Part shown: one piece after another, positions 1 to 64,000 of the stretch | How the letters are laid out: every line of letters begins with the position of its first letter | Position numbering within the stretch: position 1 is the stretch's first letter | Assembly: GCF_038789205.1 (NCBI RefSeq) | Contig: NZ_CP128355.1 | Coordinates: 434,001 to 498,000 of the forward strand | Length of the DNA stretch: 64,000 bases | Direction of reading: 5' to 3' | DNA from: Staphylococcus hsinchuensis | GTDB lineage: Bacteria > Bacillota > Bacilli > Staphylococcales > Staphylococcaceae | The notes under the pieces: generated by a model | The model's database searches: none | What the model saw: the letters and a program-made list of their open reading frames with translations, nothing else | Told to the model about the DNA's origin: nothing | Position numbers and translations under genes: made by a program

Positions 1-45
1 AAATGCGATACATAATGATATAAAACAGTTAAAAGAGGTTATACA

Positions 46-2205
46 ATGAATTCTATTTCAGTAATCGTTACTTATTATAATTCAGAAGATTATATAGAAA
101 GATGCATTAATAGCTTAAAGCAACAAAGATATCAAGATTTTGAGCTCATCTTAGTTAATGATGGCTCGACAGACCAATCGAAAACTATCGCAACCGAACA
201 ATTAAAAGGTTGGGACATCAATGTTAAAGAAGTCGACCTACTACAAAATATGGGTCATGCCCATGCGAGAAATGTCGCTATGGAGCAAGTGACTTCACCA
301 TACTTTATTTTTGTTGATTCGGATGATTATTTAGCTTCATATGCTTTAAATTATTATATGAAGAAATTAAATCAAATGGATGCATTGATTGCACCTATCC
401 ATTCATTTACGTTAGATGTACCACAATACATTGACCAAGATTTAGTAAAGGCAGATTATTTATATACTAAGACGAAATCAAATCAATTTTTACGTAAACA
501 TTCTGCGAGTAATATTATTTTCAAAACTGCGATTGTCCGTGGTCATCAAATTGAATTTAATGAAGATTTATCAGTATTTATCGACTGGTCGTTCGTTTTA
601 GAATATATTAAATACGCAGAAACATTCGTACGTGTTAGCCGTTTCCCATTCTATATTCGAGGAGAGGTTTATGATCCTTTCTTAAATCCAGCATTATCAC
701 AACAAGACTTTAACATTATATTCGATGACTACGTACACAGTTTCTTTGATTCAATCCAACGTGCCCCATCTGAAAACCAAACTTTTATTAAGAAAAAAAT
801 GGCAACGATGTTCAAACAATCATTTGAGCCTTCAGCAAGAAAGACAGCTACACGTTATCAAACACATTCTGATATATTACCAAATATGGCACGCGAGATT
901 GCGCCAATTGTATTTAAAAATGAAAAGCCATTATTTATCTTTGAAACGCTTATGTTGATGCTTAATAAGAAAGAACAAGCAGCTAAAGTGAACCGTTTCC
1001 GCAAAACTGCACGTCTTGTTAAGAGCATCGTCTTAGGTAGTAAAAATAAAAACCGAGCACGCTATCAACTAACTGATAACAAAGACAAAGTTCAATCAAA
1101 TACGATTGTATTTGAATCATTTGGTGGTAAAAACTATAGCGACAGTCCAAAGTATATTTATGAATATATGATGAAATACCATTCAAATTTCGAATTTATT
1201 TGGGTCTTTAAAAACCCAAGTAAAGTTCATTTACCTGGTCCAGGTAAAAAGGTGAAAAAAGGTTCTGCAGCATATTATGATGCTTATGCTAAAGCAAAAT
1301 ATTGGGTCTCAAATGCGAGATTACCACTTTATTTAAATAAAAAAGAGAACCAAGTTTACATTCAAACTTGGCACGGTACACCACTCAAACGTCTAGCTAA
1401 CGATATGAAAGTCATTCGTATGCCAGGGACGACAACTGAAAATTACAAACGTAATTTCAGAGAAGAAACAAGTCGTTGGGATTACTTAGTTTCTCCAAAC
1501 GCATATTCTTCAAAAATCTTTGAAACAGCATTCTGGATGCCACCTGAACAAATTTTAGAAATTGGCTATCCGCGTAATGATGTATTAGTTAACCATGCAA
1601 ATGATGAAGACTACATTGCACAAATCAAAGAAAACTTAAATCTTCCAGCCGACAAAAAAGTAATCATGTATGCACCAACATGGCGTGATGATGAATTTGT
1701 TAAAAAAGGTAAGTATTTATTTGATTTAAAAATCGATTTGGATAATTTACAACAACAATTAGGAGACGACTATGTAGTCCTATTAAGAATGCATTACCTC
1801 ATTTCAAACGCGTTAGATTTACGTGGTTATGAAGATTTTGCAATCGATGTCTCAAATTATAATGATATTTCAGAACTATATTTAGTTACAGATTGTTTAA
1901 TCACTGATTACTCATCTGTAATGTTCGATTACGGTGTATTAAAACGCCCACAAATCTTCTTTGCGTACGACTTAGACAAATATGGTAAAGATTTAAGAGG
2001 TTTCTACCTGGACTATCATAAAGATCTACCAGGTCCTATTTATCAAGACGCTTATCAACTAGCTGAAGACTTGAAACATATAGACAAAATTGCAACAGAT
2101 TATAAATCTAACATTAAGCAATTTTATGAAGATTTCTGCTCAGTAGAACAAGGCAAATCATCGAAAGAGATTGCCCAACTTATCGTAGAAGATTCACAAC
2201 AATAA
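46..2205 (+). CDS. GT2 glycosyltransferase fused to CDP-glycerol glycerophosphotransferase (TagF-like)
   Basis: A 719-residue two-domain enzyme predicted to act at the inner face of the membrane in teichoic acid or related glycerol-phosphate polymer synthesis. The N-terminal third is a family 2 glycosyltransferase: it opens with ISVIVTYYN, then LVNDGSTD near residue 36 and FVDSDDYL near 90, the nucleotide-sugar and metal-binding motifs. The C-terminal half, from about residue 355, is a CDP-glycerol:poly(glycerophosphate) glycerophosphotransferase with TWHGTP at 441-446, YAPTWRDD near 545 and TDYSS at 620-624, the family's catalytic-region motifs. The start is ATG with AGAGG about 8 bases upstream. 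No partner genes are visible, since the left edge is 45 bases away. The exact polymer and sugar cannot be read from sequence; the domain call is secure. Confidence 0.9.
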   Translation: MNSISVIVTYYNSEDYIERCINSLKQQRYQDFELILVNDGSTDQSKTIATEQLKGWDINVKEVDLLQNMGHAHARNVAMEQVTSPYFIFVDSDDYLASYALNYYMKKLNQMDALIAPIHSFTLDVPQYIDQDLVKADYLYTKTKSNQFLRKHSASNIIFKTAIVRGHQIEFNEDLSVFIDWSFVLEYIKYAETFVRVSRFPFYIRGEVYDPFLNPALSQQDFNIIFDDYVHSFFDSIQRAPSENQTFIKKKMATMFKQSFEPSARKTATRYQTHSDILPNMAREIAPIVFKNEKPLFIFETLMLMLNKKEQAAKVNRFRKTARLVKSIVLGSKNKNRARYQLTDNKDKVQSNTIVFESFGGKNYSDSPKYIYEYMMKYHSNFEFIWVFKNPSKVHLPGPGKKVKKGSAAYYDAYAKAKYWVSNARLPLYLNKKENQVYIQTWHGTPLKRLANDMKVIRMPGTTTENYKRNFREETSRWDYLVSPNAYSSKIFETAFWMPPEQILEIGYPRNDVLVNHANDEDYIAQIKENLNLPADKKVIMYAPTWRDDEFVKKGKYLFDLKIDLDNLQQQLGDDYVVLLRMHYLISNALDLRGYEDFAIDVSNYNDISELYLVTDCLITDYSSVMFDYGVLKRPQIFFAYDLDKYGKDLRGFYLDYHKDLPGPIYQDAYQLAEDLKHIDKIATDYKSNIKQFYEDFCSVEQGKSSKEIAQLIVEDSQQ

Positions 2206-2225
2206 TAACGTTAACAATACTGCTT

Positions 2226-2388
2226 GAAGCTGGGACAAGAATAGTTGTTTCAGCTTCTTTGTCAATTAGGCAGTAGATGACTGAATTGCAAAAGCGCTTA
2301 TATCAAGTTTTTCCAAATCTAGTCATCCTTGCCGGAGTGGGACTACGAAATCTCAATTAGAAAATTCGATTTCTGTCCCACTCCCAAC
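2226..2388. repeat. Dispersed staphylococcal intergenic repeat, copy A
   Basis: Holds the inverted-repeat module GAGTGGGACTACGAAATCTC ... GATTTCTGTCCCACTC near its right end and AAGCTGGGACAAGAA ... TTTCAGCTTCTTTGTC at its left end. Three other copies occur at 15624-15715, 22151-22256 and 27577-27740. It sits directly after the glycerophosphotransferase gene and can act as its terminator. Confidence 0.75.
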
Positions 2389-2701
2389 TTTTTTATGTCA
2401 ATCACTCCAACAGAAACAAACCGGCGACCTCATTAAGTAAAATTAAAATGTTTAAGTAATTACTATACATGTTCACAAGCTTAGGGCATGAATAAAATAT
2501 TTACCACCTCAAACTAAATAAAGAAACAAAACATATTCAGATGAAAATACCTGAAAACAGGTCAATTTAAGTTGTATAAACAACGTATAATCTAAAGCAC
2601 CCCCAAAGCTTGATATCACAGGTTTGAGGGCGTTTATTGGAGTTAACATAATAAAGTGTTATATGAACTCAAACTGTATATATTATTTATCTTTTTATTT
2701 T
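2389..2701. other. Intergenic region without a convincing gene
   Basis: AT-rich, with no open frame that has a ribosome site. The only structure seen is an imperfect hairpin around 2599-2637 (CACCCCCAAA facing TTTGAGGGCG). It lies 65 bases past the end of the small membrane-protein gene at 2702 and may be its terminator, although no clear U tract follows on either strand. Confidence 0.4.
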
Positions 2702-2884
2702 CTAATCATTGTTATTTTTAACTCTAGCTAGTATAAAACCTATAACAGCTAGCAATATAATTATTATTATTGCTGCAATATTAATATAAACTTTAAGATC
2801 TTCATTGAAATTAAATAAACTATTTATACAAACGATAAAACTTATTACTACTAGTATTCGCATGACATTGTCATATAATTTCAC
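2702..2884 (-). CDS. Small two-helix membrane protein, function unknown
   Basis: A 60-residue protein with two hydrophobic stretches, RILVVISFIVCINSLF and NIAAIIIIILLAVIGFILA, and a charged C-terminus (RVKNNND), which predicts a double-spanning membrane protein. The chosen start is GTG at 2884 because AAAGGGG lies 10 bases upstream; a longer frame from TTG at 2911 would place that ribosome site inside the gene. It is divergent from the small secreted-protein gene at 2976. I do not recognise the family. Confidence 0.55.
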   Translation of the reverse strand: MKLYDNVMRILVVISFIVCINSLFNFNEDLKVYINIAAIIIIILLAVIGFILARVKNNND

Positions 2885-2975
2885 AGCTATATAGCCCCTT
2901 TCTAAAAACAAAATTTTGCGTTTATAATTAATTGTTATTATATCATATTTTTATTTTAATTGTAGGTTTTATATT

Positions 2976-3164
2976 GTGAAAAAGAATTTTATAAAAAGTA
3001 TTATTACAGTGTCAGTGGCGACTTTCTTTATAGGTTCAGTTGGGGGAACGGTTGAAGCAGCACAACAAGATTCTAAAAGTGTCAACAGTACTTCAAGTAG
3101 TATATTGAACACTTCATCATCATCTAATATCAATCAAGAAGGATCAAAATTAGAGACTGTATAA
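2976..3164 (+). CDS. Short secreted protein with signal peptide, probably a truncated surface protein
   Basis: A 62-residue product starting with GTG. It has a basic n-region (MKKNFIK), a hydrophobic core and a likely signal peptidase site after VEA or EAA, leaving only about 34 mature residues rich in Ser, Asn and Gln. That composition resembles the beginning of a larger staphylococcal secreted protein, so this may be the stump of a decayed gene. The ribosome site is weak (TAGG about 9 bases upstream). A strong hairpin terminator follows at 3179. Function unknown. Confidence 0.45.
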   Translation: MKKNFIKSIITVSVATFFIGSVGGTVEAAQQDSKSVNSTSSSILNTSSSSNINQEGSKLETV

Positions 3165-3178
3165 AAAATAAAAAAATA

Positions 3179-3216
3179 AGCTATGAAAATCGGGTGGTAA
3201 CCTGATTTTCATAGCT
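3179..3216. terminator. Bidirectional rho-independent terminator
   Basis: AGCTATGAAAATCGGG and CCTGATTTTCATAGCT form a 16-bp stem (one G-U pair) around a 6-base loop. It lies between the convergent small secreted-protein gene and betA, with A-rich sequence on its left and ATAATTTT on its right, so it can serve both. Confidence 0.8.
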
Positions 3217-3320
3217 ATAATTTTAAAAGCTCTTTAGGCGCTACATTAAACTTTAAGCACCAACGATTTTAAGGTTTAACAAGGGCTAAAATAAATCAAA
3301 CGTCCCTTATTGTCTACTTA

Positions 3321-5009
3321 TTATTTCATTGTACCTGCGTCTTTGTCATGTACACCATGACGATAGAAATCTACATATTCTGGTTCAAGTGGTTTCTTAC
3401 CACGGATAACGTCAGCAGCTCTTTCTGCTAACATTAATACTGGAGAATGGATGTTACCATTTGTCGTACGTGGCATCACTGAAGCGTCAACGACACGTAA
3501 ATTTTCCATACCATGTACTTTGAATGTGTTAGGGTCTACAACTGACATTTCGTCTGATTTAGGACCCATTCTACAACTACATGATGGGTGTAATGCAGTT
3601 TCACCATCACGTTTAACCCATTCAAGAATTTCTTCATCTGTTTGAACTTCTGGTCCTGGTGAAATTTCGCCACCGTTAAATGGATCTAATGCTTTTTGAG
3701 ATAAGATATTTCTCGCTACTCTAATTGCTTCTACCCATTCGCGTTCGTCTTCTTTAGTTGATAAGTAGTTAAACACGAAATCTGGTTTTTCGAATGGATC
3801 TTTAGATTTAATCTTTAAGTGTCCACGAGAATTTGAGTACATTGGACCAACGTGCACTTGGTAACCGTGTGCTGTTGGTGCTTTCGTACCATCATATCTT
3901 ACTGCGATTGGTAAGAAGTGGAACATAAGGTTAGGATAATCAACTTCATCGTTTGAACGTACGAAACCGCCACCTTCAAAGTGGTTAGATGCAGCTGCAC
4001 CTTTACGCGCAAAGATCCATTGTAATCCGATAAATGGCATTTTGAATAAATTTAAGCTTGGTTGTAAAGAAACAGGCTGTTTACATTTATGTTGTACATA
4101 AACTTCTAAATGGTCTTCAAAGTTTTCACCTACACCTGGTAAGTGTAAACGTGGTTCGATGCCTACAGAACGTAAATGTTCAGAATCACCGATACCAGAT
4201 AGTTGTAATAATTGTGGTGAGTTAATCGCACCACCTGATAAAATAACTTCTTTAGCAGTTACAGTATGTTCTCTACCATTCTTCTTAAATGTAACTCCAG
4301 TTACTTTCTTACCTGATTCATCGAAGTTTAATTTCGTAACGAATGCACGTGTTTGTACGTCTAAGTTTTTACGCTTCATCGCTGGATGTAAGTAAGCTCT
4401 TGATGCTGAAACACGACGACCATTGTGTACTTGACTATCGAATGGTCCAAAGCCTTCTTGACGGAAACCATTTACGTCTGGAGTTTTGTTATAACCTGCT
4501 TCAACACCTGCGTCGAAGAATGCTTGGAATAATGGGTTCGTTGCTGGTCCACGTCTTAACTTGATTGGACCATGATGACCACGCATTTTATCATCTTTCT
4601 CAGCACCAAATGTTGTTTCTAAACGTTTGAAATATGGTAAGCAATGTGCGAAATCCCATTTATCCATCCCTTCAGGTTTCGCCCATTTTTCATAGTCCAT
4701 TGGGTTACCTCTTTGGTAAATCATACCGTTAATTGAGCTTGATCCACCTAGCACTTTACCACGTGCATGACCTACTTTACGGCCATCCATATGAGGTTCT
4801 TCGTTCGTTTCGTAAATCCAATCGTATAATTTACTACCTGCTGGATACATCAACGCTGCTGGCATTTGTATTAATAAGTCCCATGGATGGTCACTGCGTC
4901 CTGCTTCTAAAACAAGTACACTGTTTGATGCATCTTCACTGATTCTGCCACCTAAGACAGAACCTGCACTACCTCCACCAATAATGATATAATCATATGA
5001 TTTCTTCAT
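3321..5009 (-). CDS. betA: Choline dehydrogenase (GMC oxidoreductase)
   Basis: A 562-residue FAD-dependent GMC-family oxidoreductase that oxidises choline to betaine aldehyde, the first step of glycine betaine (osmoprotectant) synthesis. Visible motifs are the FAD dinucleotide loop GGGSAG at 11-16, the GMC signature [14 protein letters not shown] near residue 90, and the C-terminal block [18 protein letters not shown] with its flavin-site His/Asn. Length fits bacterial BetA. The ATG at 5009 has AAGGAGG at the right distance. It follows betB by 51 bases on the same strand, so the two are very likely co-transcribed (betB first), downstream of the BCCT transporter. In staphylococci this gene is also called cudB. 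Confidence 0.95.
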
Positions 5010-5060
5010 GTATATGCCTCCTTGTTAGTTTAAAGTTAAATCATCGCAAAAATTTTGCTG

Positions 5061-6560
5061 TTATTGTTTGCCGAACCAATTCACTGGTTCTGGTTTCGTA
5101 TTACGTAGGATTAATTTTTCAACTTGGTATTCTGCTAAACCTTCATGGCCTAATTCTCTACCGATACCTGATTGTTTATAGCCACCCCATGGCGCTTGAG
5201 CGAAGTATGGATGGAAGTCGTTAATCCAAACAGTTCCCATTCTCATTTGCTTAACAACACGTTCAGCTTTATCGATGTCTTTAGTGAATACGCCACCTGC
5301 TAATCCATAAATAGAGTCGTTAGCTAATTGAACTGCCTCTTCTTCAGTTGAAAATCCTTCGATTGTCACAACAGGACCAAACACTTCTTCTTGAACTATA
5401 CGCATTGAAGTATCACAATCTGTGATTACTGTTGGTTCAAAGAAGAATCCGTCTTGTAAGTCTTCTCGCTCTGGACGTTTACCGCCAATTGCGATTGTTG
5501 CGTTCTCTGATTTTGCAACTTCCATATATTTTTCGATCTTCTCTCTATGTTCAGCTGAAATGACAGGACCCATTTCTGTTTCTTCATCAAAACCATTGCC
5601 CATTTTGATATTTTTAATACGCTCGATTAAAGCTTTTTCAAAGTCTGCTTTAATATCGTTGTGCACGATGATACGTGAACCTGCTGAACAAACTTGACCA
5701 GCATGGAAGAAACCGCCGTTTAAAGCTTGGTCTACTGCTAAATCGAAATCTGCATCATCAAAGATGACATTAGGGTTCTTACCACCTAATTCTAATGCTA
5801 CGTTTGTTACGTGGTCAGCAGCTTGTTTCATAATTTGTTTACCAGTAGCAATACCACCTGTAAATGAAACTAAGTCTACATCTTTATGTGTTGATAATGG
5901 ATTTCCTACTTTAGCACCTGCACCAAGTACTAAGTTAATTACACCTTTAGGGAAGCCAATTTCTTCCATTAATTCGAATACGCGAATTGTTGTTAACGGA
6001 GTAATTTCACTAGGCTTCATAACTAAAGAACAACCTGTTGCCAATGCTGGAGCAATCTTCCATGATGCTTGTAATAATGGGTAATTCCATGGTGTGATTT
6101 GTGTCACAACACCAATTGGTTCTTTCACAACTTTAGCATCAGAATTTGGAATTGGAGAATCAATGATTTCGCCACCATCTTTATCTGCTAATCCAGCAAA
6201 GAAATAGAACACATTTGAAATATCATCCATGTCTGCATATGATTCTTCTAGTGTCTTTCCTGTATCTAATGTTTCAAGTCTAGCTAATTCTTCTTTATGT
6301 TCTACAATCTTATCGGCAATCGCTCTAACTTTCTTACCTCTATTTTCACTTGTTTCATTTGTCCATTCGCCATTTTCAAAAGCTGTTCTAGCAGCTAGAA
6401 TAGCACGTTCACTGTCTTCTTCTGTTCCTTCTGCTACTTCAAAGATGACTTCTTGGTTATATGGATTTATGATTTCTCTCGTTTCATTGTTGCTTCCATC
6501 TACCCATTCACCATCAATATATTGACGGCGTGATAAATTTTTTACAAGTTCAAGTTCCAT
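5061..6560 (-). CDS. betB: Betaine aldehyde dehydrogenase
   Basis: A 499-residue NAD(P)-dependent aldehyde dehydrogenase converting betaine aldehyde to glycine betaine. Seen are TQITPWNYPLLQ in the nucleotide-binding region, FTGGIATG (Rossmann loop), ELGGKNPNVIF (general-base Glu) and FHAGQVCSAG with catalytic Cys291. The start is ATG 6560 with GGAGGT 6-7 bases upstream; an upstream TTG frame start at 6602 has no ribosome site. It is the first gene of a betB-betA operon. Two related palindromes lie upstream at 6684-6757 and may be its operators. Also called cudA or gbsA in staphylococci. Confidence 0.95.
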   Translation of the reverse strand: MELELVKNLSRRQYIDGEWVDGSNNETREIINPYNQEVIFEVAEGTEEDSERAILAARTAFENGEWTNETSENRGKKVRAIADKIVEHKEELARLETLDTGKTLEESYADMDDISNVFYFFAGLADKDGGEIIDSPIPNSDAKVVKEPIGVVTQITPWNYPLLQASWKIAPALATGCSLVMKPSEITPLTTIRVFELMEEIGFPKGVINLVLGAGAKVGNPLSTHKDVDLVSFTGGIATGKQIMKQAADHVTNVALELGGKNPNVIFDDADFDLAVDQALNGGFFHAGQVCSAGSRIIVHNDIKADFEKALIERIKNIKMGNGFDEETEMGPVISAEHREKIEKYMEVAKSENATIAIGGKRPEREDLQDGFFFEPTVITDCDTSMRIVQEEVFGPVVTIEGFSTEEEAVQLANDSIYGLAGGVFTKDIDKAERVVKQMRMGTVWINDFHPYFAQAPWGGYKQSGIGRELGHEGLAEYQVEKLILRNTKPEPVNWFGKQ

Positions 6561-6683
6561 CAGTACGACCTCCGTTAAGTTTGTTAAATTTTTATTTAAC
6601 AAATTTTATAAAGTTATATTAGCATAGCCAATAATACAGTGTCAAATGTAAAATGACACACCTCTTCACCCCCATATTAAGAC

Positions 6684-6757
6684 AGTTGTACCGATATTCC
6701 AAATTATATACAGCTCAATCTCTTCCAATAGTTCTTTCAAAAAATGTACCGACATTT
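6684..6757. promoter_or_regulatory. Candidate operator pair upstream of betBA
   Basis: AAATGTACCGACATTT at 6742-6757 is a perfect 6-bp inverted repeat around ACCG. A related copy, AGTTGTACCGATATTC, lies at 6684-6699; both share TGTACCGAYATT. They sit between the cudT terminator and betB, 125-200 bases before the betB start. I infer a repressor or activator site, perhaps for a choline-responsive GbsR/CudC-type protein encoded elsewhere. Confidence 0.45.
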
Positions 6758-6774
6758 CTTTCAATAATATAGAA

Positions 6775-6810
6775 AAAACCGATCAAACTTTTCGCTGTTT
6801 GACCGGTTTT
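6775..6810 (-). terminator. Terminator of the choline transporter gene
   Basis: AAAACCGATCAAAC pairs with GTTTGACCGGTTTT (one mismatch), loop TTTTCGCT. On the minus strand it is followed by a run of Ts, the classical rho-independent form, 10 bases after the transporter stop codon. Confidence 0.85.
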
Positions 6811-6820
6811 TAATCTTTTA

Positions 6821-8446
6821 TTATAAATTGTCTTCTTCTTTATTTTTCTCACTTACTTGAACGATTCTTAATGATCTTCTTTCAACTTTCTTATATTTAT
6901 CTGCACGTTCTTGTAATTTAAGTCGATCTCCTTCAAGCGTTTTAATAAATGAGACCATCATGATGACGAATATCACTATTAAAGGGACACTCGCTAGTAT
7001 CGATGCAGTCTTCAACACATTCATCGCTTGTTCTCCGCCTACTAACATTAATGAATATGGTAATAAACTTAATGCAAACGCCCAGAACAATCTGTTTGCT
7101 CTAATAGGCTCACCGACTACACGCTTTTGCGTAGCTGAAGCTAAAATATATGAGGCAGAGTCAAATGTTGTCACTAAGAATAAGAACGCTGCCAATAAGA
7201 ATAAAATAACGATAATATTACCCATCGGTAACTGATGCATCACTTCGATAATTGTTGCTTCAGTACTATGTTTATTTAAGAATTCAATGACATTAAACTG
7301 TCCTGAAATTTGTAAATATACCGCATAGTTTCCAAAGATACCGAAGAATAAAATACAACCTAACGTTCCGTAACAAATCGTACCTAAAATGACTTCTTTT
7401 AAAGTACGTCCTTTTGATATACGAGCGATAAACAACCCGATAAATGGTGCATACACAATCCACCATGACCAATAGAAGATTGTCCATTGTTGTGGGAAGT
7501 TTGTCTCTTTTCTTCCTCCAATACCGCCGAACGGTTCAAGCCAAGTCGCCATTTGGAAGAAGTTTTTCAATAATTCACCAACAGATGTAACAGTCGTTTC
7601 TAAAATAAAGACTGTTGGTCCTACAATAAACACAAATACTAATAAGAATAATGAAATCCAAACGTTCACATCACTTAATATTTGAATACCTTTCTTTAAA
7701 CCACTGTACGAACTATAACCAAATACGATTGTGATTAATACAAGGATAAGTGTTCGCATCCACATATTTTGTCCATCTAACCCTGTTAATTTCTCAACAC
7801 CTGCTGCTATCATCGGTACACCTAATGCTAGTGAAGTGGCCGCACCACCTAATAAACCGAAGATAAATACAACATCAACAATTTTGCCTAATAGCTTATC
7901 TGTTTGCCCCTTTAATATTGGTCGACAAGCTTGACTAATTTTGAAGACGGGTTTCTTTTTAACGAATACTAAGTAACCTATTGGTAAAGCTGGAAGTACA
8001 TATATTGCCCAGGCAATAGGACCCCAGTGGAACATACCGTATGTAGTAGCGTAAGACAACGCACTATCCGTCATTCCTTTGCCGCCATGTGGTGGTACTT
8101 GATAATAGTACGCCCATTCAATGACACCCCAATAAAGAATGTCTGAACCGATACCGGCGCAGAATAACATAGAAGCCCAACTGAAGTTATTAAACTCTGG
8201 TCTGTCCGTAGCACGTCCTAACGTTACATTCCCGTATTTCCCAAATGCTATGTACAATACAAATCCAAATACTACAAGCCCGAGTAAGAGATAAACTGCA
8301 CCAATGCTATTTGACACAGCATCGTTGAGTTTCGTAATTACATCAGCACTTGCCTTTTGGAACACCATCATAGGTATAACTGAAAATAATAATACAGCTA
8401 CTGTACCTATAAAGGTAGGCCAATCCATAACTTTAGATTTTTTCAT
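6821..8446 (-). CDS. cudT: BCCT-family choline/betaine transporter
   Basis: A 541-residue integral membrane transporter of the betaine-choline-carnitine family with about 12 hydrophobic segments. The family signature is clear: FYWSWWIVYAPFIGLFIARISKGRT near the middle and MLFCAGIGSDILYWGVIEW near residue 95. Glycine-containing GIGSD at that site is typical of choline/betaine carriers. It supplies choline to BetA/BetB encoded directly downstream. GAGGAGT precedes the ATG at 8446. In S. xylosus the cluster is cudT-cudC-cudA-cudB; here the regulator cudC is absent between cudT and betB, so control may come from elsewhere. Substrate preference (choline) is inferred from context. Confidence 0.9.
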   Translation of the reverse strand: MKKSKVMDWPTFIGTVAVLLFSVIPMMVFQKASADVITKLNDAVSNSIGAVYLLLGLVVFGFVLYIAFGKYGNVTLGRATDRPEFNNFSWASMLFCAGIGSDILYWGVIEWAYYYQVPPHGGKGMTDSALSYATTYGMFHWGPIAWAIYVLPALPIGYLVFVKKKPVFKISQACRPILKGQTDKLLGKIVDVVFIFGLLGGAATSLALGVPMIAAGVEKLTGLDGQNMWMRTLILVLITIVFGYSSYSGLKKGIQILSDVNVWISLFLLVFVFIVGPTVFILETTVTSVGELLKNFFQMATWLEPFGGIGGRKETNFPQQWTIFYWSWWIVYAPFIGLFIARISKGRTLKEVILGTICYGTLGCILFFGIFGNYAVYLQISGQFNVIEFLNKHSTEATIIEVMHQLPMGNIIVILFLLAAFLFLVTTFDSASYILASATQKRVVGEPIRANRLFWAFALSLLPYSLMLVGGEQAMNVLKTASILASVPLIVIFVIMMVSFIKTLEGDRLKLQERADKYKKVERRSLRIVQVSEKNKEEDNL

Positions 8447-8932
8447 TTCTGAGCACTCCTCATAATAAAATTGTATGGAAATTGATTACATTGATTAGAC
8501 TAACTACCATCGCCCTTTTCTTGTTTTCATAACTTTGAGATTAACGAAGATTAAATAAAAATGCAAACCGCATTCAATTTTCACAAATGCATTTTATGAA
8601 TAAATATATAGTTACAATATTTTTAGCGCTGTTTAAAATCTCCACAATCATAGTGTTAAATTTTAACTTAACAAACTGAACAAACATTACAAATTTGTTT
8701 TTATGCATATTTATTCATAATAGACGAATAAATATTTTATTGAGTTTAAACAAACCAACCCTTATTTGATTAAATTTGTAACGAATATTTTTAGTACTTA
8801 TTTAGGTGAATACCTTTTTCTAAAATTTTTAAAATAGATATGTACTCATTGTGAATAAAGAGGCTCCCCACTTGCGTTAGAGAGGAAATTTTATCATACT
8901 ATGAAGTGACAATACGAAAAGGAGTTGTAAGT
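8447..8932. promoter_or_regulatory. Long divergent promoter region with a perfect inverted repeat
   Basis: A 486-base AT-rich gap between divergent cudT and fda with no gene visible. It contains a perfect 10-bp inverted repeat, ATATTTATTC (8707-8716) and GAATAAATAT (8726-8735), and a related half (TGAATAAATATAT) near 8597. These may be regulator sites for either gene. No riboswitch architecture was recognised. The fda ribosome site AAAAGGAG is at 8917-8924. Confidence 0.4.
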
Positions 8933-9829
8933 ATGAATCAAGAACAATTAGACAAAGTTAAAAATGGTAAAGGTTTCATCGCAGCATTAGACCAAAGTGG
9001 TGGCAGTACTCCTAAAGCACTTAGAGGTTACGGCGTTGAAGAAGATCAATACAATAATGATGACGAAATGTTCCAACTTGTTCACGATATGCGTACACGA
9101 ATCGTTTCTTCACCTTCATTCACATCAGATAAAATCATTGGCGCAATCCTTTTTGAACAAACAATGGACCGTGAAGTTGAAGGTAAACATACTGGAGATT
9201 ATCTAGCTGATAAAGGTGTTGTACCTTTCTTAAAAATCGACAAAGGTTTAGACGAGAAAAAAGATGGCGTTCAATTAATGAAGCCTAATCCTGATTTAGA
9301 TGACTTATTAAACCGTGCTAACGATCATAAAATCTTCGGCACAAAAATGCGTTCAAACATCCTTGAATTTAACAAATCAGGTATCGACGCAATCGTTAAG
9401 CAACAATTCGAAGTTGCTAAACAAATTATCGAAGCTGGTTTAGTACCTATCATTGAACCAGAAGTAAATATTGAAGCTGAAGACAAAGCAGAAATCGAAG
9501 CTTACTTATCAGATGCAATCTTAGAAGAACTAAATAACTTAAACGATGATCAACTTGTTATGTTGAAATTAACAATTCCTACAAAAGTAAACCAATACCA
9601 ATCACTTATTGATCATCCAAATGTTGTACGTGTAGTAGCACTTTCTGGTGGTTATAGCAGAGCACATGCAAATGAAGTACTTAAACAAAACGATGGTTTA
9701 ATCGCAAGCTTCTCACGTGCACTAATCAACGACTTAAACGTAAGTCAATCACAAGAAGAATTCGATAAAGTATTAGCTGAAACTGTAGACTCTATCTATG
9801 ATGCTTCAGTAAACAAAATCCAAGGTTAA
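8933..9829 (+). CDS. fda: Fructose-bisphosphate aldolase, class I
   Basis: A 298-residue Schiff-base (metal-independent) aldolase cleaving fructose 1,6-bisphosphate in glycolysis, cytoplasmic. It resembles the staphylococcal class I enzyme in length (about 296) and motifs: [17 protein letters not shown] near the N-terminus, [30 protein letters not shown] and the phosphate-binding ALSGGYSR near residue 245. The start chosen is ATG 8933, 8 bases after AAAAGGAG; the frame is open to 8906 but without a ribosome site. It is a single-gene transcript ended by the hairpin at 9851. Confidence 0.93.
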
Positions 9830-9850
9830 TCCTTATTCAATACAATAAAT

Positions 9851-9882
9851 AAAAGCGACTCAGTCAAAATGAGTCGCTTTTT
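9851..9882 (+). terminator. Terminator after fda
   Basis: AAAAGCGACTCA and TGAGTCGCTTTT form a perfect 12-bp stem with a 7-base loop followed by TT, 20 bases after the fda stop. Confidence 0.9.
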
Positions 9883-9934
9883 TCTATAAACGTATTTCCG
9901 TATAAGGCGTCACTGTCACTAACCTCAACCAATA

Positions 9935-10354
9935 TTATTTATTTTGAGGTTTAGTATAGTTTAAATCCCAACCAATGTTGTATTTATCAATTAATTTAGC
10001 ATACTTTGCGCCCCAGAACATGTCAGCAAGTTCCATTTGAACGTCGCCATCAGCTTTAAGCTTTTCATATACATCTTTGATTGCTTCTTCACTATCAAAT
10101 TCTAATACTAGATAAACATTTCTATTGTCTCTCACGTTTAAATCTTCATCTGGTACGTCAGAGCACATAAATACTTGGTCATCTACTTCTAAACGCGCAT
10201 GGATGATACGATCTGGATTATCGACAGATTTTTCATCTACTTCTCCATATGTTTTCATTTCAGATACTTTACCTTCAAATACTTCACTATAAAATTCTAC
10301 CGCTTCTTTACAATTACCTTTGAAAAATAAATAAGGTGTAACTGTTTTTAACAT
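9935..10354 (-). CDS. PhnB-like VOC (glyoxalase/bleomycin-resistance fold) protein
   Basis: A 139-residue single-domain protein of the vicinal oxygen chelate superfamily, PhnB/YjdN branch. The opening LFFKGNCKEAVEFYSEVFEG and the distal MADMFWGAKYAKLIDKYNIGWDLNY-type ending (seen in two parts, FWGAKYAKLIDKYNIGWDLN) are characteristic. Most members have no proven reaction; some bind small aromatic or phosphonate-like ligands. AAAGGAG precedes the ATG at 10354. It stands alone, convergent with fda. Function is not predicted beyond the fold. Confidence 0.8.
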   Translation of the reverse strand: MLKTVTPYLFFKGNCKEAVEFYSEVFEGKVSEMKTYGEVDEKSVDNPDRIIHARLEVDDQVFMCSDVPDEDLNVRDNRNVYLVLEFDSEEAIKDVYEKLKADGDVQMELADMFWGAKYAKLIDKYNIGWDLNYTKPQNK

Positions 10355-11372
10355 AATTAGTCTCCTTTGTTTAAGTCAATTATTCTTTATATTAAATACT
10401 TTCTAATTTAAGTATAGGTGGCATAGATTCATTTTCAAGCAATAGCATTATTTAGCGCACAAAAAAACCAAGTACCCAATGGATACTTGGCATTGTAGTT
10501 CACGCTCATTAAAATTTACATAAGTACCGGTTACTATAAATGAATATAAAAATAGCTACGGGAAAACAAACTATGTTTAATTAAAAGTGATGCTATCCAT
10601 ATTGGTAGCGACAATTACCAAAGGGAAGCACATGCCTTTTAATAATTCTGCAGAATCAATTTATTTCAAGAGGAAAAGTTGATCTAGGAAATTCAAAAAT
10701 TAAACGAGGACATAAAATTTGTTTAAACTCTATGTAATTCATAAATGAGTGGAATACAATTTGAGAGGTAAATCAATACGTAATTATTCGGTAAGGTAGT
10801 TCAACTTTCTGTCAGAACATGATATAAACGTTGGGACGCCTATACCACTATTCACGTTAAACTCAATGCATAATGTCAAAAAGTATAGTTGATACATAAA
10901 AGTAACAATTCAAAAACACAAATTAACGGCTTGTGTTTTATTTTAAATAAATAACACCTTCACCCTTCAAAGCATAGTGACTTTATAACTAAGGAATTCA
11001 TGTAAGTCTATGTTGTCGTGTTGTTCATCTCCTTCACTATGTAATACACCAATTGATGTTATTTTAGGTTACTACTTAACAATATACATTGCCTGACATA
11101 AATGACCTAGGATTTCACGCCAAAAACTATATAGAATAATTTGTATAGTAATGTTAGGTAATAACTTAATTAAATTATATAATCAAATTTGCAATTTGTG
11201 AAGTTTTATTTTTGTGATTTTAAACTTTTAATTATCAAATCATGCTAATAATGCTCTACAGTTTTTTGTTATTTACCCTTTTCCTATATAGATGAAAAAG
11301 TGTCTTCATATATATAACGGTACTAAAAAAGATATAATAGAAATAAATTACGTTGTACGGAAGGTGAAAATG
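10355..11372. other. About 1 kb intergenic region, probably decayed sequence
   Basis: No intact gene seen. At 10462-10489 a hairpin (CCAAGTACCC / GGATACTTGG) with a T run on the minus strand looks like a terminator for minus-strand transcription arriving from the right, yet no gene is left there. Within 10967-11068 (minus) a short stretch reads as plausible protein (SIGVLHSEGDEQHDNIDL, then to MLstop) but a stop lies directly upstream. I interpret the region as remains of lost genes. A possible TATAAT at 11333-11338 may belong to the glycerate kinase promoter. Confidence 0.4.
10967..11068 (-). pseudogene. Possible C-terminal remnant of a lost gene
   Basis: 33 codons ending in a stop, with coding-like composition (SIGVLHSEGDEQHDNIDLHE and onward to TML). 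The frame is closed by TAA immediately upstream at 11069-11071 and there is no ribosome site. It lies upstream (minus sense) of the orphan terminator at 10462. The parent gene is not identified. Confidence 0.25.
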
Positions 11373-12506
11373 ATGAATATTATTTTAGCACCCGATTCAT
11401 TTAAAGGTAGTATGACTTCCTTTGAAATTACACAATATATGTCAGAAAGTATATATGAACTTTTTCCTGATGCTACAGTTCACGACCTCCCTATTGGCGA
11501 TGGTGGTGAAGGCACGATGCCAGCATTAGTACATGCAACAAATGGACAGTTTATCGAAGTTAACGTAACAGGTCCATTAGATGCTCAAGTTAACGCACGA
11601 TATGGCGTGTTAGGCGACCGAAGCACTTGTGTCATTGAAATGGCAGAAGCATCAGGACTCACACATGTGAATTCATCCCAAATGAACGTCATGAAAGCAA
11701 CAACATTTGGTACAGGAGAACTGATTAAACATGCTTTAGATCAAGGTTACAAAGATTTCATTTTGGCAATTGGGGGCTCTGCGACTAATGATGGTGGCGC
11801 TGGTATGTTACAAGCATTGGGGGCTCAATTAACTGATAAGGCCGGTAATGAAATTGGTTTCGGAGGCGAGTCTTTAAGCCAAGTCGAACACATCGACTTA
11901 TCACATTTTGATCAACGCATCTCAACAAGCAAATTTATCATAGCTACAGATGTCCAAAATCCTTTTATTGGTTCCAATGGTGCGTCATTTGTGTTTGGCG
12001 CACAAAAAGGCGCAACGACAACAGAACAACGTCAGCTTGATAACAACCTTAAACATTGGGCAGATGTGATTAATCAATATCAAAATGTGAAACTTCATCA
12101 TTTACCTGGTGCAGGTGCTGCAGGTGGACTTGGTGGTGCTTTTAAAGCGTTCTTCCCTAGTTATTTTGAAGATGGCATTGAAGTAGTAATTAAACATACA
12201 AATTTAGAAAGCTATTTACCACATGCTGATTTAGTCATTACAGGCGAAGGAAAGATTGATCACCAAACCTTTTTTGGAAAGGCACCTATTGGTATTGCTC
12301 ATTGTGCACAACGCTTTAATGTACCAGTGATATTTATTGGGGGCACAGTTGATGTAGATTTCAAACAATGCCAACAACACGGTGTCATCGGAGCATTTAG
12401 TTTAACAGATCGACCTCAATCCCTTGAATATACGATACAACACTCTCCACAATTGCTAAAAAAATTAACTCAAAACATTATAAGTACTTATTTTCATAGT
12501 TTATAG
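11373..12506 (+). CDS. glxK: Glycerate kinase
   Basis: A 377-residue glycerate kinase of the GlxK/GarK family, phosphorylating glycerate to 2- or 3-phosphoglycerate with ATP. Family hallmarks are the start MNIILAPDSFKGSMTS, DLPIGDGGEGTM near residue 45, IGGSATNDGGAGMLQALGA near 130, and PGAGAAGGLGGA and TGEGKIDHQT in the C-terminal half. GGAAGGTG precedes two adjacent ATGs; the second (11373) has better spacing. The open frame extends to 11292 but without a ribosome site. It is monocistronic and followed by a hairpin. Confidence 0.92.
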   Translation: MNIILAPDSFKGSMTSFEITQYMSESIYELFPDATVHDLPIGDGGEGTMPALVHATNGQFIEVNVTGPLDAQVNARYGVLGDRSTCVIEMAEASGLTHVNSSQMNVMKATTFGTGELIKHALDQGYKDFILAIGGSATNDGGAGMLQALGAQLTDKAGNEIGFGGESLSQVEHIDLSHFDQRISTSKFIIATDVQNPFIGSNGASFVFGAQKGATTTEQRQLDNNLKHWADVINQYQNVKLHHLPGAGAAGGLGGAFKAFFPSYFEDGIEVVIKHTNLESYLPHADLVITGEGKIDHQTFFGKAPIGIAHCAQRFNVPVIFIGGTVDVDFKQCQQHGVIGAFSLTDRPQSLEYTIQHSPQLLKKLTQNIISTYFHSL

Positions 12507-12521
12507 TGTAAGTAATACAAA

Positions 12522-12557
12522 AAAGGTTCAGCAATTTCAATAAATCGCTGAACCTTT
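12522..12557. terminator. Bidirectional terminator
   Basis: AAAGGTTCAGC pairs with GCTGAACCTTT between convergent glxK and the Gfo/Idh/MocA gene; A run on the left and T-rich sequence on the right allow function in both directions. Confidence 0.85.
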
Positions 12558-12577
12558 CTCACTAAAAATATTATTTA

Positions 12578-13564
12578 TTATATAGATGGTCCTACTTCAA
12601 TATTCGCGCTCTTTAACGCCAGTTCCAACACTTCCATTACGTTAATGCTATGTTCTAGTTGTTGTTGAGCAAATGTGTAATCTTTATGTTGGAGGATGTC
12701 AGTGATTTTTAAAAATTCATCATACATGCGATGTTTATCTTGATGATCTTTAAACATTTGAACGCCACCATCGTTATATCTTAATTCTATTTCGTTTAGT
12801 TCATTGGTTGGACCATTAATTTGTAATGTCGCAACATCGCCTTGTATCGTGGACTGATTTGGTGATGTTGAATCTTTTGCTCCCACACAAACGACTTTCA
12901 TACTTTCATATTCTAGAATGAGCACCCCTGAAGTATCAATATTTCGTTCTATATTTGGGAAATATGTCACACGAAGAGGCATGCCGAACAATCCAACTGC
13001 AAGATGCACGTTGTAAACGTTTAAGTCCATTAATGCTCCGCCACCTTTATCGGGATCGAATACAGGTTGAACTTCTCCTTGTTTAAATTTATCGTAACGA
13101 GAAGAATACTGTGAATAGTTGAATTGCACTATTTTACAATGTCCTATTTCTTGCAGTGAATTTTTTAAAGTTTCAAAGTTATTTAAATATAAATTATTAA
13201 TTGCTTCAATGATGATTACATTATTTTCTTGTGATAATGTTTGTAACGTTTGCAACTCTGCTTTCGTCAATGTGAAGGGTTTTTCACAAATAACATGTTT
13301 CTGATGTTCAATGGCCAGCTTTGCAAATTTAAAATGTAAATGGTTAGGTACAGCAAGATAAATAACATCTAACGATTCATCTGTTATAAATTGGGTGAAA
13401 TCTTCGTATGCATGCTTGATATTATATTGTTTCTGTAATGTTTCAATATTTTGAGGGTTACGGCCGGATGAGACGATGCTGTGAAACGTCACATCTTGCA
13501 TTTGCTCAAATACTGGTAAAGCTTCTTTTACAATTTTGCCTGCACCAACGATTCCAATGTTCAT
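12578..13564 (-). CDS. Gfo/Idh/MocA-family NAD(P) oxidoreductase
   Basis: A 328-residue dehydrogenase with an N-terminal Rossmann domain (IGIVGAGKIVKEALPVF, residues 3-19) and the conserved active-site-region motif EKPFTL near residue 95, typical of Gfo/Idh/MocA sugar or inositol dehydrogenases. A C-terminal alpha/beta domain follows, with GGGALMDLNVYNVHLA near 175 containing the characteristic Asp/His region. AGGGGT lies upstream of ATG 13564. It stands alone on the minus strand, so the substrate cannot be deduced. Confidence 0.85.
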   Translation of the reverse strand: MNIGIVGAGKIVKEALPVFEQMQDVTFHSIVSSGRNPQNIETLQKQYNIKHAYEDFTQFITDESLDVIYLAVPNHLHFKFAKLAIEHQKHVICEKPFTLTKAELQTLQTLSQENNVIIIEAINNLYLNNFETLKNSLQEIGHCKIVQFNYSQYSSRYDKFKQGEVQPVFDPDKGGGALMDLNVYNVHLAVGLFGMPLRVTYFPNIERNIDTSGVLILEYESMKVVCVGAKDSTSPNQSTIQGDVATLQINGPTNELNEIELRYNDGGVQMFKDHQDKHRMYDEFLKITDILQHKDYTFAQQQLEHSINVMEVLELALKSANIEVGPSI

Positions 13565-13700
13565 AATTATTGACCCCTTTTATTTATTTAAGAATAAGAT
13601 CTTACTCATAATCTTAATCACTCAATCTTATATGTCAATTAATTATCATAAGGTCAATCTGATACTAAAATCATTTTCACTTACAATTCTTTCAACTAAA

Positions 13701-14828
13701 TTATTTGAAAAGCTCTACTAATTTTTCAGCTGCATTTTGTGAAAACATGCGTTCTAAATTGTCTTGTGAGCCTTGAGCACTTTCACGAGAATGTTTATAC
13801 ATTTCTTGTTCATAATATTGAATTGCTGGATATAATGTATCTTTTTGCTTTAGAGCTTCAACAAATAGATACGCATCATATAAAGCTGCATTCACGCCTT
13901 CACCTGCGAACGGACTCATGACATGCGCTGCATCACCCATCAATGAAATTGAACCATTACTTTCCCACGTTAAGCTAATTGGTAGTTTATAAATACGTCT
14001 AAATAAAATGTCATCATTCATAGATTCTATATATTGTAATAATGAAGCATCCCAGTCATGGAAATCTCTCAATAATTGTTGTTTTAGTTCAGATGGTGAC
14101 AGTTTCTTATAGTCATCTAATTTATCATAATCCATTCTATATGAAGCATAAACTTTTATTCGTCCATCGCCGTTAAGTTGTGCTAATAAAGCTTGATTTT
14201 GATCGAGTGCCATCATTTTCCCGTTTTTATTGTAGGCAGCTAAATCTGGATATTTGTTTTTTACGTCATCTATATTGATTTCTATCATTGAAATTCCAGT
14301 ATATTCAATATCTGTTGATGTGAGGTAAGGTCTTACTTTAGAAAATGCACCATCTACCCCCATCACAAAATCAAAAATTTGTTTTTCATTTTCATTGAAT
14401 GTGATTTCTACTTGACCGTTTTTGAATTGCTCTAATGACTTGAACTTATAACCGTATTGAATATGACTTGAATCGATATGTGTTCTGATTAAATCACATA
14501 ACTCTCCTCTATCAATTTCAGGACGACCGCCTTCACCTTCTGCAGTTTCTTCGTAATAGACTGTACCATCTTTGCCTACAATTTTTGTATCTTCACCATC
14601 GTAACGTGCAAGTTTTTTAAATTCTTCCAAAATACCTGCTTCTTTTAATGCAACTTGCCCACTTTCTTCATGAATATCTAGTGAACCGCCTCTCTCACTA
14701 TTAATAGTCGGTTCTCCTTTTTCAAAAATAGTGAACTGGTATCCTGCATTTTGAAGTAACAATCCGAGCATTAACCCACCAGGGCCACCACCGATAATAG
14801 CGATTTTATGGTTTTTATTTACTGCCAA
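13701..14828 (-). CDS. FAD-dependent monooxygenase (TetX/PHBH-like)
   Basis: A 375-residue class A flavoprotein monooxygenase. It has the FAD/NAD loop AIIGGGPGGLMLGLLLQNAG at 10-29 and the second FAD motif GDAAHVMSPFAGEGVNAAL near residue 300, with a TetX-like overall length. It could hydroxylate an aromatic or antibiotic substrate; the substrate is unknown. It begins with TTG at 14828, three bases after the padR stop, with GAGAGGGA inside the end of padR serving as ribosome site, so it is translationally coupled to padR. Expression is therefore probably controlled by that PadR protein through the palindromes at 15428-15485. Confidence 0.85.
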   Translation of the reverse strand: MAVNKNHKIAIIGGGPGGLMLGLLLQNAGYQFTIFEKGEPTINSERGGSLDIHEESGQVALKEAGILEEFKKLARYDGEDTKIVGKDGTVYYEETAEGEGGRPEIDRGELCDLIRTHIDSSHIQYGYKFKSLEQFKNGQVEITFNENEKQIFDFVMGVDGAFSKVRPYLTSTDIEYTGISMIEINIDDVKNKYPDLAAYNKNGKMMALDQNQALLAQLNGDGRIKVYASYRMDYDKLDDYKKLSPSELKQQLLRDFHDWDASLLQYIESMNDDILFRRIYKLPISLTWESNGSISLMGDAAHVMSPFAGEGVNAALYDAYLFVEALKQKDTLYPAIQYYEQEMYKHSRESAQGSQDNLERMFSQNAAEKLVELFK

Positions 14829-14831
14829 TTT

Positions 14832-15410
14832 TTATCCCTCTCTTTCACTATATAAGTCATCTAAATCGTTTTTCGTTTTTTCTACAAATGCGTCGAATTT
14901 TGCTTTTTTCTCTTTATCTTTCATTGCTTCTTTACTTTTTATAATAAATGTCTTAAATAAATCTTGAAGTTGTGCTCTAAAAGCTTTCATTTTTTCAAAG
15001 TCCATATTTTTAAATTGTTCTAATCTTTGTAACATGGCGTCATCCATATTTTCAGCTAAAAATGTTTCGCCTTCTTCAGTTATAGAATAAACTTTCTTTT
15101 TACCGTCCTTTTCGATAGATACAAACTCTCTATCTTCTAACATTTGTAATATTGGATACACTGAGCCAGGACTTGGTGAATAAAATCCTCTAAATTGTTC
15201 TTCTAAATCTTTTATGATTTGATATCCGTGTTTAGACTCGCCTTGTAACATTTTTAAAATAACAAATTGTAAATTACCTTTTTTGAAAAATCTTTCTTTT
15301 GCAAATGGTCCTCCGAATCTTTCATGACCTTTGCCAAAACCAAAGCCGTCTTTATCCATTAAACGATGTGCGAATGCTGCTTGTCTTTTTTGAAAATGTC
15401 TTTTAAACAT
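14832..15410 (-). CDS. PadR-family transcriptional regulator
   Basis: A 192-residue regulator. A PadR winged helix covers roughly residues 45-120: LQFVILKMLQGESKHGYQII, then SPGSVYPILQMLEDREFV (recognition helix) and a wing KDGKKKVYSITEEG. A charged helical C-terminal part, rich in Lys/Glu, is the expected dimerisation region. ATG 15410 is chosen because AAAGGTGA is 6 bases upstream; an upstream GTG at 15419 overlaps that site. It is the first gene of a two-gene operon with the flavin monooxygenase. Three palindromes just upstream are likely autoregulatory operators. PadR proteins usually repress and release on binding a small, often aromatic or antibiotic, ligand. Confidence 0.88.
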   Translation of the reverse strand: MFKRHFQKRQAAFAHRLMDKDGFGFGKGHERFGGPFAKERFFKKGNLQFVILKMLQGESKHGYQIIKDLEEQFRGFYSPSPGSVYPILQMLEDREFVSIEKDGKKKVYSITEEGETFLAENMDDAMLQRLEQFKNMDFEKMKAFRAQLQDLFKTFIIKSKEAMKDKEKKAKFDAFVEKTKNDLDDLYSEREG

Positions 15411-15427
15411 ATAAATCACCTTTCTTT

Positions 15428-15485
15428 ATTTCGATATATCGAAATAATAAACGATATATCGTTATCAGTCAAGATATATCGTTAT
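15428..15485. promoter_or_regulatory. Triple palindromic operator upstream of padR
   Basis: Three copies of a palindrome with core GATATATC: ATTTCGATATATCGAAAT (15428-15445, perfect), AACGATATATCGTT (15450-15463, perfect) and AGATATATCGTT (15472-15483, imperfect). Their centres are 20 bases apart (15436.5, 15456.5, 15476.5), so they lie on nearly the same helix face. They overlap the expected promoter position of the padR-monooxygenase operon. Confidence 0.8.
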
Positions 15486-15623
15486 CTATTTTCCATTTTT
15501 ATATAAATTGTTTGCTCAAACACTTGATATGACTTGTTTTTATAGAATGAACAGTGAAATAAATTTTCCACAAATGAGTGAATAGTTAGTTACTTTTTTA
15601 AATAGTGCATATTGATATAAAAA

Positions 15624-15715
15624 AAGAGCCTAAGACAAAAATTTATGTCTCAGACTCTTTGTCAATTAGGTGAGCGTACAAAAACTCTATATGAAAAATC
15701 GATTTCTGTCCCACT
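15624..15715. repeat. Dispersed staphylococcal intergenic repeat, copy B (short)
   Basis: AGAGCCTAAGACA ... TGTCTCAGACTCTTTGTCA, then ATCGATTTCTGTCCCACTT. This is a shortened form of copy A in the same orientation, placed between the padR promoter region and the end of ipdC. The AAGAG/CTCTT hairpin with flanking A and T runs can terminate ipdC. Confidence 0.7.
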
Positions 15716-15747
15716 TAATTTTTTGCATAATTTGAGTGAACCTTTAC

Positions 15748-17391
15748 TTAGCCATTTTGCTTAGCGAAAACTTTACCCATTTCATTTAATTTTTCTGGCG
15801 CATCGTGTACTGCCATTTTCACTTCTACTAAGTGCATCTTATCTGTTTCACGTTCTATTTGATCAAATGCAGCTTGAAGTTGTTCACTTGTATTTACATC
15901 GTGCACTGATACCGCTTCATCTTCGCCGAATACAGCAGGTAACATTTGATAGTTCCACATTTTAATATCGTTATAGCGAGCTGTTTCTCCGTGAATTTTA
16001 CGTTCAACTGTATAGCCATCATTGTTTATAACGAAAATCACTGGCTTAATTTGTTCTCTCATCATTGTAGAAATCGCTTGAACTGTTAACTGTAGTGAAC
16101 CGTCACCAATGAGTAATAAATTACGACGTGTTGTATCTGCAATTTGTGAACCTAAAGTTGATGGTAACGTATAACCGATTGAGCCCCATAATGGTTGACC
16201 TATAAACGTATTACTGCGGCTTAATGTTAGGTCATATGCACCAAAGAACGATGTCCCTTGTTCTGCAAGAATAACATCATCTGGTTGTATAAACGTTTGC
16301 ATCATTTTGAAATACGTTTCTTGTGTTAAAGCATTGTTATTCAATTCAAAATCTTGATTTTCAACACGTTGATATTGTGGGAAATCTGAATCATTTTTGT
16401 AATCCATATTGTTTAGTCCTTCTAATAATTCTGGAAGTGCAATATGATCTGCAGTTGTTTCATTCATTTTGAAATTACGATGATTCAACATCACAACATC
16501 ATCTAAATCAAATTCGTATGAGAAACCAGCTGTTGCTGAATCTGTCAATTTAGCGCCGATATTTAATATCGCATCACTTTGGTCAACGTATTCTCGAACT
16601 TGGTCTTCTGCCAATACGCCATCATAAATACCAATATAGTATGGACTTTCTTCGTTGAATGCACCTTTTCCTAGTGATAATTGAGCGACTGGAATTTGTT
16701 TTTCTCGTGCAAAGCGTTCTAATTGATCATGTAAATCAAAACTATTAATCTCATGGCCCGCAATAATCACAGGTTTAGATGCACTTTGTAATTTCTCGTG
16801 CACCATTTCTATATAACGGTCAATATCATTACTTTCTGTTGATGATAATTGGAATGATTCTTTAACTTCGATTTCTTCACCTGCTACATCTATAGGTAAG
16901 TGAATGTGCACAGGTCTGCGTTCATTATACGCTGCTTCAAGCACTCTTGGAATTTCAGTCTGTGCATTTTCAGGTGTAATATAAGCTTGTGTAGTTGTAA
17001 TCGGTTCATACATTTTGCGGTAATCATCAAAGTTACCTTCACCTAAAGAATGGTGTACATATTTTCCAGCATTTTCAACAGCTCTTGTAGGCGCACCTGT
17101 AATTTGAATAACAGGTATACGTTCTGCATATGATCCTGCAATACCATTAACTGCACTTAATTCTCCGACACCAAATGTCGTAATCATAGCAGCCATACCA
17201 TTGATACGTGCATATCCATCTGCTGCATAACTTGCGTTTAATTCGTTTGTGTTACCTACCCATTGCATATCTTGTCTATCAATAACATCATCTAAAAATG
17301 CTAAATTAAAGTCACCAGGAACTCCGAAAATCTTATCTATGTCTAACGCGTGAATACAATCTAATAAATATTGTCCTACTCGTTTTTTCAT
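15748..17391 (-). CDS. ipdC: Indole-3-pyruvate/pyruvate decarboxylase (ThDP enzyme)
   Basis: A 547-residue thiamine-diphosphate-dependent 2-oxo acid decarboxylase. Seen are the N-terminal pyrimidine-binding domain with FGVPGDFNLAFLDD and the conserved Glu in WVGNTNELNASYAADGYAR near residue 50, HHSLGEG near residue 114, and the ThDP-binding motif GDGSLQLTVQAIS ... NNDGYTVE near residues 430-460. Length matches the staphylococcal protein annotated as indole-3-pyruvate decarboxylase. The start is ATG 17391 after AAGGGGA; the ATG at 17409 overlaps this ribosome site. True substrate (branched-chain oxo acids, pyruvate or indolepyruvate) cannot be fixed from sequence. Confidence 0.88.
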   Translation of the reverse strand: MKKRVGQYLLDCIHALDIDKIFGVPGDFNLAFLDDVIDRQDMQWVGNTNELNASYAADGYARINGMAAMITTFGVGELSAVNGIAGSYAERIPVIQITGAPTRAVENAGKYVHHSLGEGNFDDYRKMYEPITTTQAYITPENAQTEIPRVLEAAYNERRPVHIHLPIDVAGEEIEVKESFQLSSTESNDIDRYIEMVHEKLQSASKPVIIAGHEINSFDLHDQLERFAREKQIPVAQLSLGKGAFNEESPYYIGIYDGVLAEDQVREYVDQSDAILNIGAKLTDSATAGFSYEFDLDDVVMLNHRNFKMNETTADHIALPELLEGLNNMDYKNDSDFPQYQRVENQDFELNNNALTQETYFKMMQTFIQPDDVILAEQGTSFFGAYDLTLSRSNTFIGQPLWGSIGYTLPSTLGSQIADTTRRNLLLIGDGSLQLTVQAISTMMREQIKPVIFVINNDGYTVERKIHGETARYNDIKMWNYQMLPAVFGEDEAVSVHDVNTSEQLQAAFDQIERETDKMHLVEVKMAVHDAPEKLNEMGKVFAKQNG

Positions 17392-17484
17392 ATTATCATT
17401 CCCCTTCATAAGAACTTCTTACATTATCAAGGTATCGTATTTAATAAATAAGGTCAATAATATTGACTTATATTGCGTCCCTTC

Positions 17485-18414
17485 TTACTTTTTCATCTCT
17501 AGTTGATGTACTAAATGCGTTAACATTTCATTATTTGGCGTAGGGATATCAAACGCTTTACCATATTCAACTATTTGTCCGTTGAGATAGTCAACTTCTG
17601 TTAAACGGCCCTTGTATAAATCTTGGTGCATTGAAGGATAATGTAAACCTTGAGCTTCGATAGGATAAGCATTTTCTATTTTTTCTACCAACTCATCTAC
17701 TGACAATGACACGCCTTTTTGCTTAGTCACTTCAACAATTTCTTCAATAATAGGAGTAATCATTTTACGAGCATTAGTATATTGCGCAAATTCATTTATT
17801 GTTTTGTCTAGAATTGTGCATAGCGGATTTAATACACTATTTAATGTCGCCTTAGACCATATAGAATGAAATACGTTGTCACTAATTTTAGAGTTGAGCT
17901 GTGCGTAGTTGAATATATTATTAATCTTTTCAGTACGATCATCGGCATGCCCATCTGCACGTTGCAATTCAATTGTGCCTGTACCTTCTAATAGCAACTG
18001 TCCAGGGCCTCTAAGACCAGCCGTCCACATTGTTACAGCAAGGAATACTTGTTTCATAGGTACAATTTTTGAAAATCGTTCATCATGTCCTAGTCCATTC
18101 ATCATCGTTAATATAGCAGTATCATCTTGGATAGCATCTACATTCAGTAAATCGTTAATCATACGTTCCGATTCCATCGCCTTAGTCAAAATAATGACTA
18201 AATCAAATTGTTCTGACACATCTTCTGGATGTTTCGCTTTAATGTCTACTGTGTAAGTTTCAGTTTCTGTCTGAATTTCAAGACCATTATTGTTGATTTG
18301 TTGCACATGATCTTCCCAATAATCTATTAAAGTTACATCATAACCAGCATTAGCAATGTGTGTTCCAATACGACCACCCATTGCGCCAGCACCAGCAATA
18401 GCAATTTTGTTCAT
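17485..18414 (-). CDS. 2-dehydropantoate 2-reductase family protein
   Basis: A 309-residue NADPH-dependent reductase of the ketopantoate reductase family. The N-terminal Rossmann loop is AIAGAGAMGGRIGTHIANAG, and the C-terminal helical domain contains SKATLNSVLNPLCTIL with the family's catalytic Lys. Two ATGs (18417, 18414) follow GAGGAGT; the second has better spacing. A separate panE-like gene lies at 26335 beside panBC, so this copy may be a paralog acting on another 2-oxo acid. It lies 75 bases upstream of ipdC on the same strand, possibly co-transcribed. Confidence 0.85.
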   Translation of the reverse strand: MNKIAIAGAGAMGGRIGTHIANAGYDVTLIDYWEDHVQQINNNGLEIQTETETYTVDIKAKHPEDVSEQFDLVIILTKAMESERMINDLLNVDAIQDDTAILTMMNGLGHDERFSKIVPMKQVFLAVTMWTAGLRGPGQLLLEGTGTIELQRADGHADDRTEKINNIFNYAQLNSKISDNVFHSIWSKATLNSVLNPLCTILDKTINEFAQYTNARKMITPIIEEIVEVTKQKGVSLSVDELVEKIENAYPIEAQGLHYPSMHQDLYKGRLTEVDYLNGQIVEYGKAFDIPTPNNEMLTHLVHQLEMKK

Positions 18415-18547
18415 CATATCACTCCTCTTTATATTTATAGTAGAACTAATAATTTTACACTTCAACAATCCGAACTGAACGTTACTTTAATACAATGCGT
18501 TTACGTCCGAACGTTGTTTAAAAATACGAATCATTGGAAAGTAAAAA

Positions 18548-18584
18548 CCCATTAAAAAGATTTTATTAAAATCCTTTTAATGGG
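18548..18584 (-). terminator. Terminator after the MarR gene
   Basis: CCCATTAAAAAGATTTT and AAAATCCTTTTAATGGG form a 17-bp stem with one mismatch and a tiny loop, 36 bases after the marR-type gene's stop; followed on the minus strand by TTTTTAC. Confidence 0.8.
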
Positions 18585-18619
18585 CTTAATATCAGAAACT
18601 AATATCCTCAACTATTCTT

Positions 18620-19078
18620 TTATTTGTTTACTTCATTTTTCAAATATTTAACTTCGTGGAAGCCTGGACGATGTGAGGCGAATTCTTCCATGATGGCATA
18701 CCAATCATTGCCAACTTTTTTCTGAATATCCTGGAACAAATCATTTTGAGCTTTATTGAGTTCTTTCACTAATTTTGTCCCTTTGGCAGTCGGATATAAC
18801 ACTTTAACACGTTTATCATATTCAGACGTTTTTTCTTCAATATAAGCTTCATCTCTTAATTTTTTTAATGAAGCATGACTGCCTTGTTTAGAAATTTCCA
18901 TACTCTTTAACAAATCTTTAATTGTAATGCCTGGTACTTTTTCTATAAAAAACAAAAAACGATGATGTTGTCGGTTCAATCCATGTTGTTCTATAATTTC
19001 GTCAGCTGTATTGATAAAAGTTTTATAGGCAAAATAAAACAATAGATTTTCATAGTCGTTATTGTCTAATGTCATCAT
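18620..19078 (-). CDS. MarR-family transcriptional regulator
   Basis: A 152-residue winged-helix regulator. The HTH lies near residues 45-75 (GITIKDLLKSMEISKQGSHA, SLKKLRDEAYIEEK), followed by the wing with EYDKRVKVLYPTAKG, the typical MarR D-x-R wing. ATG 19078 is preferred because AAAGGA is 6 bases upstream; an upstream ATG at 19084 abuts the ribosome site. It follows the glycerophosphodiesterase gene by about 20 bases, so both are one operon. The ligand and targets are unknown. Confidence 0.82.
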   Translation of the reverse strand: MMTLDNNDYENLLFYFAYKTFINTADEIIEQHGLNRQHHRFLFFIEKVPGITIKDLLKSMEISKQGSHASLKKLRDEAYIEEKTSEYDKRVKVLYPTAKGTKLVKELNKAQNDLFQDIQKKVGNDWYAIMEEFASHRPGFHEVKYLKNEVNK

Positions 19079-19104
19079 CCACATTCCTTTAAAAATTTTT
19101 GTTA

Positions 19105-19860
19105 TTATTTTGACTTTTCATCTTGTAATTGCATCATTTGATCTGCTTTATCTGTAAAAATACCATCTACACCCCAATTTTTTAATTGGTTCGCACGTGT
19201 TTTTTTGTTAACAGTCCAAACGTTAAGTTGATATCCAGCATCTTTAATCATCTTCACGCGCTTTTCTGTTAAGCGTGCGTCTTCAATATTGACGATTTGA
19301 GAGTCACAAAAATCCATAATTGTGCGCCAGTCATCTTTAAAAGCTGCTGTCTTAAATAATACAGCTCTTGGGTATTCCGACATATATTGCTTTGATAAAT
19401 GTACTAATGGAATATTAAAGCTAGAAATTAATACTTTTAAACTGTTATCAAGTTGTTTAAGTTTTTCAGAAACTTGGCGTACCATTTCTTCGGATAGTTG
19501 TGGTCCATTCGGTCCAGAAACGCCTTTTAATTCAACATTCAAATTCATTTTTTTATCATTAGCTAAAGCAATAATATCTTCAAATGTCGGTAGTTTTTCA
19601 TTTTCAAATTCATCACTAAACCATAAACCTGCTGAACTTTGTTGCATTTGAGACCAGTTTAGCTGTGTAATTTCTCCTACCATATCCGTTGTACGATCTA
19701 AATAATCATCATGAATAATGAGTAACCGTTTATCTTTTGTTATTGCTACATCTAATTCTAACCAATTTAATTCTTTTATATCTGCTGCAGCATGAAATGA
19801 AGCAAGCGTATTTTCAGGGGCTTTACTCGGTAACCCTCTATGACCATAAACCGTAAACAT
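19105..19860 (-). CDS. Glycerophosphodiester phosphodiesterase
   Basis: A 251-residue GDPD TIM-barrel enzyme, probably cytoplasmic since no signal peptide is present. It hydrolyses glycerophosphodiesters to glycerol 3-phosphate and an alcohol. The catalytic HRGLPSKAPENTLASF (His8/Arg9, Glu) and LELDVAITKDKRLLIIHDD (metal-binding Glu/Asp and second catalytic His) are intact, as is LNVELKG. ATG 19860 follows AGGAGT. It is the first gene of a GDPD-MarR operon. It resembles UgpQ rather than exported GlpQ. Confidence 0.9.
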   Translation of the reverse strand: MFTVYGHRGLPSKAPENTLASFHAAADIKELNWLELDVAITKDKRLLIIHDDYLDRTTDMVGEITQLNWSQMQQSSAGLWFSDEFENEKLPTFEDIIALANDKKMNLNVELKGVSGPNGPQLSEEMVRQVSEKLKQLDNSLKVLISSFNIPLVHLSKQYMSEYPRAVLFKTAAFKDDWRTIMDFCDSQIVNIEDARLTEKRVKMIKDAGYQLNVWTVNKKTRANQLKNWGVDGIFTDKADQMMQLQDEKSK

Positions 19861-19936
19861 AACGCCACTCCTTTATAATGAATTTATAGTTATTATGATA
19901 TGAAACCTCAGATTTTACAACTTATCTAACGTAGAT

Positions 19937-20821
19937 TTACTCGAAATCTTTAAAATAAGCTAATAAAGATTTTCTTGTTTCCGCAATGACAGGTATGGCT
20001 ATGTTCTTTGCTTTATAACCAATGCCTATCGTACGTGTAGCATCATGGTTTTTTATAGGTATTTGCTTTAAATTAGGAATTTGTATTTCTCTTAAATGCG
20101 GTAATATGGACACACCTAAATCTGAACTAATAAATGCAGCGATGGTTATAATTTCATCACCTTCAAAGCTGATTTGAGGCTGTAACTGGTATGATTTTAA
20201 AATATCATCTACTTGCTTTCGTAACGAGAAACCTTTTTTCAATAAAATAAAATTTTCATCACGTAATGCATTTATTTCAATTTGATTATAGTTCGAAAAT
20301 GGATGCGTTTCATTAATCGTAATATACAATTTTTCAGTAATTAACGGTTCAAAGATTGTGTTTGGATCTTTATTAACTAACGACGTTATTACAATATCAG
20401 CTTCACCATCGTCTAGCATTTTCAATAATTTATTAGCATGATTTTGAACGAGTTTTAATCGAATATTGGGATATTGTTTTTTAAATGTTTTCAGAAATTC
20501 TGACATATAACCTGCTCCAACTGAATGCAAAAAGCCAATTGTGAGTTCACCAGAGTATTCGTCTGTTGCATTTGAAATATTTGTTTGAAAAATAGCCATC
20601 TCATCTAAAATATTATTCACCGTTATTAAAAAAGATTTACCATAGTTGCTCAATGTAATCGCTCGTCCTGTACGATGAAATAATGGCACACCGAGTTCCG
20701 TTTCCAAATGTTTAATCGCTCTACTCAAGGCCGATTGACTGACCATTAATTGTTCAGCTGATAATGACATATTTTCAGTATTCGCAAGATGTTTAAAGTA
20801 TTCAAGGTGATGCCACTCCAT
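19937..20821 (-). CDS. LysR-family transcriptional regulator
   Basis: A 294-residue LysR-type regulator with an N-terminal HTH (MEWHHLEYFKHLANTENMSL, then SAEQLMVSQSALSRAIKHLE) and a periplasmic-binding-protein-like effector domain from about residue 90. AGGAGG precedes ATG 20821. It is divergently transcribed from an MFS transporter 111 bases away, the classic arrangement in which the LysR protein controls the neighbour. The gap holds ATCATGAT within GCATA-N14-TATGC (20846-20869), a possible binding site. The inducer is unknown. Confidence 0.88.
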   Translation of the reverse strand: MEWHHLEYFKHLANTENMSLSAEQLMVSQSALSRAIKHLETELGVPLFHRTGRAITLSNYGKSFLITVNNILDEMAIFQTNISNATDEYSGELTIGFLHSVGAGYMSEFLKTFKKQYPNIRLKLVQNHANKLLKMLDDGEADIVITSLVNKDPNTIFEPLITEKLYITINETHPFSNYNQIEINALRDENFILLKKGFSLRKQVDDILKSYQLQPQISFEGDEIITIAAFISSDLGVSILPHLREIQIPNLKQIPIKNHDATRTIGIGYKAKNIAIPVIAETRKSLLAYFKDFE

Positions 20822-20845
20822 CTTACCCCTCCTTATGTACGAAAC

Positions 20846-20869
20846 GCATAGATATCATGATTATTATGC
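20846..20869. promoter_or_regulatory. Candidate LysR binding site
   Basis: Inverted halves GCATA and TATGC spaced by 14 bases, containing the palindrome ATCATGAT, in the 111-base gap between the divergent lysR and MFS genes. Assignment rests on position and symmetry only. Confidence 0.3.
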
Positions 20870-20932
20870 ATTTTTTTAATCCTTAGTTCCATGCTACCAT
20901 AAAACTAACAATTATAGAGAAGGATGACACAG

Positions 20933-22123
20933 ATGGAATTAGCCAACGAACTTCGCGCAACAAAAGGGACAAAGGCGTATACGCGAATTATTATCGCCTT
21001 ATTTATTTCAGGTTTCACCATATTTTCAATATTATACAGTGTTCAACCTTTGATACCTCATTTCACGAAAGCGTTCCATGTTAGTGAAACATTATCCAGT
21101 TTGGCACTATCAACAACTACGTTAACGCTCGCCATAGCAATGCTCTTTTTCGGAGCGATATCCGAAGTCCTTGGTCGTAAACCTGTAATGATATTCTCAG
21201 TAATTTCTGTTTCGATACTGGCTTTAATACAAGCATTTGTCACAGATTTTAATGTATTTCTTATTATCAGATTTATACAAGGTATTTGTTTAGCAGGTCT
21301 ACCTTCGATTGCCATGGCCTACATTGGTGAAGAAATCTCAGTTACGAATTTACCTGAAGCAATGGGCATCTACATTAGTGGTAATGCAGTCGGCGGTGCA
21401 TTTGGTAGAATATTTACTGCCTATATTTCAAGTATATATGGTTATCAAGTCGGTCTTGGTGCAATTGGTATTATCAGTGTAGTGGCTGCAATACTTTTTA
21501 TTATTTTAGTGCCAGCTTCAAAGAATTTTGAAAAGCAAAGTTTTTCAATATCTACTTTACTGAAAAGTTATAGCCATCATCTGAAGAATAAACGTCTCTT
21601 AAAACCATTTGCGCTAGGTTTTTTATTACTTGGTTGTAATATAGCAGCTTTTAACTATATTGGTTTTGTATTGGGTCACAAACCATACAACATGTCAGAA
21701 AGTATGATTAGTTTAATTTATCTATTATTTTTAATTGGCATGATGTCTTCTATTTTAAATGCGAAGTTACGTGCTAAATTAGGCACTTTAAACGCATTAA
21801 AATTTTGCATACTTTTATTGATTTTTGGTGTATGGGTGACGATGTTACCATTCCTAATATTTAAAATACTTGGACTCGCATTTTCAGTGTATGCATTTTT
21901 CAGTGGACACTCTATCGCGAGCTCTATCGTTGCGACACGTGCAGAACATCATAAAGCTCAAGCATCTAGCCTTTATTTACTATTTTATTACATCGGTTCA
22001 TCGGTCGGCGGTACATTAGCTGGAGTATTTTATAATTTCATACAATGGCCGGGCGTAGTATTAATGATTACTTTATTTATGGTTTGTGCATTCATTATTG
22101 CATTAACTATTAAAAGTGAATAA
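20933..22123 (+). CDS. MFS transporter, 12 TM (Bcr/YnfM-like)
   Basis: A 396-residue major facilitator with about 12 hydrophobic segments. Motif A-like FGAISEVLGRKPVM near residue 75 and RFIQGICLAGLPSIAMAYIGEE near 115 fit the DHA1/YnfM-type exporters. ATG 20933 is preferred: GAGAAGGA is 8 bases upstream, whereas ATG 20924 overlaps it. It is divergent from the LysR gene that probably regulates it. The substrate is unknown (drug or metabolite export suggested). Confidence 0.85.
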   Translation: MELANELRATKGTKAYTRIIIALFISGFTIFSILYSVQPLIPHFTKAFHVSETLSSLALSTTTLTLAIAMLFFGAISEVLGRKPVMIFSVISVSILALIQAFVTDFNVFLIIRFIQGICLAGLPSIAMAYIGEEISVTNLPEAMGIYISGNAVGGAFGRIFTAYISSIYGYQVGLGAIGIISVVAAILFIILVPASKNFEKQSFSISTLLKSYSHHLKNKRLLKPFALGFLLLGCNIAAFNYIGFVLGHKPYNMSESMISLIYLLFLIGMMSSILNAKLRAKLGTLNALKFCILLLIFGVWVTMLPFLIFKILGLAFSVYAFFSGHSIASSIVATRAEHHKAQASSLYLLFYYIGSSVGGTLAGVFYNFIQWPGVVLMITLFMVCAFIIALTIKSE

Positions 22124-22150
22124 ATCAATTTGTCTTATTAAATAAATTTA

Positions 22151-22256
22151 AGAGGTTGGAAGTGGGACAGAAATCGAATTTTCTAATAGAGATTTCGTAG
22201 TCACAATAGGTGACAAAGAAGCTGAGACAACTATTTTGCCTCAGCCTCAACCTCTC
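22151..22256. repeat. Dispersed staphylococcal intergenic repeat, copy C
   Basis: GAAGTGGGACAGAAATCGAA ... GAGATTTCGTAGTCAC, then AGAAGCTGAGACAA ... TTGCCTCAGCCTCAACC. It is in the opposite orientation to copy A and lies between the convergent MFS gene and the 109-residue hypothetical, where its hairpins can terminate both. Confidence 0.72.
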
Positions 22257-22265
22257 TTTTGATTA

Positions 22266-22595
22266 TTAACTTTTAGCTAAATACATATCATAATCAAATT
22301 CCATAATATCATTGGTCATGATCACTTGCGTATTTAAACTATCCTCGAGGTAATCTCGAACTTCATCAATGTCATCTATGTTAGATTGTTCTAAGTGGTT
22401 CATTTCAAGGACGATAAACCTTACTGAATTAATAGTCGCATCGACGTGTTTTGTTAACTTTTCAGCAAAAATACTTACACTTTCTTTATACTGGTAATCA
22501 GGCATTGCGACTACTCTAGAATAGATAGGATCATTTGAATTATTTCTCAAATAAAACAATGTGTTCCCTCTACTATAGCGAATAATCATAAACAT
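22266..22595 (-). CDS. Hypothetical protein, 109 aa
   Basis: A soluble-looking 109-residue protein beginning FMIIRYSRGNTLFYLRNNS and ending in an acidic stretch (DIMEFDYDMYLAKS). No signal, membrane segment or motif is recognised. GAGGGTG lies 7 bases before the ATG at 22595, and codon use looks genuine. It is convergent with the MFS gene. Confidence 0.65.
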   Translation of the reverse strand: MFMIIRYSRGNTLFYLRNNSNDPIYSRVVAMPDYQYKESVSIFAEKLTKHVDATINSVRFIVLEMNHLEQSNIDDIDEVRDYLEDSLNTQVIMTNDIMEFDYDMYLAKS

Positions 22596-22897
22596 ATAAC
22601 GACACCCTCTATAGATTGATTTACTAATCTATATACATTTTACACCCTTTTTAAACATAAAATTTTCAAATTTTACGCAATTTGTTTACAACAATAGTCT
22701 TCAATCTCACTCTTATAAATTATTATCTAATGTGTGTTATAACTTTATATTATATATCAATATATAAAGTATGAGTATTGTTCGTACGACTCTCTATGTA
22801 TATGAACAAATACAATATAATTAATATAAAGAAAACCAACCCGAAAGAAATTAATCTTTCGGGTTGGTTTTTATTTATATCTTAGACTTAAAACGAA
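22596..22897. other. Intergenic region with mqo terminator
   Basis: No gene seen. At 22832-22871 a perfect 16-bp stem (AAAACCAACCCGAAAG / CTTTCGGGTTGGTTTT) forms a strong terminator 26 bases after the mqo stop. The rest is AT-rich and holds the promoter of the 109-residue gene. Confidence 0.75.
22832..22871 (-). terminator. Terminator after mqo
   Basis: A perfect 16-bp inverted repeat (AAAACCAACCCGAAAG and its complement) around an 8-base loop, immediately downstream of mqo on the minus strand. Confidence 0.85.
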
Positions 22898-24385
22898 TTA
22901 TACGTTGTTAAGTTGTAATTCACTAGCACTTGCTTGACGTACTTGTCTTAATAACGCTTCGTCTTCGATTAATGATTTACCATATGATGGAATCATTTTT
23001 TGAATTTCTGGAGTCCATTTATCCATGTACTCTGGGAAGTTCTTTTCAAGTACTTCTAATGCTACAGAAACTGAAGTAGAAGCCCCTGGTGATTCACCTA
23101 ATAATGCAATCACTGAATGGTCTTTAGAATTAACGACTTCTGTACCAAATTGGATATAACCTCTACCGTGTTCTTTTGTATCTTTGATAACTTGAACACG
23201 TTTACCTGCAACGTGGATATCCCAATCTTCATCTTTAGCATCTGGAACGAATCTACGTAATTCTTTCATGCGATCTTCTTTTTTAGCTAATACTTCTTGA
23301 ATAGAGTATTTAACTAATGGGAAGTTTTTGAATGCTGAAGATACCATTGTTAACACATTGCTTGGATTGATTGATTTAAATAAGTCCAAGTTAGAGCCGT
23401 TTTTCAAGAATTTAGGGCCGATTGCTGCGAACGGACCAAATAATAATGAATTATGGTCTTGAATATAACGTCTATCTAAATGTGGTACTGTCATTGGTGG
23501 TGTGCCTGGTGGCTCTTTACCATAAACTTTGGCTTCGTGTTTAGCAACAACTTCTGGGTTGTTACAAACTAGGAATGCACCACTAATTGGGAATCCACCT
23601 AAGTGTTTGCTTTCTGGGATACCAGTTTTTTGTAGTAATGGAATTGCATGTCCACCTGCACCGATGAAGATATAATCAGCGATATGGTGTTCAATCTTCT
23701 TCGTTCTAAGATCTTTGATTTTAGCTTCCCATTTGCCATCTTTACGACGGTTGAAATCAAGAACTTCGTGTTTATAATACATATCGATGTTATCTTGCTT
23801 TGCTAAATTGCTAGCCATCTTTCTAGTTAATTCACCAAAGTTAACATCTGTACCTTCATTGATTTTACTTGCCGCGATTGTTTCGTTAGGATCACGGCCT
23901 TCCATCATTAAAGGCATCCATTCTTTAATTTTGTTGTGGTCTTCTGTGTATTCGATTTCTTTGAACATTGGAACAGTTGATAACGCTTCAAAACGTTTCT
24001 TCAAGAAGTTCACGTTGCGTGGCCCTTGCACAAAGCTAATATGTGGTAAAGGACGGATAAATTCTTGTGGGTTTTGAATTTGGTTACTCTTTACTAAGTG
24101 AGACCAAAATTGTTTAGAAATCTCGAATTCCTCGTTGATTTCTTTTGCTTTTTCTACGTCTACTGAACCATCTTTTTGTTCAACTGTATAGTTCAACTCA
24201 CATAATGCGGCATGTCCAGTTCCGGCATTATTTCGTTCGTTTGAACTTTCAATTGCGGGTTTTTCTAGTCTTTCAAATAATTTAATATTCCAATCTGGTG
24301 CTAAGTCTTTAATAAATGAACCAAATGTCGTACTTAACACTCCGGCGCCGATTAAAATGACGTCTTTAGATTCTGAATTACTCAT
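22898..24385 (-). CDS. mqo: Malate:quinone oxidoreductase
   Basis: A 495-residue FAD-dependent peripheral membrane enzyme oxidising malate to oxaloacetate and passing electrons to menaquinone. The FAD loop VILIGAGVLSTTFGSFI at 9-25, ERNNAGTGHAALCELNYT near 50, and IFIGAGGHAIPLLQKTGIPE and LLGESPGASTSVSVALEVLE in the C-terminal half are diagnostic of Mqo. AAAGGTGG precedes ATG 24385. S. aureus carries two mqo genes, one near fda and pan genes; this position fits that second copy. It stands alone between panC and a hypothetical. Confidence 0.95.
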   Translation of the reverse strand: MSNSESKDVILIGAGVLSTTFGSFIKDLAPDWNIKLFERLEKPAIESSNERNNAGTGHAALCELNYTVEQKDGSVDVEKAKEINEEFEISKQFWSHLVKSNQIQNPQEFIRPLPHISFVQGPRNVNFLKKRFEALSTVPMFKEIEYTEDHNKIKEWMPLMMEGRDPNETIAASKINEGTDVNFGELTRKMASNLAKQDNIDMYYKHEVLDFNRRKDGKWEAKIKDLRTKKIEHHIADYIFIGAGGHAIPLLQKTGIPESKHLGGFPISGAFLVCNNPEVVAKHEAKVYGKEPPGTPPMTVPHLDRRYIQDHNSLLFGPFAAIGPKFLKNGSNLDLFKSINPSNVLTMVSSAFKNFPLVKYSIQEVLAKKEDRMKELRRFVPDAKDEDWDIHVAGKRVQVIKDTKEHGRGYIQFGTEVVNSKDHSVIALLGESPGASTSVSVALEVLEKNFPEYMDKWTPEIQKMIPSYGKSLIEDEALLRQVRQASASELQLNNV

Positions 24386-24588
24386 TATTTACCACCTTTC
24401 TATTTTTACTAAGATAGCTATAGCTAATTGATAAATAATAATGACCTTGACGTCTTTATTATAGAAATTCACTATAAGCGTACTATACGTACAATACCCC
24501 TTCATAAATATGATAAATCAACGTCATACAATTGTAAAATAGAGATTAATTTCACGCCTAAAATAATTTTTGGCTTACTATAATGTAG

Positions 24589-26255
<1,667 letters not shown>

Positions 26256-26334
26256 TTAAAATCCCACCCATAATTTGTTATATTTTTAATAATATCCATA
26301 TATTAACAAACTATACATAAAAAGGAATGACAAT

Positions 26335-27198
26335 ATGACTCAAATTGCAATTATTGGTCCTGGTGCAGTAGGTAGTACGATTGCTAAAGATTTACAAGAG
26401 AAATATAACAACGTCCACTTACTCGGTCGTTCGAATAAACAACTGAACTATCACTCATATGAAACGCCTGATCAAACTTCGACATTACAAGTAACTGCAA
26501 TCAATGATTTCTCAAAAGTTGTTGATATATTAATCATAGCCGTAAAAATCCCTCAACTTCAGAACGTCTTATCACAAATAAATCATTTAATTGGTTCCCA
26601 TACTACTATTATTCTCGCTCAAAATGGCTATGGCCAACTAGGTCATATTAAACACCCAAATGTCTATCAAGCTGTCGTATATATAAGTGGTCAGAAACAA
26701 GAGAATCACATCACACATTTTCAAGATCATACTCTGATTATGGACAATAATTCACGTACTCAACAGTTATTTGAGATTGCTCAGAATACTAAATTATCTA
26801 TTGAATTGACCGATCAAATAGAAGAAAAAATTTGGTATAAATTACTCGTTAATTCAGGTATTAATACAATAACTGCTTTGACACAACAACCCGTCAAAGT
26901 GATGGAAAAGCCAAATATGAAACAGTTGTGCAATCAATTACTTAACGAAGGCATCTCTATTGCAAAAGCTGAAGGAATAGTGTTGGAACCTTCCACCGTC
27001 AGTGACATTATGGATATTTATGAGAGCTATCCTCCTGAAATGGGAACGAGCATGTATTACGATATGTTAGCACAACGACCAACTGAAATTGATGGTATCC
27101 AAGGATTCTTATATCAATGTGCACGAAAACATCAACTACACACACCGATACTTGATACTGTTTATACTTTACTGTTGGCCCAACAACCGGAAGAGTAG
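26335..27198 (+). CDS. panE: 2-dehydropantoate 2-reductase
   Basis: A 287-residue NADPH-dependent ketopantoate reductase giving pantoate. The N-terminal loop is AIIGPGAVGSTIAKDLQEK; AQNGYGQL near residue 95 and KIWYKLLVNSGINTITALT (catalytic Lys and Asn) near 165-185 follow, and EIDGIQGF near the end matches the family's substrate-binding Glu region. ATG 26335 follows AAAGGA. It is divergent from panBC across an 80-base promoter region, completing the pantoate branch. A paralog lies at 17485. Confidence 0.9.
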   Translation: MTQIAIIGPGAVGSTIAKDLQEKYNNVHLLGRSNKQLNYHSYETPDQTSTLQVTAINDFSKVVDILIIAVKIPQLQNVLSQINHLIGSHTTIILAQNGYGQLGHIKHPNVYQAVVYISGQKQENHITHFQDHTLIMDNNSRTQQLFEIAQNTKLSIELTDQIEEKIWYKLLVNSGINTITALTQQPVKVMEKPNMKQLCNQLLNEGISIAKAEGIVLEPSTVSDIMDIYESYPPEMGTSMYYDMLAQRPTEIDGIQGFLYQCARKHQLHTPILDTVYTLLLAQQPEE

Positions 27199-27324
27199 GA
27201 TGATAGTCTCTATAGGGAAGTTGAAATACTTATTTGAAGATTGATTTATAGTTTTTGAAACCAACCACATCATTAATTAAAATGAATAAAATTTAATGCT
27301 ACTATTTAGTAGAGGTGGTTAAAA

Positions 27325-27486
27325 ATGTTTTTAGCAAAATTAGAATGTTATAACTGTAAAAAAGAAATCGACGACAATGAAGACATCATGATTGCCATAA
27401 ATAATAAGGATTTAAAGGGAATAACAAACGTAAAACAATGGGCAAAGAATCAAAAAGTTTATTGTTCACAGTGTTCTAAAAAATAG
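27325..27486 (+). CDS. Small zinc-ribbon protein, 53 aa
   Basis: A 53-residue product with two Cys pairs, CYNCKKEI near the N-terminus and YCSQCSKK at the C-terminus, a CxxC-CxxC arrangement expected to bind one zinc. A strong ribosome site, AGAGGTGG, lies 6 bases before the ATG, which argues for a real gene. It stands alone between panE and the dispersed repeat. The family is not identified; a nucleic-acid or protein-binding role is possible. Confidence 0.65.
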   Translation: MFLAKLECYNCKKEIDDNEDIMIAINNKDLKGITNVKQWAKNQKVYCSQCSKK

Positions 27487-27576
27487 TTTTTACCAAACTG
27501 ATATGTATGTATTACAAAATTTAAAACGTGTAGCTTATAACTGTCGGCAATAAATTCCTCTTATCAGCAGTTTTTT

Positions 27577-27740
27577 GGGAATGGGACAGAAATCAAATCT
27601 TCTAATAGAGATTTCGTAATCCCATCCCAGCAAGGACGACTAGGAGTGGAAAAGCTTGATATAATCGCCTTTTCAATTCAGTCACCTACTGCCTAATTGA
27701 CAAAGAGTCTGAGACATTTGTTTGGTCTCAGACTCTTTGT
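27577..27740. repeat. Dispersed staphylococcal intergenic repeat, copy D
   Basis: A full-length copy inverted relative to copy A: GAATGGGACAGAAATC ... GATTTCGTAATCCCATCCC, a middle part with CAAGGACGACTAG, then AATTGACAAAGAGTCTGAGA ... TCTCAGACTCTTTG. It lies downstream of the first gtfB and can act as its terminator. Confidence 0.75.
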
Positions 27741-27761
27741 TTTACTTTATCCTATTATAGC

Positions 27762-29102
27762 TTACTCAATAACAGCATTTAAAGCGGCGTTAAATTGTGC
27801 TTTAGACACTTCGTTGACGTTTAATTTTTGGCTCTCTAAACGTTGGTCGAATGCTTCTTTACTTTCAAAGATATACGTTAAAGTTTCGTTTAAGTTAGGT
27901 AATTCATTCACTTTAGAGAATAAATTGGTCGGTGACGTAACGTTACGATTATGAGCTATTTCCTTATAACCAAGGATAAGCATGTCGTTGTCGAATGCTT
28001 TTTGTACGGCACCTACAATTTCTTTGCCTTCATTAATATCTAAAAAGACGTCACATGTCTTATATAGTTTCTGTATTTTATCATTTGTAATCGTTGGATA
28101 CAGTTTGACATTAGGGTGTTGCTCTAAGTTCATCAACTTAGAAGACATCTCTGTAACTGCAGCTATGTGGAATGTAATATTCGGTGATGTCATAACAATT
28201 GTTTCAATATGTTCAATTTGATCCGAATTTGTCATGATTAATGCATTTTCCGAATGTTGGTTTTTCTTGTCATATTTAAACAGATAACCTGATGGGCGTA
28301 TAAATTTCTTCTCTGAATCTTGTGTATAGTTCATCAACGTTTGATATTCTAAACGGCTTGGCACATTCACTTTAAACTTGCGTCTCATCTCGTTATTAAA
28401 AATCATTTTCATATTGCCAGGAATGACACCGTTACTTTGTTCTTGCCAAAACAGAACGTCTTCACCTTTTGTTTCGAGGTTGTATAACACGCCAAATGAA
28501 GTCGCAAGTGAATTAATAATAAATCCATCCATTTCGATATTTAATTGCTCAATATAAAACAAAATAAAAGCAACTTCAGAATCAAAGAAATATGTTTGAC
28601 CTTCCCAATCTAGTACAACATCACGTGTGACGTAATTCTCATAGATAATTTCTTTGCCGTTTCTATCCATATATTTTTTCAAAATAGCTTTACCTTTTTT
28701 ATCATATACCGTTTGCGCATATTTAATACCTGTTTTTGTATAATGGTCAACAAAACGCACAACTTTGTCTTTATCGTACCATTCAACACGCTGAACAATT
28801 CTCGGTTTATCATTAGGGCGATAGCAAATTTTCCCACGTTTTTCGCCTAACTCTTTAATCCACGCTTCATCGTTATTCCCTTCAATTTCCCAAAATCTAG
28901 GTACTTCGATTTCGTTAAAAAATCTTGGTTTATCTTGAGGTGAAACGAGATTATGTGCGAAGAATCGATACGGGGACATTACCTCATCAGGTAGAAAGCC
29001 GTCATCATGTAGCACAATCGTCGGATTGTTGTGCCCTGCAAGTTGTAATGATTTATATAGCAGTTCAGTTTTAGCATCAAAATAATCAAATAAATTAATC
29101 AT
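27762..29102 (-). CDS. gtfB: Accessory Sec glycosylation subunit GtfB (first cluster)
   Basis: A 446-residue GT-B-like protein, the co-chaperone partner of GtfA in the O-GlcNAc transferase that modifies serine-rich adhesins before export. It starts MINLFDYFDAKTELLYKSLQ and shows HDDGFLPDEVMSPY, RVEWYDKD and TFGVLYNLETKGEDVLFWQE-type segments (seen as SFGVLYNL and LFWQEQSNG) shared with the second GtfB in this window. It has no obvious catalytic E-x7-E. Its ATG overlaps the gtfA stop by 8 bases, so the pair is translationally coupled. Last gene of the first cluster; the C-terminus NAALNAVIE looks natural, unlike that of the second copy. Confidence 0.9.
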   Translation of the reverse strand: MINLFDYFDAKTELLYKSLQLAGHNNPTIVLHDDGFLPDEVMSPYRFFAHNLVSPQDKPRFFNEIEVPRFWEIEGNNDEAWIKELGEKRGKICYRPNDKPRIVQRVEWYDKDKVVRFVDHYTKTGIKYAQTVYDKKGKAILKKYMDRNGKEIIYENYVTRDVVLDWEGQTYFFDSEVAFILFYIEQLNIEMDGFIINSLATSFGVLYNLETKGEDVLFWQEQSNGVIPGNMKMIFNNEMRRKFKVNVPSRLEYQTLMNYTQDSEKKFIRPSGYLFKYDKKNQHSENALIMTNSDQIEHIETIVMTSPNITFHIAAVTEMSSKLMNLEQHPNVKLYPTITNDKIQKLYKTCDVFLDINEGKEIVGAVQKAFDNDMLILGYKEIAHNRNVTSPTNLFSKVNELPNLNETLTYIFESKEAFDQRLESQKLNVNEVSKAQFNAALNAVIE

Positions 29103-30603
29103 GGAGCACCTCTTTAATTAGATTTTTCCATTTTTTCACGATTTTAGTAGTTTTAAATGGCTCAGCTATTTCATATGAAGTTTCATGCGACTGCTTTAAA
29201 CCTTTATTGAAATAGTTAACCATATGTTTAGCTAAACAGTTTACAATGACCTCGTTACTGTCTTCATCTAAATCAATTGGAATTAAATAGCCATTTCCTT
29301 TATGACGAATAAATGTTGGATTTCCATAATTTACATCAAATCCAATCATACTCAATCCTGAACCGACCGCTTCCATCAACGTTAAACCAAAGCCTTCACT
29401 CGTCGATGCAGAAACAAATAGTTCATAATTTACATAAACATCGTCTAAATTGACGTGACCTAACAATTTAATGTAATCATTGGCGTCATTTTCTTCAATG
29501 ATACGCGCAATATTACCTTTTTCTCCACCTTCACCATAAATATCAAAGGTAAGTTCCGGAACTTGTTTTTTCGCTTTTATAGCTGCACGCACGAGCCAAT
29601 CAATATGCTTCTCATTTGCTAAGCGTGAAGCTGTAATCATCGCATAAGGATTACGACGTTTTTTAGATTTTTTCAATTGATCTAAACTGCCAACTGGTAT
29701 CGTTCGAATGCGAGGAATATAACCGACGTATTGTTCGAACTGTTTACTTAAAATATCGTTTTGTAAATCTGTCGCCGTTATGAAGAAATCAATCTCATGC
29801 GCATTTGAAAACTGATATTCATAATAATTATTCCATAGAATATGTTGTTTATTTTGGATGCTCTTACTGAAATGTTCGGCATGTACAACGACACCAATTT
29901 TGCTTTGACCTTTATTCTGCAACACTGACTGACCAATCTTAGAAGCTCTATCTAAAATTAAAATATCTTGGTTCGTCAGCTCTAGTTTTTGAATAAAATA
30001 ACCTACAAATGCTTCTTTACTGTAGAGTTTCGCATCTTTAAAAGCATAAACGCTCGAATCACCATCGATGTATTCATTATAAACAATCGATCCATCTTCG
30101 TTATAGAATTGGCGCATGTAAAGTTTCGCTTTATTATCATGCGGAGCGTAATATTCTGAAAAGATCCTCACATAACTGTAAAAATCCTTTCTAATGAGCA
30201 TGCCATTAACAACAAATTCCGCACGATCTACAATATCTTTCTCCTGATCCTTTAAATAACACGTCACAAACGTCTGTGCATTATTTAAAAATAAACGCTT
30301 TATCTTTCCTTTTTGTTCAGTTTTGGTCACTTTATTTCCTAAACTTGCGATGACATCTTCAACCGTATATGTTGTCGGAGCTATCTTTATATCAGAAAAA
30401 TATTGATACAACCAAATGACTTCATCATCTTTAAATCCAAGATTTTGCGTTAACGTTTGTATATTTTCAGATTGAATAAAGTCTAAAAATATGAATTTCA
30501 TGTCATGTTTCGTATTCCTCAACAACTTAGCACGGTATGCTTGAGCATATTCAACACCACTACTGGCCCAACCTATACCAAAGTTTATATTATAAATTGT
30601 CAT
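29095..30603 (-). CDS. gtfA: Accessory Sec glycosyltransferase GtfA (first cluster)
   Basis: A 502-residue family 4 glycosyltransferase that, with GtfB, adds GlcNAc to Ser/Thr of the serine-rich adhesin in the cytoplasm. It begins MTIYNINFGIGWASSGVEYA, has a beta-rich insertion (about 70-200), then the C-terminal GT-B domain with SRLANEKHIDWLVRAA and the donor-site motif EGFGLTLMEAVGSGL (E-x7-E). The chosen ATG at 30603 is 7 bases after GAGGTG; the frame is open to 30618 but this overlaps the ribosome site. The secA2 stop lies 17 bases upstream. Confidence 0.92.
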   Translation of the reverse strand: MTIYNINFGIGWASSGVEYAQAYRAKLLRNTKHDMKFIFLDFIQSENIQTLTQNLGFKDDEVIWLYQYFSDIKIAPTTYTVEDVIASLGNKVTKTEQKGKIKRLFLNNAQTFVTCYLKDQEKDIVDRAEFVVNGMLIRKDFYSYVRIFSEYYAPHDNKAKLYMRQFYNEDGSIVYNEYIDGDSSVYAFKDAKLYSKEAFVGYFIQKLELTNQDILILDRASKIGQSVLQNKGQSKIGVVVHAEHFSKSIQNKQHILWNNYYEYQFSNAHEIDFFITATDLQNDILSKQFEQYVGYIPRIRTIPVGSLDQLKKSKKRRNPYAMITASRLANEKHIDWLVRAAIKAKKQVPELTFDIYGEGGEKGNIARIIEENDANDYIKLLGHVNLDDVYVNYELFVSASTSEGFGLTLMEAVGSGLSMIGFDVNYGNPTFIRHKGNGYLIPIDLDEDSNEVIVNCLAKHMVNYFNKGLKQSHETSYEIAEPFKTTKIVKKWKNLIKEVLHD

Positions 30604-30620
30604 CTCAGTACACCTCATAA

Positions 30621-33011
30621 TTATGGGAAATGTATTACTAAATCACCATCATCATAAGTAATAATACTTTGACATAGGTTTTTAACTACATTTCCTTTTA
30701 TTTTACTTCCCATATATTCAAAAGATTCTAATGCTACTTTATGGTATTCGAAAATCGCATTACGTTGACCATTCTGCCTATTATTCACACTACCCTTTAA
30801 CTGTTGTAAATTATCAACTTGGTTAATCCAACCACTATCAATCGCTTTTAAGATTGATTTTTGAGTAAATCTTAGATGAAAATAATCATCTTTAAGCTGA
30901 GCTTTATTTTCCGATAGCTGTTTGTTAAATTGTTCCATCAAAAATTCTAGAACTTCTGATTTATTTGTAATGTTAATAGTAGAAAGATCACCATCAAATT
31001 TAAAACTTATATTTTTATAAATATAGTCTAACAATAATGATTCTGTAATTTGATTGTGTTTTAAAATGAAATCTTCTTTGAATACGTCACGCGCTAATGA
31101 TTGTAAATTAAAATCATCAACATTTTTCAAAGATAAAACTTTATCTCTTTCTTTATAAACTAAATCTCTTTGAATACTTATGCTTTTTTCATGTTCATTA
31201 GCTATTTCTCGCATTGCAACACCTTGTTCTTCTGACACACGTTGTGCTCTCGTCACAACTTTATGAACTCGACGTTGAAACACACGGCTATGTTCTAACT
31301 TGGAATTATCCATAGACTGTAACTGTTTATTTTTATTCAGCGCGGTCTCGCCCCATCTTTGCACTAAGAAATCATCTAGTGATATAAAAACTTGCGAAGT
31401 TCCTGGGTCACCTTGTCTTCCCGCACGACCTCTTAATTGATTATCTACACGACTATTTTCCATATGTTCACTAATAATAACGGCTAGTCCACCAAGTTCA
31501 TGCACTTTACGATCTAATTTAATATCGGTACCACGCCCTGCCATACTTGTCGCAACAGTTACAGCAGCTAGTTGTCCTGCTTCAGCAATCATTTGTGCTT
31601 CTTTCGCTACGTTTTGTGCGATAAGTAAATTATTCGGAATATCCATTTGGAATAACTGAGTAGAAAAATATTTAGCCACTTCAGCTGTACGCGTTATTAG
31701 TAACACGGGGCGTTGTGCTTCATGTAACCTTTTCACTTCTTCGATAATGGCTTTATTTTTAATATTAATATTTAAGAATACGCGATCTTTATAATCTATG
31801 CGTTGTATAGGCTTGTCGGTAGGTATTTGGATAACAACTTTAGCGTATAAATCGAAAAATTCTGCTTCGCCCGACTTACCTGTACCAGTCATCCCTGAAA
31901 ATTCATCAAATTGTTTAAAAAGATTTTGGAATGTAATTGTAGCCATAACACTCAAATCTCTAGATATTTCAACATCTTCTTTCGCTTCTATCGCTTGATG
32001 TAATCCGGATTGCAATTTTGTACCTGGCAACATACGACCTGTAATACGATCTATTAATACAACTTCACCATTATTTATAAAATAATCGTAATTCGATTCA
32101 AATAGGTGACGTGCACGTAACGCTAAATTAATATTTCGAACTAGATCAAAGTATTTTTCACCATATATATTTTCAACATTGAAATAATCATTCGCTGCTT
32201 GGATACCTTTTTCAGTTAGCCATATTTCTTTTTTAGACTTTTTCATTTCAAAGTGTTCATCTTCTACTAATGTGTCAACAAAACCTTTTGTAATATTAAA
32301 TAAGTTCGATTGCACACGTGGTGCACCTGAAATAACTAAAGGTGTCTGCGCAGCATCTAAAATTATAGAATCCACCTCATCAATAATCCCAAAGTTCAAA
32401 TCTGGTAAAAATTTGTCATCTATATGATCGGCTAAGTGGTCGATTAAATAATCAAACCCTAAACGACCATTTGTCGTATAAATAATGTCATGATTGAAGA
32501 TGGCTTTCTTCTCGCCTTTTTTATATTCATAATCAGGGATATCAACAAAACCTAACGCACTCGTTAAACCAAGCCATTCGTATAAAGGTTTCATTTCGAG
32601 AAAGTCACGTTTGGCTAAATAATCATTGGTTGTGATTAAAAATGCACCGCGTCCAGTCAATGCATTTAAATACAGTGGCATGGTTGCTGTTAATGTTTTA
32701 CCTTCACCTGTCTGCATTTCTGCGATATTACCTTCATGTAAAGCGATGGCTCCTAATACTTGTACTTCTTTCGGGTACATGCCTAACACACGTCTGCTCG
32801 CTTCACGTGCAACTGCATACGCCTCGGGTAATAGTTGGTTCAAGGTTACTTTTCCATCCTTGAGTCTTTGTTTAAAGTCACTTGTTTTTTGTTGAAGTGC
32901 TTCGTCAGTGAATGACTCAAATTTCGTGCTATATTCATTGATTTTACGTAAAGTCTTTTCTAAACGGCTTAATCTCATTGAATTAATTATTGAATCTATT
33001 TTTTGTTTCAT
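30621..33011 (-). CDS. secA2: Accessory preprotein translocase ATPase SecA2 (first cluster)
   Basis: A 796-residue DEAD-type SecA ATPase shorter than housekeeping SecA, as usual for SecA2, and lacking the C-terminal zinc-binding tail. Walker A is TGEGKT at 101-106, Walker [21 protein letters not shown] near 210, and motifs [10 protein letters not shown] and [14 protein letters not shown] lie near 500-560. It drives export of the glycosylated serine-rich adhesin through SecY2. GGAGGT precedes ATG 33011. The asp3 fragment upstream overlaps its start by 29 bases. It is intact, but its cluster has lost adhesin, secY2, asp1 and asp2. Confidence 0.93.
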
Positions 33012-33815
33012 TGGTACCTCCGTTTTTTACAGTACGTATATCAAGATACTCCAAATAACGCGTTTTATTTAATACAGGTTGCATGACCTCCATACCATGT
33101 GGTCGATGTGTTTCCGTATCAAAGTATACATATGGTTTTGTGATTGGATGGGATTGATTATTTTCACCTATGACTTCAGATAATTTTTTGGCAAACGAAG
33201 TATTTTGATGGAATGTTATAAAAGGTTGACCCTCTATTATATGACTCATGGCTTTAGAAAATTCATTTGATAAAGGGCCATAACCAATTAAATTCAACTC
33301 GCAATCAGAATAATTCTGAGTGAGATGCTGCTTTATCATAGACATTCCGTCCGTTAACTTTCCGTTATACCAACCTTTAATAAGTAACACGTTTTCAAAC
33401 TTACGTATAGCTTCTGAAGATACAGTCGTTTGTTGTTGCGTAGTAGGTTCCACAAAGATTATATTTAACATTTGATGTGCTTCATTTTTGTTTAATAACT
33501 CACCTATTTGTACAGTATTTATCTGTTCATTCACTTCACAGATTGTAAGCTTTTTAAATTTGAGTGATTGTGACGCAGCATTGATCATTTGTAATTTATA
33601 CGTATGTGCATCTTTAGGATAATAAATCTCTATATCAAGGTCGTTAATAATTTTTGTATCGATGACAGACCCATTTTTCTTATAAAAAATCAATTTAAAA
33701 TAAATACTATTTTCAGGTGTTACTGTGTAATCAAAGTTAAAATGATACGTGCAACCCTTTTTTAATATGGGTAAAGATGGGATTGCTTTATCTTTACTAA
33801 AACTAGTAAACATCG
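32983..33815 (-). pseudogene. asp3: asp3 of the first cluster, 5' end removed by IS431
   Basis: Aligns to the second Asp3 from MFTSF (opposite MLSSY) through KKGCTYHFNFDYTVTPENS and YPKDAHTYKLQMIN. About the first 48 residues are missing, because IS431 begins at 33816. The frame continues into the IS terminal repeat, where TTG at 33828 would give a hybrid MQQNP start, and ATG at 33813 could start a 276-residue product. Neither has a normal ribosome site. The remaining C-terminal part is far longer than that of the second Asp3 (168 residues total). Asp3 binds the adhesin and SecA2 in other systems; this copy is probably non-functional or altered. Confidence 0.8.
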
Positions 33816-34608
33816 GGTTCTGTTGCAAAGTCAGAAAAAATATAACTAATTATCATTTTAACATGGTAGTATTCCCTTAACTGGCCAACATGTGATTAAT
33901 TTCGTAGCACGGCGAAAATCCGTAGATCTGAAGAGACCTACGGTTCTTTTTATATAGACCATAAATACATTCAATACCTTTGAGTGTATTCTTTGCCGTA
34001 TTGACGCTTTGATATCTCGTCTTTCTCACTTTAATATGACGGTGATCCTGCTCAATGAGGTTATTAAGATATTTAGATGTACAATGACAGTCGGGATTAA
34101 GTTTAAAATCTTTAATCAACTTAGACATTGCCACCTTCGTCGAAGGTGCCTGGTCTGTAATTATCATTTGAGGTTTACCAAATTGTTTAATAAGTCGCTT
34201 AATAAACGCATATGCTGAATGATTATCTCGTTTCTTACGTAACCAAATATCCAATGTATGACCATCTGCATCAATGGCACGATATAAATAGCACCATTTT
34301 CCTTTTATTTTAATGTATGTCTCATCAACGCGCCATTTATAATAAGCTTTTTTATGCTTTTTCTTCCAAATTTGATACAAAATAGGAGCATATTCTTGAA
34401 CCCAACGGTAGATCGTTGAATGATGAACGTTAACGCCGCGTTCTCTTAGTATTTCAGATATATCACGATAACTAAGCGCGTATCTTAAGTAATAGCCGAC
34501 GGCTACAGTTATTACATCTTTATTAAATTGCTTATATCTAAAATAATTCATAGAGAACGCTCCTTTTTTGTTAAAATTATACTATAAAATTAACTTTGCA
34601 ACAGAACC
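33816..34608 (-). mobile_element. IS431/IS257 (IS6 family), complete
   Basis: 793 bases bounded by terminal repeats GGTTCTGTTGCAAAGT (33816-33831) and AACTTTGCAACAGAACC (34592-34608), enclosing one 224-codon transposase gene. The 8 bases on each side (AAACATCG left, ATATTTCA right) do not match, so there is no target duplication; this fits cointegrate formation, deletion or recombination rather than a simple insertion. The left end sits inside asp3, the right end inside an older IS431-like remnant. Confidence 0.95.
33877..34551 (-). CDS. tnp: IS431 transposase (IS6 family, DDE)
   Basis: A 224-residue IS6-family transposase, full length. An HTH lies in YRDISEILRERGVNVHHSTI; the DDE catalytic core is visible as WRVDETYIKI (first Asp), ITDQAPSTK (second Asp) and NLIEQDHRHIKVR (Glu). 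AAAAGGAGC precedes ATG 34551. It is very close in length and sequence to the element that forms composite transposons and plasmid cointegrates in staphylococci. Confidence 0.95.
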   Translation of the reverse strand: MNYFRYKQFNKDVITVAVGYYLRYALSYRDISEILRERGVNVHHSTIYRWVQEYAPILYQIWKKKHKKAYYKWRVDETYIKIKGKWCYLYRAIDADGHTLDIWLRKKRDNHSAYAFIKRLIKQFGKPQMIITDQAPSTKVAMSKLIKDFKLNPDCHCTSKYLNNLIEQDHRHIKVRKTRYQSVNTAKNTLKGIECIYGLYKKNRRSLQIYGFSPCYEINHMLAS

Positions 34609-34766
34609 ATATTTCAGATATATCACGATAACTCAATGCATATCTTAGATAGTAGCCAACGGCTACAGTGATAACATCTTTGTTAAATTGTTTATATCTG
34701 AAATAGTTCATACAGGGTTCTCCTTTTTGTTAAATTATACTATAAATTCAACTTTGCAACAGAACC
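34609..34766 (-). mobile_element. IS431-like remnant (5' end of a second copy)
   Basis: 158 bases that repeat, with substitutions, the transposase start region (codons for MNYFRYKQFNKDVITVAVGY and on to about RDISEI) and end in a second terminal repeat AACTTTGCAACAGAACC at 34750-34766. The rest of this copy was lost at the junction with the complete IS431. Confidence 0.9.
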
Positions 34767-34819
34767 TATAATATAACAAAATAACAAAGATGTTTTATCT
34801 ATGTCGTTATAAATTTTAT

Positions 34820-35386
34820 TTATTTTAGATACTTTTTATATTCCTTATAACTATAAGGATCTTTCAACTTCTTATCATTCACATAAACCGTTGGTGCCTC
34901 TTTCACACCTTTATCTTTATAGCGTCGCACATCTTTTTTAGCATCTTTCCATGATTGGCTATTTTTCGTTCTATAATCTTTTTTGATTTTATTTGTTTTA
35001 CTCTTACTTAAATTCAATTTGTCTATTTGCTTATCAATTAACTTTCTAGTAATCCATTTGTTCTCATGGTTAGGTTGTTTTGAAAACATAAGTTTTTGGA
35101 ATTTTAAAGACTTTTTAGGCGCTATATTTTCAACAGCATGAGCGGCACGAGAACCTGTTACTGAGTCTTTACCTAAAAAAGCCATGTTCACGAATTGATA
35201 GTCAGCTTTCCCTTTATCAATATAATCTTTTTCTAGTTTAGGCATGATGTGATCATCTACTTGCTTACAATAAGGACATTTGAAATCACCATACTCCACA
35301 ATTTTATTTTTAGGTTTATGATGATTACTATTTGAACATCCTGCTAAAAATAATAATATTAGAAAGCAAAATAACATTCGTTTCAT
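34820..35386 (-). CDS. DsbA-like thiol-disulfide oxidoreductase lipoprotein
   Basis: A 188-residue lipoprotein: signal MKRMLFCFLILLFLAGCSNS with lipobox LAGC, so the mature protein is membrane-anchored outside the cell. A thioredoxin-fold DsbA/BdbD domain follows, with EYGDFKCPYCKQVDDHI (CPYC active site) and KEAPTVYVNDKKL near the C-terminus (cis-Pro loop). It should form or isomerise disulfides in secreted proteins. Upstream is TTGACT-18-TATAAT (35414-35443, minus), which puts transcription start after an upstream in-frame ATG at 35413 and supports the start at 35386. It is divergent from a secreted protein whose only two cysteines bracket its glycine-rich segment, the obvious candidate substrate. 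Confidence 0.85.
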   Translation of the reverse strand: MKRMLFCFLILLFLAGCSNSNHHKPKNKIVEYGDFKCPYCKQVDDHIMPKLEKDYIDKGKADYQFVNMAFLGKDSVTGSRAAHAVENIAPKKSLKFQKLMFSKQPNHENKWITRKLIDKQIDKLNLSKSKTNKIKKDYRTKNSQSWKDAKKDVRRYKDKGVKEAPTVYVNDKKLKDPYSYKEYKKYLK

Positions 35387-35413
35387 AAAATAGTTACATC
35401 CTTTTTTTGACAT

Positions 35414-35443
35414 ATTATATTTAAATTTAATTAATAAAGTCAA
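35414..35443 (-). promoter_or_regulatory. Sigma-A promoter of the DsbA-like gene
   Basis: Read on the minus strand: TTGACT (-35), 18-base spacer, TATAAT (-10), 28 bases before the chosen start codon. A near-consensus vegetative promoter. Confidence 0.75.
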
Positions 35444-35560
35444 TATTTCAACGAATATGAATAAAATACAGACACTTATGAACTACAATAACTTTTAAAA
35501 CTATATAAATGGTAATTTATAGATAGATACAAAACAAATACATATTAGGAGAGATGACAT

Positions 35561-36142
35561 ATGGAAAAAGCATATAACGTAAAATCAAAAGTAGTTAAAG
35601 GCTTTGCTGCATTTGCTATCATAACTGGTATGACTGTTAGCACTGGTTTAGCGGACAATCATTCACAAGCTGCTGAAAATAACCAAACACAAAAAGCATC
35701 ATCTAAAAGTGCTGGTGAAATAGTAAAAATTGATGACAATATGGGTAGAATTGATTTAAATAAAAATATTACATACAATGTAGATGAAAATGGTATAGCT
35801 ACATTAAAAGATAAAAATACAAATAAAACAGAACAATTACCATCAACAGCTAAAGACAAAAACGGTAAAAATGTAAACATAGTTTATTTTGAAGAAAAAG
35901 GTAAATTAGGTATGCAGGTAGTTCCTAATCAACAAGACCGTAAAAAGAAAAAAGGGTCTGTTGCTAAATGTGTTATCGGAACAGCAGGCGGTGCTGTAGG
36001 AGGAGCAACAGCAGGAGGTCTTACAGGTGCTGGTGTGGGTACAGTTACATTACCAGTTGTAGGTACAGTAAGTGGTGGCGTTGTAGGTACAGTCGGTGGA
36101 GGTATCGGCGGTGCTTCAGGTGGCTACGTAGCAGGTTGCTAA
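35561..36142 (+). CDS. Secreted two-cysteine glycine-zipper protein, candidate bacteriocin precursor
   Basis: A 193-residue protein with an N-terminal signal sequence (VVKGFAAFAIITGMTVSTGL, likely cut after HSQA or QAA), a hydrophilic middle (about 40-125), a basic segment RKKKKGS near 128-134, and a C-terminal 57-residue Gly/Ala/Val-rich segment that begins with Cys137 and ends with the last residue, Cys193. These are the only cysteines; 22 of the 57 residues are Gly, arranged as GxxxG-like zippers. A disulfide would close the segment end to end. AGGAGAG lies 7 bases before the ATG. Neighbours are a divergent DsbA lipoprotein and a small membrane protein. By architecture I infer a Sec-exported, disulfide-closed bacteriocin or pore-forming peptide released after the basic site; a structural surface protein is the alternative. 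Confidence 0.6.
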   Translation: MEKAYNVKSKVVKGFAAFAIITGMTVSTGLADNHSQAAENNQTQKASSKSAGEIVKIDDNMGRIDLNKNITYNVDENGIATLKDKNTNKTEQLPSTAKDKNGKNVNIVYFEEKGKLGMQVVPNQQDRKKKKGSVAKCVIGTAGGAVGGATAGGLTGAGVGTVTLPVVGTVSGGVVGTVGGGIGGASGGYVAGC

Positions 36143-36158
36143 TTAAGGTGTGATAATT

Positions 36159-36344
36159 ATGGAGAATAAAATGTACAGATGGCCTATACTCTTTATAGTA
36201 ATAATCAATTATGTATTAATGCTAACACTCTTTTTATGGGTATCGAATATAGGGCGTTTAAATACATTATTGCTAACAATACCATTTCTTTTAATGACAA
36301 TAGTATACGTTATTAATTTTGTGAATTATCATAAGGACAAGTGA
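36159..36344 (+). CDS. Small membrane protein, candidate immunity protein
   Basis: A 61-residue product with two transmembrane helices (PILFIVIINYVLMLTLFLWV and LNTLLLTIPFLLMTIVYVIN) and a basic tail (YHKDK). The start is ATG 36159 with AAGGTG 8 bases upstream; a GTG at 36150 overlaps that site. It begins 16 bases after the glycine-zipper gene, so the two are an operon and share the terminator at 36367. Small double-spanning proteins behind bacteriocin genes are commonly immunity proteins; that role is inferred only from position and size. Confidence 0.6.
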   Translation: MENKMYRWPILFIVIINYVLMLTLFLWVSNIGRLNTLLLTIPFLLMTIVYVINFVNYHKDK

Positions 36345-36366
36345 ATTATCAAAATAGAGAACACAA

Positions 36367-36397
36367 AAAGGAGCTAACCTTAAAGGTTAGCTCCTTT
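36367..36397. terminator. Terminator of the candidate bacteriocin operon
   Basis: AAAGGAGCTAACCTT and AAGGTTAGCTCCTTT form a perfect 15-bp inverted repeat followed by CTTTT, 23 bases after the small membrane-protein gene. Confidence 0.88.
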
Positions 36398-36404
36398 CTT
36401 TTAA

Positions 36405-36450
36405 CCTAAAAAACGTAAGTCTAGGACTAACGCCTAGACTGATTTTTAGG
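36405..36450. terminator. Second long hairpin, convergent with the first
   Basis: CCTAAAAA-ACGT-AAGTCTAGG faces CCTAGACT-GA-TTTTTAGG across a short loop. It lies just downstream of the Sin operon on the minus strand and 8 bases from the other terminator, so it probably ends the opposing transcript. Confidence 0.65.
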
Positions 36451-36453
36451 TTT

Positions 36454-36559
36454 TTAAGGTTCTTCAAATTCCAATTCTTCTACATATACAAATTGATAAT
36501 GTTTTGGTCTTTTCTAAAAAATTACTTCTTAATTTTTTGATATCTTCATTGCTATACAT
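36454..36559 (-). pseudogene. Small gene at the end of the sin operon, apparently frameshifted
   Basis: The ATG at 36559 overlaps the stop of the upstream 95-residue gene, and GGAGG lies upstream. The first frame reads MYSNEDIKKLRSNFLEK; the next frame then reads RPKHYQFVYVEELEFEEP and stops at 36454. Removing one A from the AAAA run near 36511 would join them into a 34-residue protein. As it stands the product is a 31-residue peptide with an unrelated tail. Confidence 0.4.
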
Positions 36560-36839
36560 AATCGTGATACGCCTCCATTCGATCTTCTTCAAACTCTTGT
36601 AATTCACCTTTTGCTTGTTGCATGTCTACTAAGTCCATAAAATCACCAAGTTCTTTTTCTGAATTAGATCTAAAGTGTTCAATATCTTTTTCTAAATCAA
36701 CAACTCTCTCTTTCTCTTTGTAATTCAATAATCCATAAAGTATTTTATTAAACTCTTTAGGCTCATACTCATCTAAATAATTCTGTATATAATATTCTTT
36801 TTCTTCTTCTGTTACATATTCAGCAAAGTTAGCATTCAT
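36552..36839 (-). CDS. Acidic hypothetical protein, 95 aa
   Basis: A 95-residue, strongly acidic, helix-rich protein (FAEYVTEEEKEYYIQNYLDE, then VVDLEKDIEHFRSNSEKELG), possibly coiled coil. GGAGGAAT precedes ATG 36839, which lies directly after the stop of the 160-residue gene, so it is the third gene of the sin operon. No family is recognised; such small genes are common beside plasmid resolvases. Confidence 0.6.
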   Translation of the reverse strand: MNANFAEYVTEEEKEYYIQNYLDEYEPKEFNKILYGLLNYKEKERVVDLEKDIEHFRSNSEKELGDFMDLVDMQQAKGELQEFEEDRMEAYHDYV

Positions 36840-36842
36840 ATT

Positions 36843-37325
36843 TTATTCCTCCGATTCATTCTGTAATTTGTGTAATATTTTGATTACTAATGTAATATCA
36901 ACATCATATTTTTCAGATATTCGTTGTATTTCTTTATAATCCTTTATAAATGCTCCTATTTCACCATTATCATCAAGTTCAACATTTAAATTATCTTTAT
37001 TAGGTCGTAATTCGTTTACTATATTTTCGTAAATTACTTCTTGATCAATTATTATAAAATACAAGTTCATTTCCGATTCTACTTCGCATTCACAATCAGC
37101 TAACCTAAAGAATATTTTTTCAAGAATATGTTTTGAATGTTCAGGTAAATAACCACCCTTCTTTTCTAATGTAGGTACTATTTGTTCAGTACTATTTTTT
37201 ATTCTTGTGTATTCTCTTGGTTCTAATTCAAATAAGTTATTTAATATACGTAACAATAGATCTAAATTTTGCTCATTCATTTTATCTTGGATCATTCTTT
37301 GAATTATTTTATTATCTTTTATCAT
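36843..37325 (-). CDS. Hypothetical protein, 160 aa, in sin operon
   Basis: A 160-residue soluble protein (MIKDNKIIQRMIQDKMNEQN ... VDITLVIKILHKLQNESEE), rich in charged residues, with a leucine-rich segment NLDLLLRILNNLFELEP near residue 20. ATG 37325 lies 8 bases after the resolvase stop, with GGAGTGAT inside the resolvase 3' end; an in-frame start at 37358 lies inside the resolvase gene. Function unknown; context suggests a plasmid maintenance module. Confidence 0.6.
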   Translation of the reverse strand: MIKDNKIIQRMIQDKMNEQNLDLLLRILNNLFELEPREYTRIKNSTEQIVPTLEKKGGYLPEHSKHILEKIFFRLADCECEVESEMNLYFIIIDQEVIYENIVNELRPNKDNLNVELDDNGEIGAFIKDYKEIQRISEKYDVDITLVIKILHKLQNESEE

Positions 37326-37332
37326 TGTAAGA

Positions 37333-37956
37333 TCACTCCGATTCACGTTTGATTTCATTTTTTATACGTTGAACAGTTTTCATACCTAGACCATACTTTT
37401 TAGCTGTGCCCCTGATTGTTCCTCCATTCTTTAATACCTCTACTACTTTTTCATAAATAACTCGACCTTGAGGGTTATCACTATCTTTTGAATACTTTAC
37501 TTTCTTACCTTTATAACGTCCTTCTTTTTTAGCTCTTTCAATACCTACACGCTGACGCTCAAGCATGTATAAACGTTCTGTTTCGGCTTGAAATGTTAGA
37601 ACGGACAACATTACATTAAGCAATAACTTACCCATGCCATATTTATCATTGGCTGGTATATCGGGTAAATCTTTGGAATGAAGTATAATACCATCATTTA
37701 GCAACTCACGTACCATTTCTTCAACGACATTTGCCTTACGTCCTAGACGATCTAATTTGAAAACATATAGATCATCACCTTGTCTGATTTTGGCATTTAA
37801 TAAACTTTTAAAACCATCACGCTCGTAAGGACTTGTTGTACCACTTATCTCATCTACAAATATATTCTTGCGATCAACTCCTTGCTCAATTAACCAATTG
37901 ATTTGATTTTCCAGATGCTGTTCCTCAGTTGAGACTCTTGCATATCCAAATTTCAT
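37333..37956 (-). CDS. Sin-like serine recombinase (plasmid resolvase)
   Basis: A 207-residue small serine recombinase. The catalytic N-terminal domain begins FGYARVSTEEQ with active Ser9, then KLDRLGRKANVVEEMV (conserved Arg motif) and AETERLYMLERQRVGIERAK (E helix); the C-terminal HTH is TIRGTAKKYGLGMKTVQRIK. The C-terminal layout (NPQGRVIYEKVVEVLKNGG) resembles staphylococcal Sin, which resolves plasmid multimers at a res site upstream of its own gene. Tn552-type transposons insert preferentially into such res sites, and the transposon end here lies 95 bases upstream. AGGAG precedes ATG 37956 at long spacing (about 12). Confidence 0.85.
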   Translation of the reverse strand: MKFGYARVSTEEQHLENQINWLIEQGVDRKNIFVDEISGTTSPYERDGFKSLLNAKIRQGDDLYVFKLDRLGRKANVVEEMVRELLNDGIILHSKDLPDIPANDKYGMGKLLLNVMLSVLTFQAETERLYMLERQRVGIERAKKEGRYKGKKVKYSKDSDNPQGRVIYEKVVEVLKNGGTIRGTAKKYGLGMKTVQRIKNEIKRESE

Positions 37957-38050
37957 TTTGTTAAGTACTCCTCAAATTTCATTTTAGAACGCCACAAACA
38001 TTATAGGTGTAATACCCTAATGACAACATAAGTGTATCATCATATCAGTA
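37957..38050. promoter_or_regulatory. Probable half of the Sin res site
   Basis: A 94-base gap between sin and the transposon end. It is where the res site and promoter of a Sin-type gene should lie; it contains GGTGTAATACCCTAATGACA and a partially symmetric ATAAGTGTATCATCATAT. The transposon inserted at its far end. Assignment is by position. Confidence 0.4.
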
Positions 38051-38159
38051 TGTCACTTTACTTGGTATATGAGAATAATTTCACTTAATAAATGAGAAAA
38101 AGCAGCGTACTTTAATATGGTACGTTGCTTTTTCTATTATCGTATACCTATGACCAAAC
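38051..38159 (+). repeat. Left terminal inverted repeat of the Tn552-type element
   Basis: About 109 bases matching the complement of the right end (TGTCACTTTACTTG, TATATGAGAAT, AATAAAT, ATTATCG, CTATGACCAAACT) with scattered substitutions. It contains a 16-bp hairpin at 38095-38135 and the last codons of the p271 gene. Confidence 0.9.
38095..38135 (-). terminator. Hairpin terminator within left inverted repeat
   Basis: AGAAAAAGCAGCGTAC and GTACGTTGCTTTTTCT form a 16-bp stem (one G-U) just after the p271 stop, with a T run on the minus strand; ends the transposition operon inside the transposon. Confidence 0.75.
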
Positions 38160-38952
38160 TGTCTCTTGCTGTTTCTACAACCTCGGTGCTGATTTTATCT
38201 AAGCCATTTATATCCATAATTCTATCTATCTGCGCAAACAAGCGATGAATAAGTCTAAAATTACCCTTAGTGATTTTAATAATAGTTGTTATAGCTTCAT
38301 AGTCAGTGAAGTCTTCAAGTTTTAAATCAACTCCTAGATCTTGCCACTTATACTCTAATATATGATGTGTTTCATCTTTGCTTAAATTATCGAATTCATG
38401 TGCAAAACCTATACGAGAATATAGTTGAGGATAACGAGATAGTTTTTTCTCAATACCTGGCATACCAATGAATACCATTGCTAGGTCACGTTCATCATAG
38501 ATAGATCTTAATTGCTCTAAATGTTGCACTTTAAGTCTATCAATTTCGTCTATTATAATGAGTTCAATGTCTTGGAATGCATCACTAAAATTTTCACTAT
38601 GTTCATGCTCGTATTTATTTAAAACATGTAATTTTTGACCCAAATCAATACTTCCATTAATACTGTGTAAGTCACTACTCAATCTTGTTTGCTTTTCTGC
38701 TGGTGCAGTATAAAATATTTTGTCTACAGATAATATATCGTCCGTTGTTTTATTAGCTAAATCTTTCCAGCCCCTATGGTTAACCTGGTTTTCAATAATA
38801 TCCCAATTGGTATAATATCGTGAAGATAATGTTTTACCCACACCTGGTTGACCATAACATATACCAATATACTGATATTTAATACAAGCATCACAAAATT
38901 CAGCAAATCGTTTGTACTCTTTTGTTTCAATGAACTTCTGTTTTTTAGTCAT
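38137..38952 (-). CDS. Transposon ATP-binding protein (Tn552 p271/TniB-like)
   Basis: A 271-residue AAA-type ATPase that acts with the DDE transposase, probably choosing the target like MuB/TniB. Walker A is GQPGVGKT at 34-41; Walker B is IELIIIDEIDRLKVQHLEQL near residue 130, followed by MVFIGMPGIEKKL (sensor region). The length equals Tn552 p271. The ATG overlaps the p480 stop by 8 bases, with AAAGAGG upstream. The C-terminal codons are encoded within the transposon inverted repeat. Confidence 0.92.
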   Translation of the reverse strand: MTKKQKFIETKEYKRFAEFCDACIKYQYIGICYGQPGVGKTLSSRYYTNWDIIENQVNHRGWKDLANKTTDDILSVDKIFYTAPAEKQTRLSSDLHSINGSIDLGQKLHVLNKYEHEHSENFSDAFQDIELIIIDEIDRLKVQHLEQLRSIYDERDLAMVFIGMPGIEKKLSRYPQLYSRIGFAHEFDNLSKDETHHILEYKWQDLGVDLKLEDFTDYEAITTIIKITKGNFRLIHRLFAQIDRIMDINGLDKISTEVVETARDSLVIGIR

Positions 38953-40387
38953 TATGATACCTCTTTAGCTTTTTGACATTTTTGTCTATCTTGTGAGGTG
39001 AATAACTTTGATTTTTTTCTTCTTTTATTAAGTCAGTCGTACTAGGGCTAATAGCGTTTTGTTTCAAGTGCTTTCTTCTCTGACTACGAGCATGTTGTAT
39101 ATCCTTTATATCAATTGAATAATCAGATAAATCAGGAGATATAGCTGTACAAAGGAATTCATCTCTATAAAACACGCGTATTTCAGCCATATCATTGGGA
39201 TTGTAACGAATCAGTACATATTCACCTACATAAGCTGCTAAATTCGTATTACTATATCTAAATCCTTGAAAATGAATACCATCTGAATGGATTTTTCTAG
39301 ATTTAGGAATCTCTAGTAAGAGTAAATCGAGTTGTTCTAAACTACTGGGCATATTGGGGAAAAAGAGATTACTATTCCATCGACTTGTTGGTGAACAACC
39401 AATAGAACTGTGTTCTTTGTGATTATAGTCTTCAATCAAAAATTGGCGTAATTTTTCTTCGAACTCTTGAAATTCTAGTAAATTTTTAAACTCATCGTTA
39501 TTGTTTATATATCCAGGAATTTGCTCTAGGAATGTTTGATTGACTGTTTGAAAGAATCTTTCTATTTTTCCACGACCTCGTGGCACGCCAACTTTTGAAA
39601 ACATTAAATTAATTTTCAAATCAACAGCGACTTGTTCCATATGATGTGAAGTAAAGTCACTTCCATGGTCAGTATAGAACTTTTCAGGAATCCCACATAT
39701 TGGCCATCTTGTATCACTCTTATTCCAAATAGCTTGATGTAGTGTTAGGGCAGTATTCTTGGCATTAGGACTATCAAATGTTAAAAAGTAGCCTGCAATT
39801 GCACGACTATAATCATCCATAATAATGGTTAACCACGGTCTATTGATGTTACCTTTTTGATCTAATATATAGACATCTAGCAAAGTATGGTCGGCTTGCC
39901 ATATTTCATTGGGTCTTGAGGATTCTCTTATTTGTATTAAATCGTACTTATTTTGATAGTATTTTTCACCTTGGTTAGAGAAATCAATAACAGACTTAGG
40001 CATTGCTTTAATAATACTATAAACTTGTTTGTAGCTTGGTTTATCAAAATTATTTTCTATACAATAATTAACGATTTTCCTATGAATTGTAGCAATACTA
40101 TTTCTTTTATTCTTGAGTGAAAGGCGTTTAATCTCGTCAATTATGTTTTGTTCTAATTTATGATCACCTTTATCAACTCTTGTATTATGAATTAGACCAG
40201 TAAGCCCTTCTTCCTTATATAATTTATTCCACCTATAAAGTGTACTTAATGCAATGTCCTTATTTTTAGAAATACTTGATAAAGATTGATTTCCCAAGAT
40301 AAAAGGTTTTATTATATTGTACTTTTGAGTAGCTTCTTTACGTTTGGCTTCAGAAAAATTAGTTAGATACTTCTCCTTGTTTTTCAT
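38945..40387 (-). CDS. DDE transposase (Tn552 p480/TniA-like)
   Basis: A 480-residue transposase of the Mu/Tn5053/Tn552 type. An N-terminal HTH (FILGNQSLSSISKNKDIALS, near 29-48) precedes the retroviral-integrase-like core with the catalytic triad in WQADHTLLD (D166), FYTDHGSDF (D240) and GKIERFFQT (E276), then a C-terminal beta barrel. The length equals Tn552 p480. It starts 29 bases inside the end of the resolvase gene, so expression is coupled. The intact frame and triad suggest an active enzyme. Confidence 0.93.
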   Translation of the reverse strand: MKNKEKYLTNFSEAKRKEATQKYNIIKPFILGNQSLSSISKNKDIALSTLYRWNKLYKEEGLTGLIHNTRVDKGDHKLEQNIIDEIKRLSLKNKRNSIATIHRKIVNYCIENNFDKPSYKQVYSIIKAMPKSVIDFSNQGEKYYQNKYDLIQIRESSRPNEIWQADHTLLDVYILDQKGNINRPWLTIIMDDYSRAIAGYFLTFDSPNAKNTALTLHQAIWNKSDTRWPICGIPEKFYTDHGSDFTSHHMEQVAVDLKINLMFSKVGVPRGRGKIERFFQTVNQTFLEQIPGYINNNDEFKNLLEFQEFEEKLRQFLIEDYNHKEHSSIGCSPTSRWNSNLFFPNMPSSLEQLDLLLLEIPKSRKIHSDGIHFQGFRYSNTNLAAYVGEYVLIRYNPNDMAEIRVFYRDEFLCTAISPDLSDYSIDIKDIQHARSQRRKHLKQNAISPSTTDLIKEEKNQSYSPHKIDKNVKKLKRYHND

Positions 40388-40952
40388 CTTCCTTGTCCTC
40401 CAATTTATTGAGGTAACGATAAATAGTTGTACGTGAAACTTGCCATTGTTCTGCTATTGTTTTAATGGGTGTGCCATTATCATAAAGCGTCTTAAGTAAA
40501 TTCAAATCTTGTTTATTTAATTTTTCAGGCCTCCCTCCATATCTTCCTCTTGCACGTGCCGCAATTCGGCCAGCTGAAGAACGTTCTAAAATTAAATTAC
40601 GTTCAAATTCTGCAAATGCTGCGAATAAATGAAATAATAATTGTCCTGTAGAACTTGATTTATCCATCGTTATATTTTCTTCTAAACTATGAAAACTCAC
40701 GCCTCGTTCGTTAAGTTCATTAACTAATGTGATTAAATCCTCCATGTTACGTCCTAGTCTATCTAGTCTCCAAACAACAATGGTATCTCCTGACCTCGCA
40801 AATTCAATTGCTTTATCTAAACCAGGTCTTTTACTTTTTGAACCACTCATATGGTCATTAAATATCTTTTCACAACCATGTGTATTTAATCGATCTTCCT
40901 GTAAATTTAAATTTTGTAATCCAGTTGAAACTCTTGCATAACCTATTTTCAA
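40359..40952 (-). CDS. Tn552-type serine resolvase (BinR-like)
   Basis: A 197-residue small serine recombinase: IGYARVSTGLQ with catalytic Ser9, WRLDRLGRNMEDLITLV, AEFERNLILERSSAGRIAAR and a C-terminal HTH PIKTIAEQWQVSRTTIYRYL. It resolves cointegrates formed during transposition. Initiation is at TTG 40952, 8 bases after AGGAGG. It is more Tn3/Bin-like than the Sin-like protein at 37333. Its res site should be in 40953-41100. Confidence 0.88.
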   Translation of the reverse strand: MKIGYARVSTGLQNLNLQEDRLNTHGCEKIFNDHMSGSKSKRPGLDKAIEFARSGDTIVVWRLDRLGRNMEDLITLVNELNERGVSFHSLEENITMDKSSSTGQLLFHLFAAFAEFERNLILERSSAGRIAARARGRYGGRPEKLNKQDLNLLKTLYDNGTPIKTIAEQWQVSRTTIYRYLNKLEDKEDEKQGEVSN

Positions 40953-41100
40953 AATACAAACCTCCTATATACACCTTCAGTGTACCATAACTTAATCACA
41001 AGATCTTTTTTGAACATAGATTTTTTGTTGGGTTTTTGAACACATAATTCTATGTAATACATACTTATTTAGACATAAAAAACGAGTGTACAGAAAATGG
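40953..41100. promoter_or_regulatory. Probable res site of the transposon resolvase
   Basis: 148 bases between the resolvase gene and the ArsR-type gene, AT-rich with repeated short inverted parts (AACATAGATT, AATTCTATGTAA, TGTACC/TGTACA). Tn552-type resolvases bind directly upstream of their gene; exact subsites were not resolved by eye. Confidence 0.4.
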
Positions 41101-41805
41101 TTATTTTTTGCACACTTTCGTTGACCATAAATTTAATTCTTCGCATAATGCTTTTTTGCCATATGGTGTGAGAATTATTTCTCTTTTCATATTCCCTTCT
41201 CTTAACCATCCTAGTTCTAAAAATTTTTTCGTTAAAGCTAACGATAAAGGGCCAGCCAGGTGGTTTTGTCTTACCGTCCAATCAATATGTAACGGCAATG
41301 AATGAACATTAATATTTAGTTTGGCAATATTAATACCTAACTTACTAATCCATAATTCTCCGTCATGTGTCAGTTTATAACGAGAATTATCAGTTTCTTT
41401 TATGTATCCTTTTGTCATTAAAGCCTTTGTAATTTTAACACCCAGTTCTCCAGCCAAATGTCCATAACATGTTCTAGCAAATTCTAGTTTTTTCTTTTTT
41501 GTAAAATCATTTAACGAATTGGAAACTAAAGGTCCTGATACATTGGCAATTGACTCAATAGCTTTAGCTACTTCTTCATTAGATAACTGGTAGTATCTAA
41601 ACCTGCCTTGCCGTCTTACTATAATAAGATTACCTTCTATTAATTTTTTTAAGTGAGAACTTGCTGTTTGGGGAGAAACATTTGCTGACTTTGCCAATTC
41701 ACTTGCTGTTAGTGCGTGCATACCAGATAAATCCATTAATATTGACATTCTTGTAGCGTCACCTATTAATTGAGCAGTTTGAGTAATATTACTGTAAATA
41801 TTCAT
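41101..41805 (-). CDS. ArsR-type winged-helix regulator, cargo of the transposon
   Basis: A 234-residue regulator with an N-terminal ArsR HTH (TASELAKSANVSPQTASSHL, then KKLIEGNLIIVRRQGRFRYY, about residues 32-72) and a longer C-terminal domain with HIDWTVRQNHLAGPLSLALT, as in ArsR/GntR-like drug-sensing regulators rather than short metal sensors. No metal-binding Cys motif stands out. AGGGGGT precedes ATG 41805. It is divergent from the MFS exporter by 110 bases and probably represses it; TATAACAAG at 41834 and CTTGTTTTATA at 41884 could be operator halves. The inducer is unknown. Confidence 0.85.
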   Translation of the reverse strand: MNIYSNITQTAQLIGDATRMSILMDLSGMHALTASELAKSANVSPQTASSHLKKLIEGNLIIVRRQGRFRYYQLSNEEVAKAIESIANVSGPLVSNSLNDFTKKKKLEFARTCYGHLAGELGVKITKALMTKGYIKETDNSRYKLTHDGELWISKLGINIAKLNINVHSLPLHIDWTVRQNHLAGPLSLALTKKFLELGWLREGNMKREIILTPYGKKALCEELNLWSTKVCKK

Positions 41806-41915
41806 AGTTAATACCCCCTTTATATATCACTAGTATAACAAGCATTTATTTCGACATTCATTTAAATATTCTTATTTTATACTTGTTTTATAAAAGTTGA
41901 AAGGTGGGTTTTAAA

Positions 41916-43277
41916 ATGAAAAGAAACAGCCTCATTCACGAAAATTTAATTATACTAGTCACCAGTTTAGGTATGTTTTTATCAACATTAGATACTGGCA
42001 TTATTAATGTGGCCTTACCTACACTAACAAACGTATTTGATTCAAATTTAACTATAATGATGTGGACAGTAACATTATATACACTTATGTTAGTATCATT
42101 TATCACTCTGTTTGGTAAAATATCAGACGCTATAGGAAAAATAAAAATATTTAATTTCGGCATAATCTTATTTGGAATAGCTTCTTTATTATGCGCATTA
42201 TCTTCAACAGAGTATTTCCTTATTATTTTTAGAGCTATACAAGGTATAGGAGCAGCTATGGTACAAGCAACGGCAGCTGCACTTATTACATCTTATGTTT
42301 CTAATGATAAACAAGGAAAGGGTTTAGGTATATTTAGTATGGCACTCGGCTTAGGACCTATACTTGGGCCAAGTATAGGCTCTATATTATTAAACTTTAG
42401 TAATTGGTCTATGATTTTTTGGATTAATATACCTATCATCATACTTATAGTAGTCATAAACCAGGTTTTCATAGGAGAATTAAACGAGGAAAGATTTAAA
42501 TTAAATTTTGACTTTATAGGCAATATTTTAATGGTTGTAATGTTATCCTCACTCATTTTAGCTATAACTTTTTTAAAATCTCAGTTTATAATCGTTCTTT
42601 TGATAATATTTTTGATTAGTTTATGGCTATTTATAAAGTGGGAATCAAAAGTTAAATTCCCATTAATTCCTGTAACATGGTTACAAAATAAAATGATGTT
42701 GTCCCTACTATTTGGCATTTTCACTTTAGGAGGTTCTATGTCTTTAGGTTTCATTATCCCACCTTTTTATATAGAACAAAATCTTAAGTTAAATACATTG
42801 ATTGTAGGAATAGTTAACCTTTCTGCGCCATTAGGAATGGTTATTATGTCACAATTTTCTAATAAACTAACAAAAAAATTCAACAATCAATTATTGCTAA
42901 CTTTAAGTATATTACTGATGGGAATATCTTATTTAGTTATTGGTCTACTTCAATATAACCTATTGATATGGAAACTTATTGTACTGTTATTATTCTTTGG
43001 CTTTGGATGTGGTATATACTTACCTATTAATACTAGAAGTATTTTAAATTTAGTCAAAAAATCACAACAAGCTACAGCTGGATCATTACAAAGAATGATT
43101 CAAAATTTGGGAATTGCTTTATATTCATCTGTAAGTTCTATCACTATACAAATATTTAAGAACCACCATAATATGATTCATGGGTATATTGTCCTATGGA
43201 TTATGGCTTCTATTATTTTATTTATTGGATTTATCTTGTCAGTTAAAAATTTACTGGGTTATAAAAAAACTGAGTAA
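41916..43277 (+). CDS. DHA2-type MFS drug exporter, cargo of the transposon
   Basis: A 453-residue proton-driven exporter with about 14 hydrophobic segments. Family motifs are TLDTGIINVALPTL near residue 26 (motif D1), GKISDAIGKIKIF near 70 (motif A), RAIQGIGAAMVQATAAALI (motif B) and LGLGPILGPSIG (motif C, the antiporter motif). This matches DHA2 drug/H+ antiporters such as the QacA/LmrB group. ATG 41916 follows AAAGGTGGG; the frame opens at 41904 inside that site. Together with the divergent ArsR gene it replaces beta-lactamase genes in this Tn552-type element. The drug or toxin exported is unknown. Confidence 0.85.
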   Translation: MKRNSLIHENLIILVTSLGMFLSTLDTGIINVALPTLTNVFDSNLTIMMWTVTLYTLMLVSFITLFGKISDAIGKIKIFNFGIILFGIASLLCALSSTEYFLIIFRAIQGIGAAMVQATAAALITSYVSNDKQGKGLGIFSMALGLGPILGPSIGSILLNFSNWSMIFWINIPIIILIVVINQVFIGELNEERFKLNFDFIGNILMVVMLSSLILAITFLKSQFIIVLLIIFLISLWLFIKWESKVKFPLIPVTWLQNKMMLSLLFGIFTLGGSMSLGFIIPPFYIEQNLKLNTLIVGIVNLSAPLGMVIMSQFSNKLTKKFNNQLLLTLSILLMGISYLVIGLLQYNLLIWKLIVLLLFFGFGCGIYLPINTRSILNLVKKSQQATAGSLQRMIQNLGIALYSSVSSITIQIFKNHHNMIHGYIVLWIMASIILFIGFILSVKNLLGYKKTE

Positions 43278-43279
43278 TA

Positions 43280-43388
43280 GTTTAGTCATAGTAATCGATA
43301 ATAAGAAAAGCAATGTACACTTTGATATTGTACATTGCTTTTCTTATTTATTAGGTAAAATCATTCTCATATATCAAGTAAAGTGACA
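43280..43388 (-). repeat. Right terminal inverted repeat of the Tn552-type element
   Basis: About 109 bases complementary to 38051-38159. It includes a 19-bp hairpin at 43300-43348 (AATAAGAAAAGCAATGTAC and its complement) that doubles as terminator for the MFS gene ending at 43277. The element ends at AAGTGACA (43381-43388). Confidence 0.9.
43300..43348 (+). terminator. Hairpin terminator within right inverted repeat
   Basis: AATAAGAAAAGCAATGTAC and GTACATTGCTTTTCTTATT, a perfect 19-bp stem with an 11-base loop, 22 bases after the MFS stop and followed by a T-rich stretch. Confidence 0.8.
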
Positions 43389-43558
43389 TATATGACGCCG
43401 TTTGTCCATTTGTATTTGGTTTACATAATCATTTATTATGTAAATAATTTATATTAGATGAGTAGTAGCCAATGACTACAGTGATTATTTCTTTATTAAA
43501 TTGCTTATATCTATTTTTCGTTAAAATCATACTATAAAATTAACTTTGCAACATAACC
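43389..43558. mobile_element. Right flank of the transposon: palindrome and degraded IS431 end
   Basis: 43420-43444 is a perfect 10-bp inverted repeat (TTTACATAAT / ATTATGTAAA), perhaps part of a res or plasmid site. From about 43450 the sequence matches the IS431 transposase start region (AGTAGCCAATGACTACAGTG, TTATTAAATTGCTTATATCT) with a deletion of the start codon and ribosome site, ending with AACTTTGCAACATAACC at 43542-43558, an IS431 terminal repeat with one substitution. The terminal repeat overlaps the 3' end of the second gtfB. Confidence 0.8.
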
Positions 43559-44880
43559 TTAATTTTATTAATGAGTTTTTCAGGTTCAATTTCATTTGAA
43601 TAATTTTTCTGTAATTGTAATCTAGTTAGATATGTTTTCTTACTATTAGACATTTTTTGCAACATTGTTGTCAAATTATTAATATCTTTTTTCATAACAA
43701 TATTTTCAGGCGCTGTAAACATACGATTATGTGCTTCATCATGCGTTGCAAATATCACCATATCATTTTCAAATGCTCGACCAACTGCATTCAATAGTTC
43801 ATTACCTTTATTGTTATCTAAATAAATATCACATCGTTGATATAATGATTCAATTGTCTCTTCATTCGCCACTGGATACAATCGAACATTATCATATTTC
43901 ATTAAATCTAATAGCCTATTAGACATTTCTGTAATAGCTGCTATATGAAATTGATATTCACTATTACTTTTTACTAATTCTTCAATACAGAGCAATTGAT
44001 CGGAATTTGTTAAAGTTAATATATTTCTAGTAAATTGGTTTTGCTTTCGGTAACTATAAAGATAGCCACCTCTAATTACTTTATCACGTTCTTTATCACA
44101 AAGCCCTTGGCGAATTTTTAGATATTCATCTCTATTTGGTATTATGATTGAATAATTTCTATTTAACGATTCATCAAACATAAGTTTCATATTTCCTGGA
44201 ATAGTTCCATGACTATTTTCTTGCCAAACGAGAATTCCCTTTCCAATTGTATTCATTCTATATAACGCGATAAAAGGCATCGCTAGTGAATTAAAGATAA
44301 TTACATCCAAATCTACATTTAGTTGTTTTAAGTAATATATGACAAATGCTTCTTGAGACTTGAAAAAGTGTGTCTTGTTTTTCCAGTTTAATACGTAGTC
44401 TCCAGTCACATAATTTTCATAGATAATTTCTTTGCCTAGGTGATCAAAGTACTTTTTCATTATAGCTTTACCAGCTAAATCATAAATAGCTTCAGCAAAT
44501 TTAAACCCCTTCTTATTGTAAAAATCAACTATGCGTAATCGTTGCTTATTATCCAACCACTCAACTCGGTTTACAATACGAGACTTGAAATTGGATTGAT
44601 AGAAAATTTTACCTCTTATTTCCCCTAAATTTTTTATTTTACCCATATCATTTGTACCTGTAATTTCCCAGTGGGTTGGCACCTCTACTTCATTAAAGAA
44701 TAAAGGTTTATCAGTTTGTTTAATTGGATTTTGAGCGAAAAATTGGTAAGGAGAGGTAACATCATCTGGTAAAAAGCCATCATCCTCTAAACAAATTGTC
44801 AAATGTTGATACCCTGCAAGTTTCAATGAACGATGTAATAATTGTGAATTAAAATGATAATTATCAAATATATTAATCAT
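43540..44880 (-). CDS. gtfB: Accessory Sec glycosylation subunit GtfB (second cluster), C-terminus altered by IS end
   Basis: A 446-residue GtfB paralog (MINIFDNYHFNSQLLHRSLK ... EDDGFLPDDVTSPYQF) aligned with the first GtfB over the full length but strongly diverged. The final residues KVMLQS and the stop codon are encoded in the IS431 terminal repeat that starts at 43558 (minus), whereas the first copy ends NAALNAVIE. So the natural 3' end was replaced, changing only the last 5 or so residues; function is probably kept. The ATG overlaps the gtfA stop by 8 bases. It works with the second GtfA on the giant adhesin upstream. Confidence 0.88.
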   Translation of the reverse strand: MINIFDNYHFNSQLLHRSLKLAGYQHLTICLEDDGFLPDDVTSPYQFFAQNPIKQTDKPLFFNEVEVPTHWEITGTNDMGKIKNLGEIRGKIFYQSNFKSRIVNRVEWLDNKQRLRIVDFYNKKGFKFAEAIYDLAGKAIMKKYFDHLGKEIIYENYVTGDYVLNWKNKTHFFKSQEAFVIYYLKQLNVDLDVIIFNSLAMPFIALYRMNTIGKGILVWQENSHGTIPGNMKLMFDESLNRNYSIIIPNRDEYLKIRQGLCDKERDKVIRGGYLYSYRKQNQFTRNILTLTNSDQLLCIEELVKSNSEYQFHIAAITEMSNRLLDLMKYDNVRLYPVANEETIESLYQRCDIYLDNNKGNELLNAVGRAFENDMVIFATHDEAHNRMFTAPENIVMKKDINNLTTMLQKMSNSKKTYLTRLQLQKNYSNEIEPEKLINKIKVMLQS

Positions 44881-46384
44881 GTAGCACCTCGTTAATTAGC
44901 ATACTCCATTTTTCTACTATTTTCTGAGTTAAAAATTCGCTAGCAATTTCATATGATGTGCGTTCTGGATTTTTTGGTCCATTTTTAAAATATTTCACAA
45001 TATATGAAGCTAGTTCATTAATCTTCTCTTCTTCATCTGCAGATTCTACATTTTCAGACATCAGATATCCATTTTCACCATTACGAATAAATGTTGGATT
45101 ACCATAATTTACATTAAATCCTATCATTCCTAAACCAGAGCCTACAGCCTCCATCAATGTCAAACCGAAACCTTCACTTTGTGAAGCAGATGCAAATAAT
45201 TCATACTTTGAATAAACATCTTGCAAATTAACATGGCCCTTTAATGTAATATATTCTTGCGCATTATTTTCATAAACAATTTGTTCTATTTTATCTTTTT
45301 CTCCACCTTGACCATATATATCAAACGTTAATTTAGGAATTTCTTTTTTGGCCTTCACAACTGCTTTAGCAATCCAGTCTACATGCTTCTCTTTAGCCAG
45401 TCGTGATGCTGTTAGCATTGAATATGGCAGTCTCTTTTTCTCTGGATGAATAAGTTGATTTAAGCTACCTACAGGAACTGTTCTGATTAATGGATTATCA
45501 TAAGTATATTTAGAAAAATGTTGACTTAAAATACGATTTTGTAAATCGGTCGCAGTAATAAAGAAGTCCACAAATTTTGCATTTCTAAATTGATATTCAT
45601 AGTAGTTATTCCACAATATATTATCGCCATCGGTGGCATTATCAATAAAATGTTCTGCATGAACTACCACACCTAATTTACTAGCGCCTTTATTTTGTAA
45701 TACTGCTTGACCAATTTCTGTAGCTCTATCTAAGATTACGATATCTTTATTTGATAAATTTAATTTATTCATGAAATATGCAACAAATTCTGATTTACTA
45801 TAGAGCTGTGCATCGTCAAAGACAAAGACACTTTCTTTATCATCTATATATTCCTTATATGCAATTGTTCCATCTTCATTGTAAAACTGTCTCATATATA
45901 TCTTGGCATAATTTTGATAAGGGGCATAATATTCAGAAAACACTCTCGTATAACTAAAGAAATCTTTTCTTACTAAATAGCCTTCAATGACAAACTCCAC
46001 TCTATCCACATAATTTTTATCTGCATTTTTCATATAACATGTTGAAAATGAACTTTTATCATAATCAAAATACAATCTTTTGATTTTGCCATTATCCTCT
46101 ATATGTGTAATTTCGTTACCGATTTCACCTATTAAATCATCTAAAGTATAAGTTGTTGGTGCGATTTTTATATCACTAAAATATTGATATAACCAAATTA
46201 CTTCATCATCTTTAAATCCTAGATTATCAGTCAATGTTTGGATGTTTTCAGAAGATATGAAATCTAAAAAAATAAATTTTATATTTCTATTCAACTGTCT
46301 CAATAATTTAGCTCTGTATGCTTGAGCATATTCAATACCACTACTTGCCCAACCTATGCCAAAATTCACATTATATACAGTCAT
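44873..46384 (-). CDS. gtfA: Accessory Sec glycosyltransferase GtfA (second cluster)
   Basis: A 503-residue GT4 glycosyltransferase starting MTVYNVNFGIGWASSGIEYA. It has the same layout as the first GtfA: beta-rich insert, SRLAKEKHVDWIAKAV and the donor-binding SEGFGLTLMEAVGSGLGMIG (E-x7-E). It should transfer GlcNAc to serines of the adhesin encoded in this cluster. A G-rich ribosome site (AGGGGGGG) precedes ATG 46384. secA2 ends 18 bases upstream. Divergence from the first GtfA is spread over the whole length, with the N-terminus and donor site most conserved. Confidence 0.92.
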   Translation of the reverse strand: MTVYNVNFGIGWASSGIEYAQAYRAKLLRQLNRNIKFIFLDFISSENIQTLTDNLGFKDDEVIWLYQYFSDIKIAPTTYTLDDLIGEIGNEITHIEDNGKIKRLYFDYDKSSFSTCYMKNADKNYVDRVEFVIEGYLVRKDFFSYTRVFSEYYAPYQNYAKIYMRQFYNEDGTIAYKEYIDDKESVFVFDDAQLYSKSEFVAYFMNKLNLSNKDIVILDRATEIGQAVLQNKGASKLGVVVHAEHFIDNATDGDNILWNNYYEYQFRNAKFVDFFITATDLQNRILSQHFSKYTYDNPLIRTVPVGSLNQLIHPEKKRLPYSMLTASRLAKEKHVDWIAKAVVKAKKEIPKLTFDIYGQGGEKDKIEQIVYENNAQEYITLKGHVNLQDVYSKYELFASASQSEGFGLTLMEAVGSGLGMIGFNVNYGNPTFIRNGENGYLMSENVESADEEEKINELASYIVKYFKNGPKNPERTSYEIASEFLTQKIVEKWSMLINEVLHD

Positions 46385-46402
46385 CGTACCCCCCCCTATA
46401 TG

Positions 46403-48793
46403 TTATGGGAAATAAATCACAAGATCTCCATGTTTATCAAATGTAATAATACTTAAACACAAATTCCTTATAATATTTCGCTTTAATTTCATAGTCATAA
46501 TTTCATATGATTCTAATGCAACTTTATGGTATTCATATATGGCATTTCTTTGGCCATTTTGACGATTATTAACGTTAGATTTTAGTTGTTGAAGATAATC
46601 TACTTGTTCAATCCATGCCATATCGATTGCTTTAATAATTGATTTTTGTATGTAGCGTAATATGAAATATGGATCTGATGCTTTCTTTTGATTATCCTCA
46701 AATTGATGTATAAAATGTTGTATTAAAAAGTTAACAATTGCCTCTTGGTTAAATACATCTATCTTTACATTATTCGATTCAAAGTTGAAAGATAGATTTT
46801 TATAGATATAGCTAATTATGTCTTTTTTATCATTTATATTAAATTTTTTTAAATCGTTTCTAAAAACATCCTTAGCTAATTGCTTATAATCAAATTGGTT
46901 TTTGTCAACCATATCTAAAATACGGTCTCTTTCTTTATAAATTAAATCTCTTTGTACACTAATGCTTTTTTCAAATTCATTAGCCATCTCACGTTGAACA
47001 ATAGATGTCTCTTCTGAAACAGTCTGTGCTTTGTTTACAATGTTATTAACTTTCATTTGGAAAATCTTACTATTTTCTAAAATTTCACTATTAATTTTTT
47101 TCAACTTGTCGTTCTCTATCATTTTAGATTGACTCCATTTTTTAACAATGTAATCATCTAATGAAACAAATATTTGAGATACCCCTGGGTCACCTTGACG
47201 ACCAGAACGCCCTCTTAACTGTCTATCTACACGACTATTTTCCATATGTTCGTTAATGATGACTGCTAAACCACCAATTTCATGAACTCCTTCTGCTAAT
47301 TTAATATCTGTACCACGTCCTGCCATACTTGTAGCCACAGTGACTGCTGCTCTATTGCCTGCTTCCGAAATCATTTGAGCTTCTTTAGAAACATTTTGAG
47401 CAATTAATAAGTTATTAGGTATATCTAATTGGAATAGATTAGCTGAAAAATATTCAGCTGCTTCTGCAGTTCTAGTTATCAAAAGAACTGGCTGAGATTT
47501 TTTATGTTTTTCAACCACAAAATCAATGATAGCTTGGTTTTTTTCTTCCATATTTGCGAATACTCTATCTTCTAAATCTTGTCTCTGAATAGGTTTGTCA
47601 GTGGGAATCTCAACTACGATTTTCGAATATAACTCAAAAAACTCCTTTTCTCCTTGTTTGCCTGTTCCAGTCATTCCTGCAAATTTGTCAAAGAGTTTAA
47701 ATAAGTTTTGAAATGTAATTGTAGCCATCACACTCTTATCAATGGATAATTCAACGTCTTCCTTAGCTTCAATTGCTTGATGCAAACCTGACTGTAATTT
47801 TGTACCTGGAAGCATTCGACCTGTAATCCTATCAATCAACACAATCTCTCCATTTGATACTAAATAATCTAAATTGTAATCAAATAAATACTTTGCTCTC
47901 AGTGATAAATTGATAATACGGACCAAATCAAAATTAATTTCATCATACAAATGATGAACTTTAAAGTAGTTACTTGCTTTATCAATACCCTGTTTTGTTA
48001 GCCAAATTTCTTTTTTATTTTTGTCTAGTTTAAAATGTTGCCCATCTTTAAGAGTATGTACAAATTCTTTTACAATATCAAATAAATTAGATTGTAATCG
48101 TGGTGCACCAGATATAACGAGTGGTGTTTGTGCTGCATCTAAAATGATTGAATCAACTTCATCTAGAATTGCAAACTGTAATTCAGGTAAAAATTTAGTA
48201 CGTTTGTGATCTGCTAAATTATCTGTAAGATAATCAAAGCCCAAACGCCCATTTGTAGTATAAATGATGTCATGTGCATATAGATTTTGCTTTTCACCAG
48301 CTTCATATTCATAATCTGGAATGTCTATAAATCCCAATGATGCAGTTAAGCCTAACCATTCATACAATGGTTTCATTTCCATGCAATCTCTTTTGGCTAA
48401 GTAATCATTAGTCGTAATTAAAAATGCTCTTTTACCTGTTAATGCATTTAAATATAAGGGCATCGTTGCAGTTAGCGTTTTGCCTTCTCCGGTTTGCATT
48501 TCTGCTATATTTCCCTGATGCATTACTATAGCTCCTAGCACTTGCACATCTTTGGGGTACATGCCTAGTACACGGTAGGCAGATTCTCTTACAACAGCAT
48601 ATGCTTCTGGCAAAATTTGATCTAAAGTCGCTTTAGACTCCATTATTCTCTTTTTAAATTCTTGAGTTTTTGCTTTTAATGCTTCATCAGTATATTCAGA
48701 AAAAACATGACTCATTTTATTGATACTATTTAATGTTTTATTTAGTTTTTTTAACCGCATCTTATTAATAGTATTATCAAATTTACCTGTCAT
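46403..48793 (-). CDS. secA2: Accessory preprotein translocase ATPase SecA2 (second cluster)
   Basis: A 796-residue SecA2, identical in length to the first copy but with many substitutions. [12 protein letters not shown] (Walker A), [20 protein letters not shown] (Walker B region), [10 protein letters not shown] and [14 protein letters not shown] are intact; no zinc-binding tail. GAGGTG precedes ATG 48793. Its partner channel SecY2 is encoded in the same operon. Equal length and conserved motifs argue that both SecA2 proteins are active. Confidence 0.93.
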
Positions 48794-48814
48794 TATGACA
48801 CCTCTTTCTGAATT

Positions 48815-49321
48815 TTATACTTTATTGTGTCTGATTTTATCTATCATTTCACTAATATCAGTTGATATAGTTGAGTGACTGTTCTCTATATGTTGGTCTT
48901 CAATAATAATTCGGCGAAATTGTAAATGCTGAAATCCAGCATTCATTAATTCAATCTTATAAGAATAGGCATCTTTTGGATATTTAAACTCAATATCATC
49001 ATCTTCGATAATCATAGTTTTAATTTTTTCACCATTCTTTTTAGATAAAACAATTTTAAAATACACTGATCTTTCAGGTGTGACATCATAATCAAAATTA
49101 ATTTTATAATTGTTCCCTTTTTTCAATAGTGGTAATGAAGGCACTTGTTTATTTGTTGTATAACTTGATAACATGTTCCATTCATGTATCACCATTCCTG
49201 AGGGCATCAACGAATTGTCCATGCTGACAAAATTGTTCTTAAATTTTAGCTTAGTTCCATACATAAAAGTACTTTTATGTATCTTTGTCCAGGTGATATC
49301 AAATCGATTGTTTTGGTTCAT
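48815..49321 (-). CDS. asp3: Accessory Sec protein Asp3 (second cluster)
   Basis: A 168-residue Asp3. It contains the carbohydrate-binding-module-like core (GMVIHEWNMLSSYTTNKQVP, then LPLLKKGNNYKINFDYDVTP) that aligns with the first, truncated copy, and the YPKDAYSYKIELMNAG segment. Asp3 bridges Asp1/Asp2 and the adhesin substrate and is needed for export. GGGAGAGAG precedes ATG 49321, one base after the asp2 stop codon. It is much shorter at the C-terminus than the first Asp3, which continues for about 130 further residues after the shared core. Confidence 0.88.
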   Translation of the reverse strand: MNQNNRFDITWTKIHKSTFMYGTKLKFKNNFVSMDNSLMPSGMVIHEWNMLSSYTTNKQVPSLPLLKKGNNYKINFDYDVTPERSVYFKIVLSKKNGEKIKTMIIEDDDIEFKYPKDAYSYKIELMNAGFQHLQFRRIIIEDQHIENSHSTISTDISEMIDKIRHNKV

Positions 49322-49322
49322 A

Positions 49323-50867
49323 TTACTCTCTCCCGAATTGATTATTTAAAATAATATGATAAAAGTTTACAAACCAACTTGTTATAGTTGCCGAATCATC
49401 ATTATGTCTACCAGGAACGCCACGTGTCATGACATGTGTTCTGGATTCTCCTAGCAAAGACATTAAATCATCAAAAGCTATATCATCATAATCATCATTT
49501 TGCATATATGCGATAGCAAAAGTAGTATTTTCAACTTCATTTTGCTTAAATTTTTCCCAAAAACGCTTATTCAAATGATTGATATTTTGTTTACTAAATG
49601 TGCCTGCTTGTGACATCAAAATGTCTAGTGCCGTTCCAAAATCATTGGGTCGTTTTAGTTTCATATTTTCAGCAATTCTACCAATATTAACTAAAGGTTT
49701 ACCAACAATCACAGCTCTTGGGGTTAATTGTGAACCATAGTATAATGCGCCAAATGATCCCATCGACAATCCAGATAATATCAAATCATCTTCTTTAAAA
49801 TTTAAATATTCCAATGCTTCTTTAATAATTTTTTTTATGTTATTTTCATAGGTTTCAGAGCCAAGATAAAAGGATCCACCTTCGATTCTAGGATCTCCAA
49901 TAAGTAGAAATGGGGCTTCTAGACTGTTCATCATAAAATATCCTTCAAACCCTTCTGCTGAACGATACCCACTAAAATATACATTTAGTGGAGGCTTTAA
50001 ATCACCAGGATTGAAATAGTGTATAAACTCTTCGCCATTTTCATCGTTATAACGTTGACCACCCATTATAAATTGGCCCATTTCTGCACGAGACCAACGT
50101 TTATGGATTGCCCTAAGATGTACAACACCCGTCCCCTTAGCTTTTACCACTATAGAAATGTTTGCATCATAAGGTCTTGGCATCAATTCCAAAGGTTGTT
50201 TTAAATCATCCTTTGTTACGGTTATAACATCTTTTGTATGTTCTAATGAGCCAAATGGGATTAATCTAATGACATATTGGATATCAACATTTCCCTCTAC
50301 AAAAAATTCTGGCCATAATTGTACCATCATATTCTTATCATAAACTAAATTTTGGTTCCAGCTAACAATTGGAGTATACGACTCCCCAAAATCTCCAGAT
50401 AAAACGAGCTCCTTGTTACCTAAGTATTCAAATTCTCCTTCAAAACTAGGACTTACCTCTCCTTTAATTGGAAAGACTTTATCTCCGTATTGCTTAGTAA
50501 AAGCACCCGCTTTTAATTTATGATGCAACTCATCTGTTGATTTATAAAGTAATGGTTTAATAAATTTATATTTTACTCGAGGATCATTTTCAAATTGAAA
50601 ATCCCAGTATTTTTCATCTACATAAATCGTATATGGCTCTCCTACTAATTCAATAACTTTCATCAATTCTTGAGAATACGTTGTTTGAATAAATACTAAA
50701 TTAAAGGAACCAATTTCATCTATTAAATTTTCAATTGCTTCTTCATATCCACTTTCAAATGTAAATAGTATTGGATCAAGATAATCGATGTACACGTTTT
50801 TTTTATCATGGAAAATAGGTTCTAAATCTTCTCCGCCGATTTGCAATATGTTAAATTTTCTAACCAT
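49323..50867 (-). CDS. asp2: Accessory Sec protein Asp2 (acetyltransferase-like)
   Basis: A 514-residue Asp2 with an alpha/beta-hydrolase domain in its C-terminal half: LILSGLSMGSFGALYYGSQL places the nucleophile at Ser368, and VPGRHNDDS near the end supplies His488. In S. gordonii Asp2 acetylates GlcNAc on the adhesin and is also required for export, so the intact motifs suggest the same dual role. GGAGAG precedes ATG 50867, which overlaps asp1 by 8 bases. No first-cluster counterpart exists in the window. Confidence 0.9.
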   Translation of the reverse strand: MVRKFNILQIGGEDLEPIFHDKKNVYIDYLDPILFTFESGYEEAIENLIDEIGSFNLVFIQTTYSQELMKVIELVGEPYTIYVDEKYWDFQFENDPRVKYKFIKPLLYKSTDELHHKLKAGAFTKQYGDKVFPIKGEVSPSFEGEFEYLGNKELVLSGDFGESYTPIVSWNQNLVYDKNMMVQLWPEFFVEGNVDIQYVIRLIPFGSLEHTKDVITVTKDDLKQPLELMPRPYDANISIVVKAKGTGVVHLRAIHKRWSRAEMGQFIMGGQRYNDENGEEFIHYFNPGDLKPPLNVYFSGYRSAEGFEGYFMMNSLEAPFLLIGDPRIEGGSFYLGSETYENNIKKIIKEALEYLNFKEDDLILSGLSMGSFGALYYGSQLTPRAVIVGKPLVNIGRIAENMKLKRPNDFGTALDILMSQAGTFSKQNINHLNKRFWEKFKQNEVENTTFAIAYMQNDDYDDIAFDDLMSLLGESRTHVMTRGVPGRHNDDSATITSWFVNFYHIILNNQFGRE

Positions 50868-52416
50868 GTAACTCTCCTTTTATCAAACGGTCCACTTCTC
50901 TTATTATCTTAGTCGAACTAAATTCATCTACTAATTTTATGGAAGATGCATAAGAATAATTCCAGTTTTTCAAACTTAGTAAGAAGTAATCTAGTGCCTG
51001 TGTAATATTAGATGAACTTGGTATTATTAACCCGTTTACATTAGGTGTCACATAATCCGTTTCTATCATATTAATTTGAGGTACTCCTGCACTTATTGCG
51101 CTAATTTGTAGATATAAATCCGGTTCATCACCCAAATCTATAACTACTCTTAATTGTGACATTGTTCTAATTAAATCTTCTTCAAATAGGACTGATTCAA
51201 TTTTAATTATTTCTATAAATTCTATTTCTTCTTCTAACACATCAGCCATTTCTTCACTTAAAGTTTTTTGTTCTTCATTATATAATTCATTTTTTTCTTT
51301 TACTATGTCTGATAACCATTTCGGCGTTTTGCTTGTTATATCTTTCATTAAAATAGTAACTTTATAGTTTTCTTTATTTTTTATATAATTATATAATTGA
51401 TTTATTGTAGTCTCTACTACATCTCTTGATAAATTATATATCCAAAAACCAATATGCACATTATATAACTGTGAACTTATATTTGGTATTTTTTCAGTAT
51501 CAAAGGGTGTAATTCTAGACACTTTCATGTCAATTGAATTGTTATTAGCAATAAGATTACATTCTCTTTCATTTTCTTTTGTGTCAACTAAGCAACTTTT
51601 TGCAGGTTGCATGGAGTGAATTAAATGTGGCGTTATTTCTCTATTTCTATTTGAAAATAGAGAAAAACATAATTGATTTGCTTCAAAATAACGTGTGATT
51701 AACTGATTATGTCTTTCATCAGAAGCAGCAATAAAATTGTCTGATAATGTTATTTGATCTTTATAAAATTTTTCAACAATCTCTTCTATTATTTCCAACA
51801 TATTCAAATATTTACTATGGTCTAATAAGTTTTTAACTGTATTATTAACTAATACTTCTCCTGTTATTAAGTCCTCAGTTAGTATCTTTTCACCCAATAC
51901 ATTTAAATAAGTTTGTTTAACCTCATTATCATTTTCATATTTAATAATTGAAGATATAAATCCTCTATCGTCAAATATCATCTTTTGTTGTTGCAATCCA
52001 TTTTCATATTCATGTATATGAAGTACATATCCCTCTTGATTAAACGTAACTTGAGAATACGTATTTTCGCTTATAACTGCTTCTACCATAAACGGTGAAT
52101 ATACAAACTCTGTGTCTTTAGGCCAGTTCAAATCTAAATAATCAATAGCTCTAGGTAATGTGTTTGGAGCACTTTGTAACACATCAAAAACAGACCAATA
52201 ATCACTTTCAAATAAATCGTGTCTATGTAAAAACAACCTTAAATTAGGTGAATAATTTAATACTAGCACCTTATATTTATAACCATTTTTCTTATGCATA
52301 GACATTAAGCTAATCATGTCATCAAACTCTGTTTTATCCGGCTTATAATAGAAGGGGAGGGTATGGTCTTTCCACAAGTTTTGTCTACTATACCACGCCG
52401 GTATAAAATATCTCAT
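50860..52416 (-). CDS. asp1: Accessory Sec protein Asp1
   Basis: A 518-residue Asp1, related in fold to GT-B glycosyltransferases but without a conserved donor site. It starts RYFIPAWYSRQNLWKDHTLP and ends with QISAISAGVPQINMIETDYV and NGLIIPSSSNITQALDYFL, matching the usual Asp1 order. With Asp2 and Asp3 it forms a complex that stabilises and delivers the glycosylated adhesin to SecA2. GGGAGGAA precedes ATG 52416; secY2 ends 13 bases upstream. Confidence 0.88.
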   Translation of the reverse strand: MRYFIPAWYSRQNLWKDHTLPFYYKPDKTEFDDMISLMSMHKKNGYKYKVLVLNYSPNLRLFLHRHDLFESDYWSVFDVLQSAPNTLPRAIDYLDLNWPKDTEFVYSPFMVEAVISENTYSQVTFNQEGYVLHIHEYENGLQQQKMIFDDRGFISSIIKYENDNEVKQTYLNVLGEKILTEDLITGEVLVNNTVKNLLDHSKYLNMLEIIEEIVEKFYKDQITLSDNFIAASDERHNQLITRYFEANQLCFSLFSNRNREITPHLIHSMQPAKSCLVDTKENERECNLIANNNSIDMKVSRITPFDTEKIPNISSQLYNVHIGFWIYNLSRDVVETTINQLYNYIKNKENYKVTILMKDITSKTPKWLSDIVKEKNELYNEEQKTLSEEMADVLEEEIEFIEIIKIESVLFEEDLIRTMSQLRVVIDLGDEPDLYLQISAISAGVPQINMIETDYVTPNVNGLIIPSSSNITQALDYFLLSLKNWNYSYASSIKLVDEFSSTKIIREVDRLIKGELHG

Positions 52417-52429
52417 TAAAAATTCCTCC

Positions 52430-53623
52430 CTAATATTTGTCTAATATGCTTTTATATCTATCAAAATAAGAATATGCTCTTAATGTTTCGGTTATACTTA
52501 TACCAATATAAATTAATACAATAAGTTGTATTGAAAAATATATTTCTTTTGAAAGCTCTGGAATCAATAATGAACAATACAAGGGCACTGCTAAAATCAA
52601 TGTCACTGTAATTGAACCAAACCAGCAAATTCTTCTTGCTTTTTTATTTAAATATCGCTCAGTTTCTTCACCAGGGTTAATACCTACAAAGTAATTTCCA
52701 TTTTTTAAAAATTCTTTAGATTTCCTTTTAGTATTAATCAAAAATCTAGATAGTAAGTATCCAAAAATGATTTGTATTACAATATATACTGTAATACCTA
52801 CAGGATTATCAAAACCAAAAATTGCTACATTCATTTCCTTATTCAGAAGTAAGTTTCCAATTAAGTTAATAGCACTATTTAACAATAGAAACAAAGATAA
52901 ACTTATCATTATAGACATACTTCCTGCTGGATTTAATTTCCAGGCAAGATATGAATGTGAATTTTGTGTAGCCATGTTCATTATATCTTTATAATGAATC
53001 CGATACTCTGATAATTCTATATAGAGAAGTATTAGCATCGCTATAATTAATAAACCAATCACAATAAATAATGTTGTTGTTATATTTATATTAGATAATT
53101 GTTGATGAAATAACGATTTTATTAAACTCATTAATACAATTGGCATTGGTCCACCAATTCCATAAGTAGTATTTTGATCAGCCAACCAGACCAAAAATAA
53201 TGTCCCTGTTAGTAAAACTAATACAAGTAACAGAATATTTGTGCTCTGTATTATATTATTCTGAACATAGGTATGGATAACATAATATGCTTGTATCGTT
53301 GCTATGAGTATTGTTAATAGTCTTTCCTTTATTTGCTTTTCAGAACGAGTCTGCTTAACAATATTATCTACATTTCTATAGTTGAATAACATGATAATAA
53401 TCATTGCTGTTAACCATGGGCCTAACCCCAATGAAAATACATTCAATGAGTTTAAATCTCCACCGACGTTTGAAATAGCTAATTTAAAAAAACTGTCATG
53501 GTTAAATTTAATTGATTCATTACCAATTATAGAAATATTACTTCCTAGTATGTATATGACAAGAATGAGTATTGTAAAAATAATTCTTTTATGCAAAACT
53601 TTGAATTCTTTATTTCTTAACAT
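52430..53623 (-). CDS. secY2: Accessory Sec channel SecY2
   Basis: A 397-residue integral membrane protein of the SecY family with about 10 hydrophobic segments, shorter than housekeeping SecY as usual for SecY2. SecY-like features are ISNVGGDLNSLNVFSLGLGP near residue 48, GIGGPMPIVLM near 155, FGYLLSRFLINTKRKSKEFL near 285 and YFVGINPGEETERYLNKKAR near 308. It forms the dedicated export pore for the adhesin with SecA2. AGGTG lies upstream of ATG 53623. It is the first gene after the adhesin, 137 bases downstream, with a long hairpin between. Confidence 0.9.
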   Translation of the reverse strand: MLRNKEFKVLHKRIIFTILILVIYILGSNISIIGNESIKFNHDSFFKLAISNVGGDLNSLNVFSLGLGPWLTAMIIIMLFNYRNVDNIVKQTRSEKQIKERLLTILIATIQAYYVIHTYVQNNIIQSTNILLLVLVLLTGTLFLVWLADQNTTYGIGGPMPIVLMSLIKSLFHQQLSNINITTTLFIVIGLLIIAMLILLYIELSEYRIHYKDIMNMATQNSHSYLAWKLNPAGSMSIMISLSLFLLLNSAINLIGNLLLNKEMNVAIFGFDNPVGITVYIVIQIIFGYLLSRFLINTKRKSKEFLKNGNYFVGINPGEETERYLNKKARRICWFGSITVTLILAVPLYCSLLIPELSKEIYFSIQLIVLIYIGISITETLRAYSYFDRYKSILDKY

Positions 53624-53659
53624 TTTTTCACCTAAAATTCTTAAATTTTAATATGAGTG

Positions 53660-53725
53660 CAAAGAGGCTAAAAACATAGTTGATTTACTATCACGTAAAC
53701 TCAATATTATGTCTTAGCCTCTTTG
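53660..53725 (-). terminator. Hairpin between adhesin gene and secY2
   Basis: CAAAGAGGCTAA and TTAGCCTCTTTG form a 12-bp outer stem around about 42 bases. The plus-strand side is followed by TTTTA, but the minus-strand side, where the adhesin transcript ends, lacks a T tract. It may act as a partial terminator or processing/stability element separating abundant adhesin mRNA from secY2 onward. Confidence 0.55.
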
Positions 53726-53760
53726 TTTTACTTCATATTATTATAGATTAAAATCTATTG

Positions 53761-56700
53761 TTATTTTTTATCTTCTTTGTTTTTACGTGATCTCTTCATT
53801 AAACCTAATCCAGCAAGTAATGAAAGAACAGCTCCCATTAATACATTTGTATTATTAGCGTCATTGCTATTACCGGTTTCAGGAAGTTCTTTGTTCTCAT
53901 CACTATTATCTTTATGATTTGATTGTTGCACTACATTAGATGAGTTTGTACTTTCTCCAGTTGATGCACTATTAGAAGTTGCATTCGAAGTGACATTTGA
54001 TGCACTTACTGACGCTGAGTCAGATGTACTTGTTGACGCTGAGTCGCTTGCGCTTACTGATGTTGAATCAGATGCGCTCATTGAGTTCGAATCAGACACG
54101 CTTGTTGACGTTGAATCGCTCGCACTTACTGATGTTGAGTCAGACACGCTTGTGCTTAGTGATGCACTATCTGATGCACTTACTGACGCTGAATCGCTTG
54201 CACTTGTTGATGCTGAATCTGATGTACTTGTTGACGCTGAATCTGATGCGCTTGTGCTTAGTGACGCACTATCTGATGCGCTTACTGACGCTGAGTCAGA
54301 TGCACTTGTTGACGCTGAGTCGCTTGCGCTTACTGATGTTGAGTCAGATGCACTTACTGACGCTGAGTCGCTTGCGCTTGTGCTTAGTGACGCACTATCT
54401 GATGCGCTTGTTGACGCTGAGTCAGATGCACTTGTTGACGTTGAATCGCTCGCACTTACTGATGTTGAGTCAGATGCACTTACTGACGCTGAGTCAGATG
54501 TACTTGTTGACGCTGAGTCGCTCGCACTTACTGATGCTGAGTCAGATGCACTTGTTGACGCTGAGTCGCTCGCACTTACTGATGTTGAATCAGATGCGCT
54601 CATTGAGTTCGAATCAGACACGCTTGTGCTTAGTGACGCACTATCTGATGCACTTACTGACGCTGAGTCGCTTGCGCTTACTGACGCTGAATCTGATGCG
54701 CTTGTTGACGCTGAGTCGCTTGCGCTTACTGATGCTGAATCTGATGCGCTTGTTGATGCTGAGTCAGATGCACTTGTTGATGCTGAATCTGATGCGCTTG
54801 TGCTTAGTGACGCACTATCTGATGCGCTTACTGACGCTGAGTCAGATGCACTTGTTGACGCTGAGTCGCTCGCACTTACTGATGTTGAATCAGATGCGCT
54901 CATTGAGTTCGAATCAGACACGCTTGTGCTTAGTGACGCACTATCTGATGCGCTTACTGACGCTGAGTCAGATGCACTTGTTGATGCTGAATCTGATGTA
55001 CTTGTTGATGCTGAATCTGATGCGCTTGTTGACGTTGAATCGCTCGCACTTACTGACGCTGAATCGCTTGCGCTTACTGATGTTGAGTCAGATGCACTTA
55101 CTGATGTTGAGTCAGATGCACTTGTTGACGTTGAATCGCTCGCACTTACTGACGCTGAATCGCTTGCGCTTACTGATGTTGAGTCAGATGCACTTACTGA
55201 TGTTGAGTCAGATGCACTTACTGATGTTGAGTCAGATGCACTTACTGATGTTGAGTCAGATGCACTTGTTGACGCTGAGTCGCTCGCACTTACTGATGTT
55301 GAATCAGATGCGCTCATTGAGTTCGAATCAGACACGCTTGTGCTTAGTGACGCACTATCTGATGCACTTACTGACGCTGAATCTGATGCGCTTGTTGACG
55401 CTGAGTCGCTTGCGCTTACTGATGCTGAATCTGATGCGCTTGTTGATGCTGAGTCAGATGCACTTGTTGATGCTGAATCTGATGCGCTTGTGCTTAGTGA
55501 CGCACTATCTGATGCGCTTACTGACGCTGAGTCAGATGTACTTGTTGACGCTGAGTCGCTCGCACTTACTGATGCTGAGTCAGATGCGCTTGTTGACGTT
55601 GAATCGCTCGCACTTACTGACGCTGAATCGCTTGCGCTTACTGATGTTGAGTCAGATGCACTTACTGATGTTGAGTCAGATGCACTTGTTGACGCTGAGT
55701 CGCTCGCACTTACTGATGTTGAATCAGATGCGCTCATTGAGTTCGAATCAGACACGCTTGTGCTTAGTGACGCACTATCTGATGCACTTACTGACGCTGA
55801 GTCGCTTGCGCTTACTGACGCTGAATCTGATGCGCTTGTTGACGCTGAGTCGCTTGCGCTTACTGATGCTGAATCTGATGCGCTTGTTGATGCTGAGTCA
55901 GATGCACTTGTTGATGCTGAATCTGATGCGCTTGTGCTTAGTGACGCACTATCTGATGCGCTTACTGATGTTGAGTCAGATGCGCTCATTGAGTTCGAAT
56001 CAGACACGCTTGTGCTTAGTGACGCACTATCTGATGCACTTACTGACGCTGAGTCGCTTGCGCTTACTGACGCTGAATCTGATGCGCTTGTTGACGCTGA
56101 GTCGCTTGCGCTTACTGACGCTGAGTCAGATGTACTTGTTGACGCTGAGTCGCTCGCACTTACTGATGCTGAGTCAGATGCACTTGTTGACGCTGAGTCG
56201 CTCGCACTTACTGATGTTGAATCAGATGCGCTCATTGAGTTCGAATCAGACACGCTTGTGCTTAGTGACGCACTATCTGATGCTGAGTCAGATGCACTTG
56301 TTGATGCTGAATCTGATGCGCTCATTGAGTTCGAATCAGACACGCTTGTGCTTAGTGACGCACTATCTGATGCGCTTACTGACGCTGAGTCAGATGCACT
56401 TGTTGATGCTGAATCTGATGTACTTGTTGATGCTGAATCTGATGCGCTTGTTGATGCTGAATCTGATGCGCTTGTTGACGTTGAATCGCTCGCACTTACT
56501 GATGCTGAGTCAGATGCACTTGTTGACGCTGAGTCGCTCGCACTTACTGATGTTGAATCAGATGCGCTCATTGAGTTCGAATCAGACACGCTTGTGCTTA
56601 GTGACGCACTATCTGATGCTGAGTCAGATGCACTTGTTGATGCTGAATCTGATGCGCTTGTTGACATTGAATCGCTCGCACTTACTGATGCTGAGTCAGA

Positions 56701-59700
56701 TGCACTTGTTGACGTTGAATCGCTCGCACTTACTGACGCTGAATCGCTTGCGCTTACTGATGTTGAGTCAGATGCACTTACTGATGTTGAGTCAGATGCA
56801 CTTGTTGACGCTGAGTCGCTCGCACTTACTGATGTTGAATCAGATGCGCTCATTGAGTTCGAATCAGACACGCTTGTGCTTAGTGACGCACTATCTGATG
56901 CACTTACTGACGCTGAGTCGCTTGCGCTTACTGACGCTGAATCTGATGCGCTTGTTGACGCTGAGTCGCTTGCGCTTACTGATGCTGAATCTGATGCGCT
57001 TGTTGATGCTGAGTCAGATGCACTTGTTGATGCTGAATCTGATGCGCTTGTGCTTAGTGACGCACTATCTGATGCGCTTACTGATGTTGAGTCAGATGCG
57101 CTCATTGAGTTCGAATCAGACACGCTTGTGCTTAGTGACGCACTATCTGATGCACTTACTGACGCTGAGTCGCTTGCGCTTACTGACGCTGAATCTGATG
57201 CGCTTGTTGACGCTGAGTCGCTTGCGCTTACTGATGCTGAATCTGATGCGCTTGTTGATGCTGAGTCAGATGCACTTGTTGATGCTGAATCTGATGCGCT
57301 TGTGCTTAGTGACGCACTATCTGATGCGCTTACTGATGTTGAGTCAGATGCGCTCATTGAGTTCGAATCAGACACGCTTGTGCTTAGTGACGCACTATCT
57401 GATGCACTTACTGACGCTGAGTCGCTTGCGCTTACTGACGCTGAATCTGATGCGCTTGTTGACGCTGAGTCGCTTGCGCTTACTGACGCTGAGTCAGATG
57501 TACTTGTTGACGCTGAGTCGCTCGCACTTACTGATGCTGAGTCAGATGCACTTGTTGACGCTGAGTCGCTCGCACTTACTGATGTTGAATCAGATGCGCT
57601 CATTGAGTTCGAATCAGACACGCTTGTGCTTAGTGACGCACTATCTGATGCTGAGTCAGATGCACTTGTTGATGCTGAATCTGATGCGCTCATTGAGTTC
57701 GAATCAGACACGCTTGTGCTTAGTGACGCACTATCTGATGCGCTTACTGACGCTGAGTCAGATGCACTTGTTGATGCTGAATCTGATGTACTTGTTGATG
57801 CTGAATCTGATGCGCTTGTTGATGCTGAATCTGATGCGCTTGTTGACGTTGAATCGCTCGCACTTACTGATGCTGAGTCAGATGCACTTGTTGACGCTGA
57901 GTCGCTCGCACTTACTGATGTTGAATCAGATGCGCTCATTGAGTTCGAATCAGACACGCTTGTGCTTAGTGACGCACTATCTGATGCTGAGTCAGATGCA
58001 CTTGTTGATGCTGAATCTGATGCGCTTGTTGACATTGAATCGCTCGCACTTACTGATGCTGAGTCAGATGCACTTGTTGACGTTGAATCGCTCGCACTTA
58101 CTGACGCTGAATCGCTTGCGCTTACTGATGTTGAGTCAGATGCACTTACTGATGTTGAGTCAGATGCACTTGTTGACGCTGAGTCGCTCGCACTATCTGA
58201 TGCTGAGTCAGATGCACTTGTTGACGCTGAGTCGCTTGCGCTTACTGACGCTGAGTCAGATGTACTTGTTGACGCTGAGTCGCTCGCACTTACTGATGCT
58301 GAGTCAGATGCACTTGTTGACGCTGAGTCGCTCGCACTTACTGATGTTGAATCAGATGCGCTCATTGAGTTCGAATCAGACACGCTTGTGCTTAGTGACG
58401 CACTATCTGATGCTGAGTCAGATGCACTTGTTGATGCTGAATCTGATGCGCTCATTGAGTTCGAATCAGACACGCTTGTGCTTAGTGACGCACTATCTGA
58501 TGCACTTACTGACGCTGAGTCGCTTGCGCTTACTGACGCTGAATCTGATGCGCTTGTTGACGCTGAGTCGCTCGCACTTACTGATGTTGAATCAGATGCG
58601 CTCATTGAGTTCGAATCAGACACGCTTGTGCTTAGTGACGCACTATCTGATGCACTTACTGACGCTGAGTCGCTTGCGCTTACTGACGCTGAATCTGATG
58701 CGCTTGTTGACGCTGAGTCGCTTGCGCTTACTGATGCTGAATCTGATGCGCTTGTTGATGCTGAGTCAGATGCACTTGTTGATGCTGAATCTGATGCGCT
58801 TGTGCTTAGTGACGCACTATCTGATGCGCTTACTGATGTTGAGTCAGATGCGCTCATTGAGTTCGAATCAGACACGCTTGTGCTTAGTGACGCACTATCT
58901 GATGCGCTTACTGATGTTGAGTCAGATGCGCTCATTGAGTTCGAATCAGACACGCTTGTGCTTAGTGACGCACTATCTGATGCACTTACTGACGCTGAGT
59001 CGCTTGCGCTTACTGACGCTGAGTCAGATGTACTTGTTGACGCTGAGTCGCTCGCACTTACTGATGCTGAGTCAGATGCACTTGTTGACGTTGAATCGCT
59101 CGCACTTACTGATGTTGAGTCAGATGCACTTACTGACGCTGAGTCAGATGTACTTGTTGACGCTGAGTCGCTCGCACTTACTGATGCTGAGTCAGATGCA
59201 CTTGTTGACGCTGAGTCGCTCGCACTTACTGATGTTGAATCAGATGCGCTCATTGAGTTCGAATCAGACACGCTTGTGCTTAGTGACGCACTATCTGATG
59301 CACTTACTGACGCTGAGTCGCTTGCGCTTACTGACGCTGAATCTGATGCGCTTGTTGACGCTGAGTCGCTTGCGCTTACTGATGCTGAATCTGATGCGCT
59401 TGTTGATGCTGAGTCAGATGCACTTGTTGATGCTGAATCTGATGCGCTTGTGCTTAGTGACGCACTATCTGATGCGCTTACTGATGTTGAGTCAGATGCG
59501 CTCATTGAGTTCGAATCAGACACGCTTGTGCTTAGTGACGCACTATCTGATGCACTTACTGACGCTGAGTCGCTTGCGCTTACTGACGCTGAATCTGATG
59601 CGCTTGTTGACGCTGAGTCGCTTGCGCTTACTGACGCTGAGTCAGATGTACTTGTTGACGCTGAGTCGCTCGCACTTACTGATGCTGAGTCAGATGCACT

Positions 59701-62700
59701 TGTTGACGCTGAGTCGCTCGCACTTACTGATGTTGAATCAGATGCGCTCATTGAGTTCGAATCAGACACGCTTGTGCTTAGTGACGCACTATCTGATGCG
59801 CTTACTGACGCTGAGTCAGATGCACTTGTTGATGCTGAATCTGATGTACTTGTTGATGCTGAATCTGATGCGCTTGTTGACGTTGAATCGCTCGCACTTA
59901 CTGACGCTGAATCGCTTGCGCTTACTGATGTTGAGTCAGATGCACTTACTGATGTTGAGTCAGATGCACTTGTTGACGTTGAATCGCTCGCACTTACTGA
60001 CGCTGAATCGCTTGCGCTTACTGATGTTGAGTCAGATGCACTTACTGATGTTGAGTCAGATGCACTTACTGATGTTGAGTCAGATGCACTTACTGATGTT
60101 GAGTCAGATGCACTTGTTGACGCTGAGTCGCTCGCACTTACTGATGTTGAATCAGATGCGCTCATTGAGTTCGAATCAGACACGCTTGTGCTTAGTGACG
60201 CACTATCTGATGCACTTACTGACGCTGAATCTGATGCGCTTGTTGACGCTGAGTCGCTTGCGCTTACTGATGCTGAATCTGATGCGCTTGTTGATGCTGA
60301 GTCAGATGCACTTGTTGATGCTGAATCTGATGCGCTTGTGCTTAGTGACGCACTATCTGATGCGCTTACTGACGCTGAGTCAGATGTACTTGTTGACGCT
60401 GAGTCGCTCGCACTTACTGATGCTGAGTCAGATGCGCTTGTTGACGTTGAATCGCTCGCACTTACTGACGCTGAATCGCTTGCGCTTACTGATGTTGAGT
60501 CAGATGCACTTACTGATGTTGAGTCAGATGCACTTGTTGACGCTGAGTCGCTCGCACTTACTGATGTTGAATCAGATGCGCTCATTGAGTTCGAATCAGA
60601 CACGCTTGTGCTTAGTGACGCACTATCTGATGCACTTACTGACGCTGAGTCGCTTGCGCTTACTGACGCTGAATCTGATGCGCTTGTTGACGCTGAGTCG
60701 CTTGCGCTTACTGACGCTGAGTCAGATGTACTTGTTGACGCTGAGTCGCTCGCACTTACTGATGCTGAGTCAGATGCACTTGTTGACGCTGAGTCGCTCG
60801 CACTTACTGATGTTGAATCAGATGCGCTCATTGAGTTCGAATCAGACACGCTTGTGCTTAGTGACGCACTATCTGATGCTGAGTCAGATGCACTTGTTGA
60901 TGCTGAATCTGATGCGCTCATTGAGTTCGAATCAGACACGCTTGTGCTTAGTGACGCACTATCTGATGCGCTTACTGACGCTGAGTCAGATGCACTTGTT
61001 GATGCTGAATCTGATGTACTTGTTGATGCTGAATCTGATGCGCTTGTTGACGTTGAATCGCTCGCACTTACTGATGCTGAGTCAGATGCACTTGTTGACG
61101 TTGAATCGCTCGCACTTACTGATGTTGAGTCAGATGCACTTACTGACGCTGAGTCGCTCGCACTTACTGATGTTGAATCAGATGCGCTCATTGAGTTCGA
61201 ATCAGACACGCTTGTGCTTAGTGACGCACTATCTGATGCTGAGTCAGATGCACTTGTTGATGCTGAATCTGATGTACTTGTTGATGCTGAATCTGATGCG
61301 CTTGTTGACGTTGAATCGCTCGCACTTACTGATGTTGAATCAGATGCACTTGTTGACGCTGAGTCAGATGCACTTGTTGATGCTGAATCTGATGTACTTG
61401 TTGATGCTGAATCTGATGCGCTTGTTGACGTTGAATCGCTCGCACTTACTGACGCTGAATCGCTTGCGCTTACTGATGTTGAGTCAGATGCGCTCATTGA
61501 GTTCGAATCAGACACGCTTGTTGACGTTGAATCGCTCGCACTTACTGATGTTGAGTCAGACACGCTTGTGCTTAGTGATGCACTATCTGATGCACTTACT
61601 GACGTTGAATCGCTCGCACTTACTGATGTTGAGTCAGATGCACTTACTGACGCTGAGTCAGATGTACTTGTTGACGCTGAGTCGCTCGCACTTACTGATG
61701 CTGAGTCAGATGTACTTGTTGACGCTGAGTCGCTCGCACTTACTGATGTTGAATCAGATGCGCTCATTGAGTTCGAATCAGACACGCTTGTGCTTAGTGA
61801 CGCACTATCTGATGCACTTACTGACGCTGAGTCAGATGTACTTGTTGACGCTGAGTCGCTCGCACTTACTGATGTTGAATCAGATGCGCTCATTGAGTTC
61901 GAATCAGACACGCTTGTGCTTAGTGACGCACTATCTGATGCACTTACTGACGCTGAGTCGCTTGCGCTTACTGACGCTGAATCTGATGCGCTTGTTGACG
62001 CTGAGTCGCTCGCGCTTACTGACGCTGAATCTGATGCACTTGTTGACGCTGAGTCTGATGCACTTACTGATGTTGAATCTGATGCGCTTGTTGACGCTGA
62101 GTCTGATGCACTTACTGATGTTGAATCGCTCGCGCTTACTGATGTTGAATCAGATGCACTTACTGATGTTGAATCAGATGCGCTTTGTGAGTTCGCAGTA
62201 CTTGTTGACGCACTTTGTGAGTTCGCAGTACTTGTTGACGCACTTTGTGAGTTCGCAGTACTTGTTGACGCACTTTGTGAGTTCGCAGTACTTGTTGACG
62301 CGCTTTGTGAGTTCGCAGTACTTGTTGACGCACTTTGTGAGTTCGCAGTACTTGTTGACGCACTTTGTGAGTTCGCAGTACTTGTTGACGCGCTTTGTGA
62401 GTTCGCAGTACTTGTTGACGCGCTTTGTGAGTTCGCAGTACTTGTTGACGCACTTTGTGAGTTCGCAGTACTTGTTGACGCACTTTGTGAGTTCGCAGTA
62501 CTTGTTGACGCACTTTGTGAGTTCGCAGTACTTGTTGACGCGCTTTGTGAGTTCGCAGTACTTGTTGACGCGCTTTGTGAGTTTGCAGTACTTGTTGACG
62601 CACTAGTTGGATCTGTTACAGTCACTTTTTGACCATTAAAGAAGTTTGTCCCACCTGTCACAGATGTAGAGTATGGGTTAAATGTAAAAGAAGTGTCTCC

Positions 62701-64000
62701 ACTAGAATTGATAGGAACTGTCCAAGTTGTGGTTAAACCATATCCTTGTTTAGCTTGGGATCCATTCATTTGGTAGCCGTTTGCCCAAGTATATCCACTA
62801 CCCTGTTTGTTTATATTAGTTGTGTTTGCTCTTGGATTACTAACTTGAGCACCTGTTGAATCGGTAATATAACTTGTCGCTGTTGAAGGTGTTCCATATG
62901 CACTGCCTAGTGTAAACATCGGTTGATAAGTTGTTCCTGTGTTGTATATTGCATAACTATTAGACAATGCTGTAGGTTTTTCAACCGTCGTAGTAGCAGG
63001 ATTATCATAAGTAACTGTATACGTAAAAGTCATAGACGTTCCATTATTAACAGTTGTTAATTTATAATAAATTGGAATGTTATAATTTGTATCAGTCCCT
63101 GCACCTGTATAAGTATTTGTTGTTGAAGTTGCTGCTGCTGCTGCGAATGTAGTTACAGCCATCCTACTAAATGTACGTAATGGAGTTGTCGAAGTACTCG
63201 TTGAATTATCGCTACTTTGAACTATAGATGATCCTAATTCTGTACTTGCAGTACTGTCTTTACTTTCTGTACTTGCAGTACTGTCTTTACTTTCTGTACT
63301 TGCAGTACTGTCTTTACTTTCTGTACTTGCAGTACTGTCTTTACTTTCTGTACTTGCAGCACTGTCTTTACTTTCTGTACTTGCAGTACTGTCTTTACTT
63401 TCTGTACTTGCAGTACTGTCTTTACTTTCTGTACTTGCAGTACTGTCTTTACTTTCTGTACTTGCAGTACTGTCTTTACTTTCTGTACTTGCAGTACTGT
63501 CTTTACTTTCTGTACTTGCAGCACTGTCTTTACTTTCTGTACTTGCAGCACTGTCTTTACTTTCTGTACTTGCAGCACTGTCTTTACTTTCTGTACTTGC
63601 AGCACTGTCTTTACTTTCTGTACTTGCAGCACTGTCTTTACTTTCTGTACTTGCAGCACTGTCTTTACTTTCTGTACTTGCAGCACTGTCTTTACTTTCT
63701 GTACTTGCAGCACTGTCTTTACTTTCTGTACTTGCAGTACTGTCTTTACTTTCTGTACTTGCAGTACTGTCTTTACTTTCTGTACTTGCAGTACTGTCTT
63801 TACTTTCTGTACTTGCAGTACTGTCTTTACTTTCTGTACTTGCAGTACTGTCTTTACTTTCTGTACTTGCAGTACTGTCTTTACTTTCTGTACTTGCAGT
63901 ACTGTCTTTACTTTCTGTACTTGCAGTACTGTCTTTACTTTCTGTACTTGCAGTACTGTCTTTACTTTCTGTAGTAGATGTTTGATCACCTACGGTAGTA
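53761..64000 (-). CDS. Giant serine-rich repeat adhesin (SraP-like), N-terminus beyond right edge
   Basis: The minus frame is open from 63999 to the stop at 53761: 3412 codons, with no start codon before 63162, so the true start lies outside the window. Order in the protein: (1) 27 copies of a 9-residue [13 protein letters not shown] unit (SRR1); (2) a unique region of about 210 residues, beginning [19 protein letters not shown], likely the ligand-binding part; (3) 14 copies of the 10-residue [10 protein letters not shown]; (4) about 2730 residues of SASDSxS-type repeats (SRR2); (5) a tail with LPETG (53872-53886), a hydrophobic helix and [11 protein letters not shown] for sortase anchoring. 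The missing N-terminus should carry the long KxYKxGKxW-type signal used by SecA2. Its exporter and glycosyltransferases follow directly downstream. Confidence 0.93.
54000..62186 (-). repeat. SRR2: long SASDSxS-type repeat array
   Basis: About 8.2 kb of degenerate 18-base (6-residue) units coding SASDS-A/T-S/V/L, punctuated by a longer variant, [20 protein letters not shown]. Codon choice is restricted, so the DNA itself is highly repetitive. It is the stalk that should be heavily glycosylated. Higher-order duplications of more than 1 kb are embedded in it. Confidence 0.95.
55727..58194. repeat. Segmental duplication inside SRR2 (offset 1368 bases)
   Basis: About 1.1 kb starting near 55727 recurs from near 57095. 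The rare variant GACATT (instead of GACGTT) occurs exactly twice, at 56663 and 58031, marking the two copies 1368 bases apart. The matches I checked line by line were identical, and the copies diverge after about 56826/58194. Confidence 0.8.
62187..62606 (-). repeat. 14 tandem 30-base repeats ([10 protein letters not shown])
   Basis: 14 near-identical 30-base units (CACTTTGTGAGTTCGCAGTA plus CTTGTTGACG on the plus strand) coding [10 protein letters not shown]. Units differ only at CACTTT/CGCTTT and one GTTTGC variant. They separate the unique region from SRR2 and are unlike either neighbouring array. Confidence 0.93.
62607..63242 (-). other. Unique (putative ligand-binding) region of the adhesin
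   Basis: About 210 residues without repeats between SRR1 and the 10-residue repeats. After [19 protein letters not shown] comes an aromatic, beta-rich segment of about 160 residues ([52 protein letters not shown]). It is far shorter than the four-module binding region known for S. aureus SraP and shows no legume-lectin or cadherin-like motif I can recognise. Confidence 0.65.
63243..63970 (-). repeat. SRR1: 27 tandem 27-base repeats (STASTESKD)
   Basis: 27 units of 27 bases coding STASTESKD (or [13 protein letters not shown] with GCACTG for GTACTG). The alternation of GTACTG and GCACTG falls in blocks: one block of consecutive GCACTG units lies at about 63505-63720. This is the first serine-rich repeat region of the adhesin. 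Confidence 0.93.

What the first reader, a model, noticed from the sequence alone, without database searches (positions are those of the whole stretch)
35386..36344. Possible undescribed bacteriocin system: disulfide-closed glycine-zipper peptide with its own DsbA and small membrane partner
Seen: a Sec-type precursor whose only two cysteines are residue 137 and the very last residue 193, bracketing a 57-residue segment with 22 glycines, directly after a basic stretch RKKKKGS. A DsbA-like lipoprotein with CPYC is divergently transcribed from a near-consensus promoter 175 bases away, and a 61-residue two-helix protein follows in the same operon. Known: DsbA-type enzymes form disulfides outside the cell, and small double-spanning proteins next to bacteriocin genes often give immunity. 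Inference: the segment is released, ring-closed by one disulfide, inserts in membranes, and the three genes form a mobile toxin/immunity/maturation cassette on IS431-bounded DNA.
Basis: partly seen in the sequence, partly recalled or inferred. Interest (0 to 1): 0.85.

Follow-up and report, generated by a model that had tools for sequence, protein, structure and literature searches.

The report
Staphylococcal disulfide-ring bacteriocin cassette
A mobile staphylococcal gene pair, here with its own disulfide-making enzyme, very probably makes a secreted peptide ring that harms competing bacteria plus a small membrane protein that protects the maker; the peptide matches no curated family that was searched.

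Summary
In detail: a 193-aa Sec-type precursor (window 35561-36142) has only two cysteines (137 and 193, the last residue) around a 57-aa Gly-zipper; a DsbA lipoprotein gene is divergent (174 bp away) and a 61-aa two-helix protein follows. It is a family. In 23 of 23 full-length relatives (16 groups at 80% identity; staphylococcal chromosomes and plasmids, SPbeta-like phages, Priestia plasmids, two other Bacilli) both core cysteines and a 54-69-aa two-helix ORF just downstream are kept; 14 of 275 control ORFs have such a neighbour. Among partial relatives, one lacks the second cysteine and one the whole core. dsbA is optional (in cis in 2 of 23), but 12 of 17 non-core staphylococcal dsbA loci inspected lie beside a two-Cys secreted precursor or a double-glycine bacteriocin. 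The core is probably related to streptococcal double-glycine bacteriocin cores, here behind a Sec signal and a ~90-aa predicted beta pro-region. Processing most likely resembles E. faecalis EntV (Sec, DsbA disulfide, protease release). Precursor and partner reach no Pfam or NCBIfam cut-off. Killing, immunity, disulfide and cleavage are inferred, not shown. Verdict: real, probably a bacteriocin; new variant of a known kind.

The parts
35561..36142 (+). Precursor gene, 193 aa: Sec-type signal (about residues 1-37, by eye), pro-region (38-127), C-terminal core
   Evidence: alignment A1 of 18 full-length relatives
35672..35941 (+). Pro-region, residues 38-127, ending in Arg127; predicted beta-stranded (residues 52-122)
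   Evidence: A5 alignment; AlphaFold model, block pLDDT 59-76 over residues 51-120
35969..36139 (+). Core peptide Cys137-Cys193, Gly-zipper, inferred one-disulfide ring
   Evidence: invariant K136, C137, C193 and Gly columns in A1; GxxxG excess
36159..36344 (+). 61-aa two-helix partner, inferred immunity protein
   Evidence: two hydrophobic segments, 16 nt after precursor stop; such an ORF in 23 of 23 relatives versus 14 of 275 control ORFs
34820..35386 (-). dsbA: 188-aa DsbA-like lipoprotein, CPYC
   Evidence: phmmer to S. aureus DsbA structures 3bci/3bck/3bd2, E 2e-57; Pfam Thioredoxin_4 E 8.4e-23
35414..35443 (-). Promoter-like match TTGACT-18-TATAAT upstream of dsbA
   Evidence: consensus scan; sites not enriched over shuffles
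36365..36399 (.). Terminator-like hairpin after the partner gene (16 pairs; listed by the scan on the - strand; a T-rich stretch follows on the + side too)
   Evidence: sequence
33816..34608 (-). IS431 copy left of the cassette; an IS431 end remnant follows to 34766
   Evidence: terminal repeats at 33816, 34593, 34751; transposase ORF 33877-34551

Best explanation
A Sec-exported bacteriocin with its immunity gene, carrying here its own disulfide-forming enzyme. The signal peptide takes the precursor through Sec. Outside the membrane a DsbA lipoprotein (the one encoded here, or the core chromosomal one where it is missing) joins Cys137 to Cys193. A secreted or wall protease cuts between pro-region and core, near Arg127, releasing a ~57-66-aa Gly-zipper ring that inserts into the membrane of related bacteria; the 61-aa two-helix protein in the producer's membrane blocks it. 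The pro-region probably keeps the hydrophobic core soluble and inactive until release. Shown: gene structure, family-wide conservation, presence on mobile DNA. Inferred: disulfide, cleavage, killing, immunity.
For: Both core cysteines in 23 of 23 full-length relatives, 16 groups at 80% identity. Two-helix 54-69-aa ORF directly downstream in 23 of 23 against 14 of 275 control ORFs. Patchy mobile distribution: matches in 20 of 84 genus genomes, 22 of 72,556 plasmid records, 4 of 50,697 phage records, all SPbeta-like or PhiSepi-HH3, Priestia plasmids, a second copy in the host genome. On a 4.3-kb S. haemolyticus plasmid (L012) the pair is most of the annotated cargo. The S. simulans relative L003 lies beside two short ORFs with double-glycine-type leaders and an ABC-transporter-like ORF, recognised by eye. 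Core probably related to streptococcal double-glycine peptides, most of which also have a small hydrophobic ORF next. Non-core dsbA loci sit beside bacteriocin-like genes in 12 of 17 inspected. Worked-out precedent: EntV is Sec-exported, needs DsbA and one disulfide joining its ends, and is released by GelE (PMC6606811).
Against: No activity, mass or expression data. dsbA is in cis in only 2 of 23; one genome with a family member (G448) has no match to this DsbA at E<=0.01. Gly-zippers converge easily: an unrelated zipper (L074) scored as high as true candidates in a shuffle test; of the double-glycine peptides with both cysteines, L066, L070, L079 and L080 (28.1, 24.7, 23.8, 19.7 bits) fall below the best non-bacteriocin control (28.5), and 3 of the 11 streptococcal-type hits (L081-L083) have no cysteines. 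Partner families of the two export types do not match convincingly (hhalign probability 21%). The junction before the core is not strictly conserved: Arg in most, Tyr in L033, L034, L039, L040, neither directly at that place in L062. Partial relative L041 lacks the second cysteine and L035/L064 lack the core.
Confidence: 0.72

Rival explanations
1. An EntV-like secreted effector whose main role is not killing bacteria but modulating another organism (for instance fungal hyphae) or acting as a signal, with the small protein as an export or sensing partner.
For: Same build as EntV, which is both bacteriocin and antifungal (PMC6606811; PMC9562342 passages).
Against: Profiles A3 and A1 found no relative among solved structures: A3 nothing at E<=10, A1 five unrelated chains at E 1.1-2.2. 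EntV is all-helical including its pro-part, whereas this pro-region is predicted beta. I saw no sensor gene among the neighbouring ORFs by eye.
Confidence: 0.08
2. A maintenance (toxin-antitoxin-like) or auto-active peptide pair: the core acts on the producing or sibling cells and the partner restrains it, as described for CipB/CipI in S. mutans.
For: Tight pair on plasmids, phages and IS-linked DNA; CipB accumulates inside producing cells and CipI is its immunity factor (PMC4615949 passages).
Against: A Sec signal and a long pro-region are not needed for an internal toxin; decayed precursors occur (matches in 6 of the 20 genus genomes contain stop codons).
Confidence: 0.1
3. An ordinary secreted or wall-associated Gly-rich structural protein with an unrelated membrane gene behind it.
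For: Gly-zipper segments occur in large unrelated proteins (many matches at E 3e-6 to 1e-3 lie in open frames of about 740-1,460 aa).
Against: Conserved end cysteines and partner in 23 of 23 full-length relatives, no wall-anchor motif by eye, patchy distribution on mobile DNA.
Confidence: 0.06

Closest known systems
EntV / enterocin O16 (E. faecalis EF1097)
   Same: Sec signal, pro-region, C-terminal peptide closed by one disulfide near its ends, DsbA-dependent, released by an extracellular protease (PMC6606811: abstract, introduction, sections 6 and 9 read)
   Different: No sequence relation found in the tests made; EntV core and pro-part are helical (PMC9562342, passages); entV and dsbA are apart on the chromosome (PMC6606811 discussion); protease here unknown
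Double-glycine Blp-type bacteriocins of streptococci, CipB/mutacin V type (that loci such as L078 are of this type is recalled, from no call)
   Same: In L065 and L075-L078: K/R-C start, GTVTLP..GTVSG zipper and Cys at the end, small hydrophobic ORF downstream
   Different: They use a double-glycine leader; the window protein has a Sec signal and a ~90-aa pro-region, and I saw no ABC exporter beside it
Dysgalacticin and streptococcin A-M57 (plasmid bacteriocins of streptococci)
   Same: Plasmid-borne; dysgalacticin is thought to leave by Sec and has an immunity gene beside it (PMC8308785, passages)
   Different: Class III in that review, 21.5 kDa for dysgalacticin; sequence relation not tested
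S. aureus DsbA (PDB 3bci) for the enzyme
   Same: Lipoprotein with CPYC, E 2e-57
   Different: A copy outside the core context; the host's other full-length DsbA is 56% identical

Membership tests
Class II bacteriocin with double-glycine leader (Pfam PF10439) | Double-glycine leader | tested here: not met
   Precursor begins with a Sec-type signal; no GG leader
Class II bacteriocin with double-glycine leader (Pfam PF10439) | Pfam model above its cut-off | tested here: not met
   No hit for P0001; relative L010 16.5 bits against cut-off 27.1
Class II bacteriocin with double-glycine leader (Pfam PF10439) | Core related to known double-glycine cores | tested here: inconclusive
   Core profile gives 31.9-38.3 bits to five streptococcal-type two-Cys peptides; four others give 19.7-28.1; best unrelated zipper 28.5; hhalign A3-A4 probability 97.8 without decoys
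Class II bacteriocin with double-glycine leader (Pfam PF10439) | Peptidase-containing ABC exporter beside it | tested here: not met
   None seen by eye among ORFs of window 30000-42000
EntV-like Sec-dependent disulfide bacteriocins | Sec signal, pro-region, C-terminal domain with two cysteines near its ends | tested here: met
EntV-like Sec-dependent disulfide bacteriocins | Sequence or fold relation to EntV | tested here: inconclusive
   A3: no chain at E<=10; A1: five unrelated chains at E 1.1-2.2; presence of EntV in that library was not confirmed; model of the core is low confidence
EntV-like Sec-dependent disulfide bacteriocins | DsbA dependence and protease release shown | not testable with these tools
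   needs bench work
Bacteriocin (functional definition) | Inhibits related bacteria; producer immune | not testable with these tools
   needs bench work
Staphylococcal DsbA lipoprotein | Lipobox, CPYC, similarity to S. aureus DsbA | tested here: met
Sublancin-type glycocin | Glycosyltransferase and ABC exporter beside the peptide | tested here: not met
   Neither lies next to the cassette by eye; the glycosyltransferase-like genes in the window look like parts of accessory-Sec loci

The most novel reading that the evidence does not exclude
One disulfide-closed Gly-zipper bacteriocin core has been carried by two export systems: a double-glycine leader in streptococci, and a Sec signal plus beta-stranded pro-region in staphylococci and Bacillus-like genera, with a ~60-aa two-helix immunity gene behind it. 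In staphylococci, DsbA genes outside the core context mark a larger hidden class of Sec-exported, pro-region-bearing, disulfide bacteriocins with several unrelated cores, on small plasmids, prophages and IS-linked DNA.
Probability: 0.45. Interest if true: 0.75.

Novelty: new variant of a known kind. Interest (0 to 1): 0.62.

Why it matters
In the plasmid and phage records I opened, these precursors are annotated 'hypothetical protein' or, in Priestia, also 'Pathogenicity island protein', and the partner is unannotated in several (for example L006, L009, L014 and the phages). If right, staphylococci share a mobile family of disulfide-closed bacteriocins that searches for double-glycine leaders would miss. 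It would give staphylococcal DsbA, for which the EntV paper names one affected protein in S. aureus (ComGC; PMC6606811 discussion), a clear role: a dsbA gene outside the core context becomes a pointer to new secreted disulfide peptides. The two-export-system reading would also show that a bacteriocin core can move between secretion systems.

Tried and rejected
Structural or surface protein: rejected as main reading because of the conserved end cysteines, the fixed partner and the mobile distribution. Circular bacteriocin or sublancin-type glycocin: no circularisation or glycosylation genes seen by eye beside the cassette. Sequence relation to EntV: no support. Two other Sec precursors (L008, L044) against solved structures: nothing at E<=1. 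Fold of the pro-region: AlphaFold model overall weak (mean pLDDT 42.4; pro-region about 70), Foldseek against PDB nothing at E<=0.001. Pairwise shuffle test for core homology: abandoned as proof because the unrelated zipper L074 reached z 7.7-8.6 with three of four Sec cores and 4.6 with the fourth; the profile ranking replaced it. The plasmid double-glycine peptides beside dsbA (L045, L051, L052) do not appear at >=10 bits, so for them only the layout is shared. Partner homology across export types: not established. Viral-contig scans found no relative. Literature: 10 searches listed no description of this family; the library holds open-licence papers only and I read few of those listed, so this does not show it is unpublished. 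The S. gordonii SdbA link to bacteriocins is indirect (PMC5112981 passages) and was not used.

Full report
Observation. The region was read and translated. The precursor (P0001, 35561-36142 +) has cysteines only at residues 137 and 193 of 193; the 57-residue span from one to the other holds 22 glycines and 14 GxxxG pairs, against a mean of 7.7 in shuffles of the same letters (3 of 10,000 reach 14). A signal-like N-terminus is followed by a ~90-residue pro-region and a basic stretch. dsbA (34820-35386 -) has a lipobox and CPYC; its closest solved structure is S. aureus DsbA (E 2e-57). The 61-aa ORF at 36159-36344 has two hydrophobic segments. A hairpin follows (36365-36399).

Curated families. 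P0001 and P0003 reach no cut-off in Pfam or NCBIfam; dsbA does (Thioredoxin_4).

A real family. tblastn of P0001 found 22 of 72,556 plasmid records, all Staphylococcus, and 4 of 50,697 phage records, all Staphylococcus phages of SPbeta-like kind or PhiSepi-HH3 (two of the four are one phage under two accessions). Genome search found matches in 20 of 84 genomes of the genus; matches in 6 of these 20 contain stop codons, so decay is common. The pro-region profile A5 matched 13 of 398 sampled genomes of the class, in 3 of 145 genera. I took 23 full-length precursors: the 18 of alignment A1, L062 and L063, the phage form L133 and two Priestia plasmid forms, L136 and L137. They fall into 16 groups at 80% identity. 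Left out: identical or near-identical copies (for example L005, L014, L055, L013; L134 and L135 equal L133) and copies that are broken, partial or have no full-length ORF from ATG, GTG or TTG (for example L002/L022/L037, L004/L025, L007, L008, L026-L029, L032, L035/L064, L036, L041, L042, L067). Of these partial ones, L041 ends in Tyr where the second cysteine would be and L035/L064 stop before the core; L004, L026, L028 and L032 keep both cysteines. All 23 full-length ones have both core cysteines, the second being the last residue or one to two before the end; five have a further cysteine, in the signal region or pro-region (L009, L021, L033, L034, L063).

The partner. In all 23 an ORF of 54-69 aa with at least two hydrophobic segments starts between 13 nt before and 79 nt after the precursor's stop (17, 6). 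As a control, 14 of 275 other ORFs of 150 aa or more in the loci held have such a neighbour. In the SPbeta-like phage records this ORF is not annotated.

dsbA in cis is optional. tblastn of P0002 over the loci then held found it beside the window cassette and its near-identical copies in S. pettenkoferi (L001) and Staphylococcus sp. Marseille-Q5304 (L002, broken precursor), and beside L034 (43% identical). It is not within the held flanks of the others (about 1.5 kb for most genome loci; up to 6 kb or the whole replicon for plasmids); for the phage and Priestia loci, fetched later, this rests on annotation and, which found DsbA only in two other phage records. So 2 of 23. In trans, 76 of 84 genus genomes have a P0002 relative at E<=1e-30; of four genomes searched more loosely, G002 and G040 have one at E about 1e-28, G236 at 6e-27, G448 none at 0.01. 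The host has a second full-length DsbA (56% identical). Its second cassette copy, on an 81.6-kb contig, is 99.9% identical over 1,491 bp but starts inside dsbA, which is cut at IS431, and has IS431 on both sides.

dsbA genes outside the core context mark bacteriocin-like loci. Of 31 genome loci with a DsbA, 8 lacked both marker genes of the core locus; three of these are the same cassette. Counting it once, adding L034 and 10 of the 27 Staphylococcus plasmid records, I inspected 17 loci. L104 and L123 are the only DsbA of their genomes at E<=1e-30, so for them 'extra' is not shown. Nine have a secreted precursor-like ORF with two cysteines in its C-terminal part (window, L034, L043, L044, L046, L047, L102, L103, L104; those of L102 and L103 are split or partial), three a double-glycine peptide annotated as Blp family with a peptidase-domain ABC transporter (L045, L051, L052), one a phospholipase-A2-family protein (L048), four none seen (L049, L050, L105, L123).

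Core relationship. Profile A1 matched a short double-glycine peptide at E 3.5e-15 in the class scan (L065), and 11 of 147 genomes of that genus at E<=1e-5; three of the 11 peptides (L081-L083) have no cysteines. Of 12 such loci examined, 10 have a small hydrophobic ORF within 400 nt downstream (not L079, L080). With the core-only profile, full Sec cores score 45-74 bits, two short Sec cores 24-27 (L038, L028), five double-glycine peptides with both cysteines 31.9-38.3, the others with both cysteines 28.1 (L066), 24.7 (L070), 23.8 (L079) and 19.7 (L080), and the best unrelated zipper 28.5 (L068). hhalign of A3 against A4 gave 97.8%, without decoys. Against this, pairwise shuffle z-scores do not separate an unrelated zipper (L074, z 4.6-8.6), and the partner families do not align (21%). 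I call shared ancestry of the cores probable, not shown.

Mechanism. EntV supplies the worked example: Sec export (predicted), a disulfide joining the ends, DsbA as likely catalyst, release by GelE, an M4 protease that the paper likens to aureolysin of S. aureus (PMC6606811: abstract, introduction, sections 6 and 9 read). There too dsbA is not beside the gene, which fits dsbA being optional here. The junction before the core carries Arg in most relatives (for example QDR-K, QER-G, QTR-G) and Tyr in L033, L034, L039 and L040; the protease is unknown. The pro-region is predicted as eight beta strands (residues 52-122), with no solved-structure match at E<=0.001, unlike EntV's helical pro-part (PMC9562342, passages).

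Novelty. The kind, a Sec-exported disulfide bacteriocin with pro-region, is known; this family, its predicted beta pro-region, its Gly-zipper core and its tie to DsbA genes outside the core context were not found described in 10 literature searches of an open-licence library. I rate it a new variant of a known kind.

Noticed in passing
window 27762-33828 and 43540-63162: Two accessory-Sec-like loci: a truncated one (two glycosyltransferase-like genes, a SecA2-like gene and an Asp3-like ORF ending at IS431, 33816) and a fuller one with SecY2-like and Asp-like genes followed by a 3133-aa Ser-rich repeat protein. Names are recalled from sequence, not from a family search.
   Followed up: no
window 38137-40952: Tn552-like set (ATP-binding protein, 480-aa transposase, resolvase); names recalled.
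   Followed up: no
L016 (host contig C2, 81.6 kb): Second copy of the cassette, 99.9% identical over 1,491 bp, with IS431 on both sides and dsbA cut near its start.
   Followed up: partly
L043 4826-5440, L044 6852-7466, L046 3629-4246, L047 4891-5490: A different Sec-type precursor with two cysteines, divergent from a dsbA gene and convergent with a ~68-aa hydrophobic ORF: a likely second bacteriocin family of the same layout.
   Followed up: partly
L102 561-1398, L103 2137-2609: Another two-Cys core (starting DACDA, ending ACNHA) with an 87-aa hydrophobic ORF and a dsbA gene; precursor split or partial in both.
   Followed up: partly
L048 455-1903 (S. epidermidis plasmid SAP108B): DsbA gene next to a secreted phospholipase-A2-family protein (Pfam PF00068, E 9e-9).
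   Followed up: partly
L003 1956-2265 and 4656-5303: S. simulans contig: beside the family member lie two short ORFs with double-glycine-type leaders, an ABC-transporter-like ORF and another Sec-type Gly-rich precursor (by eye).
   Followed up: no
L133, L134, L135 (SPbeta-like staphylococcal phages): The bacteriocin-like pair sits on SPbeta-like phages; SPbeta of Bacillus carries sublancin (recalled), so this phage group may carry bacteriocins repeatedly.
   Followed up: partly
L008 6870-7463 (S. simulans pACK2): Another Sec-type precursor with two cysteines and an ERG-V junction, near a broken family member.
   Followed up: partly
L043 7775-9560, L044 8921-10706: A CHAP-domain protein and an aminoacyltransferase gene lie on the same small plasmids as the second precursor family; possible link to cell-wall lysis and resistance to it.
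   Followed up: no
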